The notes under the pieces were generated by a model. It was not told the DNA's origin, searched no databases, and worked only from the letters and a program-made list of their open reading frames with translations. Positions 1 through 44,266 of a stretch of DNA of 44,266 nt are shown here, in pieces. The stretch is from Oscillospiraceae bacterium (lineage in GTDB: Bacteria > Bacillota > Clostridia > Oscillospirales > Oscillospiraceae), in the NCBI GenBank assembly GCA_017465745.1, contig JAFTVM010000071.1:1-44266 (forward strand), written 5' to 3'. The translations under genes were made by a program, and so were the position numbers. How positions within the stretch are numbered: position 1 is the first letter of the stretch; every line of letters starts with the position of its first letter.

Positions 1-608
1 TCCATTCTCAAGAAATGAGAAAAAGAGCTAATGCAACATTTTAGATTATATCGCATTAACTCCCGATTTTCAATAGCGGTTATTCAAATAATTAACTTCT
101 GGCTGATGAACTGTTCGAATTCTTTTCGTTTCACCGGCTTCATGGCGCAGATATGGAGGAAAAAGGGGGAGTTGGGGTCCGGATCAAATTGTCCATCTTG
201 TTGATACCGATGTTGCTGTATTCGACTGTTTTCCGAATGGTTAATGAAACCTTCAAGAGGATGGGTACCTTTTCGGGTACATATAGAAATTGGCGTAACT
301 TCATTTTGGAATTTGAGGTTATCAAACCAGTATGCCTGGAATACAGTTCCGTACAATCTTTTTCTGGATCACCCAATAGCAGAAGCTGATAATTTGGTCC
401 TTTCCTGACTTCTTGGATGGCTGCCCCCTGAGTAGTCTTGTTATTTATCAATATCAGAATCTGATTCAGCAGATCTTATGCCGCTTATTTAGCTGTTGGA
501 ATTGATAAATCTGCAGGTTGCTGCATGTCGTTGGGGGTACATAATTTCCCTCTCATCAATTCACATTGTATGGACTGCTCAGCTACAGGATAACGGATGA
601 AAACGAAT
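1..608. other. Gene-poor left end, possible decayed minus-strand gene
   Basis: No convincing gene is visible. On the minus strand two short overlapping open stretches (about 451-140 and 356-84, in different frames) could be pieces of one frameshifted reading frame, but neither has a clear ribosome binding site and the first would need a TTG start. I do not recognise either translation. The composition is visibly more AT-rich than the operon to the right. No tRNA or rRNA fold was seen. Confidence 0.4.
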
Positions 609-638
609 ACCGCCCCTGCGCAGAAAGCGCGGGGCGGT
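609..638 (-). terminator. Intrinsic terminator of the CPBP-glycerophosphotransferase-YidC/sulfatase operon
   Basis: ACCGCCCC pairs with GGGGCGGT, extended by GCGC/GCGC around a single bulged T, with an AGAAA loop. Read on the minus strand it lies just after the stop codon at 660-662 and is followed by a T-rich stretch (ATTCGTTTTC). The stem is strong and the U tract is moderate. Confidence 0.8.
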
Positions 639-659
639 GATTCAGAATTGCGGATGGTT

Positions 660-3437
660 TCAGGGTGCTGTGTGATCAGTCAGGACAGTTTGGGTGCTAT
701 AGAAAGTCCAGTTTCCTTCTTCCCAGAGGTTATCTCTGACACTGGCCCACAGCGCAGGCAGGAAGGTGTTACCGTTGTTCTCATCCACGTCCCAATCCCA
801 GGACATGATGACAAACTGATCGTGGGCAGTTTTTTCGCTGCTGTTGATTGCCTTTCCAGTGAAAGGATTGCGGGGATCATCGATCAGACCGCTTGCCGCC
901 AGGGTGGGAACATCCGCGTTGGTCATGAATTCGTAGGATGTCGCGAATTTTTCGTTGTCGAAATCCTTGACCATCAGCAGAGGATAATACATTTCCACAT
1001 CCGTCAGGCTGCTGGAACCGCCGTTCATGACAAGCTCATCCAAATGGGCCAGATGCTGGCCGTGGTCGGCGACCAGAATGATTCTGGTATTGTCATAGAC
1101 ATCATTTGCCCGGAGGTAATCAAACCATTTGCCGAGCTGAATCATGACAGCCATGTTGGACTGATAATGGCTCATCTGGCGTGCGTCAGTCATATTCAGC
1201 GTTTTGCCGTCAACGGTAAAGCGGTCAGTATTCGCAGCGTCGTATTCCCGGTTATCCACGATCGCAGACGGAGCGTACTCGGGTACCTGAAGAAGCATCG
1301 GTTCATGTGTTGTGTCATTGGACATGAACAGGAAGGTGTTTGTTTCATCTTCGCTGATTCCGGTCATGTAGGATAGGCTGGAAATTACATTGTAGGGCTC
1401 CATAAAAGCTGCACTCAAACCGGCGGCCTGGGACATGTTCTCGGTGGTCTGGGTTGAATATACAACGTTGTCCTCGTAGGAGACCGCCTGATTATACTGT
1501 CCGTTGTTGTAGATTACAGACTGGATGGGCAGGGGCATGGATTTCATGATGCCGAAGCAGAAGAAGTTTCTGTAGTTATTGGATACGACCCTTTCCTTCT
1601 GGGATACGTCGGAAAACTTACCCTTGGTGATATAGGTGTTGATGTCAGGGTAGTCATCAAAAACGGAAAGGTCAGGGATCCACTGATAGTTTGCATAAAC
1701 GGGATCACAGACCGTAACATCGTAGCCGTTTTCTGCAAAGAGTACCGGCATGACCTTCAGAGCTTCATTATGCTTGGAGACCAGAGACTCGGTGTTTCTC
1801 TTATTCATCTCCACGGGCGTGTATTCATATCCGCCCAGCAGGGCAGGGGTACCAAAATTGGTAAAGCCACCGAAGGAGATGGTATTTGCGTAATAGGTGA
1901 ATCCGGAGAACTGCTTCACCAGTTCGGGCCTTTCGTTGAAGAGGTACGGGACATACTCGCCCATTGCACGGTCCAGCATCAGCACAACCACATTCTTTCC
2001 GTTCTTGCTAAGCTGGAAGCTGGGAGCGCTGTCTTCCTGATTGGCCAGCTGGATGGAGATTTCTTCCACGGAGTTCCTGATGGTTACCATGTTCAATCCG
2101 GACATACCGCCCAGCGCAATGGTAGCAGTCAGAAGTACTGTTGCCACAGCCCGGCTCCATTTGCAGCTGAACAGGTACATGATTGCTGCCACTGCAGCAA
2201 GGACCAGAATGTTGACAAGCTGTTCTTCCATAGTGAAGGACAGACCGGTCTCATATTGCAAAGTGGAAGAAATGATGCCGAGATCCGTTCCGAAGAACAT
2301 GTAGTTTACCAGCATGATCCCGCAAAGGATCCACACCAGTTTATCGAAGATCTCCTTGCCTTTGGGACTTGCCAGCCAGTAGAACACGCGCATCCATACC
2401 AGGAAGGTACCGGCAGCCAGGCAAGTGCTGCTGACGATGTACCACAGGGGATGGTGGAAGTAGCTGGGATCAACATACTCCTGAGGGGAAGCAGCGATAA
2501 AGGTGGAGGGGATCAGCAAGCCAATCAGCACGGTCAGGAACAGGGAACCAAGAATAAACAGTTTGCGGTTGGGCTTGGGTTCACCTGTCTGAATATGCAC
2601 CCGGGACTTGACGATGGGAGCGATGAGGGGCAACTGCAGCAGAATACCCAGTGCAGAAAGGACAGCTTTTCTTTTCAGGGAGTCCGTGTCATAGAAGCAC
2701 AGGCTGAAAACAAGGAATGCCAGACCTACTGCGGAAGTGAGAAGTGCCAGGATCTTTTTGGGGTTTTTCAGCTTGTAGAAGATGGTCTTCACAAGAGAGA
2801 AGACATTATTCAGGGTCCAGTAGAATACCAGACAGGAGGGGGAGGTGTAAAGGAAGACCAGGAAGAACAGCGCCATGGCATACAGCTGGACCTTCGTCTT
2901 CAGGGGGAATCCCTTCAGGTACAGTGCGCTGGAAATGACGTTTACAAGGGTCATCAGGATGGGCAGAACATTGATAGCAATGCCGCCAATGACAAGCAGT
3001 CCGTCAGGAGCGCCGAGATCCGTGATGGGGCCAAGAGACACACCATTGAGAATCTCCAGATGAGACAAAAACTGATAAGCGGCCATGAAGAACGGAATTT
3101 CCAGCAGCAGAGAAACGGAGCCGTTCAGTGCGGAAGTTGGTTTGTAGTTATTCTGCCGATAATAGGTCTGCAGAATCATCATCCGTTCATCGCCGGAAAA
3201 AGTTTTCTTAATGTGAGCCACACCGTCGTGCAGCCGTGCCTCGGTATCCCGGGCTTCCTCCTGCATGGCGTCTGCACGCCTGTACAGCGGAAGAACCAGA
3301 ATATTCATAATCAGGCTCAGCACAATGATCGCCAGACCGGGGTGACCGATAAACCTGTTTGCCAGGGTGAAAATAATTTCAAAGACCAGTTTCAGAGGAC
3401 CGATCAGCAATGCTTCCAGTATCGTAACAAATGACAT
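660..3437 (-). CDS. YidC/Oxa1 domain fused to LTA-synthase/sulfatase-like phosphotransferase
   Basis: This 925-residue polytopic membrane protein joins two families. Residues about 30-230 look like a YidC/Oxa1/SpoIIIJ insertase core (GHPGLAIIVLSLIMNILVLP, then the IPFFMAAYQFL and FYWTLNNVFSL segments). Residues about 230-450 add several more membrane segments. Residues about 480-860 form an extracellular alkaline-phosphatase-fold domain like LTA synthase and phosphoglycerol transferases: metal-site MLDR at 487-490, a Ser/Thr/Gly-rich nucleophile region FGGFTNFGTPALLGGYEYTP at 522-541, THEP at 710-713, and ADHG at 790-793. Asn45 sits where SpoIIIJ has its conserved groove arginine, so classical insertase activity is doubtful. 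The start follows a good GAAGGGGG site. It is the last gene of a three-gene operon, directly after a CDP-glycerol glycerophosphotransferase. Inference: it assembles, modifies or exports a polyol-phosphate polymer. The domain calls are firm; the reaction is unknown. Confidence 0.88.
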   Translation of the reverse strand: MSFVTILEALLIGPLKLVFEIIFTLANRFIGHPGLAIIVLSLIMNILVLPLYRRADAMQEEARDTEARLHDGVAHIKKTFSGDERMMILQTYYRQNNYKPTSALNGSVSLLLEIPFFMAAYQFLSHLEILNGVSLGPITDLGAPDGLLVIGGIAINVLPILMTLVNVISSALYLKGFPLKTKVQLYAMALFFLVFLYTSPSCLVFYWTLNNVFSLVKTIFYKLKNPKKILALLTSAVGLAFLVFSLCFYDTDSLKRKAVLSALGILLQLPLIAPIVKSRVHIQTGEPKPNRKLFILGSLFLTVLIGLLIPSTFIAASPQEYVDPSYFHHPLWYIVSSTCLAAGTFLVWMRVFYWLASPKGKEIFDKLVWILCGIMLVNYMFFGTDLGIISSTLQYETGLSFTMEEQLVNILVLAAVAAIMYLFSCKWSRAVATVLLTATIALGGMSGLNMVTIRNSVEEISIQLANQEDSAPSFQLSKNGKNVVVLMLDRAMGEYVPYLFNERPELVKQFSGFTYYANTISFGGFTNFGTPALLGGYEYTPVEMNKRNTESLVSKHNEALKVMPVLFAENGYDVTVCDPVYANYQWIPDLSVFDDYPDINTYITKGKFSDVSQKERVVSNNYRNFFCFGIMKSMPLPIQSVIYNNGQYNQAVSYEDNVVYSTQTTENMSQAAGLSAAFMEPYNVISSLSYMTGISEDETNTFLFMSNDTTHEPMLLQVPEYAPSAIVDNREYDAANTDRFTVDGKTLNMTDARQMSHYQSNMAVMIQLGKWFDYLRANDVYDNTRIILVADHGQHLAHLDELVMNGGSSSLTDVEMYYPLLMVKDFDNEKFATSYEFMTNADVPTLAASGLIDDPRNPFTGKAINSSEKTAHDQFVIMSWDWDVDENNGNTFLPALWASVRDNLWEEGNWTFYSTQTVLTDHTAP

Positions 3438-3439
3438 TT

Positions 3440-4675
3440 TTATTTACCCCCTTCCGTACGGGTCAGTTCCTCGTATTTTTCAATCAGATAGGCCGCGGTG
3501 CGCTGCGCGCCTTCGCCAGGATGCTCCCAGGTTTCCGCCTTCACGCTGCGACGTCCCTCGGCATAGCGGGGATCTTCCAGACAGGAGTCGATCAGATCCT
3601 TCAGGTTTTCCATATTTTCCGAAGTCAGCTCGCGGCCAAGTCTGGGCAGAGCAGAGGTGGTCCAGAGAGGCGTATTCAGCCACCATGCGTCATAGAGGCT
3701 GAGATCAAACCGGGGGTCAGTGTAAATAACCGGCTTGTCATAGATCAGAGCAAATTCAAAGATAACACCGGAGAAATCGGAAATCAGAATATCGGAGCGA
3801 CGCAGAACCTCGAAATTGTCCGTATCCCGGTTCCATTCCAGTTGGTCAGATTCCGGATAGTCATGCATCAGCTTTTCCATCATCTCCGTCTCAGACTTGA
3901 AAGACTGGGGATGAGGCCGGACAATGACATGATATCCGGTTTTCAGAAGCACATCAATGATCTTGCCTCCGTAAACGCTGAAGATGGCGCTCTGTCCCCA
4001 GGAGGGAGCTAGAAGCACGGTACGGGGATGGTCGGGAGCGGGACCCATCTCGTTAAACCGGGCAGCCATTTTGTCCATGTAGGGAATGCCGATTTTGACC
4101 AGTTCTTTTTCAGGCAGTCCCCGGAGCTTTTCCAGATTCCGGATATCCTGAGCCTGATACTCGCCGGAGAGCAGAATGGCATCATAGTAATCAATACCAA
4201 ACATTCTGTACAGCGTGATCTCACTGGCAGCATGGGGGATATGGACGTAGTAGCTGACTTCTTTGGAACGCTTCCACTGATAGACATCCAATCCGGGCGT
4301 TGTGGAAATCACAACTTCAGCATTCAGGAAGTTCAGTCGGGCGAAAGCCTTATTGTCCTTGCCGATAAATTCTGCTTTGATATGCTTGTAGGGATTATTC
4401 AGCGCGGGATCATCCTCGGATGCGGTCATGTAGACCACGTCTTTTCCTCTTTTGTCCATTTCGCGGCAGATGGGTTCAAAGACGTTCCAGTAACGCTTGT
4501 CATCGGAGAAGATAACAAAAGGAATCTTTTTGTCGTTTGCTTCGATCTTACCGCCGCTGATTCTGAAACGGAGCTTGATCAGAAGCATTCTCATGGAGTA
4601 GATGCTTGCACCAATAATGCCAATCAGAATGGTGAAGAGCATACTTCCCGTACCGGGATCGATATATAGTCTCAT
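3440..4675 (-). CDS. CDP-glycerol:glycerophosphate glycerophosphotransferase (TagB/TagF family)
   Basis: This 411-residue protein is of the teichoic-acid glycerophosphotransferase family (Glyphos_transf). One N-terminal membrane anchor (residues about 8-30) is followed by a GT-B-like cytoplasmic domain. Family signatures are VRPHPQSF in the middle and SDFSGVIFEFAL near the C-terminus, equivalent to the usual T/SDYSS-x-x-x-DFA motif that binds CDP-glycerol. These enzymes add glycerol phosphate (or ribitol phosphate) units from CDP-polyol to lipid-linked or glycan acceptors at the inner face of the membrane. The start is preceded by AAGGAGATT. The start ATG overlaps the stop of the upstream CPBP gene (ATGA), and only two bases separate it from the downstream YidC/sulfatase gene, so all three are translationally linked. 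The exact acceptor and the number of units added cannot be told from sequence. At 411 residues it is shorter than polymerising TagF enzymes, so a primer-type role is possible. Confidence 0.88.
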   Translation of the reverse strand: MRLYIDPGTGSMLFTILIGIIGASIYSMRMLLIKLRFRISGGKIEANDKKIPFVIFSDDKRYWNVFEPICREMDKRGKDVVYMTASEDDPALNNPYKHIKAEFIGKDNKAFARLNFLNAEVVISTTPGLDVYQWKRSKEVSYYVHIPHAASEITLYRMFGIDYYDAILLSGEYQAQDIRNLEKLRGLPEKELVKIGIPYMDKMAARFNEMGPAPDHPRTVLLAPSWGQSAIFSVYGGKIIDVLLKTGYHVIVRPHPQSFKSETEMMEKLMHDYPESDQLEWNRDTDNFEVLRRSDILISDFSGVIFEFALIYDKPVIYTDPRFDLSLYDAWWLNTPLWTTSALPRLGRELTSENMENLKDLIDSCLEDPRYAEGRRSVKAETWEHPGEGAQRTAAYLIEKYEELTRTEGGK

Positions 4676-5364
4676 GATTGAATCTCCTTGTCAAATTTGC
4701 GAATTTTGTAACTGTGCAGGGTTCCCCAGCAGATGCATGCAGCGATACAAGACCACAGAACGTTGGTTTCCCACCCGGGATCCGGTGCTGCTGCGCTACC
4801 GGTGATGTTAGTAAGAAAATGGGCTGCGATGCAGGGAAGCAGACTGCCGATACTGATTGTGACAGTACTGTAACAGAGTCCGGACGCAAAGGCGCAGATT
4901 ACCTGCATCCATGTGTAGACTGGATCGATGTTTTGGGTCAGGTTGACTATATGCAGTATGGAAAACAGGATACTGGTCAGGTAAATACCTGCCGTTTTGC
5001 TGCGTCTTGCAAGAAAATGCAGCAGAAATCCTCTGAAAAAGATCTCCTCGGTTACAGCTGCGCACAGCATCAGCGCTGCGGTGGGCAGATCTGGAGCAAA
5101 ACCGTCTGCGGTCATCAGATTGTATCCGGGAAGCAGAAACAGAGGAAGCATATTCAGCCATGCTCTGGGGGAACAGGGAACAGGTATGCGAAGGCCGATC
5201 GTCTGAGCCCTGCCAGTCCGGCAGATCCAAAGGATCAGCATTAAGGCATACAGCAGCATGGCCCAGGGGGTGAGCAGGAAAGTCCCGGGAATCACCCGTG
5301 ACAGCATCTCAGAGCACATGCACGTCAGTCCATACAGAGCCGCCCATAAATATACCGTACCCAT
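4672..5364 (-). CDS. CPBP family intramembrane metalloprotease homologue
   Basis: A 230-residue multi-pass membrane protein with the CPBP (CAAX protease/bacteriocin-processing, Abi) signatures: EEIFFR at 106-111, FSILH with His138, and AHFLTN with His182. These supply the two glutamates, arginine and histidines of the presumed metal or catalytic site. Family members are intramembrane endopeptidases or, in some cases, non-proteolytic membrane scaffolds. The start is preceded by AGGGAG. It is the first gene of the operon transcribed from the promoter at 5411-5438 and overlaps the next gene by four bases. Context suggests a role in maturing or regulating the surface-polymer machinery, but no substrate can be inferred. 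Confidence 0.85.
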   Translation of the reverse strand: MGTVYLWAALYGLTCMCSEMLSRVIPGTFLLTPWAMLLYALMLILWICRTGRAQTIGLRIPVPCSPRAWLNMLPLFLLPGYNLMTADGFAPDLPTAALMLCAAVTEEIFFRGFLLHFLARRSKTAGIYLTSILFSILHIVNLTQNIDPVYTWMQVICAFASGLCYSTVTISIGSLLPCIAAHFLTNITGSAAAPDPGWETNVLWSCIAACICWGTLHSYKIRKFDKEIQS

Positions 5365-5410
5365 AAACCACTCCCTAACCCTTGAAAAGTGATATACAAT
5401 CTTACACTAT

Positions 5411-5438
5411 ATAATATCACAATCAACGAAATAATCAA
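5411..5438 (-). promoter_or_regulatory. Sigma-A-like promoter of the CPBP operon
   Basis: On the minus strand TTGATT (5433-5438) and TATTAT (5411-5416) are separated by 16 bp. It lies downstream of the licB terminator and about 50 bases upstream of the CPBP start codon, so the second surface-polymer operon appears to have its own promoter. Confidence 0.6.
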
Positions 5439-5471
5439 GCGTTCCTACGGGAAAGCATCGAAAAAGAGAAA

Positions 5472-5509
5472 ACGCAGGAAGACACAGATAAAACTGCATC
5501 TTCCTGCGT
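5472..5509 (-). terminator. Intrinsic terminator of the lic operon
   Basis: ACGCAGGAAGA (5472-5482) and TCTTCCTGCGT (5499-5509) form a perfect 11-bp stem with a 16-base loop. On the minus strand it follows the licB stop and is succeeded by TTTCTCTTTTTC. Confidence 0.85.
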
Positions 5510-5519
5510 ATCAGGACGA

Positions 5520-6470
5520 TCAGGTTTTAGAACGCTTGCTCAGAATATCCCTGAAGTCTGCTGCGGCAAAGATACCGCATACAAGTACGATAACTGCGCA
5601 GCAAATGGTGGATACGGTCAGGACAGAAGTGTCACGGAGAATCAGTACCGTGAACACAATTGCCCATGCACAGTAGGTGACATTCAACGCCATGGCTTTG
5701 GAAGCGCCGATTTGGGCGATTGCCTTATAGTAGAACAGATAAGATACCGTGGCGAACAGACCTGCAATGGCGATTGTAGGAATCAGCCATCCGGTGGCGG
5801 GAGTCAACAGACTGGCGGTGAAGCCCCAGCCCTTCAGGACGGGAAGGATAATCAGACCGTAGAAGACAGCGGAAGTGGTTTGCCGGATTTGCAGCGCATA
5901 CTCATCGGTTACTTCGGGATCCGTCAGAGACTTAGCCAGAATGACAGCCTCAATGCCCCAGCCAAAGGCGCACATCACGGCGCCCAGCAGGCCCAGCCAG
6001 AAATTCTGAATCTGCAGCTCAGGAGAATAGCTCAGACCATAAACTCCAAGAAGCGTGAAGATCAGGAACACCCATTGGTACCACTTCATCTTTTCCTTCA
6101 GGAAGAAGTAAGCCAGGATGGTTCCGATGGCGGGGAAGATTGCGCTTGCCACCGCACCGATGGATGCACCCATGTAGTTGACAGCCATTACGTAGCCAGT
6201 CATACCGATGGGACCACCAATGATGGCGGCCAGAACGACCCATTTACCGCTTTTGGTCTTAAAAGCTTTCCAGACATTACCCAGATTGCCTCTGACGCCG
6301 TTGTAGACGGCGGACCAGATGGCGGAACAGGCATCATGCAGAAAAGTACTGACAAAGGGAGCTAGGAATATAGCCTGCTCTGTAGAACAAAAGGGACTCT
6401 TTCCCAGTGCAATGCCAAGAACAATTGTTGCGATGGCCCAGGTGATACCTGCAATAATACCAGCAAACAT
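5520..6470 (-). CDS. licB: LicB-type choline permease (DMT/EamA superfamily)
   Basis: A 316-residue, roughly ten-helix membrane protein of the drug/metabolite transporter superfamily, with two EamA-like repeats. The first contains GPIGMTGYVMAVNYMGASIG and the second ends around KAIAQIGASKAMALNVTY. LicB proteins import choline in organisms that decorate surface polymers with phosphocholine. The assignment rests on family resemblance plus position: it follows licA by 12 bases and is the last gene before the operon terminator. The ribosome binding site is AAGGGGGAA. A general DMT exporter is the alternative, but the operon of choline kinase and cytidylyltransferase genes makes choline uptake much more likely. 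Confidence 0.82.
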   Translation of the reverse strand: MFAGIIAGITWAIATIVLGIALGKSPFCSTEQAIFLAPFVSTFLHDACSAIWSAVYNGVRGNLGNVWKAFKTKSGKWVVLAAIIGGPIGMTGYVMAVNYMGASIGAVASAIFPAIGTILAYFFLKEKMKWYQWVFLIFTLLGVYGLSYSPELQIQNFWLGLLGAVMCAFGWGIEAVILAKSLTDPEVTDEYALQIRQTTSAVFYGLIILPVLKGWGFTASLLTPATGWLIPTIAIAGLFATVSYLFYYKAIAQIGASKAMALNVTYCAWAIVFTVLILRDTSVLTVSTICCAVIVLVCGIFAAADFRDILSKRSKT

Positions 6471-6482
6471 ATGATTTCCCCC

Positions 6483-7382
6483 TTAGATTTCTTTGTAAGC
6501 CTTGATAAATGACTTCATTCTTGTGTAGCGCTCCACAGCCCAATCTTCCATGGGCTGGCCGTCGTAGGGGACCCGGGCCTTTGCCCATAAGGTCCACAGA
6601 TAGTCCACATAGATTTTGCTTGCCAGAAAGTGCTTTTCGTCCATTATATCGGGTTCTTTGCCCATGTAGGCCCGGAGCAGCATGTTGTCGCAGACATTGT
6701 CGAAGCCAGCTTCAATGGAGACATCGGCAATATCCCACATGCCATCGTTCATGCCTGCATACTCCCAGTCGATCAGGTACATACGGCCGCTGCCTTCCAC
6801 CCAGTTTTCACATAGGGGGTCATTGTGGCAGGGGACCTTCTTAATCTCAAAAGCATGATCGATTTCTGCCTTGATTTTCATGACTTCTGCCTTAACTTCC
6901 TGGTAATCGTCAAACATGGGGACATTCTTGTCCATAATAATTTTCTCATAGCTTTCTGCCATGTTGAATACTTCAAAGGGAACTCCGGTGTCAGCACCGC
7001 AGTGATGCATCGTCCGGAAAATTTCGGCCACCTGTTTGATGTGGCGAGGCTGATGGAGCAGTTCGGCGGACATGGTAATCGCGCCGGGAATGAACCGGGT
7101 GACCTTTGCGCCGTTCTCGCCGAAATAAAGGAGTTCTGCATCCACACCCAGATCGCAGGCCAGTTTTGTGCTGACCATCTCATCGCTTCGAACAATCATT
7201 TCCTCGGTGCCTTCACCGGGGATACGGACCACATATTCTCCACCGTCAGCCATGGTGACTTTGTAGGTGTGGTTCGTCAGTCCGCCCATTCTGGTGATAT
7301 CACAGTATTCTTCGCTGCCCAGCACCTTCAGCAGCAGCGCTTTGACGTGGGCAATGTCTGCGGTAATAATTTCTCTTGCCAA
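6483..7382 (-). CDS. licA: Choline kinase LicA
   Basis: This 299-residue aminoglycoside-phosphotransferase-fold kinase has the choline kinase catalytic motif CHNDPLCENW (His186, Asn187, Asp188, Asn193) and the metal-binding IDWEYAG (Asp205). The N-lobe carries GGLTNHTYKV and YVVRIPG. LicA phosphorylates choline with ATP, the first step toward CDP-choline. The reading frame begins at TTG (7380-7382), placed 8-9 bases after a perfect GAGGAGG, so a TTG start is the best call. It sits between licC, three bases away, and licB. The length is close to known LicA proteins. Related kinases for ethanolamine or thiamine exist, but the adjacent LicC and LicB genes favour choline. Confidence 0.9.
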   Translation of the reverse strand: MAREIITADIAHVKALLLKVLGSEEYCDITRMGGLTNHTYKVTMADGGEYVVRIPGEGTEEMIVRSDEMVSTKLACDLGVDAELLYFGENGAKVTRFIPGAITMSAELLHQPRHIKQVAEIFRTMHHCGADTGVPFEVFNMAESYEKIIMDKNVPMFDDYQEVKAEVMKIKAEIDHAFEIKKVPCHNDPLCENWVEGSGRMYLIDWEYAGMNDGMWDIADVSIEAGFDNVCDNMLLRAYMGKEPDIMDEKHFLASKIYVDYLWTLWAKARVPYDGQPMEDWAVERYTRMKSFIKAYKEI

Positions 7383-7384
7383 GG

Positions 7385-8254
7385 TTATTTCCTCCTCAGT
7401 TTTTGATCTTTGTACGAGTACAGGTATATTTCGTTACCATATCGTAAAGAAAAGCCTGCTGCTTCATTGGTTTCATCTTTATATGCGGTAACGTCCAAAA
7501 GATCCTCCTCGTGGCAGTTCAGCTGTTTTGCCACGGACTTGAGAATCTCGGAACGAGTATCCGTAACATAGGTGGTATCGAACTGACGCAGTTCGTCCAG
7601 TGTGTCGAATTCAAAAACCACGTCGGTGCTATATCTGCGGATTTTCATGTGGAGCTTATCTATATGGTTTATATAGATGCTCTCCCAAAGCAGATCTGCG
7701 GTTTCGGGAAGATTGTATTCCCGTTCCAGGATATTCAGAAAGGTCCGGCTGAAGGCTTCATCCCAGAAGGTGTGACCAAGCATATACCAGGCATTCTCGC
7801 CGCCGATCTGCACCCGGCGGATGGTGCCGTTTTCATCGGTCTCCATGCACCATTCCTTGGTGGGACCGTCCGCATAAACTGCTGCGTAATAGCAGTTGGA
7901 GACTTCCTTTTCAAAGGGATTTTCTGTAAAATAATTATCAGCAGAGCAGATATAGGTGTTACTAAGGATATCCTTTACGGCGTAAATGCTGGCATTGTTG
8001 TTCCTTGTCAGATAATCCGGGTTGTGTACAAGATGCACGCCGAAATTTTTTTCCAGATAGGAAAACATATTAGCTTTATAGCCTGTGACCACATATATCT
8101 CGGGAACACCAGCTTCCTGAAGTTGACGGATTTGTCGCTCAATCAGAACCTCGCCCCGAACGGTGATCAGTGCTTTCGGCCTTTCATAAGACAGCGGTGC
8201 AAATCTGCTGGCAGTGCCTGCAGCCATGATAACCGCATTATCAACCTGATACAT
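7385..8254 (-). CDS. licC: CTP:phosphocholine cytidylyltransferase LicC
   Basis: This 289-residue nucleotidyltransferase resembles pneumococcal LicC. The N-terminal signature is intact: MAAGTASRFAP with Arg17, then ERPKALITV with Lys27. The metal-binding SADNY has Asp106, followed by a LicC-like segment (GPTKEWCMETDENG). The product is CDP-choline from CTP and phosphocholine. About 60 C-terminal residues (from about 235, DLLDVTAYKDET onward) go beyond the usual LicC length and form a small extra domain of unknown role. A good AAAGGAG site precedes the ATG. The start overlaps the end of the upstream fusion gene by 14 bases, so translation is probably coupled. This is the copy with an intact active site, in contrast to the domain in the neighbouring fusion. 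Confidence 0.9.
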   Translation of the reverse strand: MYQVDNAVIMAAGTASRFAPLSYERPKALITVRGEVLIERQIRQLQEAGVPEIYVVTGYKANMFSYLEKNFGVHLVHNPDYLTRNNNASIYAVKDILSNTYICSADNYFTENPFEKEVSNCYYAAVYADGPTKEWCMETDENGTIRRVQIGGENAWYMLGHTFWDEAFSRTFLNILEREYNLPETADLLWESIYINHIDKLHMKIRRYSTDVVFEFDTLDELRQFDTTYVTDTRSEILKSVAKQLNCHEEDLLDVTAYKDETNEAAGFSLRYGNEIYLYSYKDQKLRRK

Positions 8255-10010
8255 TTTGTTTCTCCTTTTGTTGGTTCAATTCATTTCGGACGATCCGAAA
8301 ATAGTCTTTAGCATAACGGTATTGCCTCAGGGAATATGCCCCAAATTCGATTCCGTGTTTCATTTTGTACTCACACCAGTTGCTCCAGAGCAACCCGCCT
8401 ACCGCAATATAGCAGTAGATTTTAAGCTTTGTAGTGCTGTTGCAGCCTTCCGGAAAGTAGGAATAGATGGCTTCATCAACCTGCTTCTGGTCATACAATG
8501 CATGCAGGCAAAACATTGCTATATCTACATGGGGATCCTGCATGGCTGCGTATTCCCAGTCGATCAGTCGGATATCTTCCCCGGAAATCAGAAAATTCTC
8601 CGCAATTGCGTCGATATGAGTCAGGCAGCAGTCCTTTTCCATTGCATCGATGTAGGTACGAAGGGACAGGATATTTTCCTTGGTCGTTTGGTAATCGGAA
8701 TAGACTGATGAGGCACCGTCCCAAAGGGATTCGTAGTGTTCGATGGAACTGAATAAATCAAATTCATGAGCAACGGCTAGTCGGGTGCTGTGAAACTGCC
8801 GCAGCTTTTTCATGCACATCGCTAGATCCTGAGGATTTTGCGGGTCACAGTGACGGGCATTGGGGATATACTCAGATATTTTGACACCTGTATCCGGGTC
8901 AAAATGAGTTACTTCATCAGAAATTGCAGAACCGGAAATAGTGCGGTATACCTCGGCTTCCTGCTGATAGCTGATCAGACGTTCCGCTTCACGGCACGGT
9001 ATCCGCAGAATGTACTGCTTGTTCCTGCGGCTAAAGAGAACGGAGCAATTGGTGGTTCCCATCTTAAGAACAGAGATGTCTTCTATTTCGTGTTCCGGCG
9101 CCTGAATAAGTCTGGAAATGGTTGCTGTGACAGTATTCACAAATGCGGTTGTGTGTGTTTCCAGTTCCTGAAGCTGTGTCAGTGATTTGATCTCCGCTAC
9201 AAAATCAGAAGAAACCACCCGGGGACTGATCAGAATCCGCTCATCTTCAAACAGAGTTTCCTCCCAGAAACTACCCTTGTAGCGCCTGTCTGGTACCATA
9301 TCTTCCAATCTGCTGCGAATCAACTCGGCGGTATCTTCCAAAAGATAGCTGATACCGATCATGGCATTGCCCTTTGAGGAGGGAGAAACCAGCACCAGTT
9401 CCTGTTTACGGTTGACACGGATGGTGCTTTCGACGTCTTCCTCATCAGAAACCATATACCAGGAGTACAACTCATTCTTTTGGAACGGGTTATTCCTGCA
9501 CCACAAATCACAGGGAACCACGTAGCAGTTATTGAGATGTTCTTTGGCCAGCGCAAGAGAATGCAGATTGTTCTTTTTGGCATATTCGGAATTGACGATT
9601 AGTTCCACACCGTATCGGTCAATCAGGTATTCAAACTGCTCTTTGGCAAATCCCACTACAATATATATTTTCTTAATTCCTACTTCGTGCAGTTGAGAGA
9701 TCAGCCGTTCAATCAAAGGTTCTCCGTGTACCTCCAGCAGGGCAGTCGGCTTTTTTGCATTGTGCGGTGGGATCCAGAGGCCGAGACCCGCTGCCAGAAG
9801 CACCGCACACGCCGGAGCGGAGGAATAAAGCAGGTTCTTGCTTTTGACGGTCAGCCCCATGGATTTATCCAGATAACCTTCTTTCAGAAGCGTTGCGATG
9901 GAAGCGTTGACAGCACCCAGGGAACAGCCGCAGACGGCTGCCAGATTCCGCTGACCGGTATAGATATGGTTGGACAGAATCAGAAGGATGTCCTTATCTC
10001 GCTTGTTCAC
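8241..10010 (-). CDS. HTH / LicC-like / LicA-like three-domain protein
   Basis: A 589-residue protein with three recognisable parts. Residues about 5-60 form a winged helix-turn-helix (LAAVCGCSLGAVNASIATLL). Residues about 66-290 are a nucleotidyltransferase domain related to LicC. Residues about 300-575 are a choline-kinase-like domain with HIDAIAENF (His465, Asp467, Asn472) and IDWEYAAM (Asp484). The kinase residues are intact. The nucleotidyltransferase signature is not: the expected Arg is Trp79 (AAGLGLWIPP) and the expected Lys of the PK motif is Thr89, although metal-site Asp168 remains. The start is GTG with GGAGG seven bases upstream. It is the first gene of the lic operon, about 29 bases after the predicted transcription start. 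HTH-LicC-LicA fusions are known in Firmicutes. An autoregulator that senses pathway ligands is an inference. Confidence 0.85.
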   Translation of the reverse strand: MNKRDKDILLILSNHIYTGQRNLAAVCGCSLGAVNASIATLLKEGYLDKSMGLTVKSKNLLYSSAPACAVLLAAGLGLWIPPHNAKKPTALLEVHGEPLIERLISQLHEVGIKKIYIVVGFAKEQFEYLIDRYGVELIVNSEYAKKNNLHSLALAKEHLNNCYVVPCDLWCRNNPFQKNELYSWYMVSDEEDVESTIRVNRKQELVLVSPSSKGNAMIGISYLLEDTAELIRSRLEDMVPDRRYKGSFWEETLFEDERILISPRVVSSDFVAEIKSLTQLQELETHTTAFVNTVTATISRLIQAPEHEIEDISVLKMGTTNCSVLFSRRNKQYILRIPCREAERLISYQQEAEVYRTISGSAISDEVTHFDPDTGVKISEYIPNARHCDPQNPQDLAMCMKKLRQFHSTRLAVAHEFDLFSSIEHYESLWDGASSVYSDYQTTKENILSLRTYIDAMEKDCCLTHIDAIAENFLISGEDIRLIDWEYAAMQDPHVDIAMFCLHALYDQKQVDEAIYSYFPEGCNSTTKLKIYCYIAVGGLLWSNWCEYKMKHGIEFGAYSLRQYRYAKDYFRIVRNELNQQKEKQNVSG

Positions 10011-10045
10011 GAAATTACCTCCGATTCGTTTTTATGAACTACCAC

Positions 10046-10073
10046 ATTATAGCATATTCTGTATGTATGTCAA
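10046..10073 (-). promoter_or_regulatory. Consensus sigma-A promoter of the lic operon
   Basis: On the minus strand a perfect TTGACA (10068-10073) and a perfect TATAAT (10046-10051) are separated by 16 bp, ending about 36 bases before the GTG start of the first lic gene. This is the strongest single promoter seen outside the array at the right end. Confidence 0.88.
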
Positions 10074-10782
10074 TAGAAATTAACTGGTTTTGTTGATTTT
10101 TGGAACTACTGTATTACCGGTTGGTTGCAGCAATCTCCGCCAGAAGCACTCATTTGCCAGGCGGAGTTATGCAACTCCAATTTATGTCATTTCCTGCTTG
10201 CATATTATTATATCGCTATCTCTGGGGGGATAGGGGAGCCGCAATCAGTCAATATCTTACGCCCAACGCAATTTCCCGATTCGGGTGTAAATAGAAAATA
10301 AAAAACACTTCCGCACATGTAAATGTTATCGCAGAAGTGGTGATGGATTTGGATGCTAAACTGGCTGTTCTCAGTGGTTTCCTTTCCGTTCTACACTTTT
10401 TTTACACCACGACAGCATTGCGCTATAGAAAAAGCGTAGCATTTTGTGAGCTGCACAGCCCGGAAATCCATAGCGATATGGGACTTTACGAAAAGAAATA
10501 AGAAGTTATTGACATGTGGAACCAGGGCTTTGGGTATCGATACCTAATTTCATGTATCTCAAAACTCCTTGCCGGAGCGCTTTTTCAATAGGGAGTTTCA
10601 TTTTTCGGTTGCTGGATGTGATCAGGATCACCGGGTTTCATTCCCGTCTTGCATGGTTTTGTGCAACTATTGGGATTGCATGGATTTGGGATGAAGAGGA
10701 ACTTTTGATCAGCGGGATGCTGCGGGTTGTCCGGCTGATGCAGAAAGGTGGCTTCAATCAAGTTTGCAAGGAGGAATGAAAG
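10074..10782. other. Intergenic stretch before the phage-tail-like module
   Basis: About 700 bases without a convincing gene. It contains a leftward terminator-like hairpin (10306-10339). It also has an open frame at 10516-10779 on the plus strand (87 codons, unrecognised, no ribosome binding site) whose last codons cover the ribosome binding site of the next gene, as the end of a deleted upstream phage gene might. The sequence is AT-richer than its flanks and may be scar DNA from a degraded mobile element. Confidence 0.4.
10306..10339 (-). terminator. Possible leftward intrinsic terminator
   Basis: CACTTCCGC (10306-10314) and GCAGAAGTG (10331-10339) pair with one wobble. On the minus strand the hairpin is followed by TTTTTTATTTTC. 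No gene that it could terminate is recognisable to its right, so it may be the relic of a lost minus-strand gene. Confidence 0.4.
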
Positions 10783-11589
10783 ATGCTGACTTTTCGCTTT
10801 ACCGGGGCGTCCGGCAAAATGGTTACAGCGGAAACCCTGACATCCGGCATGGTTGGAAAAGAAGTGAAGCTGGAATTCTCACAGGAGTGGGATCATTTCG
10901 CGAAAACAGCGGTGTTTATGGCGGGATCCGTGACCCGGGATGTGGTATGCGTTTCTGATGTGGTAACGATTCCGGCTGAGGTGCTGGCGGTGCCTATGGA
11001 GCGGCTGTATGTAGGGGTCTACGGTGTCTGCGCGGAGGGGAAGGCGACGCCCACCATCCGCGCCCAGGGGCCCATGATCCGGCCTGGGGTGGACCCGTCC
11101 GGTGATGCAGCGACGGATTCTGATCTGCCGGTATGGGCCCAACTCCGGCAGGAGGTCGATTCCCTGAAGAAAGAACACAGTGATGATGCTTCCAGAATCG
11201 GCGGATACTACACCCCGTCGGTTACCCAGCCCACGAAAGAAACCATCCGGTTTGCATTTTCGCCCAGCATCGACACCATGCCTGTGGTGAATGCGATTAC
11301 GATAGGTCTGCCAAGCGGTACATCGGAGAATGCCGACTGGGATCAGAATGATGCGTCACAGCCCGGCTATGTAAATAACCGCACACACTGGGTGGATGAT
11401 AACCAGACTGTCCACCCGTTGGACGAGAAGTTCATCCCGGATACCATCGCGAGAAAAGCTGAAGTCTTACCCATGCCTCAGGCAGCAGACGCAGGTCAGT
11501 TCATCAAGGTATCGGCGGTGGATGAAAACGGGACCGTAACGGCGACGGAGGCAGTAACCGTCCAACATGCAGAGGAGGTGAGCTTCTGA
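10783..11589 (+). CDS. Phage tail/baseplate-like protein (orphan module)
   Basis: A 268-residue protein that resembles the small proteins found just before tail-fibre genes in Clostridia prophages. The N-terminal half (about 1-95) is a beta-rich domain beginning MLTFRFTGASGKMVTAETLT. A linker follows with the phage-typical phrase PGVDPSGDAATDSDLPVWAQ at about 104-123, then a short coiled segment (LRQEVDSLKKEHSDD). The C-terminal half includes a fibre-like GYVNNRTHWVDDN segment. It has an excellent AAGGAGGAATGAAAG leader and its stop overlaps the start of the next gene by one base. No capsid, portal or lysis genes are nearby, so it is either a prophage remnant or a retained module. The family is not identified beyond this resemblance. 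Confidence 0.65.
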   Translation: MLTFRFTGASGKMVTAETLTSGMVGKEVKLEFSQEWDHFAKTAVFMAGSVTRDVVCVSDVVTIPAEVLAVPMERLYVGVYGVCAEGKATPTIRAQGPMIRPGVDPSGDAATDSDLPVWAQLRQEVDSLKKEHSDDASRIGGYYTPSVTQPTKETIRFAFSPSIDTMPVVNAITIGLPSGTSENADWDQNDASQPGYVNNRTHWVDDNQTVHPLDEKFIPDTIARKAEVLPMPQAADAGQFIKVSAVDENGTVTATEAVTVQHAEEVSF

Positions 11590-12716
11590 TGGCAGAATAC
11601 ATGATCCAGGAGGAAACGCTGACCGGAATCGCAGACCAGGTGCGAAGACTTGCGGACACGGATGGCTTACTGACGCCGGCGGGAATGGAAGCGGCCTTAC
11701 AGGGTATCGAGTCTAGCGGTGCAACGGACAACGCCGAAGATTATCTCTTCGGAGCGTCAGATGATGTGACCGAATATGCCGTTACCGGAATCTCAGGGAT
11801 CGAAACCGGAAATCAGGACACCCGATACCTGGGGTGGAAATTCAAGGTCCTTTCGGAATTCTCTGTCAGGGGATTTCGCATGATGAATAACGCGATGTCC
11901 ACATACGAGTCGTTCGAGCCCAAGCTATATCGTGTATCCGACAGAACATTGATCGCGTCCGCATCCGTAACATGCCCGGATACCGCAGCAGTTGACGTTT
12001 GGCTGGATGCTCCGGTCAATCTGACAGTAGGCGAGACGTATGCGGTATATGTCAAAAACAACTATACGCCGTATCTGAACTGGAGCAGTATCACATTGAA
12101 CAGCAAGATCAGCAAGGTGACCGGTATTGCCATCGAGACCTACACAAATCCCACGGTACAGGAAATTCTGGCCGATGTGGGAAGCAGCCTTTACGGTGTT
12201 GTGTTTCCCATTATGGGCGAACCGGTCGATACCGATATCCCCACCGAGTATTCCATCCAGCTATCCACGATGAATGATATTGCTGCGCAAGTGCAGCGGC
12301 TCGGGGGGATTACCGGGCAGATTTCCACGAATCAAATGATCAATGTACTGCAGGGGACTTCGGTGCTGCCATTTCCCGCAATACCCACTGATATTGTTGG
12401 AAACTGTCCGTATGTGGCCATCATGAATTTCCAGGACACAGCAAGCGTCAACACATGGGTGTACGGTTCGGTATCAAAGCCCTATTTCCATGTAACTGCG
12501 GACGGTGACCGCCTTGCATTCCCCTCCGGACGGTATCGGGCAATGCTGAATTCTGAAACCAACAAATGGGGAACGATAGCGGTGGGGACAACCGGCACCG
12601 GGTGTTTACTGACGTCCGGTTGGGAAATCATATGGACCAATTTTGACGTTCCAAACGGTTCGGTGGATGCAGCTGCGGTATACTATTCGGCGGGCAGCTT
12701 TGTACCGGCACTGTAA
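11589..12716 (+). CDS. Phage tail-fibre-like protein with internal repeat
   Basis: This 375-residue protein starts with MAEYMIQEETLTGIADQVRR, a form common at the N-terminus of tail-fibre or receptor-binding proteins in gut Firmicutes phages. The same element recurs near residue 217 (TEYSIQLSTMNDIAAQVQRL), so the protein carries two attachment-like repeats. Between them, residues about 60-210 look like a DUF4082-type beta-sandwich (DTRYLGWKFKVLSEFSVRGF, then VNLTVGETYAVYV). The last 120 residues are beta-rich and unrecognised. Its ATG overlaps the upstream stop. It has no visible secretion signal. Inference: a tail-fibre/adhesin pair that survived from a prophage. Confidence 0.65.
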   Translation: MAEYMIQEETLTGIADQVRRLADTDGLLTPAGMEAALQGIESSGATDNAEDYLFGASDDVTEYAVTGISGIETGNQDTRYLGWKFKVLSEFSVRGFRMMNNAMSTYESFEPKLYRVSDRTLIASASVTCPDTAAVDVWLDAPVNLTVGETYAVYVKNNYTPYLNWSSITLNSKISKVTGIAIETYTNPTVQEILADVGSSLYGVVFPIMGEPVDTDIPTEYSIQLSTMNDIAAQVQRLGGITGQISTNQMINVLQGTSVLPFPAIPTDIVGNCPYVAIMNFQDTASVNTWVYGSVSKPYFHVTADGDRLAFPSGRYRAMLNSETNKWGTIAVGTTGTGCLLTSGWEIIWTNFDVPNGSVDAAAVYYSAGSFVPAL

Positions 12717-12729
12717 GAAACCGGCCGTG

Positions 12730-12855
12730 ATGATCCGACTAGATTTACCGGACTGGATGGTTCTGCGGATCGTACTGGCGCTGGAGAGATACCCTTATAC
12801 CGGGGCTGGTGAGATCATCTGTGCCATCAAAGCGCAGGTTCGTTCGGTATTATAA
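12730..12855 (+). CDS. Small hypothetical ORF at the end of the phage-like module
   Basis: A 41-codon frame, ATG at 12730 to TAA at 12855, beginning MIRLDLPDWMVLRIVLALER. It starts 13 bases after the fibre-like gene and stops 12 bases before the terminator, so it fills the remaining transcript exactly. No strong ribosome binding site is visible, and translational coupling would be needed. It has an amphipathic helix pattern but is not recognised. It may be real or a chance frame. Confidence 0.4.
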   Translation: MIRLDLPDWMVLRIVLALERYPYTGAGEIICAIKAQVRSVL

Positions 12856-12867
12856 TGCTCAAAACAG

Positions 12868-12920
12868 AAAACTCCTCCCCGATTGTCCGGATAGCCGGCG
12901 TGGGGAGGAGTTTTTATTTT
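12868..12920. terminator. Bidirectional terminator between phage-like module and GGDEF gene
   Basis: AAAACTCCTCCCC and GGGGAGGAGTTTTT form a stem of 10 GC-rich pairs flanked by A and T runs on both sides. It serves the plus-strand module (followed by TTTTTATTTTT) and, read the other way, the minus-strand GGDEF gene, whose stop codon lies inside the T tract. Confidence 0.88.
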
Positions 12921-13450
12921 TCCGTTTCCGGGCTTATTGCGCGGTTGCGGTACATCTGCTGTTCCGCATACCGAATCAGGTCACGGAGATCTTTTCCGGC
13001 GCCGGAAGCGGCTCCCCAGGAGGCCGGAAGCTCCCGGGCAGGCGGGTGGTATCCGCCACGGGAGGGGATGATGATCAGAAACTCATCGCCGCCGATCCGG
13101 AAAGCACAGCCCCATTGCGGTAGACCGGTGCGCAGGCTGTCGGCGAAATCCATCAGAAGCCTGTCACCGGCCGCATGTCCGCAGGTGTCGTTGACCTGTT
13201 TCAGATGATCCAGGTCAAAATAGTATACAGTCAGTGCGCGGCAGAGATTGTAACGGCGGTACATTGCCTCCAGGTGGCGTAAATTGTACAGCCCTGTCAG
13301 CGGATCCAACCTGCTTTTGCGCAGCAGCAGCAGACTCTGAAGCAGCAGCAGTGCCACCAGGATCAGGGCGGGGAATATCCAGCCGGCGTGCCGGGAGGAC
13401 ATAACGATGCAGACGCCGCAGAGGACTGCATTCAGTGTCAGTAAGATCAT
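12914..13450 (-). CDS. Compact membrane-anchored GGDEF (diguanylate cyclase-like) protein
   Basis: This 178-residue protein has two N-terminal membrane segments (about 1-18 and 24-43), then a GGDEF domain: DPLTGLYN, the metal-site FDLDHLKQVND (about 78-88), GHAAGD, and an intact GGDEF at 120-124. The I-site RxxD is absent, so product inhibition is not expected. Between GGDEF and the final AEQQMYRNR helix only about 35 residues remain where roughly 60-65 are usual, so a helix is missing. Catalytic residues are present, hence c-di-GMP synthesis from two GTP is plausible but not certain. An AAGGAG site fixes the ATG start. It lies 54 bases after pilO, but behind an intrinsic terminator, suggesting expression by partial readthrough. 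PilB of the same locus has c-di-GMP-binding motifs. Confidence 0.85.
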   Translation of the reverse strand: MILLTLNAVLCGVCIVMSSRHAGWIFPALILVALLLLQSLLLLRKSRLDPLTGLYNLRHLEAMYRRYNLCRALTVYYFDLDHLKQVNDTCGHAAGDRLLMDFADSLRTGLPQWGCAFRIGGDEFLIIIPSRGGYHPPARELPASWGAASGAGKDLRDLIRYAEQQMYRNRAISPETEK

Positions 13451-13467
13451 AGGGAACTCCTTTTATG

Positions 13468-13496
13468 AAAAAGCACCCGGCGCAATGGCCGGGTGC
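13468..13496 (-). terminator. Intrinsic terminator between pilO and the GGDEF gene
   Basis: GCACCCGGC (13473-13481) pairs with GCCGGGTGC (13488-13496). On the minus strand it is followed by TTTTT. It should reduce expression of the GGDEF gene relative to the pil genes. Confidence 0.8.
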
Positions 13497-13504
13497 CTGC
13501 ATGA

Positions 13505-14062
13505 TCAGGACAGCTTCGTGCTTTCGAAGAAGGTGATGGTCACGGTGACAGTAACACCGCTTTCCATCATATTGCCCTCGTTGCTGGTGATGGCCAGATT
13601 GCTGACGAGGCAGCGCCACTGGCTGTCGGTGAGATCCCGGATAACATCCTTGGCGGCTTCGTAACTGGTACAGTGGAAGCTCATGGAAATGTTGCGGCGG
13701 ACGGTACCGTCCTTCTGGACATCGGGATCGGTAAAGTTCAGGGAGTACTCAGAGGTGCGGCTGAGAATACCGTAGAGCTGGTTGAGCACGACTTCCTTGT
13801 TGTCATAGGGGGCGATCTCGGTGATCTCTTCTTCGGGACGGGCGAAAATCTGGTCCAGCTCTTCCTGCATCTCGTTCATCCTGCTGATCTTTGCCATGGA
13901 GGTGGTGATCTGGGAATCGCAGTCAGCAGACTGGGAGGCGATGGAAGCCAGCTCGTTCTGCAGGGGGGTGTAGAAGCCCATGTAGTAGCTGACGCCAATC
14001 AGCAGAACCACCAGGAAAAGCAGCATAATGGTCTCGCGGAGGCTCAGTTTTGCTTTTTTCAT
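13505..14062 (-). CDS. pilO: Type IV pilus inner-membrane platform protein PilO-like
   Basis: A 185-residue protein with a short cytoplasmic tail, one membrane helix (about 12-28), a coiled-coil stretch (about 33-75) and a ferredoxin-like periplasm-side domain (about 85-185). This is the layout of PilO. PilO pairs with PilN to form the alignment platform that links PilM and the ATPases to the growing pilus. Sequence identity of this family is always low, so the call depends strongly on position: three bases after the PilN-like gene at the end of a pilM-pilN-pilO series. Confidence 0.8.
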   Translation of the reverse strand: MKKAKLSLRETIMLLFLVVLLIGVSYYMGFYTPLQNELASIASQSADCDSQITTSMAKISRMNEMQEELDQIFARPEEEITEIAPYDNKEVVLNQLYGILSRTSEYSLNFTDPDVQKDGTVRRNISMSFHCTSYEAAKDVIRDLTDSQWRCLVSNLAITSNEGNMMESGVTVTVTITFFESTKLS

Positions 14063-14064
14063 GA

Positions 14065-14652
14065 TTACTCAGCCTCCTTGGTCAGAATGATGCTCATAAA
14101 GATCTTGGCTTCCTCAGCCTCTTCTGCAACTGCATTGTACACGGCAGCGCTGCTGACCAGGCCGCTCTCTTCCAGGCTCTTGACCATGGTACTGGCCTGC
14201 TCCAGGGTGATGCCGTGGATATTCAGGGTCAGGACATTGTTGTTGACGGCCATGTTGTCGATGTAGGCCTTGGAGGAGATCTCCTGCTCCACCAGGTTCA
14301 GCACGTCCATGCGGCTGACCATATTGACTTCGGTGTCGTTCATCCAGCCGTAGCTGTAACGGCCGTATTCCATGGCCAGATCGTTGTAGCCCGCCAGCTT
14401 GGCGTTGATGGCAGCCAGCTGCTCCTGCTTGACGGTCAGCTCGTTGTATGCAGCGGTCTTCCTGGCCAGGGGATCGATGAAGCCGAACTTGGCGAAGACG
14501 GCGCCGACGATGATGATCACCAGAACGATGGGCAGCACCTTTTTCAGGCTGAAGCTGGACTGATGGTGGACGAAGTTCATCGTCTTCTTGCTGGGCACCT
14601 GCACAGCATTCTTCTTGGATTTCTTTACATTCTTTGTCTTGGTTTCTGCCAT
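14065..14652 (-). CDS. pilN: Type IV pilus platform protein PilN-like
   Basis: This 195-residue protein has a long, lysine-rich cytoplasmic N-terminus (about 1-35), one membrane helix (about 37-58), a coiled-coil region, and a small alpha/beta domain ending in beta strands (LTLNIHGITLEQASTMVKSL). PilN binds PilM through its N-terminal cytoplasmic tail. The usual short PilM-binding motif is not obvious here, and the basic, serine-rich tail is longer than typical. The gene follows pilM and is three bases ahead of pilO. Confidence 0.8.
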   Translation of the reverse strand: MAETKTKNVKKSKKNAVQVPSKKTMNFVHHQSSFSLKKVLPIVLVIIIVGAVFAKFGFIDPLARKTAAYNELTVKQEQLAAINAKLAGYNDLAMEYGRYSYGWMNDTEVNMVSRMDVLNLVEQEISSKAYIDNMAVNNNVLTLNIHGITLEQASTMVKSLEESGLVSSAAVYNAVAEEAEEAKIFMSIILTKEAE

Positions 14653-14666
14653 TTTGATGCCCTCCT

Positions 14667-15653
14667 TTACTTCTGAATGGCTGCGCCGGCGGCGAGGGCG
14701 CAGTACAGGGCCTGCTCAACGGAGGCGCCGTCCAGCTTCACCAGGCGGTGAACATGATGCAGCGTCATACCCGTGGCTTTCAGCAGGCAGGTACGCAGAG
14801 GCTCGATGACGCTGGAGCCGCCGCAGTAGTACAGATGCTCCAGAGGCTCGCTCTGGGAGTCGTCGGAATAGTTGAAGAAGTTGATGATCTTCATGACCTC
14901 GATGGCGATGGTCTGGTAGGCATCGTTCAGGAACTCGGCAGAAAGGACCTTGTTCATATTGGCTTCCTTCCGGGTCCGGGCGGCGAAGGCATCGATCTGC
15001 TGGTTGTCGGCGATGGTCTGGTCGATCAGGGAGCCAGCCAGGTCGATATCCTTACCCATGACGAAATTGCCGTCGACGAAGATGTTGACGCGGGTGGTGT
15101 TGTGGCCGACATCCACGATGCACAGCTTCCTGGGCAGATTTGCGCCTGCTTCCACCAGGTTGCGCCATGCCATCTCAGCGGTGGTGGCGATTTTCAGCGT
15201 CAGGCCGGCCTTCTTGAAGATGGCGTAATACTGTTCCACCAGATCCTTGCGGACAGCGGCGGCGTAAAGCTCCATGACATTGTCCTTGACGTCCATGACA
15301 GAGTAGTCATAGTCGAACTTGGCACCGTCCTTGCCCACGAAATCGCGGAACTCGAAGGGCAGGTTCAGCTTCAGCTCGCTTTCGCTCATGGCGGGCATGG
15401 TGACATGGTGGGCGATGACAGTCTGAGCGGGAATGACCAGGGCGCAGTTGCCGCCGCGGATGCCGTTTTCCTTCATCTTGGTCTTGAGGAATTCGGTCAT
15501 GGCGGCGGGGGAGCTGACGCGGCCCTCACGGATCAGATCTTCAGGCATCTGCTCGACAACCATTTTCTTGATGGCGCCGCCGGAACAGACGGCCATTTTC
15601 ATGGTGTTGCTGCCGAGTTCAACACCGATCATGCGGGAAGAGATTGCTGGCAT
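14667..15653 (-). CDS. pilM: Type IV pilus actin-like protein PilM
   Basis: A 328-residue actin-fold ATPase homologue. It begins MPAISSRMIGVELGSNTMKM (phosphate-1 motif), has LCIVDVGHNTTRVNIFVDG (phosphate-2) in the middle and YYCGGSSVIEPL (adenosine motif) near residue 275. PilM forms the cytoplasmic ring that connects the motor to PilN. An in-frame TTG 27 bases upstream was rejected because the ribosome binding site GGAGGT (15661-15666) lies between it and the ATG at 15653. It follows pilD with a gap of about 95 bases. Confidence 0.9.
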   Translation of the reverse strand: MPAISSRMIGVELGSNTMKMAVCSGGAIKKMVVEQMPEDLIREGRVSSPAAMTEFLKTKMKENGIRGGNCALVIPAQTVIAHHVTMPAMSESELKLNLPFEFRDFVGKDGAKFDYDYSVMDVKDNVMELYAAAVRKDLVEQYYAIFKKAGLTLKIATTAEMAWRNLVEAGANLPRKLCIVDVGHNTTRVNIFVDGNFVMGKDIDLAGSLIDQTIADNQQIDAFAARTRKEANMNKVLSAEFLNDAYQTIAIEVMKIINFFNYSDDSQSEPLEHLYYCGGSSVIEPLRTCLLKATGMTLHHVHRLVKLDGASVEQALYCALAAGAAIQK

Positions 15654-15747
15654 TGATAAAACCTCCAGTGAAATATTCAATGGAAAAGGGGCGTGGAAGC
15701 ATCCATTTTCCGGGAAAAGGCGCGGTTATGTAAGAAACGGATCACCG

Positions 15748-16536
15748 TTAAAACAGACCCAGATACCAGCCCACCACGGCATCGCCGCAGAGCATGGTGA
15801 TGACGGCCGCCAGGGACAGGGCGGGGCCGAAGGGGAAGGGGGTGTCGGGGGAGACGCGCATCATGACGGAAGCCATGAAGATACCCACGACGCAGGCGAT
15901 CATGACCATCAGCATACATGCGGGCAGGGACAGGAACATGCCGATGACGAACAGCAGCTTGATGTCGCCGCCGCCCATAGTCTCCTTTTTCAGGACCTTG
16001 TCCATGATGAGGCTGAGGATCAGGACGCTGCCTGCAATGATCAGACCGGGCAGCGCGCCGGAGAACAGACCCCGGATGCCGCCTGTAAGCAGCAGCTCCA
16101 CAGCCCGGACGGCGATGGGAATGATGATGAAGCGGTCGGGGATGATCTGGGTGTCCAGGTCCACCAGGCTCAGCGTGAACAGGCAGCTTGCGAAGATCAG
16201 GGGGGTGATCAGCTGCGCGGTCAGGCCAAATTTCAGCAGCAGGCAGACATAGATGACGGCCAGGGCTGCCTCGGTGAGGGGATAGCGCGCAGAAACGGGG
16301 GCCTTGCAGTAGCGGCACTTGCCGCCCAGGGCCAGCCAGCTGAACAGGGGAATGAGATCCAGGGCGGAGAGGGTATGGCCGCAGGCGGGGCAGGCGGAGC
16401 GGGAATTGCCGGACCACTTCTTGCCGGAGCTAAGACGCAGCGCCAGACAGTTCAGGGCGGAGCCCATGACAAGGCCCAGGATGGCGAACAGGAAAATGAG
16501 ATAGGCGACTATGTAAGGGGGATATAATTCAAGCAT
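15748..16536 (-). CDS. pilD: Prepilin peptidase / N-methyltransferase PilD
   Basis: This 262-residue polytopic aspartyl protease of the TFPP family has the N-terminal methyltransferase-type domain with the four zinc cysteines (Cys49, 52, 74, 77). The catalytic aspartates lie in LVDLDTQIIPD (about 126-128) and in the GGGD motif (Asp191). It cleaves the leader from class III prepilins and methylates the new N-terminus. Its substrates here would be the two major pilins, the minor pilins and the giant pilin-like protein. The gene sits directly after the second pilin gene, 12 bases from its stop. Confidence 0.93.
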   Translation of the reverse strand: MLELYPPYIVAYLIFLFAILGLVMGSALNCLALRLSSGKKWSGNSRSACPACGHTLSALDLIPLFSWLALGGKCRYCKAPVSARYPLTEAALAVIYVCLLLKFGLTAQLITPLIFASCLFTLSLVDLDTQIIPDRFIIIPIAVRAVELLLTGGIRGLFSGALPGLIIAGSVLILSLIMDKVLKKETMGGGDIKLLFVIGMFLSLPACMLMVMIACVVGIFMASVMMRVSPDTPFPFGPALSLAAVITMLCGDAVVGWYLGLF

Positions 16537-16548
16537 TGGATGGTTCCT

Positions 16549-16995
16549 TTAGGGTGTAATAGGAGCGTTAATGGTGTACCAGGTACCGCTGGGGATTTCG
16601 GGCTTTGCTGTACCAATCGTGGCAAGATTAGGAGAATGTGATCCATTCGTGGCAAGCTCAGACAGATAATCGAAGCCATAGTAGGTATTATCGTTCACAT
16701 AGTAGACCTGAATGAATCCGGGGGCGTCAAAGACGGCGCAGATGACGGCTTCGGGATCCATTCTGCTGGTGGGATTGGAAGTTGCATTGAGAACTTCCTG
16801 AATCGTCTTCTCACCGTTCAGTACATGGATGTTCAGTTCAGCATAAACAGCACGTAAGTTAGCCGCGTCAGCCGCCGCCTTGGCTTTAGCAGTAGAATTG
16901 CCAACCACAGGAATCACAACGGCCACCAGGATGGCGATAATGGCAATGACTACAAGCATCTCAATGAGCGTAAACCCCTTTTTATTACGGTGCAT
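16549..16995 (-). CDS. Type IV major-pilin-like protein (second copy)
   Basis: A 148-residue prepilin: MHRNKKG then the mature start FTLIEMLVVIAIIAILVAVV with Glu5. The first 50 mature residues are almost identical to those of the upstream pilin, whereas the C-terminal domain is unrelated in sequence, with a single cysteine (ICAVF) and a Tyr/Asn-rich patch. The start is the ATG with GAGGAA upstream; the longer in-frame extension is not needed. The C-terminus lacks an obvious D-loop disulfide pair. It may be an alternative subunit or a low-abundance pilin. Confidence 0.9.
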   Translation of the reverse strand: MHRNKKGFTLIEMLVVIAIIAILVAVVIPVVGNSTAKAKAAADAANLRAVYAELNIHVLNGEKTIQEVLNATSNPTSRMDPEAVICAVFDAPGFIQVYYVNDNTYYGFDYLSELATNGSHSPNLATIGTAKPEIPSGTWYTINAPITP

Positions 16996-17077
16996 TTTTA
17001 TTTCCTCAGTTCTATTGTAATTGTGCATAGCTATATGTCTTGGCGAGCAAGGCACATAGCTATACACACACCCGAAA

Positions 17078-17111
17078 GGGACACAGACCGCAACCCGTCG
17101 GTCTATGTCCC
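17078..17111 (-). other. Hairpin between the two pilin genes
   Basis: GGGACACAGACCG and CGGTCTATGTCCC form a 13-bp stem with one mismatch and an 8-base loop. No T run follows on the minus strand, so it is more likely an mRNA-stabilising or processing hairpin after the first pilin gene than a full terminator. A direct repeat CATAGCTATA (17025 and 17055) lies beside it. Confidence 0.55.
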
Positions 17112-17149
17112 ATGGGTATGAATTGTTTTGGGTTGAGCTAGTTAGATAA

Positions 17150-17578
17150 TTAGGTGTCGGAGTGCACAGTCACGGTAGCACCGGGAACAATGGTCTTGCC
17201 ATCGTTAGTACCACCAGTAATGGTGATCTTAACGTTATTGCAGGTGCCACAGTGTTCGACCTTAACGCTGGTTGCGCCTTCAAAAGCAGCCAGAGGGAAG
17301 CCGCCGATATCGGTCATCTCGCTCTTGCCAGAGGCATCCTGGAAGGAATTGAATGGACCAGTCTGGGACAGAGTAACATTGACAGGAGTAGCGGTGCCAG
17401 TCAGAGCAGTGGTGGTAACCTCAGCGATAGCAGCACGGATGTTGGCAGCGTCCTTGGCTTCCTTAGCCTTCTCGGTGGAGTTGCCGACGACGGGGATGAC
17501 GATGGCGACCAGGATAGCGATGATGGCGATGACGACCAGCATCTCGATCAGGGTGAAGCCCTTCTTGTTCATCTTCAT
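17150..17578 (-). CDS. pilA: Type IV major pilin
   Basis: This 142-residue prepilin starts MKMNKKG, cleaved before FTLIEMLVVIAIIAILVAIV, with Glu5 and the usual hydrophobic helix. A short alpha-helical spine (GNSTEKAKEAKDAAN) leads into a small beta-rich globular domain containing a CGTC pair that could form a tight disulfide. The ATG at 17578 is chosen because AGAGG lies 10 bases upstream; the longer frame is not a plausible leader. It is the first pilin after pilC and is followed by a stable hairpin, so it is the likely major subunit. Confidence 0.92.
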   Translation of the reverse strand: MKMNKKGFTLIEMLVVIAIIAILVAIVIPVVGNSTEKAKEAKDAANIRAAIAEVTTTALTGTATPVNVTLSQTGPFNSFQDASGKSEMTDIGGFPLAAFEGATSVKVEHCGTCNNVKITITGGTNDGKTIVPGATVTVHSDT

Positions 17579-17666
17579 AATGTAAAAACCTCTTTTGAAA
17601 TGAATTTTTTGTGTGTATGTTCCAGCCGGGGCGGGTTGACTCCCGGATATGGATAAGGGAAAAGTA

Positions 17667-18884
17667 TCAGTACATGCTGAAAATGGGCAGGTACACGGAC
17701 AGCAGAATGAACACAACGATGGCAGCCAGCACCATGGTGATGGCGGGGTTCAGGATCTCCAGGGCACGCTTGACGGCCACGTCCACTTCCTTGGTGTAGT
17801 ACTCGGAAACCACGTTCAGGGTGTCCTCCAGCTTGCCGGTCTCCTCACCGACGGTGACCATTTCTTTCAGCAGGGTGGGGAACCACTTGCTGTTTTTCAG
17901 ACCGTCGGAAAGGCGGTTGCCCTCGATAACACCGGCGGTGGCCTGCTCGATATCCTCCGCGATCAGAAGATTGTCGGCGGTGTTGGCGGTGATGCGGGCG
18001 GCGCTGACCAGGGGAAGGCCGGAGGCCAGCATGGTGGACAGGGTGGAGGCGAACTGGGAAGCGGCGTTCATTCTGTTGATCATATCAACGCCGGGGAACG
18101 TCAGGAAAAGACGGGCGTACAGGTGCTTGCCGGAATCGGACTTGCCGTAGAAGAACAGGCCCAGAACGACAGCGGCGATGATGGCGATCAGCAGCAGAAT
18201 ATTGTCCACCATGAAATTACTCATGGCGATCAGCATCTTGGTGGGCAGGGGAAGCTCATTGCCCTGCTGGGCAAAGCTCTTCTCGAAGACGGGCACAGCC
18301 ACCAGCATGATGATGGCAACGACGATCACGGCCACGGACAGCAGCATGGCGGGATAGACCATAGCGGAACCGACCTTGGAACTGACGGCGTCGGCATTCT
18401 CGTAATATTTCTGGAGCCGTTGGAAGGTATCGTCCAGCTTACCGGACTCTTCACCGGCGCGCAGCGTCTCGATGAAGGTACGGGGCAGGCCGGGACCCCG
18501 GGCGGCAAAGGAATCCGCCAGACCGTTACCGGCGTGGACATCGTCGGCAACCTCAGTGAGGATGCGCTTGATCTTCTTGTCCTCTTCATTCTCGGCCACC
18601 AGCCGCAGGGAGGAGACCAGAGGAAGACCCGCCCGCAGCTCAATGCCAAGCTGGCTGCACAGCAGCGCCAGGGTCTTGGGCTTGATCTTGCCGCCGGAGA
18701 ACAGGTCACCGATGTCGGCATTCATGATGTCGTTCAGCTTGCCGCCGGAAACCGGCTCCACGCTGATCAGCACACGGCAGTTCTCCTTGGCACGGGCGAC
18801 AGCGTCCTGCTGGTCGAACGCCTCCACAACGCCCTCAACATTGGCGCCGCTGGAGGTCATGCCTTTATAGCGATATGTAGTCAT
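17667..18884 (-). CDS. pilC: Type IV pilus inner-membrane core protein PilC
   Basis: A 405-residue GspF/PilC-family protein. It starts with a short basic domain (MTTYRYKGMTSSGANVEGVV), then two GspF repeats (about 65-190 and 270-395), each with the conserved LRAGEESGKLDDTF or VGEETGKLEDTL signature, and three membrane helices. PilC sits in the membrane at the centre of the assembly machine and is rotated by PilB and PilT. The start has AAGGGGG. The gene lies between pilT and pilA, the standard order. Confidence 0.93.
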   Translation of the reverse strand: MTTYRYKGMTSSGANVEGVVEAFDQQDAVARAKENCRVLISVEPVSGGKLNDIMNADIGDLFSGGKIKPKTLALLCSQLGIELRAGLPLVSSLRLVAENEEDKKIKRILTEVADDVHAGNGLADSFAARGPGLPRTFIETLRAGEESGKLDDTFQRLQKYYENADAVSSKVGSAMVYPAMLLSVAVIVVAIIMLVAVPVFEKSFAQQGNELPLPTKMLIAMSNFMVDNILLLIAIIAAVVLGLFFYGKSDSGKHLYARLFLTFPGVDMINRMNAASQFASTLSTMLASGLPLVSAARITANTADNLLIAEDIEQATAGVIEGNRLSDGLKNSKWFPTLLKEMVTVGEETGKLEDTLNVVSEYYTKEVDVAVKRALEILNPAITMVLAAIVVFILLSVYLPIFSMY

Positions 18885-18896
18885 GGTTTACCCCCT

Positions 18897-19958
18897 TTAG
18901 AAGAGTGTGGAACGGCGCACATAGTCGGCGTCATGGGCATGCTTGATGGCACAGTCACTGGAGATCTTGCGCTGACGGTAGAGGGTAATCAGGGAGGAGT
19001 CCATCAGATGGTTGCCCTCTGCGCCGGATGTGGCGATGGCATTGGAGATCTGGGGGGTCTTGCCCTCGCGGATCAGGTTGCGGATGGCGGGCGTTGCGGT
19101 CATGACCTCGGTGGCCAGAACACGGCCGCGGCCGCTGGCATGGGGAAGCAGCTGCTGGCAGACAACTGCCTGCAGGCACATGCTCAGCTGCATGCGGATC
19201 TGTGCCTGCTGCTCGGCGGGGAACACCTCCACGATGCGGTCCACCGTATCGGCTGCGGAATTGGTGTGCAGGGTGGCAAACACCAGATGGCCAGTCTCAG
19301 CGGCGATCAGGGCAGTTTCGATGGTGGACAGGGAACGCATCTCGCCGATCAGAATGACGTCGGGATCCTCGCGGAGGATGGATTTCAGACCGTCGGAGTA
19401 GGAGCGGGTATCCTGGCCCACCTCGCGCTGGTTGATGATGCACTGGTCGGGGGTGTAGAGGTACTCAATGGGGTCTTCCAGGGTGATGATATGCTTGCCC
19501 TGGGTGTGGTTGATCTTGTCCAGCAGGCAGGCCAGGGTGGTGGACTTGCCGGAGCCGGTCTCGCCGGTGACCAGGACGATGCCCTGGTTGAAATCAGTGA
19601 ATCCTCCGATCTGGGCGGGCAGGCCCAGTTCCTCAAAAGCGGGAATGTGGTTGTTCAGAATGCGGATGGCAGCGGACACATAGCCCTGCTGCCGGAACAG
19701 GTTCACGCGGCAGCGGGTGCCGTCGGCAAATCCGACAGCCAGATCCTGCTCGCCGATGTGGGCGATATCGGAATAATGGGGGGACAGATCCTGGGCGTAG
19801 GACTCGCAGTCCTCGGGCGTCATGATATTGGTGTCCAGATTATGCAGCTTGCCGTCCACACGGACGCGGATGGGAATGCCGCAGACAATGTGGATATCGC
19901 TGGCGCGCAGGCGCTGGGCTTTGGTGATGATCTCGTCCAGAGTGAGGATCTTGCTCAT
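18897..19958 (-). CDS. pilT: Pilus retraction ATPase PilT
   Basis: This 353-residue secretion ATPase has Walker A GETGSGKST (132-140), the Asp-box ITLEDPIEY, the Walker B region VILIGEMR (Glu206), a His-box around TGHLVFATLHTN, and the PilT-specific AIRNLIREGK at 291-300. PilT powers pilus depolymerisation, hence twitching motility or DNA uptake. Its presence shows that these pili are retractable. It follows pilB by 32 bases. Confidence 0.94.
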   Translation of the reverse strand: MSKILTLDEIITKAQRLRASDIHIVCGIPIRVRVDGKLHNLDTNIMTPEDCESYAQDLSPHYSDIAHIGEQDLAVGFADGTRCRVNLFRQQGYVSAAIRILNNHIPAFEELGLPAQIGGFTDFNQGIVLVTGETGSGKSTTLACLLDKINHTQGKHIITLEDPIEYLYTPDQCIINQREVGQDTRSYSDGLKSILREDPDVILIGEMRSLSTIETALIAAETGHLVFATLHTNSAADTVDRIVEVFPAEQQAQIRMQLSMCLQAVVCQQLLPHASGRGRVLATEVMTATPAIRNLIREGKTPQISNAIATSGAEGNHLMDSSLITLYRQRKISSDCAIKHAHDADYVRRSTLF

Positions 19959-19990
19959 GGTGGGCGTATCTCCGTTCTATATAGAATATT

Positions 19991-21691
19991 TTAGATATCG
20001 GTGGAATTGACGGTGCGGTAGGCCTCCTCCACGGTGGTGGTGCCATTCTGCACCAGCCGGACACAGTCCACGATCAGCGGCTCAAAATCGCTCTCACGGA
20101 TCAGCTCCTGGAGCTGGCTGTGGGGGACGTTGTCCGCAATGGCATGGCGGACGGCAGAATTGAGGACCAGGATCTCGAATACGGCGGTTCTGCCGCGGTA
20201 GCCGGTGCCGAAGCACATGGGGCAGCCCTTGCCGCGGTAGAAGCGTCGGCCGGCCTGGACGGGCAGGCGCAGCATCTGCTGCTCTTCGGCGGAGGGGGTG
20301 TACTCCGTGCGGCAGTTGGGACAGATCCGGCGCACCAGACGCTGGGAAATGATGCCCTTCAGGGCAGAAGAGATCAGGAAGCTTTCCACGCCCATGTCCA
20401 GCAGACGGTCAATGGTGCTGGGGGCGTCGTTGGTATGCAGGGTGGACAGCACCAGGTGGCCGGTGATGGCGGCGCGCATGGCGATGTCGGCGGTCTCGCC
20501 GTCACGGATCTCACCGACGGCGATGATGTCCGGGTCCTGACGCAGGATGGAGCGCAGGCCGGAGGCAAAGGTCATGCCGGTCTTTTCATTGATCTGAACC
20601 TGGTTGACGCCGTCGAAATTATATTCCACGGGGTCCTCAAGGGTAACCAGGTTGACCTGCTCGGTGTTGAGCTTGCCGATCATGGTGTACATGGAAGAGG
20701 ATTTGCCGGAGCCGGTGGGGCCGACGATCAGGATAACGCCGTTGGAATTTTCCAGCAGGGCGTTGAACTTTGCCAGGTTCTTGCCCACCAGGCCGATGCC
20801 CTTGGTATTCAGCAGGGAGCTGGATTTGTTCAGCAGACGGATAACCACCTTCTCACCGTAGACAGTGGGCAGGGTGGAGATACGCAGGTCCACGTCCTTT
20901 TCGCCGATGCGGACATTGCTTCGGCCGTCCAGGGGAATCTTGTGCTCGGCGATGTTCATGTTGCCCATGACCTTGATACGGGCAATGACCGCACTCTGGG
21001 TATTCTTAGGGACCACAAAAACCTGGCGCAGGACGCCGTCGATGCGCATGCGTACATACATGGCGCTTTCCCGGGGCTCCAGATGGATATCGGAGCAGTT
21101 CTGGTTGACAGCGTACTCCAGGAAGCTGTTGACCAGACGGATGGTGGGGGCGGCATTTTCGGAATCGGCGCCGATGACATTGGCGGCGGCGATATTCTGG
21201 AAATCTGTGGTTGTCTCATCCTCGTTGCTCTTCAGATCCTGCAGGGCCTTCTCTGCGGATTCGGAGCCGTAGAGGTCGGTGATGGTGCGGGTAATGGCTT
21301 CCGCCGTGGCCAGCATGGGGACGACCTTGCGCTTAACGATCATGCGCACGGCATCAGTAGCGACGAAATTCAGGGGGTCTGCCATGGCCAGGGACAGGGA
21401 ATCCTGGGTGGCCTGGACAGGAACGACATTATATTTCCGGGCGATGGACCGGGGGACGAGACGGGTCATTTCCTTGGGGATGACCATGCCGGTCAGATCC
21501 ACAAATTCCACGCCGAGCTGGCGCTCCAGCGCCTTGTAAACTCTGCGCTGGGTGGTGAAGCCCTGCTCCACAAGGATCTCGCCCAGCTTCTTTCCGGTGG
21601 ACTTTTTCTGGATCTCCAGAGCCTTGTTCAGTTGTTCGGGGGTAATGTATTCGTTGGCGATCAGCATTTCGCCGAGGCGCTTGTAAACCAT
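19991..21691 (-). CDS. pilB: Pilus extension ATPase PilB with MshEN domain
   Basis: A 566-residue GspE/PilB ATPase. The N-terminus carries two tandem 24-residue MshEN-type motifs (residues 5-28 starting RLGEML, and 35-58 starting KLGEIL, both ending in Q), the known c-di-GMP-binding module. The motor has Walker A GPTGSGKS (324-331), Walker B DIIAVGEIRD (388-397), and a zinc site of Cys457, Cys460, Cys490 and Cys493. It drives pilus polymerisation. It is the first gene of the minus-strand pil operon. The ATG has GGAG eight bases upstream. Confidence 0.94.
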   Translation of the reverse strand: MVYKRLGEMLIANEYITPEQLNKALEIQKKSTGKKLGEILVEQGFTTQRRVYKALERQLGVEFVDLTGMVIPKEMTRLVPRSIARKYNVVPVQATQDSLSLAMADPLNFVATDAVRMIVKRKVVPMLATAEAITRTITDLYGSESAEKALQDLKSNEDETTTDFQNIAAANVIGADSENAAPTIRLVNSFLEYAVNQNCSDIHLEPRESAMYVRMRIDGVLRQVFVVPKNTQSAVIARIKVMGNMNIAEHKIPLDGRSNVRIGEKDVDLRISTLPTVYGEKVVIRLLNKSSSLLNTKGIGLVGKNLAKFNALLENSNGVILIVGPTGSGKSSSMYTMIGKLNTEQVNLVTLEDPVEYNFDGVNQVQINEKTGMTFASGLRSILRQDPDIIAVGEIRDGETADIAMRAAITGHLVLSTLHTNDAPSTIDRLLDMGVESFLISSALKGIISQRLVRRICPNCRTEYTPSAEEQQMLRLPVQAGRRFYRGKGCPMCFGTGYRGRTAVFEILVLNSAVRHAIADNVPHSQLQELIRESDFEPLIVDCVRLVQNGTTTVEEAYRTVNSTDI

Positions 21692-21761
21692 GCGGGAATC
21701 TCCTGTCAGGGTGAAACATAACTGCCATGTACGAAAACAGGGCAGCAGTTCATAAAATCGT

Positions 21762-21778
21762 TATAATTCTGAATTATA
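21762..21778. repeat. AT-rich palindrome over the pilB promoter region
   Basis: TATAATT-CTG-AATTATA is a perfect 7-bp inverted repeat that includes the predicted -10 box of the pil operon. It could be an operator or simply two back-to-back -10-like boxes. Confidence 0.5.
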
Positions 21779-21804
21779 TTACAACGTTTCATAAATATTT
21801 GCAA
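21773..21804 (-). promoter_or_regulatory. Weak candidate promoter of the pil operon
   Basis: On the minus strand a perfect TATAAT (21773-21778) lies about 80 bases before the pilB start codon. The nearest -35-like box, TTGCAA (21799-21804), is 20 bp away, which is too far for a standard promoter, so an activator or another -35 would be needed. Confidence 0.4.
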
Positions 21805-21877
21805 GGTCGAAATCCGCAAATAGCCAGAAAAACAAAAAAAGTTTCAAAAAATCGTTAAAATGAACAAATTTTCCGGC

Positions 21878-21887
21878 GGGGGGGGGG
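21878..21887. repeat. Ten-base G homopolymer in the divergent pil promoter region
   Basis: An uninterrupted run of ten G lies between the divergent pilB and giant-pilin genes, 34 bases upstream of the -35 box of the latter. Tracts of this kind change length by slippage in other bacteria. Whether this one affects expression is inference. Confidence 0.85.
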
Positions 21888-21921
21888 CACGTTTTTTGTT
21901 AGATTTTTCAATTGTTTTAGG

Positions 21922-21950
21922 TTGCCTGAAAAAAATGTATATGCTATCAT
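21922..21950 (+). promoter_or_regulatory. Sigma-A-like promoter of the giant-pilin operon
   Basis: TTGCCT (21922-21927) and TATCAT (21945-21950) are separated by 17 bp. About 95 bases of leader follow, including a small hairpin (TGGCAT at 21986, ATGCCA at 21997). Confidence 0.6.
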
Positions 21951-22052
21951 ATTACTATCTGTAGTTATGGGGTTTTATATCCACATGGCATATTGGATGC
22001 CACAATCCCACGAAATCAGTCATATTATATATTGAGAAAGGGCATGACCGTA

Positions 22053-25000
22053 ATGAGGAAACGTCTGATCGAAAGAATAGCAAAACCAACAAGAAGGTCC
22101 CGGGGCTATACGCTGACGGAAATGCTGGCGGTTGTCGGCATTATCGTGGCGCTGATCGCCATTGCGATCCCGTCCGTGATTGCAATCAGCAACGCGCTGC
22201 GCTTCGCCCAGGCCAACAACTATGCCAAGAGTATCTTCCTGGCAGCACAGCAGAACCTGACAGAGATGCGCTCCGACGGCGGCCTGGCACCCCTGCAGGG
22301 AGTCAGCTCTGACGAGCGTCTGATCGATTCAGGACACTGCGGCTTCCCGGATGAGGACTGGTCTGACGAATACGTCTATACAGCCTCCCGGCTCAATGAC
22401 CTCACCAGTTACAATCTGGTTCTGCCGGTCAACAGTGTAGAAGCCACGATCCGCGATCAGCAGGTGATCATCGAGTACAACCCCATCACGGGCAATGTCT
22501 ACTCTGTTTTCTACTGTGACAAGGCAGAGGAGAACATTCTCAGTGATTATATCGATGACAAGCTGCCCCGTGACAAGGGCGACCGTAAGAAGCGCATGAT
22601 CGGCTACTATGCCGGTTCGGGCCTGTCCAGTTCCGAACTGGAAGTGGAACACGCCGCTTCCTCCATTGAATTCACCAATGGCGAAGAGGGTATCGTCACC
22701 GTGAAGATCGCGATGCCAGACCTGTACATCGGCTCCTATTCCGAATTCGCCAAGGGTCTGTCTGTCAAGCTGACCATTGCCAGTGCCATGACGGACGGTT
22801 CTGCGGGAACATTCCAGGTGCAGATCAAGGAAGCCGGAGAAGACGGCGGCAACTGCGCGCTGGATACGGACGGCAGAACGGTGTTGATCACCTACGCGCT
22901 GGACTCCCTGGCTGACAAGCGCAGCTTTGCCAACCTGTCTGCCGGTATTGCCGATCTGGGCGCTGAGGCAGTGGCTCTGGACAACAGCCTGACCCCTGCG
23001 GCCCTGACCACCCTGACGGATGTATCTAAGTTTGCCATTCTGCCCGGTGAGAACATCTCCATCGAGGCGGATATCGACTTCGAGGCCGAAGCTGGCCGTC
23101 CCGCCGTGACAGTGGACAAGGCAAATCTGGATGGCGTCAACCCCATGTTTGAGTATTTGGAAGAGATCGCCCCCGGTGAGTTTGTTCTGGCGGTTTCCAA
23201 CGGCCGCAACCTGCAGAACCTGAATGCCATCGCGCCTTCCGTGGCGGATCTGGTGGATACTGTGATCTTTACGGATGATATCTACTGGAACAAGACCGTT
23301 GACTACTATAATGGTAAGTATAAGGGCGCCGAGGAAAGCTACGCCAACAGCGCTGACGAGGCGCCTGCCCGCGCCCTGCCCTACTTTGTTCCCATTCATA
23401 ACGAGAACCTGTTCGGTACTGCCAAGTTCATCTATATGGATGGCTCCTATGATGAGCTGAGCCTTCTGGAACAGATCCTGAGTGCGCTGATCGGCTCCAA
23501 CTATCAGCGCAGCGAACGTGTCCCTACCTTGACCGATGAGCTGGACAGCCAAAAGAATGCAAACGGTGAAGAGATCGCCACCACCCACGCCATCATCGAC
23601 GGCGGCGACCATAAAGTCTTCTTCCTGAATGTGGACTCCACCAGATACCAGGTTCCCGCCAACGGCAAGTTCTATGCCACCGGTACCTACCAGGTCATTG
23701 ACTACTATTTTACCGGCCTGTTCGGCTATGTAAATACCACCGTCAGCAATCTGCACGTGGTCAACCCCATCATCAAGGGCCATGATTTTGCTGATGTTGT
23801 TACGACCAATACTTCCACCTATACCGACCCTGCGACCGGTGCGCTGATCGGTGCCGGCGGCTACAACACCCTGGTCACCAATTGCTCCGTCTATCTGGAT
23901 ACCAAGATTCAGGGCTTCAACTGGAGTTATGCTGACCACGGCTCCCATCAGGCACAGACGGATTATTCCAAGACAGCTGATCAGACCTGGTACGGCGTCA
24001 GCGGACAGGGTGCTGTCGGCGGCCTGGTGGGCTATGCAAAGTCCCACCGCACCACCAACGGCGTCATTGACGGCGACCTGGCCCATCTGGCCTTTGCCGA
24101 CTGCTTCGCAGCCGTGCCTGTCAGCGGCACCATGCGTGGTATTGTGACGGACTACGACAATAATTCCTCTCCGGACAAGGATTTCGGTTACTCCAACGGT
24201 GTCGGTGGCTTCATCGGCAACTCCCAGCTGACCAATTTCTATAAATGCTACGCCAGCGGCAATGTCCGCGTGTCCAACACCTACGCCAAGTCCAGCGGTT
24301 CCTCCGACGATATCACGACCTATCTGGGGCTGGGCGGTAACGGCAGACTGAGTATGGGCGGCGGCGGCTTCGTCGGCACCAGCCACGGTACCCGCTACAC
24401 CAACTGCTTCGCCTCCGGCAGCGTCAAGAACATCACCGACACCACTGCCACCGGCGGCTTCGTGGGTATGATGTGCTATGACGAGACCAAGGCTTACGGC
24501 CATCAGGCTTCCGGTACCAGCTCCGAAAAGGTGGCGCAGCGCACCGTCTTTGAGAACTGCTACAGCATTGGCATGTGCCTGGACAGCAGCGGATACTTCC
24601 TGGAGAACTTCTCCGGTACCAACGGCAAGATCGATGTCAACTACGGTACGCTGAAGGCCTACTACAGCGCAGATTACTACAGACTCTATGCGCCCTATCA
24701 GGTTATGGAGGGCAAGGATCCCAAATATCAGACCTATTACATCTTCAAGGACAGCTACTATCTGAGCCAGTACAGCAACAACAAGAAGGTCAAGCAGCAT
24801 TCCTCCAACAAGTGTGCCAACCCCATCGGTTATTCTGACCTGATCGATCTGCATGTGAAGTACGATACCGCTACCTGGATCTCCAATGAAGATCCCGAGG
24901 GTCAGATCGAACTGCTGAAGAACTATAACCTGGATGCTTCGGTTATCGAAGCAGTGTATGGTATGGTGAGAGATCTGATTTCTGATTACTTTAAGAACGG

Positions 25001-28000
25001 TTCTTCTTTGAGCGATATTTTGAATGATCTAAAGCTTATCTATGAAATCATCGATAACGCCCGGTCTACATACCAGTTCTACTTCGATCTGTATGAGTTT
25101 ATGCAGGAGCGCGGAATCAGGAGCAAGGATAAAACACTGGAGGATCTTTATTTCAGCCGCTATGCCGAAGGCTTCCCCTCTGACGTTTGGCATAATGCCA
25201 CTGAGGGCAGCACCCATTATTACGGCGAAGTGACCACCGGCATGGTGTATCCCTTCCCGAAGCTGAACAGTATGGATTACTACGGCACCTGGCAGGAGCC
25301 TCCTCTGGCCGGCGGTCTGGCTTACTATGAGACCTACCAGAGCGGTACGACCAAGACCGATGGTTATTATTTCGACCGTGCTGAGACTTCCAACCTGAAC
25401 AGTGATGATGATACCGTCATTGTGGCTGACGGCTATGCAGTTTTCAGCGGAACAAAAGATGACACCATCTATGTGTACGCAGAAAATGGTACCACGCCTC
25501 TGGCAGGTCCGCTGGAGCCTGAGCCCAACGGCATTACCCTGACTTCCGCTACCAGCCCCGACGACAGCTCCTACTATGTCACCAAGCTGCCCACGCTCAC
25601 GGTGGGGGCAGGCAACAGCGGTAAGAGTTACTATGGCGCCATCAAGATCGTCGTCGTGCTCGGTGATAAGTCTGAGGAATTCTGGGCCCTGTACAATCCC
25701 AACACCGCCATCTCCCAGATCAACAAGGTGGAAGTCAACAGCGGCGCCGTTTCCTATCCCGCAAATCCCGATACCATTCTGATCCGTACTGCCCGTCAGT
25801 TTGCTTCCATGAACGCTGCGTCCGTGAAGAACGTCTGGGGCAAGGATTACACCTTTATCCAGCAGTTGAATCTGGACGCATCCACCTATAACTGGGGAAC
25901 AGGCAAAACTGCTCCCGTTGTCAACGGCATTGGTACGGACGAGGCTCCCTTCAATGCTACCTATACCAGCATCGGCGGCTACGTCGAAAAGCCCGCCATC
26001 ATCGGCCTGCCCACCACCAGCGGCTACTTCGGCAACATCGGCTCTGACGGCCTGATCTCCACGCTGAACATTCAGCTGGACGGTGGAGAGGATGGTATCA
26101 CCATCGGCACCGAGGAAACCAAATACGCCGGTCTGCTTGCCGCTGTCAGCAGCGGCAGCATCGAAGATGTGGATATTCTGCTCGATGGCAAGATTACTGT
26201 GAACGCTGTCAACGGTGCGGGTCTCCTGGCAGGTAAGGTGTCCGGCGTCAAGGTGACGGATACTGCCACCGGTGAAGAGACAACTTCCGCTGTCATCACG
26301 GACTGCGATATCGGCCTCGTCCTCGATAAGACCGGCGCGTCCAATGGCGATGTGGCTGTCAATGCATCCAATGCGGGCACCGGCGTGGGTGAACTGCTGG
26401 GCGCCAGTGTCAGCAACTGCTCCATGACATTTGTCAACCCCATCACCACCACCGCAACAAACTTCGGCGGCTTTGCCGGCCAGGCAGAGAATCTGACCGC
26501 CGATATGATCCCCGCCATGTTCAAGGGCCTGACTGCTGAGGCTGCCAATGCCGGCGGCTTCGCGGGTAGCCTGAAGGGCGGTAAGGTTACCAACCTGACC
26601 CTGTTCCTCGAGGGTGATTTCGAAAACACGGTCGATGAAGAAAGCACTGTCGAAGACACTGTGATTGCCGGCGCAGCCGCAGTCGTCGACAGTACTGAAC
26701 TGCAGAATGTCAACGTGAATCTGAAGGGCAGCATGACTGCAGACAGTGCAGCCGGCGTTTTCGGCAAGGCTTCCAACGCTGTTGTTGATAATTCCGGTAT
26801 TACTGTCACCGGGGGATCCATCAACGGTACCACTGCCGCAGCCGGTATGGCACTGGATATCAATGTCGGCAGCTTCAGCAGTACGTCTGTCTCCCTTCAG
26901 GACGCTGCCATCACCGCCGACGACACTTCCGGCCGTGCAGCGGGTTACGCTGTTACGGTGAGCGGCACCGTAAAAAATGGCTCCGTCGTTATGGGCGGCT
27001 ACACCTATAACAAGAAGCTGGATACAAACAACAAGCTTGTCAATGTATCCTTTGCTGGACCTACATGCGCTGCACAGATTTCCGGCGGTGCGGATGCCGC
27101 AGGCTTTGCCTGTGAGATCAGCAATGATATCACCGATTCCAAGGTTGCGGGTATGGGTACCATTACCTCCGCCGGCAACGCCGCAGGCTTTGCCGCGACG
27201 ATCAGCGACAAGGGCATCCTGATCAGCGGCAACGGCGTCACTCCCGCGCTGGTCAATACCTCCGCCGATTACCGCTATAACAGCAATGACAACCTGACCA
27301 TCACAGGCGCCAATGCAGCAGGCTTTGCCGTGAATGTGGGTCAGAATGTCAGCCTGAACAACTGCTACGCCCTGGGCAAGATTGTCGGCGTTTCCAATGG
27401 AACCACTGCACCCGTCATTGCGGGCTTCGCAGTCAACAACGCCGGTACCATCAACGGCGCAAGCGCCAACGTCACCATCGACGGCGGCAGTGCATTCATT
27501 GCAGGTAACTCCGGCACCGTGGTCAACAGCTACGGCTGGTACGGCAACGGCAGCACCTCCACCACCGACAATGTGACCACCGCCGAGATCAGTAATTCCG
27601 GCGCAGGCAAGGTCACCAGTGCATACTTTGTCGATCTGGATGTGCCTGTGGATGACACCTGCACCAGTGCTGTGCTGTATAATGCCGATGGCGTCATGAA
27701 TCAGACCAGCCCTGTGAATCTGACCATGGATGCCCTGAACGGCAAGAACGGCACCAGATGGTTTGCCGGCGGCGTGTACGATGCCTACTCCTACTCCAAG
27801 ATGAGCACCGGTTATGTCTATCCCATGCTCCGTGCCCATTACGGCAACTGGGCAAATCCGCCCCAGTACGCATTCGGCGTGGCCTATTACGAGCAGTATC
27901 AGGACGGCACATGGAAGATCATGGTCCATGACCTGTCCGATCCCAGCCAGACGGTGGAAAAGAAGCAGGTGAGCAGCAGCGATGAGTTCAATGAAGAAGG

Positions 28001-31000
28001 AATCATCAAGGATGCCGGCTACGCGCTGTTTTACAAGGCGGTGTCCGCACCTGTAAAGGTTACCGGCGCTACCATTGGAGACGTGCTTCCCATTCTTACC
28101 ACTTCTCTGAATTCTGATATTGTCTACAGCTTCCACAAGCTGGTTCCCACGCAGTCCACCGTTACTGTCACGGAGATCCTGGTCAATCCCGAACCCGGCG
28201 ATGCGGCAACATCCGTCACCATTGGTGCAGACTATGCCCTTGAGTTCGGTTCCGTGAACACCCATGTGATCCGTACCGAAGATCAGCTGGCAAAGGTCAC
28301 CAACAGCGGCAGCTACAGCCAGACCCATGACATTACGTTGACCAAGAACTTTGCCACCATTAAAAACTTTGCCGGTACTTATGCAGGCAACGACTACGCT
28401 CTGAATGCATCCGCAGCTGCCAACGGCTGGATGAACGGTGTTGCCTCTGATGGTTCTGTCAGCAATCTGAATCTGACCTTGGGCAATATCAATGCTTCCG
28501 CCTTCGGCGCAGTCAGCGGCAGCGTCCAGCTGGACAGCCTGACTGTCGGCAATATCGGCAGCAGCGGCAGTATTGCCACCACTGTCAACAATTTCACTGT
28601 TGACAAGATTGTCACCACCGGAAATGTGGAAGGCTCCATCTTCGATACCATCAGCGGTACGGTGACCCTGAGCAAGGGCCTGACCATCAATGGCAATGTT
28701 ACTTCCGCCAACGGTGCCATCGGCACTGTCAGCGGTACTCTCAATTGCAGCAATATCACCGTCAACGGTGACATCAGCGGCAAACTGATCGGCAGCATCA
28801 ATGCATCCACAGACAAAACTCTATCCATCACCGCTGCTACGGTCAGCAGCACCGGTACTGTGATCGGCACGGTGGCGGCTGATTCTGATATCGCGTTCTC
28901 CCTGAGCAATACAGAGAAAGCGCTTGACGGCGTTATTGTTGGCACAGTCGATGGTAAGAAGCTGAATCTGTGCAACCTGAACCTGGGCGACCTCGGTACC
29001 AATGCACGGCTCGTCAATGAAGTGAAGGGAAGCGCTGAGTTGAATCTTGGCGCCATCACTGTCGGTGATGTGGCTGGCAGTCTGGTCAATACCATTTCCG
29101 CAGGTGCGGTCAATGCTGATTCTATCACCACAAACGATGTTTCCGGCAGCTTGTTCGGTACGGTCAGTGGCGATGTGACCGTCGGTGGAATCAATGCCGC
29201 AGCAGTCACAAAGCCCCTGATCACGAGCCTCAATTCCGGCACTGTCACCACCGGCAATATTACCATGACCTCCCGTTCTCAGCCTCTGGTCGGCACGTTC
29301 GCCGGCGGCACTCTGCAGGGTGCTGCGCCTGCGGAGGATACCCTCAATCAGGCTGCCCTCATGGTCAATGACGGTAACGATTCCATCGCTGCTGTCCTGT
29401 TCGCCGGCGACGTTGACGGTATGGTCAGAAATTATTCCATTGCCTCCGCGGGCCTGAATGCAAATCTCGTGGCGAACCTTGACGGCTTTATGACCGATGT
29501 CACTGTGAATGTGACCGGCGATGCCTCTGCAAATGTCGTCGCTAAGCTGAACGGCGAACTGAGCGGTACGGCCATTGGAGTCGCCGGAAAGATGACCGCA
29601 AGCGCCATTGGTACCACCGGCTCCGGTGCTGTGCTGAGCGGTGTCAGTGTTACCACCGGCAGTGCGGACTTCACCAACAGCGAAAGTGCCATTGGCGGCG
29701 TTCTGGTTGCTGCGAATAAGACCTCCATCACCGATTGCAGCGTGACCGCCGGTACGGTCGCTGTGAAGGCATCCGGCAATTTTGGTGTCATCGCGGATCA
29801 GATTCCTTCCGGCGAGACCCTGTCCGGTACCAACGCGATGGTGAACACCCTGAACATTACCCTGAGCGGCGACGCCAATGTCGGTGGTCTGGTGGGCACC
29901 AACAACGGTGCGATCTCCGGCAGCGCGCTGACCAACAAGGACGGCGGCAACGCACAGGTCAATCTGACCGGCGCAGATGACACGACGCTCGTGTTCGGCG
30001 GTCTGGCTGGCATCAACACCGGCGTCAAGACCGATTCCGTTAACGCAGGTATTACCAGCAACGGCAAGACCATGCTGAATGTTGCCTATACGCAGACTGC
30101 TTCCGACAAGGCCATCATCGGTGGTCTGGTTGGTGCAAACAGTGGTACCATCACCGGTACAGGCAGCACGACCGCAACCGACGTATCCGGCATCATCAAC
30201 CTGGTTGCAATCGATGCATCCGGCGAGATCAACCAGACCGGAACCGGTGCGGACAGAGTTTACGTCATCGGCGGCGCAGTTGGTAAGATGACCGGCGGCA
30301 CCGTCAGCAATGTCTACGTCAATGTTTCCGTCGATACTGATTGGATGAATGCCCAAAAGACTGATACGGTTAGCGGCAATACCTTCAACGTGACCAGCGA
30401 GGACAAGGGCCCTGTCGGTATGTTCGTCGGATATGCCTCTACTGGTACTTTTACAAGCTGTTACAATAACCACAAAAATAACGACACGTACCAGTTTATT
30501 GGACAGGCAGGCGTTGCAAAGAACGCTCTGAGCAATACCTGGGCTTCTCTGGGAGATGTTGACCAGAAGACCGTTTATGGTGATAGCTTCAATACGGAGG
30601 ACAACACGTATACAGTTGATGGCTTTACTGTGTACCCCGCAGAATTTTATCTCTCTGTTGTCCCGGCCTTTAACGGTTGTTATTTCTATTATCAAAATGA
30701 AACAACAATCAAAGAGCAGATGGTAGGCTATGATGAGTATTTCTACTCCGTAAGTGAGCACTCTGGAAGCGTATTCTCTGCTGGTAGTGCTTTCACCGGC
30801 AAATTTGATCCTTATACTCTTTCTGTTAATAGTAGCCAATCTTATTCTGATAAAAACTACTATTACAACATTCCCAACACCGATCAATACGGCAAGATAA
30901 CAAGAATTGTATATTCCGAGGAACGTGAATTGTTCTGGTATAGATATAAAGCCACCCTGTATTACATGGATGAAACTAATACGGAAACGTCCATTGATCC

Positions 31001-31418
31001 CAAGGAAGATACGGGCTTTAGAAAGAAGACCTTCACCTTCGACATCTATACTCTGAATAGTGAATTGACAGCAAACGGGAAATATTTCCTCAGTACCGGA
31101 AATATGACTGTTGGTGAAAATGGAAGCATCGAACTTCCGTCTGAGTTTAAGCCTTACGAGGAAATCTACAAGAATGTTTTCACGTATAACGGTTCTCAGC
31201 TTACTGCCACTTCCTCCTATGATGTTGCCGCTGTTCTGTCGAATTTCTACTCCGTTAAGGAACCGGAACTGAAGTTTACTGCCGGCACTTTCAAATATGG
31301 AGATGTCACGGAATTCAGTCTGCTTCCTGTCACAGAAAACGGAAAGACGTATCTGGAGTATACATTCAATCATCTGGACGACGTAAAGTATGAACGTCAG
31401 TACGTAACCTACAAATAA
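22053..31418 (+). CDS. Giant type IV pilin-like adhesin with beta-helix body
   Basis: This 3121-residue protein begins with an 18-residue basic leader ending RRSRG, then YTLTEMLAVVGIIVALIAIA with Glu5, a textbook class III prepilin N-terminus recognised by PilD. The body is far beyond normal pilins. Residues about 650-810 contain GLUG-type repeats (GGLVGYAKSH, GGFIGNSQLT, GGFVGTSHGT). About 955-1036 is a helical insert. Long Gly/Ala/Thr/Asn-rich beta-helix stretches occupy about 1250-1916 and 2083-2763, separated by a duplicated module. The last 300 residues are Tyr-rich, different in composition and unrecognised. There is no LPxTG and no C-terminal membrane anchor. The start is tentatively the ATG at 22053, with GAAAGG about 10 bases upstream; an ATG at 22044 is possible. 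It heads an operon with three minor pilins. Inference: a pilus-tip or surface adhesin displayed by the pilus machine. Confidence 0.9.
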   Translation: MRKRLIERIAKPTRRSRGYTLTEMLAVVGIIVALIAIAIPSVIAISNALRFAQANNYAKSIFLAAQQNLTEMRSDGGLAPLQGVSSDERLIDSGHCGFPDEDWSDEYVYTASRLNDLTSYNLVLPVNSVEATIRDQQVIIEYNPITGNVYSVFYCDKAEENILSDYIDDKLPRDKGDRKKRMIGYYAGSGLSSSELEVEHAASSIEFTNGEEGIVTVKIAMPDLYIGSYSEFAKGLSVKLTIASAMTDGSAGTFQVQIKEAGEDGGNCALDTDGRTVLITYALDSLADKRSFANLSAGIADLGAEAVALDNSLTPAALTTLTDVSKFAILPGENISIEADIDFEAEAGRPAVTVDKANLDGVNPMFEYLEEIAPGEFVLAVSNGRNLQNLNAIAPSVADLVDTVIFTDDIYWNKTVDYYNGKYKGAEESYANSADEAPARALPYFVPIHNENLFGTAKFIYMDGSYDELSLLEQILSALIGSNYQRSERVPTLTDELDSQKNANGEEIATTHAIIDGGDHKVFFLNVDSTRYQVPANGKFYATGTYQVIDYYFTGLFGYVNTTVSNLHVVNPIIKGHDFADVVTTNTSTYTDPATGALIGAGGYNTLVTNCSVYLDTKIQGFNWSYADHGSHQAQTDYSKTADQTWYGVSGQGAVGGLVGYAKSHRTTNGVIDGDLAHLAFADCFAAVPVSGTMRGIVTDYDNNSSPDKDFGYSNGVGGFIGNSQLTNFYKCYASGNVRVSNTYAKSSGSSDDITTYLGLGGNGRLSMGGGGFVGTSHGTRYTNCFASGSVKNITDTTATGGFVGMMCYDETKAYGHQASGTSSEKVAQRTVFENCYSIGMCLDSSGYFLENFSGTNGKIDVNYGTLKAYYSADYYRLYAPYQVMEGKDPKYQTYYIFKDSYYLSQYSNNKKVKQHSSNKCANPIGYSDLIDLHVKYDTATWISNEDPEGQIELLKNYNLDASVIEAVYGMVRDLISDYFKNGSSLSDILNDLKLIYEIIDNARSTYQFYFDLYEFMQERGIRSKDKTLEDLYFSRYAEGFPSDVWHNATEGSTHYYGEVTTGMVYPFPKLNSMDYYGTWQEPPLAGGLAYYETYQSGTTKTDGYYFDRAETSNLNSDDDTVIVADGYAVFSGTKDDTIYVYAENGTTPLAGPLEPEPNGITLTSATSPDDSSYYVTKLPTLTVGAGNSGKSYYGAIKIVVVLGDKSEEFWALYNPNTAISQINKVEVNSGAVSYPANPDTILIRTARQFASMNAASVKNVWGKDYTFIQQLNLDASTYNWGTGKTAPVVNGIGTDEAPFNATYTSIGGYVEKPAIIGLPTTSGYFGNIGSDGLISTLNIQLDGGEDGITIGTEETKYAGLLAAVSSGSIEDVDILLDGKITVNAVNGAGLLAGKVSGVKVTDTATGEETTSAVITDCDIGLVLDKTGASNGDVAVNASNAGTGVGELLGASVSNCSMTFVNPITTTATNFGGFAGQAENLTADMIPAMFKGLTAEAANAGGFAGSLKGGKVTNLTLFLEGDFENTVDEESTVEDTVIAGAAAVVDSTELQNVNVNLKGSMTADSAAGVFGKASNAVVDNSGITVTGGSINGTTAAAGMALDINVGSFSSTSVSLQDAAITADDTSGRAAGYAVTVSGTVKNGSVVMGGYTYNKKLDTNNKLVNVSFAGPTCAAQISGGADAAGFACEISNDITDSKVAGMGTITSAGNAAGFAATISDKGILISGNGVTPALVNTSADYRYNSNDNLTITGANAAGFAVNVGQNVSLNNCYALGKIVGVSNGTTAPVIAGFAVNNAGTINGASANVTIDGGSAFIAGNSGTVVNSYGWYGNGSTSTTDNVTTAEISNSGAGKVTSAYFVDLDVPVDDTCTSAVLYNADGVMNQTSPVNLTMDALNGKNGTRWFAGGVYDAYSYSKMSTGYVYPMLRAHYGNWANPPQYAFGVAYYEQYQDGTWKIMVHDLSDPSQTVEKKQVSSSDEFNEEGIIKDAGYALFYKAVSAPVKVTGATIGDVLPILTTSLNSDIVYSFHKLVPTQSTVTVTEILVNPEPGDAATSVTIGADYALEFGSVNTHVIRTEDQLAKVTNSGSYSQTHDITLTKNFATIKNFAGTYAGNDYALNASAAANGWMNGVASDGSVSNLNLTLGNINASAFGAVSGSVQLDSLTVGNIGSSGSIATTVNNFTVDKIVTTGNVEGSIFDTISGTVTLSKGLTINGNVTSANGAIGTVSGTLNCSNITVNGDISGKLIGSINASTDKTLSITAATVSSTGTVIGTVAADSDIAFSLSNTEKALDGVIVGTVDGKKLNLCNLNLGDLGTNARLVNEVKGSAELNLGAITVGDVAGSLVNTISAGAVNADSITTNDVSGSLFGTVSGDVTVGGINAAAVTKPLITSLNSGTVTTGNITMTSRSQPLVGTFAGGTLQGAAPAEDTLNQAALMVNDGNDSIAAVLFAGDVDGMVRNYSIASAGLNANLVANLDGFMTDVTVNVTGDASANVVAKLNGELSGTAIGVAGKMTASAIGTTGSGAVLSGVSVTTGSADFTNSESAIGGVLVAANKTSITDCSVTAGTVAVKASGNFGVIADQIPSGETLSGTNAMVNTLNITLSGDANVGGLVGTNNGAISGSALTNKDGGNAQVNLTGADDTTLVFGGLAGINTGVKTDSVNAGITSNGKTMLNVAYTQTASDKAIIGGLVGANSGTITGTGSTTATDVSGIINLVAIDASGEINQTGTGADRVYVIGGAVGKMTGGTVSNVYVNVSVDTDWMNAQKTDTVSGNTFNVTSEDKGPVGMFVGYASTGTFTSCYNNHKNNDTYQFIGQAGVAKNALSNTWASLGDVDQKTVYGDSFNTEDNTYTVDGFTVYPAEFYLSVVPAFNGCYFYYQNETTIKEQMVGYDEYFYSVSEHSGSVFSAGSAFTGKFDPYTLSVNSSQSYSDKNYYYNIPNTDQYGKITRIVYSEERELFWYRYKATLYYMDETNTETSIDPKEDTGFRKKTFTFDIYTLNSELTANGKYFLSTGNMTVGENGSIELPSEFKPYEEIYKNVFTYNGSQLTATSSYDVAAVLSNFYSVKEPELKFTAGTFKYGDVTEFSLLPVTENGKTYLEYTFNHLDDVKYERQYVTYK
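25236..25800 (+). repeat. Internal module, copy 1, of the giant pilin
   Basis: Encodes TGMVYPFPKL, YYGTWQEPPLAGGLAYYE, then ADGYAVF and ILIRTARQFASM. The same series recurs about 2570 bases later with substitutions, so the protein is built from duplicated beta-helix-plus-module units. Confidence 0.7.
27808..28300 (+). repeat. Internal module, copy 2, of the giant pilin
   Basis: Encodes TGYVYPMLRAHYGNWANPP, GVAYYEQYQDGTWK, then DAGYALF and HVIRTEDQLAKV, matching copy 1 in order and spacing at the protein level. The two copies have diverged at the DNA level. Confidence 0.7.
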
Positions 31419-31434
31419 GAAAGGAGCGTAAGTT

Positions 31435-32292
31435 ATGAATTCCATCGTCAACAAACTTCGCTCCAAATCCGGTGCATCCATGCTGATTGCGATCGTGTTC
31501 ATGATGTTCTGCCTTTTCGTTGGCGGTGCCGTCCTCGCGGCGGCATCCGCCAACGGATACCGGGTCAAGCATCTGTCCGACCAACAGGACTTCCTGAATC
31601 AGCGCTCCGCCTGTCAGCTTCTGGCCGACGAGATCGATGGAGCCGGGACTGTCAAGGCAAAGCTGACCGTTAGCGACATCGATATCCGCTACGATCCCAT
31701 TACGGTCCTCGCCAACGGCAGCAAGGTTCCCGACACGAGCCGTTCCACCATCCTGGATCACGCGATCACCTTTTCCGCCCAGTTTACGGAAACAAACACC
31801 ATGTCAGCTGTCCAGAGGATCATGTATGAGACTGCGGTTCTGCGTTACCTGGCAGAAAATGAGATTGATCTGGGGGACTCCGCCCTTACTGTGAAGCTGG
31901 AGGGCTTCTACTATGGCCCCAAGGTGGGCGAAGCATCCAATGCCTTTGGTTTGGGTGATTTCTGGTGCAAAAACAGCACGGGCTATGTCACGGAGGGTTC
32001 CATCGATATCTATGGCATTCCTGCCGCCGATGGAGCCGCGTCCGACAGCTTTACTGCCAGCTTCGCCTCCGGAACCGGCAACCGGCTGTATGATTTCTGT
32101 ATCGGCTTCGGCGCGTATACCCAGATGACTGTCTCTGCCAATGCCTATACCAGTGAACTTTCGGTCGGTCCCATCACAGCAACGGAGAATCTCACTGTTA
32201 ATTCGGTCAGCGGTGACTGGGATGTCACCAAGCTGAGCAACAGAATCACGATCTCCTGGGATCCTGCCTACATCGAAAAAGGAGGTGCATAA
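31435..32292 (+). CDS. GspK/PilX-like minor pilin
   Basis: A 285-residue protein with leader MNSIVNKLRSKSG, cleaved before ASMLIAIVFMMFCLFVGG. Position 5 of the mature chain is Ile, not Glu. Loss of Glu5 is characteristic of GspK-type tip pilins, which sit first in the fibre and cannot dock under another subunit. The long globular region after the helix also fits GspK/PilX rather than a major pilin. AAGGAG precedes the ATG, 17 bases after the giant pilin stop. I do not recognise a specific globular domain. Confidence 0.78.
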   Translation: MNSIVNKLRSKSGASMLIAIVFMMFCLFVGGAVLAAASANGYRVKHLSDQQDFLNQRSACQLLADEIDGAGTVKAKLTVSDIDIRYDPITVLANGSKVPDTSRSTILDHAITFSAQFTETNTMSAVQRIMYETAVLRYLAENEIDLGDSALTVKLEGFYYGPKVGEASNAFGLGDFWCKNSTGYVTEGSIDIYGIPAADGAASDSFTASFASGTGNRLYDFCIGFGAYTQMTVSANAYTSELSVGPITATENLTVNSVSGDWDVTKLSNRITISWDPAYIEKGGA

Positions 32293-32294
32293 GC

Positions 32295-32633
32295 ATGAAG
32301 CGAATCTTACGAAAGATTTTATCCAGAAAGGGCGAAAGCCTGGTTGAAACCCTGTGCGCCGTCCTGATCTTTACCCTTGCTTCCGTCGCTATGTACTCCA
32401 TGATTATGGCTGCCGGTAACATTAACGACACGGCCAAGACCGTTGACCGGCAGGTGCAGAGCCAGATGCTGGTCGCAGAAAAGGCAGAGGGCGACGGCAT
32501 AGAGCAGACCCTCACGATGAAGATCACGCCGAAGGGCGGCTCCGCACTCAGTGAGACCATCCCCGTTGAGGTCGAGCTCTATCAGGCGGAGGACAATGGC
32601 TTGTTCTCCTACTTCAGAAGCACAGGAGGCTGA
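32295..32633 (+). CDS. GspI/PilV-like minor pilin
   Basis: This 112-residue prepilin has leader MKRILRKILSRKG, cleaved before ESLVETLCAVLIFTLASVAM, with Glu5 present. The first mature residue is Glu instead of Phe, which is uncommon but seen in minor pilins. The short size and the SLVE start are typical of GspI/PilV. GGAGGT precedes the start. The gene is tightly packed between the GspK-like and GspJ-like genes. Confidence 0.8.
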   Translation: MKRILRKILSRKGESLVETLCAVLIFTLASVAMYSMIMAAGNINDTAKTVDRQVQSQMLVAEKAEGDGIEQTLTMKITPKGGSALSETIPVEVELYQAEDNGLFSYFRSTGG

Positions 32634-32635
32634 GC

Positions 32636-33247
32636 ATGAAGAGAATGAATGCGGGTTTTACCCTGATCGAAATGCTGGCCGTTCTGGTGGTTCTGGTCAT
32701 CCTTGTGGCCGGTATGGGCGCAACGATGAATACGGGTATGCTGATTTATAATGAGGCCGTTTTTGAGTCCGACAGCGCATCCATGGCCGGAATCCTGAAC
32801 ACAGCGCTGGGCGATATCCTGCGATACAGCGTGGATATCGAGATCAACGAGGGTACTGCTGCAAATCCGGAGGATGCCTTTGTGGACGCTTCCGGCAGCT
32901 ATATCCTGAAGGATGATGTCGGTTTCGTTTTTACCAGTGTCGAATACGGTATCCGTGACGCCTATTTCCATATCCCTTACGAGCAGGGAAATAAGGCCCG
33001 CGGCGTCCTGCAGATGCGGAATCTGGTAAACTCGGATATCGTGGAGCTTGTCAATATCGGCGCTTACCCCGATCTGATGGTCAATGATTTTGAGATCACC
33101 TATGTGGCACCCGGCGCCCCCGATTCCAATGGCAATCCCCTGCGCGGCGGTTACTTCGAAATCAGCTACGAGATTCTTAGCAAATCCAACCCCCAGCTGA
33201 AGCGGGAAGTGGAGACCGTTGTCCGGCTGATCAATATCTCCGAATAA
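32636..33247 (+). CDS. GspJ/PilW-like minor pilin
   Basis: A 203-residue prepilin with leader MKRMNAG, cleaved before FTLIEMLAVLVVLVILVAGM, with Glu5. The globular part is of GspJ/PilW size. AGGAGG lies just before the ATG. It is the last gene of the giant-pilin operon, followed by a hairpin. Together with the two genes upstream it forms a set equivalent to GspI-J-K, the known tip complex of type II and type IV systems. Confidence 0.82.
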   Translation: MKRMNAGFTLIEMLAVLVVLVILVAGMGATMNTGMLIYNEAVFESDSASMAGILNTALGDILRYSVDIEINEGTAANPEDAFVDASGSYILKDDVGFVFTSVEYGIRDAYFHIPYEQGNKARGVLQMRNLVNSDIVELVNIGAYPDLMVNDFEITYVAPGAPDSNGNPLRGGYFEISYEILSKSNPQLKREVETVVRLINISE

Positions 33248-33261
33248 CGTGAATTAATGTC

Positions 33262-33298
33262 AATACCCCCGGTATTCCATGGGAATATCGGGGGTATT
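33262..33298 (+). terminator. Hairpin at the end of the giant-pilin operon
   Basis: AATACCCCCGGTATTCC and GGAATATCGGGGGTATT form a 17-bp stem (one G-T wobble) with a 3-base loop, 15 bases after the last stop. It lacks a clear U tract, so it may act with the next hairpin or with Rho. Confidence 0.65.
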
Positions 33299-33324
33299 AC
33301 TGTTCCAAAGCATGCGCGCAGCGC

Positions 33325-33353
33325 AAAAAAGCCGCCCCTGAAAGAGGGGCGGC
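33325..33353 (-). terminator. Intrinsic terminator of sdaA
   Basis: GCCGCCCCT (33331-33339) pairs with AGGGGCGGC (33345-33353), loop GAAAG. On the minus strand it follows the serine dehydratase stop and is succeeded by TTTTTT. Confidence 0.85.
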
Positions 33354-33395
33354 CGGTAATACTACGGTTAATTTCCATTGACTCCGGGAGGCTGC

Positions 33396-34637
33396 TCAGC
33401 ACTTAGGCAGCTCTGCCATCATCTTTTCCAGGCGGGTGGGATAGATTCGCGCCAGACCGCCTTCACTGGTCTCCTTGTACATGTGGCTCAGATTCAGACC
33501 GGTCTCATACATGGCCTTGCAGACCATGTCGTAGCTGATATTGCGGCTGTCGGAGAGGAAGTAGCTCAGGTTGCAGGCGTTCAGTGCCCGCAGGGCACCC
33601 ACGGCGTTGCGCTCGATACAGGGGATCTGCACCAGACCGCAGATGGGGTCGCAGGTCAGGCCCAGGTGGTGCTCCATAGCCACCTCTGCGGCGTACTCCA
33701 CCTGCACCAGAGTGTTGCCGAAAAGCTCGCCCAGAGCGGCGGCAGCCATGGCACAGGCGGTGCCGATCTCAGCCTGGCAGCCGCATTCGGCACCGGAAAC
33801 GGAGGCGTTGCGCTTGGTCAGGTTGCCGATGATGCCAGCGGTGGCAAGTCCACGGAGGATCTGCTCGTCCGTCAGGTTCCGGGTCTCCTGCATATACCGC
33901 AGCACGGCGGGGAGAACGCCGCAGGCGCCGCAGGTGGGTGCGGTGACCACAGTGCCGTTATCGGCATTCTGCTCCGACACGGCGAAGGCATAGGCGCTGA
34001 GGATCCGGGTTTCCCAGAGCTGGGGCGTCTCATCGGGAACGCAGAGCGTGTAGAGCTTCTTGGCACGCTTTTTCACGTTCAGGCCGCCGGGGAGGATGCC
34101 GCTACCTTCCAGGCCCTCGGCGATGGCGTTTTTCATGGTCTTCCAGACCGTGTCCAGGAAGTCCCAGATCTCAGCACCCTCATAATGCTCCACATAGTCG
34201 CTGATCCGGGTCAGGCCGTGTTCCCTGCAGTAGGCCATCACATCAGCGGCTGTATTTTCCGCGTAGACCTCAGGGCTTTCTGCGGCGCCGGGCTGGCCGG
34301 GGATACGGATATCACCGCCGCCGATGGACTCTACCCGAAGACCTCCCTGCACGCTGTCGCCCGCAAAAGCAATCAGATCCATGGTGTTGGGATGGGAATG
34401 AGGCAGATCCTCTTCGGAAAAGATGATCTCGGTGGGAGCAGGAGACAGAACCTCCCGGATGACCCGGTCGGTACCGTGGCCCACGCCGGTCTTGCTCAGG
34501 GAGCCGTAGAGGATCACCTGATAATGCTCAGCATCGGGATACTGGCTCTTGAACAGCTTGGCAGCCCGCTCGGGGCCCATGGTATGGGAAGAAGAGGGAC
34601 CTTTGCCGATCTTGTAGATATCACGGATGGATTTCAT
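33396..34637 (-). CDS. sdaA: L-serine dehydratase, iron-sulfur type, single chain
   Basis: This 413-residue enzyme converts L-serine to pyruvate and ammonia. The N-terminal domain has the family signature GPSSSHTMGPERAA. The C-terminal catalytic domain has the cluster-type cysteines in APTCGACGVLP, SGAECGCQAE and TCDPICGLVQIPC. Both domains lie on one polypeptide, as in E. coli SdaA, rather than the split alpha/beta form common in Firmicutes. The start is the ATG at 34637; the frame stays open far upstream only as the antisense of proS and was not used. No strong ribosome binding site is seen (AGGAAA, 13 bases away). Confidence 0.93.
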   Translation of the reverse strand: MKSIRDIYKIGKGPSSSHTMGPERAAKLFKSQYPDAEHYQVILYGSLSKTGVGHGTDRVIREVLSPAPTEIIFSEEDLPHSHPNTMDLIAFAGDSVQGGLRVESIGGGDIRIPGQPGAAESPEVYAENTAADVMAYCREHGLTRISDYVEHYEGAEIWDFLDTVWKTMKNAIAEGLEGSGILPGGLNVKKRAKKLYTLCVPDETPQLWETRILSAYAFAVSEQNADNGTVVTAPTCGACGVLPAVLRYMQETRNLTDEQILRGLATAGIIGNLTKRNASVSGAECGCQAEIGTACAMAAAALGELFGNTLVQVEYAAEVAMEHHLGLTCDPICGLVQIPCIERNAVGALRALNACNLSYFLSDSRNISYDMVCKAMYETGLNLSHMYKETSEGGLARIYPTRLEKMMAELPKC

Positions 34638-34670
34638 AAGAAACACCGACTTTCCTGTTTTTCTTTCACC

Positions 34671-34699
34671 AGTATAGCAAATTGGAACAAGAAATACAA
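34671..34699 (-). promoter_or_regulatory. Promoter of sdaA
   Basis: On the minus strand TTGTAT (34694-34699) and TATACT (34671-34676) are separated by 17 bp, 34 bases before the sdaA start. Confidence 0.6.
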
Positions 34700-34787
34700 T
34701 GTATTTTCCGAAATTCCTGTCAAACTTCCGGTTTTCTTCGCCAAGTCCGGAAAGATGGGAAAAACTGGTGAACCCCCTTGACAGATG

Positions 34788-34796
34788 TGGTAAAAT
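34788..34796 (+). promoter_or_regulatory. Extended -10 promoter element of proS
   Basis: TGGTAAAAT is an extended -10 (TGn plus TAAAAT), 45 bases before the proS start. A TTGACA at 34778 is too close (7 bp) to serve as its -35. The segment GATGTGGTAAA also occurs in the stable-RNA promoter array at the right end. Confidence 0.5.
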
Positions 34797-34841
34797 ATAT
34801 AGTACGAAATCTAGTATTTCTTCGAGAGAGGATGAAAAGTT

Positions 34842-36278
34842 ATGGCTAAAGATAAAAAGGTTGAACAGATCACCGATATGGAGGTGGACTTTGCCCAGTG
34901 GTTTACCGATGTGTGCAAGAAGGCACAGCTCATCGACTATTCCTCCATTAAGGGCGTGTTCATCTACCGTCCCTATGGCTACGCCATCTGGGAGAACATT
35001 CAGTCCATCATGGACAAGGAGTTCAAGAAGCAGGGCGTTGAGAACGTCTACATGCCTCTGCTGATCCCCGAGAGCCTGCTGCAGAAGGAAAAGGACCACG
35101 TGGAGGGCTTCGCTCCTGAGTGCGCCTGGGTCACTCTGGGCGGCAACGACCGTCTGGAAGAGAAGTATGCCATCCGTCCCACTTCCGAGACCCTGTTCTG
35201 CGAGCATTTTGCCCATGTCTGCCAGTCTCACCGTGATCTGCCCATGAAGTATAACCAGTGGTGCAGCGTTCTGCGCTGGGAGAAGACCTCCCGTCCCTTC
35301 CTGCGCCACCGTGAGTTCCTGTGGCAGGAGGGTCATACCATCCACGCCACCGCCCAGGAGGCCAAGGATTTCACCGAGACCATGCTGAATGTCTATGCTG
35401 ACTTCTGCGAGAACGTGCTGGCCATGCCCGTCACCCGGGGCCAGAAGACCGAGAAGGAGAAATTCAACGGCGCCGAGGCTACCTACACCATCGAGTGCAT
35501 GATGCACGACCGCAAGGCCCTGCAGGCAGGTACCTCCCACTACTTCGGCGACGGCTTCGCCAAGGCCTTCGGCATCGAATTCACCGACAAGAATAACCAG
35601 AAGGTCAACCCCCACGAGACTTCCTGGGGCGTTTCCACCCGTCTCATCGGCGGTATCATCATGACCCACGGCGACAACAACGGTCTGGTGCTGCCTCCCA
35701 AGATCGCGCCCACTCAGGTGGTGGTTCTGCCCATCGCCCAGCACAAGCCCGGCGTTCTGGAGGGCGCTGCCGCCATCCGTGACCGCCTGATCGAGGCCGG
35801 CTTCCGCACCAAGATGGACGATTCCGACAACTCCATGGGCTGGAAGTGCGCCGAGTATGAGATGAAGGGTGTTCCCCTGCGCGTCGAGTGCGGTCCCCGC
35901 GATCTGGAGAACGGCCAGGTTGTCCTGGTCCGCCGTACCGACCGGGTCAAGACCGTCGTCAAGCTGGAAGAACTGGAGACTGCCGTTGCCCAGCAGCTGG
36001 AGCTGGTGCATCAGGGCATGTATGAGCGCGCCAAGCAGAACCTGGATGAGCACATCTACGAGGCCCACACTTTGGAAGAGGCCAAGGCCCTGCAGGATGA
36101 GCACGGCGGCTACATCAAGACCATGTGGTGCGGTGAGCTGGATTGCGAGCTGGCCATGAAGGAGCAGGCCGGTATGTCTTCCCGCTGCATCCCCTTTGCA
36201 CAGGAAAACCTGGGTGAAGTCTGCGCCTGCTGCGGCAAGCCCGCCAAGAAGATGGTCTACTGGGGCATCGCATACTAA
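34842..36278 (+). CDS. proS: Prolyl-tRNA synthetase, archaeal/eukaryotic type (ProS type 3)
   Basis: A 478-residue class II aminoacyl-tRNA synthetase. Motif 2 lies around CSVLRWEKTSRPFLRHREFL. The anticodon-binding domain starts near APTQVVVLPI (about 287). The C-terminal zinc-type extension has cysteines in WCGELDC and EVCACCGKPAKK and ends in WGIAY, a hallmark of the compact archaeal/eukaryotic-like form without an editing insertion. It charges tRNA-Pro. The ribosome binding site is AGAGGA, 9 bases before the ATG. It is monocistronic, with a terminator after it. Confidence 0.96.
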   Translation: MAKDKKVEQITDMEVDFAQWFTDVCKKAQLIDYSSIKGVFIYRPYGYAIWENIQSIMDKEFKKQGVENVYMPLLIPESLLQKEKDHVEGFAPECAWVTLGGNDRLEEKYAIRPTSETLFCEHFAHVCQSHRDLPMKYNQWCSVLRWEKTSRPFLRHREFLWQEGHTIHATAQEAKDFTETMLNVYADFCENVLAMPVTRGQKTEKEKFNGAEATYTIECMMHDRKALQAGTSHYFGDGFAKAFGIEFTDKNNQKVNPHETSWGVSTRLIGGIIMTHGDNNGLVLPPKIAPTQVVVLPIAQHKPGVLEGAAAIRDRLIEAGFRTKMDDSDNSMGWKCAEYEMKGVPLRVECGPRDLENGQVVLVRRTDRVKTVVKLEELETAVAQQLELVHQGMYERAKQNLDEHIYEAHTLEEAKALQDEHGGYIKTMWCGELDCELAMKEQAGMSSRCIPFAQENLGEVCACCGKPAKKMVYWGIAY

Positions 36279-36305
36279 ATTATTAGTCGTATTTAAGAGA
36301 TTCTG

Positions 36306-36342
36306 AAAACGACGCAATCAACAAAAGTTGGTTGCGTCGTTT
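36306..36342 (+). terminator. Intrinsic terminator of proS
   Basis: AAACGACGCAATCAAC and GTTGGTTGCGTCGTTT pair with one wobble around an AAAA loop, followed by GTTATTTT. Confidence 0.85.
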
Positions 36343-36362
36343 GTTATTTTAAGGAGGGAAAA

Positions 36363-36863
36363 ATGGAACGAATCATGATTATCGGCTGCGGCGGTGCGGG
36401 AAAATCCACCCTGGCCCGGCAACTGGGAGAAAAGACGGGGCTTCCCGTGGTGCATCTGGACAAGCTGTTCTGGAAGCCGGGCTGGGTCAGCCTGTCACAG
36501 GAAGAATTTGATGAACGACACCGGGCGGCCATTGCCCGGCAAAGCTGGATCATGGACGGCAATTTTGACCGCACGATCCCGGAACGTCTGGAACGCTGCG
36601 ACACGGTGCTCTATCTGGATTTCAGCCGCTTCGCATGTCTGCTGGGCGTGGCGAAGCGGATCATCACCAGCTATGGCCAGGTCCGCCCGGATATGGGCGA
36701 TGGTTGCCCGGAACGGTTCGACTGGGAGTTTCTGCAGTGGGTGTGGAATTTCAACAGGAATAAGCAGGAGAAAAACTACCGCCTGCTGGCCCAATGTGCC
36801 GATAAAGAGATCCACATCTTCAAAAACCGCCGTCAGGTGCGTAAATTCCTGGAATCCCTATAA
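36363..36863 (+). CDS. FlaR-like P-loop nucleotide kinase
   Basis: This 166-residue protein has Walker A GCGGAGKST at residues 8-16, followed by VVHLDKLFWKPGW, the signature of the family annotated as DNA topology modulation protein FlaR or adenylate-kinase-like. A basic C-terminal part (VRKFLESL) completes the fold. The biochemical role of this family is unsettled; the P-loop indicates NTP binding and probable kinase activity on a small substrate. The ribosome binding site is AAGGAGGG. It has no functional link to its neighbours. Confidence 0.85.
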   Translation: MERIMIIGCGGAGKSTLARQLGEKTGLPVVHLDKLFWKPGWVSLSQEEFDERHRAAIARQSWIMDGNFDRTIPERLERCDTVLYLDFSRFACLLGVAKRIITSYGQVRPDMGDGCPERFDWEFLQWVWNFNRNKQEKNYRLLAQCADKEIHIFKNRRQVRKFLESL

Positions 36864-36866
36864 AAA

Positions 36867-36892
36867 CAGCCCCGACCGTTTGGTCGGGGCTG
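36867..36892. terminator. Convergent terminator between FlaR-like gene and gdhA
   Basis: CAGCCCCGACC and GGTCGGGGCTG form a perfect 11-bp stem with loop GTTT. On the minus strand it is followed by TTTTTA, so it mainly serves gdhA. It lies four bases after the plus-strand stop and may serve both. Confidence 0.85.
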
Positions 36893-36908
36893 AATTCGTA
36901 TAGGGAGA

Positions 36909-38324
<1,416 letters not shown>

Positions 38325-38353
38325 TTATTTTCCTCGAACTTGCAGAAAAATAA

Positions 38354-38388
38354 TTCGGAGCGTCAATCTGAACGATTGACGCTCCGAA
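38354..38388 (-). terminator. Intrinsic terminator of the Nudix-mnmE-desulfurase operon
   Basis: TTCGGAGCGTCAATC and GATTGACGCTCCGAA form a 15-bp perfect stem with loop TGAAC. On the minus strand it is followed by TTATTTTTCT. Confidence 0.88.
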
Positions 38389-38413
38389 AATGAAACTGGT
38401 TTTGTGCAAAATT

Positions 38414-38824
38414 TCAACAAATATCACACGGCTTTCCGGTGACCAGGCTGCCGAGGTAATTGGCGGTACTTTCAGGATAGAACCGGTAATAGGACACACC
38501 CTTTTCTTTGCGCAGCTTCCGGCAGCAGGGCAGGTTGCACCAGAGGAAGGACGGGATACCCATGACGGGCAAAAACAGGGGGCCAAGGATGGCGGACTGG
38601 ACGGAATGGCCGAATTCATGGACAAGAACCCGGGGATCGCCGGCTTTTCCAAGGAACAGGAACATGCCAACGCCTAGGCTGCCGCCCGCTCCCCAATGGG
38701 TGACGATGCAGCCGTGGTAGATTTCATGGGGCTTGTTCCTGTGCATCAGATAGATGATGAAGCCCAGCAGGGTCTGGGGAAAGCCCCAGGTCCACTGCCA
38801 GAGGCGGAACAGAACCGTCTTCAT
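38414..38824 (-). CDS. Small membrane protein with HExxH motif
   Basis: This 136-residue protein has hydrophobic segments at about 10-27, 45-60 and 78-96 and a zinc-protease-like HEFGH at residues 69-73, followed by SVQSAILGPLFLPVMGIPS. Similar conserved hypothetical proteins occur in Firmicutes and Bacteroidetes. A metallopeptidase function is possible, but the third ligand is not identifiable and no activity is established to my knowledge. The C-terminus holds several cysteines (CNLPCC, CDIC). Its start overlaps the desulfurase stop by four bases, so it belongs to that operon. Confidence 0.75.
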   Translation of the reverse strand: MKTVLFRLWQWTWGFPQTLLGFIIYLMHRNKPHEIYHGCIVTHWGAGGSLGVGMFLFLGKAGDPRVLVHEFGHSVQSAILGPLFLPVMGIPSFLWCNLPCCRKLRKEKGVSYYRFYPESTANYLGSLVTGKPCDIC

Positions 38825-39951
38825 CGGCAGAACCGGGGGATGATCTCGTCCCGGATCACGTTCACCAGCAGGTCGAGTTCCTCGGCGGTGTTATCCTTGC
38901 ACAGGGAGATGCGGAAGGAGCCGTCGATAGCCTCGGGGGCAACCTTCATGGCTTCCAGTACATGGCTGCGGTGGCCCTTGGCACAGGCGGAGCCGGCGGA
39001 GACGCAGATGCCATGATCCTGCAGGACATTGATGGTGTTCTGGGTGGGGACGCCGGGGATGGACAGGGACAGGATGTGGGGGGCCTCATGGGCACCGTTG
39101 ATGACCACCTGGGGAAGCTGGGACAGCTTTTCGATCACACCATTCAGCAGCGCCTTTTCGTGGGCAATGTCCTCTCTGAAAGTGGCCTGGCCCGCGGCGC
39201 AGGCGGCGGCGAAGGAGAAAATGGCAGGGGTACCCTCGGTGCCGGAGCGGAAGCCCTGCTCCTGACCGCCGCCCAGCAGGAACGCCGGGAAGGAGCGCAG
39301 CCGAGGGGCGATGTACAGGGCGCCGCAGCCCTTGGGACCGTGGACCTTGTGGCTGGACACGGAGATCAGATCAGCCCCCAGGGTTTTGGCCTGGAAGGGA
39401 ACCTTCAGGAAACCCTGGACGGCGTCGGTATGGAACACGGCGTCGGGGCAAATTTTGTGGGTCAGTTTGGCCAGCTGCTGGATGGGCATGACGGAGCCTG
39501 CCTCATTGTTGACCATCATGATGGAGACCAGGATGGTGTCCCTGCGCAGGGCGGCTTTCAGGGATGCGGTGGTGATATTGCCCTTCTCGTCGGGCTGGAG
39601 GTAGGTCACCTCGAAGCCTCGGCTTTCCAGATCCTTCATGCAGTTGAGGACCGCATGATGCTCGATGGCGGTGGTGATGATGTGCTTGCCCCGCTTGCCG
39701 TAGCGTTTGACGGTGGAATAGATGGCCCAGTTGTCGGCTTCGGTGCCGCCGGAGGTGAAGAACACCCGGTCCGGCTCCGCCCCCATGGCGGCGGCCACCT
39801 TCTGGCGGGCGTCCCGAAGGGCGTGGGTGGTTTCGATGCCGAAACTATACAGGGCGCTGGGATTGCCCCAGTTCTCGGTCATGGCCTGGGTCATGGCGGC
39901 AACCGCTTCGGGACAGGGCTTGGTGGTTGCGGAATTATCCAAATAGATCAT
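38821..39951 (-). CDS. nifS: Cysteine desulfurase (NifS/IscS family)
   Basis: A 376-residue PLP enzyme that moves sulfur from L-cysteine to acceptor proteins. It has the PLP lysine Lys202 in SSHKVHGPKG and the active-site cysteine Cys323 in SAGSACAKGH. The loop around Cys323 is the short-lobed NifS-type rather than SufS. It lies one base downstream of mnmE. MnmE modifies the same wobble uridine that desulfurase-dependent MnmA thiolates, so a tRNA-thiolation role is a reasonable inference, next to general iron-sulfur supply. Confidence 0.93.
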   Translation of the reverse strand: MIYLDNSATTKPCPEAVAAMTQAMTENWGNPSALYSFGIETTHALRDARQKVAAAMGAEPDRVFFTSGGTEADNWAIYSTVKRYGKRGKHIITTAIEHHAVLNCMKDLESRGFEVTYLQPDEKGNITTASLKAALRRDTILVSIMMVNNEAGSVMPIQQLAKLTHKICPDAVFHTDAVQGFLKVPFQAKTLGADLISVSSHKVHGPKGCGALYIAPRLRSFPAFLLGGGQEQGFRSGTEGTPAIFSFAAACAAGQATFREDIAHEKALLNGVIEKLSQLPQVVINGAHEAPHILSLSIPGVPTQNTINVLQDHGICVSAGSACAKGHRSHVLEAMKVAPEAIDGSFRISLCKDNTAEELDLLVNVIRDEIIPRFCR

Positions 39952-39952
39952 G

Positions 39953-41314
39953 TTATTTACCTACACAAAAACGTTCAAAAATGCGGGCAGTGATGTCTTC
40001 CCGGACGGTGGCGCCGGTGACTTCGCCCATGGCGGACATGGCTTCCTCGATATCAGTCAGCACTGCGTCGGGGGTCAGACCCAGCTTCAGACCGTGGAGG
40101 GCGGACTGCATGGCGTCGTAGGCACGGGAAATGGCGCTGTACTGGCGGGCGTTGGTGAGGATGGAGCCATCACAAGGGGCAGTACTCTCAAACATTTCAT
40201 CCACAAGGTCAGCCAGCAGGTCCAGACCCTCGCCGGTCTTGGCGCAGATGGGGATCACCTGCATGAAGGGCAGATCCCGGGGCTCCACACAGTTGCCCAG
40301 ATCGGACTTGTTGATCAGGGCGATGGAATTGGGCAGCTCGCAGCAGAAATCGATGACGGCTTCGTCCTCTTCGGTGAGGGGCTGGGAGCCGTCGCAGACG
40401 TAGATGACGAGATCGGCGTTTTCTACAGCCTGACGGGAGCGCTCCACACCCATGGCTTCGATCTTGTCGTCGGTTTCGCGAATACCGGCGGTGTCGATAA
40501 GCCGCAGGCGGGTCTTGCCCAGCATGACGGTCTCTTCCACCGTGTCACGGGTTGTGCCAGCTACCTCGGTGACGATGACCCGGTCGTAGCCCGCCAGGGC
40601 ATTCAGCAGGCTGGACTTACCCACATTGGGCTTGCCCACGATGGCGGCAGCCACGCCCTGGCGCAGGATACGGCCCTGGCCGTAGGTCTGCAGCAGATTG
40701 TACAGGACCTTGGCATCGGCTTTCAGACCTGCTTCATAGGACTCCAGGCCGAAGTCCTCAATGTCCTCGTCGGGGTAATCCAGGACGGCATGGAAATGGC
40801 TGCACAGGTTGGTCAGGTCATCATAGACGGGGGCCAGCTTCTTCTGGAGCACACCGCCCACCTGGCCGGCAGCGTTTGCGGCGGCATCGGCGGAGTCGGC
40901 CTCGATCAGGTCGATGACGGCTTCCGCCTGGGTCAGATCCAGCTGACCGTTCAGGAATGCCCGTTTGGTGAACTCGCCCCGCCCGGCGGGCCGGGCACCC
41001 GCTGCATAGAGAGCTTCGAGACCTGCGGCCAGCACAGCGGGGGAACCGTGGCAGTGGAACTCCACGGTATCTTCGCCGGTGTAGCTGTGAGGACCCCGGG
41101 TGTAGATGGCACAGCACTGGTCGATGAGGCGGCCCTCTTTATCATGCAGCTCGCCCAGGATCAGCTTCCGGTTGGGCGCTTCGCTCAGGGGCTTGCCGTT
41201 TTTACAGGAATAGACTTTTCCGCCGATTTCGGCGCAGTCATCGCCGGTCAGGCGGATGATGCCGATGGCGGAAACCAACATGCCGGTGGATACGGCAGCA
41301 ATGGTGTGGGACAT
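39953..41314 (-). CDS. mnmE: tRNA modification GTPase MnmE
   Basis: This 453-residue protein has an N-terminal folate-binding domain (about 1-120), a helical domain, an inserted G domain with GKPNVGKS (227-234), GTTRDT and DTAGIRETDD, and the C-terminal CVGK (450-453) needed for catalysis. With MnmG it installs the aminomethyl-type group on U34 of several tRNAs. AAGGAGG lies before the ATG. It is the second gene of a four-gene operon. Confidence 0.97.
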   Translation of the reverse strand: MSHTIAAVSTGMLVSAIGIIRLTGDDCAEIGGKVYSCKNGKPLSEAPNRKLILGELHDKEGRLIDQCCAIYTRGPHSYTGEDTVEFHCHGSPAVLAAGLEALYAAGARPAGRGEFTKRAFLNGQLDLTQAEAVIDLIEADSADAAANAAGQVGGVLQKKLAPVYDDLTNLCSHFHAVLDYPDEDIEDFGLESYEAGLKADAKVLYNLLQTYGQGRILRQGVAAAIVGKPNVGKSSLLNALAGYDRVIVTEVAGTTRDTVEETVMLGKTRLRLIDTAGIRETDDKIEAMGVERSRQAVENADLVIYVCDGSQPLTEEDEAVIDFCCELPNSIALINKSDLGNCVEPRDLPFMQVIPICAKTGEGLDLLADLVDEMFESTAPCDGSILTNARQYSAISRAYDAMQSALHGLKLGLTPDAVLTDIEEAMSAMGEVTGATVREDITARIFERFCVGK

Positions 41315-41331
41315 GAAGTGTCCTCCTTACT

Positions 41332-41940
41332 TTATTTATTAAGGAATTTCAGGGGATCCCCCTCGCTTGCGATAAAATGCATCAGCATATACGCGCACAT
41401 GATGGCCACGTTTTCCTCCCGCAGGATGCGCTTGCATTCCTCCTGGTCGGCCAGCACCACATGGATCTCCTCGGTGCCCTCAAGACCTGCGTCGGAGGGC
41501 TCGCCGGAGCAGTAGCCGAACACGGTGCCGCAGCTTTCGTCGGTCATGCCGATGGTGGTGAAATAGGGGCGGGACCAGTCGGGGGTATCCACAGGCTGGA
41601 AATCCAGTCCGGTCTCCTCCTTCATCTCCCGAATGCCGGCAGTCAGCAGGCTCTCACCGGGGTCAACGAGACCCGCGGGGAATTCATAAACGTAGCCATT
41701 GATGGGGAAGCGGAACTGGCGGATCAGAACGATCCGGTCCTTCTTTTCACCGTAAACGCCGTAGAGGATCACGCCGTCGGGATGGTTGTCATGGGTCACC
41801 GCCTTGATGTTCTCCACATCCCGGCGGCGGGACGCCACATAGTAAGGCGCGGTGTGACCGTCCCGGAAGGTGGCTTCCAGTTCATACAGATTCAGAAAAC
41901 GGTTGTCCGTCAGCTTTTTCACATTGCCTACCCGGCTCAT
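41332..41940 (-). CDS. Nudix hydrolase, ADP-ribose pyrophosphatase-like
   Basis: A 202-residue Nudix enzyme with the box GLVDPGESLLTAGIREMKEE (then TGL), matching Gx5Ex7REUxEExGU. The N-terminal beta region and the position of the box resemble ADP-ribose or nucleoside-diphosphate-sugar pyrophosphatases (NudF-like). The exact substrate is not determined. The ATG at 41940 is preceded by a perfect GAGGAGGT; the longer open frame upstream covers the promoter and is not coding. First gene of the operon leading to mnmE. Confidence 0.88.
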   Translation of the reverse strand: MSRVGNVKKLTDNRFLNLYELEATFRDGHTAPYYVASRRRDVENIKAVTHDNHPDGVILYGVYGEKKDRIVLIRQFRFPINGYVYEFPAGLVDPGESLLTAGIREMKEETGLDFQPVDTPDWSRPYFTTIGMTDESCGTVFGYCSGEPSDAGLEGTEEIHVVLADQEECKRILREENVAIMCAYMLMHFIASEGDPLKFLNK

Positions 41941-41968
41941 ACCCAATACCTCCTCATTATAATACTTT

Positions 41969-41997
41969 AATATACCACGCTCCGGGGAGGATTGCAA
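41969..41997 (-). promoter_or_regulatory. Promoter of the Nudix-mnmE operon
   Basis: On the minus strand TTGCAA (41992-41997), a 17-bp spacer and an extended -10 TGGTATATT (TATATT at 41969-41974), 28 bases before the start codon. Confidence 0.7.
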
Positions 41998-42052
41998 ATA
42001 TTTTGGAATTATTTTTGCGTATTTGGGGCATACTTTCCGGGAGGTGATGGAA

Positions 42053-43447
42053 ATGACGGATGAAAGCATCCGCGCCATGTTTGCTGAGGCGGGAGATTTT
42101 GTGTCCAGAGAGCTGCAATGCGGCAGACTGAAGGTATATGCCTACTTTATCGACGGCCTGACCGCCGGGGGCAATATTGCCGAGTACGTATTCAAGCCCC
42201 TTTATGAAAATGCATCGGATACCATGGCTTCCTTCTATCAGCAGGCGCTGACTGGCAGCGTCTACAGTGCCACCACTTCAGCCTGCACCGATGCGAATGA
42301 TGTTGCAATGAAACTGGTTAACGGCTTCTGCGTGGTGCTGTTTCCGGGAGCAGGGGCCATCGCCTATGAGATGAAAACACCGGTGAACCGCAGCCCGGGC
42401 CCGCCGGAGGTGGAGAATACCGTCAAAGGCCCCAAGGATGCCTTTGTGGAGAATATGCGTATCAATACCTCCCTGATCCGGCGGCATCTGCGTTCTCCTG
42501 ATCTGCGGCTGTATCAGACGACGGTCGGGCGGCGAAGCCTGACCAATGTTACCATTATATATATGAAAGGATTGACGAATCCGGAGCTGGTCAGTCGGAT
42601 GGAGCGGCGGCTGGCTGCCATTGATGTGGATGGATTTCTGTCCCCGGCTGCGGTGGAGGAATATGTCACCGGATCCAGGACAACGGCCTTTCCTCTGATC
42701 CAGTACACGGAGCGCAGTGATAAATTCTGCCAGGGTATTCTGGATGGCCGGGTGGGGCTTCTGGTGGATGGCCTGCCGCTGGCCTATCTGGCACCTGTAG
42801 ACCTGCGTTATCTGATGGAAAGTGCTGAAGACCGGGGACGCGACTTCATTGCGGCGTCCTGTATCCGGATCCTGCGGTATCTGGCGCTGCTGATTGGATT
42901 GCTTCTGCCGGGGATATACATTGCACTGGCCACCTATCACCAGGCGGTGATTCCGCTGCCGCTGCTGCGCTCGATTATAGACAGTAAGGAAGCGGTGCCA
43001 TTCTCCACAGCCACAGAGGTGCTGGGACTGCTCATCGCCTTTGAACTGCTTCAGGAATCCGGCGTCCACCTGCCTCAGGCGGTTGGGCAGTCGGTTTCCG
43101 TCATCGGCGGTATCGTGATGGGAACAGCGGCAGTGGAAGCGGGCTTGATTTCTCCCGTTGCCCTGATATGCGTCAGTATTGCGGGGATCTGCGGCTTCGT
43201 GCAGCCGAACCGGGATCTGGCGGAAGCAAACCGGATCTGGCGGTTCGTAATTGCGGCTGTCTCGGCCGTTGCCGGAATTTGGGGTACAGCGGTGGGGCTG
43301 TTGATTCTGTTGATCCACCTGGCTGGCCTGCAGAGTCTGGGCGTGCCCTATCTGTCCGTCAAAGGCGGCGTCCTGCGGCCAAGATTTATCAACCACAAAT
43401 TCCGGGATCCAAAGCTGAAGCCCATTGACAGGAGAAATCAAAAGTGA
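42053..43447 (+). CDS. GerA-family spore germination protein (GerAA/SpoVAF type)
   Basis: This 464-residue membrane protein has a soluble N-terminal region of about 265 residues and then about five membrane helices. Family features are YAYFIDGLT near residue 30, [20 protein letters not shown] around 113-132, [12 protein letters not shown], and [20 protein letters not shown] in the membrane part. GerA A-subunits form germinant-gated ion channels in the spore inner membrane. The ATG is chosen for GGGAGGTGATGGAA. Only an A-type protein and a short C-type-like protein are present here; no B subunit is seen. This is the clearest sign that the organism forms spores. SpoVAF is the main alternative. 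Confidence 0.88.
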
Positions 43448-43890
43448 AGATAACAATTTATTTATTGCTGCTGTTGGCAGTGGTTCTATTGCCTGTACAA
43501 GCCAGTGACGTGGGAGAATTGATCCCGGTGGAAGTTCTTGCGATATCGGAAAATCAGGATCTCGTGCAGGTAAACACGGATACGGCAGATGCAGGAACTG
43601 GAAAAACGATGCAGGAAGCACTTTCGGATATGGAGGATACTGCAGCAGGCGTCATATATCTGGATACGGTGGAATATGTCATTCTGGAACAGGGGATGGA
43701 AGAGCTGATCCCCGGGCTGCGAAGCTATCTGAAAGACAGCGTTCGCGTATGTTATGGGCGGGAAGGGATCCCGCTGGAAGAGATCGCCAGATACCTTTCC
43801 GTCCACAAGCCTGGAAGACGCCTGGCAGAAACTGGAGAAATTCCGGTCATTACAGAAGAAGAAGGCAGATACCGGATCATAAGAAAATAA
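43444..43890 (+). CDS. Small exported GerC-like protein
   Basis: A 148-residue protein with an N-terminal signal ([20 protein letters not shown]) and no lipobox cysteine. The region from [13 protein letters not shown] to about [10 protein letters not shown] resembles the N-terminal domain of GerC lipoproteins, where a similar GKT-x-x-EA helix and a D-x-VEY-like strand occur. It is less than half the usual GerC length. GTG start overlaps the GerA-family stop by four bases (GTGA), so the two are coupled. The likeness is read by eye and is moderate; it is otherwise a hypothetical protein. Confidence 0.6.
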
Positions 43891-43914
43891 TGTCAAAAAA
43901 GTTTGTTTTGGGTA

Positions 43915-43943
43915 TTGACAAAAAGTTAGGTATGTGCTAATAT
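43915..43943 (+). promoter_or_regulatory. Tandem promoter P1 of a stable-RNA operon
   Basis: Perfect TTGACA (43915-43920), 17-bp spacer, TATAAT-like TAATAT (43938-43943) with an extended TGC just before it. First of a regular series. Confidence 0.85.
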
Positions 43944-43982
43944 ATGCAAGCTGTCCGCGAGGGCGGCTGGATATGAGGCGCG

Positions 43983-43997
43983 GACGCCTGGGGCGTC
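43983..43997 (+). other. Short hairpin in the promoter array
   Basis: GACGCC and GGCGTC pair around TGG, between P1 and P2. A possible leader RNA structure. Confidence 0.45.
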
Positions 43998-44035
43998 GGG
44001 ATCAGAGATCAGCGAAAAATGCTGAAAAATGGGTC

Positions 44036-44064
44036 TTGACAAACGGGACGAGATGTGCTAAGAT
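44036..44064 (+). promoter_or_regulatory. Tandem promoter P2 of a stable-RNA operon
   Basis: Perfect TTGACA (44036-44041), 17-bp spacer ending GATGTGC, TAAGAT (44059-44064). Spacing from P1 is 121 bp. Confidence 0.85.
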
Positions 44065-44070
44065 ATTCAA

Positions 44071-44090
44071 GTTGCTGTGAAAACGGCAAC
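44071..44090 (+). other. GAAA-tetraloop hairpin after P2
   Basis: GTTGCTGT and ACGGCAAC pair (one wobble) around a GAAA loop. It lies immediately downstream of P2 and may be part of the leader transcript. Confidence 0.5.
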
Positions 44091-44135
44091 AAACAGAATA
44101 CTGGATCCCAGCGAATTTGGAAAGAGCTTTTGAGA

Positions 44136-44166
44136 GTTTGAAAAAACTCGAAAAAAGGACTTGACA
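44136..44166 (+). repeat. 31-base direct repeat, copy 1 (includes P3 -35)
   Basis: GTTTGAAAAAACTCGAAAAA through TTGACA. It matches copy 2 at 44236-44266 with three differences, exactly 100 bp apart. The A-rich part could act as an UP element. Confidence 0.8.
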
Positions 44167-44189
44167 AAGAGCGAAAGATGTGGTAAACT
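44161..44189 (+). promoter_or_regulatory. Tandem promoter P3 of a stable-RNA operon
   Basis: Perfect TTGACA (44161-44166), 17-bp spacer ending GATGTGG, TAAACT (44184-44189) with an extended TGG. Confidence 0.85.
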
Positions 44190-44235
44190 GAATAAGCTGC
44201 GCTGAGCAAAGGCTTGGATGTGAGCGGTCGAAAAA

Positions 44236-44266
44236 GTTTGAAAGAACTTGAAAAAAGTACTTGACA
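44236..44266 (+). repeat. 31-base direct repeat, copy 2, cut by window end
   Basis: Second copy of the A-rich repeat ending in TTGACA at the last base of the window. Confidence 0.8.
44261..44266 (+). promoter_or_regulatory. -35 box of a fourth tandem promoter (P4), truncated
   Basis: A perfect TTGACA occupies the last six bases, preceded by the same A-rich repeat as P3. Its -10 lies outside the window. The array points into an rRNA or tRNA operon just beyond. Confidence 0.75.

Follow-up and report, generated by a model that had tools for sequence, protein, structure and literature searches.

A giant modular type IV prepilin encoded next to a pilus operon in an Oscillospiraceae bacterium

Introduction

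Modular pilins have been described in print, and the most extreme multi-domain case quoted in one published account has 860 residues (PMC8179133). The same account already names a pilin architecture, IPR012902-IPR011493, and gives a length of 454 residues for the processed PilB of Streptococcus sanguinis (PMC8179133). A beta-solenoid pilin, ComZ of Thermus thermophilus, has been solved and was argued to be located at the tip and to act as a DNA receptor (PMC6561018). In the HIJK scheme of minor pilins, H connects IJK to the major pilin (PMC10191384, PMC9934059), and PilC/PilY1 is described as absent in monoderms (PMC9934059).

Here, we analysed a stretch of 44,266 nucleotides from an Oscillospiraceae bacterium (contig JAFTVM010000071.1, referred to as the window), in which a prepilin of approximately 20 times the usual size of a pilus subunit is encoded next to the genes of a type IV pilus machine and followed by minor pilin genes.

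Results

The giant reading frame and its prepilin N-terminus

The giant reading frame was open from the TTG at 21993 to the stop at 31418 and contained 3121 residues when counted from the ATG at 22053. Because the probability of a stop-free run of 3121 codons at the base composition of this gene was approximately 5e-57, the frame cannot be a product of chance. The features recognised in and around it are as follows.

22034..22042, plus strand: RBS-like GAGAAAGGG, 10 nt upstream of ATG 22053, picked out by eye
22053..31418, plus strand: giant modular prepilin P0001, 3121 residues, from the intact ORF and the family alignment
22053..22106, plus strand: prepilin leader of 18 residues ending in Gly, with the predicted (inferred) PilD cut before Tyr19
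22107..22637, plus strand: pilin module spanning roughly residues 19-195, with the signature IF.AAQ..L ... IEYN...G.VY.VFY ... GYY.G
22638..23411, plus strand: second conserved region, about residues 196-453, from BLAST among giants and a profile
23670..24542, plus strand: first region likely to form a beta-solenoid, GLUG-like motifs at 596, 656, 718, 771 and 801 (residue numbers)
25248..25964, plus strand: conserved domain, about residues 1066-1304, starting YPFPKL..YYGTW, from BLAST among giants

The N-terminus comprises the charged leader MRKRLIERIAKPTRRSRG with Gly at -1 and, after the predicted cut, YTLTEMLAVVGIIVALIAIAIPSVIAI, which begins with Tyr1, has Glu5 and continues as a hydrophobic helix; in this mature numbering Tyr19 is residue 1 and residue 23 is Glu5. 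In the genome search Pfam N_methyl reached 23.4 bits, over its cut-off of 21.2, and in the whole-protein scan it fell short with 16.2 bits; NCBIfam TIGR02532 scored 14.8 against 16.3. As N_methyl straddled its cut-off between the two scans, the prepilin call from the giant alone was marginal. The genome search listed four N_methyl matches, all on the contig of the window: the giant itself, the two operon pilins and, 3' of the giant, the third gene.

The identity of the N-terminus was settled by the family. In an alignment of 29 giants, chosen from 30 that had all been prefiltered for a Gly/Ala plus Glu5 motif, Glu5 was present in 29 and Gly-1 in 28 rows at a mean column identity of 26%. The aligned giants shared the signature ELD..AR.IF.AAQN.L ... 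IEY...G.VY.VFY ... GYYGG, of which the window giant has a divergent version. Among the 41 giants found by profile, Glu5 occurred in all 41 and Gly-1 in 38, the remainder having Ala, and none lacked the motif; this profile includes the prepilin motif and its finds are therefore biased toward motif-bearing proteins. The profile of the N-terminal helix matched solved type IV pilins with a best E value of 6e-12. Thus, the conserved Glu5 and Gly-1 together with the match to solved pilins bear out the proposal of the initial annotation that a true type IV prepilin N-terminus heads an intact ORF of 3121 residues. No LPxTG-like motif was found in the last 60 residues, nor any second hydrophobic or membrane-like segment, in 71 giants (some cut and two counted twice), which leaves the pilin helix as the sole anchor seen in these proteins.

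The body of the giant

GLUG-like motifs were noticed in the window giant at residues 596-801, 1472-1501 and 2611-2740, and a short internal repeat at residues 1914-1993. Pfam GLUG, which we take to be the same as IPR011493, was above the cut-off in three of four relatives scanned and was not found in the window giant, for which only N_methyl was listed at E values up to 1. The family-wide profile of the first body section matched the GLUG beta-helix of M26 IgA1 protease (E 1e-9 to 1e-7; PDB 7jgj, 6xjb, 6xja and 3n6z). Profiles built narrowly on either the first or the second body section gave no PDB match, and the periodogram of hydrophobic residues over the window body revealed no convincing solenoid period, the lowest p among the 20 segments being 0.03 in a single one. 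The first body section is therefore probably a beta-solenoid, as judged from GLUG in relatives and the IgA1 protease match, and to this extent the earlier description of the body as a beta-helix held; a beta-helix over the whole body is a guess since the narrow profiles had no PDB match and no fixed period was seen. Beyond the pilin module, the family carries an extra domain, as modular pilins do, to judge from GLUG in relatives and the IgA1 protease profile match. The HExxH zinc site was absent from the window giant and present in only 1 of 71 giants, which makes peptidase activity unlikely.

The divergent pilus operon and the minor pilin genes

The minus strand, divergently from the giant, encodes pilB-T-C-pilin-pilin-D-M-N-O, followed by a GGDEF cyclase.

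19991..21691, minus strand: PilB extension ATPase, named by reading the sequence and from relatives
18897..19958, minus strand: PilT retraction ATPase, named by reading the sequence and from relatives
17667..18884, minus strand: PilC platform protein, named by reading the sequence and from relatives
17150..17572, minus strand: pilin, probable major pilin, N_methyl-type profile matches
16549..16989, minus strand: pilin, probable second major pilin, N_methyl-type profile matches
15748..16536, minus strand: PilD prepilin peptidase, A24_N and Peptidase_A24
14667..15680, minus strand: PilM, profile matches
14065..14652, minus strand: PilN-like, match under the cut-off, relatives at the equivalent place
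13505..14062, minus strand: PilO/GspM-like, match under the cut-off, relatives at the equivalent place
12914..13450, minus strand: GGDEF diguanylate cyclase, apparently the final gene of the pil operon

The cyclase closing the operon hints at control of the pilus by c-di-GMP. The Rfam scan of the window returned nothing at threshold, and so no c-di-GMP riboswitch was seen; the upstream promoter scan gave one site, which is about the chance expectation.

On the plus strand, three prepilin-like genes were found 3' of the giant with gaps of 16, 2 and 2 nt, and this spacing suggests that the minor pilin genes form an operon.

31435..32292, plus strand: K-like minor prepilin, leader Gly followed by ASMLI, without Glu5, no Pfam match
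32295..32633, plus strand: I-like minor prepilin, leader Gly followed by ESLVE
32636..33247, plus strand: J-like minor prepilin, leader Gly followed by FTLIE, N_methyl above the cut-off

The K, I and J labels rest on gene order, leader type and mutual similarity. Pfam gave no match for the K-like or the I-like protein, the I-like protein had a sub-cut-off match to gspJ, and the K profile found nothing better than E 0.15 in PDB. Glu5 was missing in 20 of 20 K-like proteins, as it is in K (PMC9934059). The initial annotation had the giant encoded divergently from a pilus operon and followed by minor pilins, and both statements agree with the gene order found here.

Elsewhere in the window, two ORFs of 268 and 375 residues at 10783-12716 (plus strand) had a phage-structural look by eye, and their sole match was one weak PHROG hit of the 268-residue ORF in the function unknown category. 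The proteins encoded at 6483-10010 (minus strand) resemble phosphotransferases and nucleotidyltransferases, with matches of the GntI/thiK and sugar-nucleotidyltransferase types that all stayed below the cut-off, and possibly belong to a choline or cell-surface sugar pathway.

Relatives of the giant across the order and beyond

A search with the first 246 residues of the giant gave matches in 72 of the 394 Oscillospirales genomes, own genome included, many of them only via the motif of ordinary pilins. Open frames of at least 700 residues were found at 33 places in 28 of the 394 genomes and fell into nine families, with a range of 732-5261 residues. Within its own genus the giant system is rare; N_methyl was detected in 19 of 121 genomes and an N_methyl frame of more than 1000 residues in three of the 121, the next longest having 712. 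At E 1e-16, only 24 of 392 genomes of the class sample and 8 of 398 of the phylum sample matched, counts that include the own genome and ordinary pilins, and the giant family is on this ground uncommon.

Stretches were fetched for 30 giants including that of the window; they cover 28 of the 33 places, and two giants (G005 and G020) came from a separate search. The pil machinery was present inside the fetched stretch for 23 of the 30 giants, and of the genomes of the remaining seven, six had a T2SSE ATPase elsewhere; genome G336 has a giant and an ATPase match only below the cut-off. The longest relative (L056, G261:C14) is an open frame of 5261 residues directly 3' of pilD-M-N-O, and two more giants lie on other contigs of genome G261. 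As regards the earlier suggestion to look for similar pilin-fused proteins near GspI-J-K-like genes, a family with giants beside K-, I- and J-like genes was found, and the window giant is a member of it and not a one-off.

Shorter forms were also found. In G717 and G664 (L189 and L190), a stand-alone pilin module of about 190 residues ends soon after G[FY]YG and adjoins a K-like gene; TGA recoding in these two genomes was considered and rejected, as a true stop closes a short pilin module. A pilin-module protein of 363 residues occurs in G908, and pilin-module frames of 678 and 676 residues in G841 and G533. Since relatives of about 190 and 363 residues exist, along with an open frame of 552 in Gordonibacter pamelaeae, the giant body is not obligatory, and the short forms argue for the module being an independent pilin onto which bodies were added.

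At two loci (L024:1-9837 and L072:1-10104), the modular pilin is short, with 731 and 737 residues, respectively, and a second giant ORF lies about 64-80 bp 3' of it. These second ORFs have at least 2526 and at least 2603 residues, contain Listeria-Bacteroides repeats and have an N-terminus that looks Sec-like by eye, and the pair is perhaps a two-gene version of the giant. A further ORF of at least 3333 residues with a Sec-exported look by eye was seen 3' of a second K/I-like gene pair (L087:2-10000 with L059, G354).

PilB-anchored scan of pilus loci

The window PilB was used as bait in named genome records, independently of the giants. A PilB relative was found in 388 stretches, and the best 80 of these were analysed. 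The pilin module was present in 41 of the best 80 PilB loci, at 124-198 bits, and the body that carried it never had fewer than 740 residues; of these giants, 33 were complete (757-3205 residues, median 1381) and eight were cut. The next match to the pilin module was a locus-edge fragment of 73 bits from G. pamelaeae, and the others had at most 54 bits and 382 residues. As 33 of the 39 giant-less loci have less than 9.9 kb on one or both sides of PilB, absence of a giant can be claimed for about five loci, the sixth being that of G. pamelaeae. The 41 giant loci contained PilT in 40, PilC in 39 and PilD, PilM, PilN and PilO in 33 each; a K-like gene was recognised in 31, an I-like in 22 and a J-like in 13, these being fast-diverging genes at loci of which many are cut.

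Hosts not titled as metagenome-assembled genomes were Oscillibacter valericigenes An890, [Clostridium] asparagiforme DSM 15981, Clostridium sp. MCC353, Lachnospiraceae NSJ-143, Paraeggerthella hongkongensis, Enteroscipio rubneri and Gordonibacter sp. 28C, so that isolates of both Bacillota and Actinomycetota are represented. The open frames in these seven genomes have 1319-2656 residues and that of G. pamelaeae 552; the giant of O. valericigenes An890 (L102) is complete with 1794 residues. Gordonibacter and Paraeggerthella belong to the Eggerthellaceae of the Actinomycetota, as presumably does Enteroscipio, and the giant family therefore spans two phyla. At least two giants are shared between the collections, since L090 is the same contig as G005 and L092 the same as G020.

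Linkage and co-divergence with the pilus machine

Of the 69 giants, which include at least one duplicate, 53 had a same-strand homologue of K, I or J in their stretch, and in 30 of these it lay at -100 to +150 nt. The giant does not keep to one fixed side of the K-I-J genes among the loci. The pairwise distances of the pilin module and of PilB at the 41 loci were strongly correlated (Mantel r 0.87), and none of 2000 permutations was as high, the best being 0.20. Between the window and its closest relative L088, PilB is 82%, PilT 79%, PilC 70%, PilM 57% and PilO 47% identical, whereas the giant has 33% identity over the best BLAST segment. In bins of 200 residues, 601-800 was the most conserved part of the giant (58%), and from 2001 on identity was 23-34%. 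The low identity of the giant compared with that of PilB would fit what is expected of a surface effector.

Discussion

These results are best explained by display via the pilus machine. The giant is probably a modular type IV pilin that is cut by PilD and borne by the pilus as an effector that binds surfaces, its most likely site being the tip complex; this reading fits best because the cleavage site is conserved, no other anchor was seen, the neighbours are K-, I- and J-like and the module co-diverges with PilB. The Sec pathway would insert the protein via its pilin helix, and PilD would remove the 18-residue leader at the conserved site. The pilin module would then join the K-, I- and J-like minor pilins in the priming or tip complex of a PilB/PilT-driven pilus, where it may occupy the place of H, and the body, of which at least some would be a GLUG beta-solenoid, would be held beyond the cell wall as a fast-evolving binding effector. 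The giant alone may in this way do what diderms do with minor pilins and PilY1, and its size would not be limited by a gate, as there is no outer-membrane secretin to pass.

It is rather unlikely that the giant, once processed by PilD, is retained in the membrane or distributed over the shaft of the pilus instead of the tip, with the pilus genes mainly processing it and pushing it out. Such a protein would have the same conserved prepilin site and pilus linkage, a location in the filament body is considered possible where the linker is flexible (PMC8179133), and the giant is not confined to one side of the K-I-J genes. The close pairing with K-, I- and J-like pilins speaks for the tip, since their namesakes form the tip complex in type IV pili and type II secretion systems, in the schemes given by PMC10191384 and PMC9934059, and bodies of thousands of residues at many positions of the shaft would be expected to clash.

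The machines of type II secretion and type IV pili are almost identical (PMC10191384), and the minor pilins found here resemble GspI, GspJ and GspK in layout. A type II secretion-like device with the giant as pseudopilin or secreted cargo, and not as a displayed adhesin, is all the same very improbable, as a secretin was found in none of the 29 giant-bearing genomes (6 of 14 control genomes were positive), and as the presence of PilT in the window and at 40 of the 41 PilB loci with a giant indicates a retractile pilus; in the 30 fetched stretches of the order, which are partial, PilT was seen in 14. That the N-terminus is an ordinary signal anchor with a chance likeness to prepilins, and that Sec exports the protein with no involvement of the pilus genes, is scarcely credible, for the marginal N_methyl and TIGR02532 scores of the window giant are outweighed by the family-wide Glu5 and Gly-1, the match to solved pilins, the linkage and the co-divergence with PilB.

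With the modular tip pilin as the preferred reading, we tentatively raise the possibility that many gut clostridia and Eggerthellaceae have such giants as a standard component of their type IV pili, where they would take the place of H together with the work of PilY1 as a tip solenoid of tens of nm, and where the absence of a secretin would permit subunits of 2000-5000 residues. If the reading is true, the oversized subunits beside the pilus genes of many gut bacteria suggest very large binding proteins on retractable hairs, and gut anaerobes would have a concrete effector for holding on to, and pulling at, mucus, fibre or neighbours. This would be a conserved, fast-evolving giant on a retractable pilus, available in growable isolates such as O. 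valericigenes An890; the known size of pilus subunits would rise from hundreds to thousands of residues, and the secretin as a size limit in diderms would become testable.

At the level of search listings, the open-licence literature showed no pilin from gut clostridia that is thousands of residues long, and the scale, the family and the K-I-J-like operon were likewise not found in open-licence papers. The initial annotation had regarded the locus as the best candidate for an undescribed system, which is overstated in principle, as modular pilins (PMC8179133) and the beta-solenoid tip pilin ComZ (PMC6561018) figure in these published accounts. The principle of the modular pilin is known, and what appears to be new is the scale, the family and the K-I-J-like operon.

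Like PilB and PilC of S. sanguinis, the giant has a prepilin N-terminus and a pilin module with a binding module grafted C-terminally, in a monoderm; both systems have an operon of minor pilins and two pilins in the main operon, which in S. sanguinis are two major pilins. They differ in size, the 454 residues of S. sanguinis PilB standing against 3121 in the window giant and open frames of up to 5261 in relatives; in the body, which is GLUG-solenoid-like here and vWA or lectin there; and in the partners, which are K-, I- and J-like here and PilA/B/C there. In S. sanguinis, the proposed role of tip effector falls to two modular pilins of about 50 kDa. The architecture IPR012902-IPR011493 shares the pair of pilin and GLUG with the giant family (GLUG in three of four relatives); in PMC8179133 it figures as a mere architecture with a predicted peptidase module, whereas peptidase activity of the giants is unlikely. 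The likeness to M26 IgA1 protease is limited to the beta-helix section, and the zinc protease motif is absent from the window giant.

PilY1 is a separate, non-pilin protein, whereas the giant is a pilin. PF05567 (PilC/PilY1) was not found in the window giant, for which N_methyl alone was listed at E up to 1, and the PilY1 model was silent in all 29 giant-bearing genomes and also in the control, which makes this count uninformative. ComZ differs from the giant in having a solenoid of about 380 residues inserted in the pilin framework and a host with an outer membrane. The locus shares with the HIJK minor pilins and their PilC/PilY1 a set of minor pilin genes, one of them K-like and without Glu5; it departs from that scheme in that the K-, I- and J-like genes have a giant pilin as neighbour, which may fill the H position.
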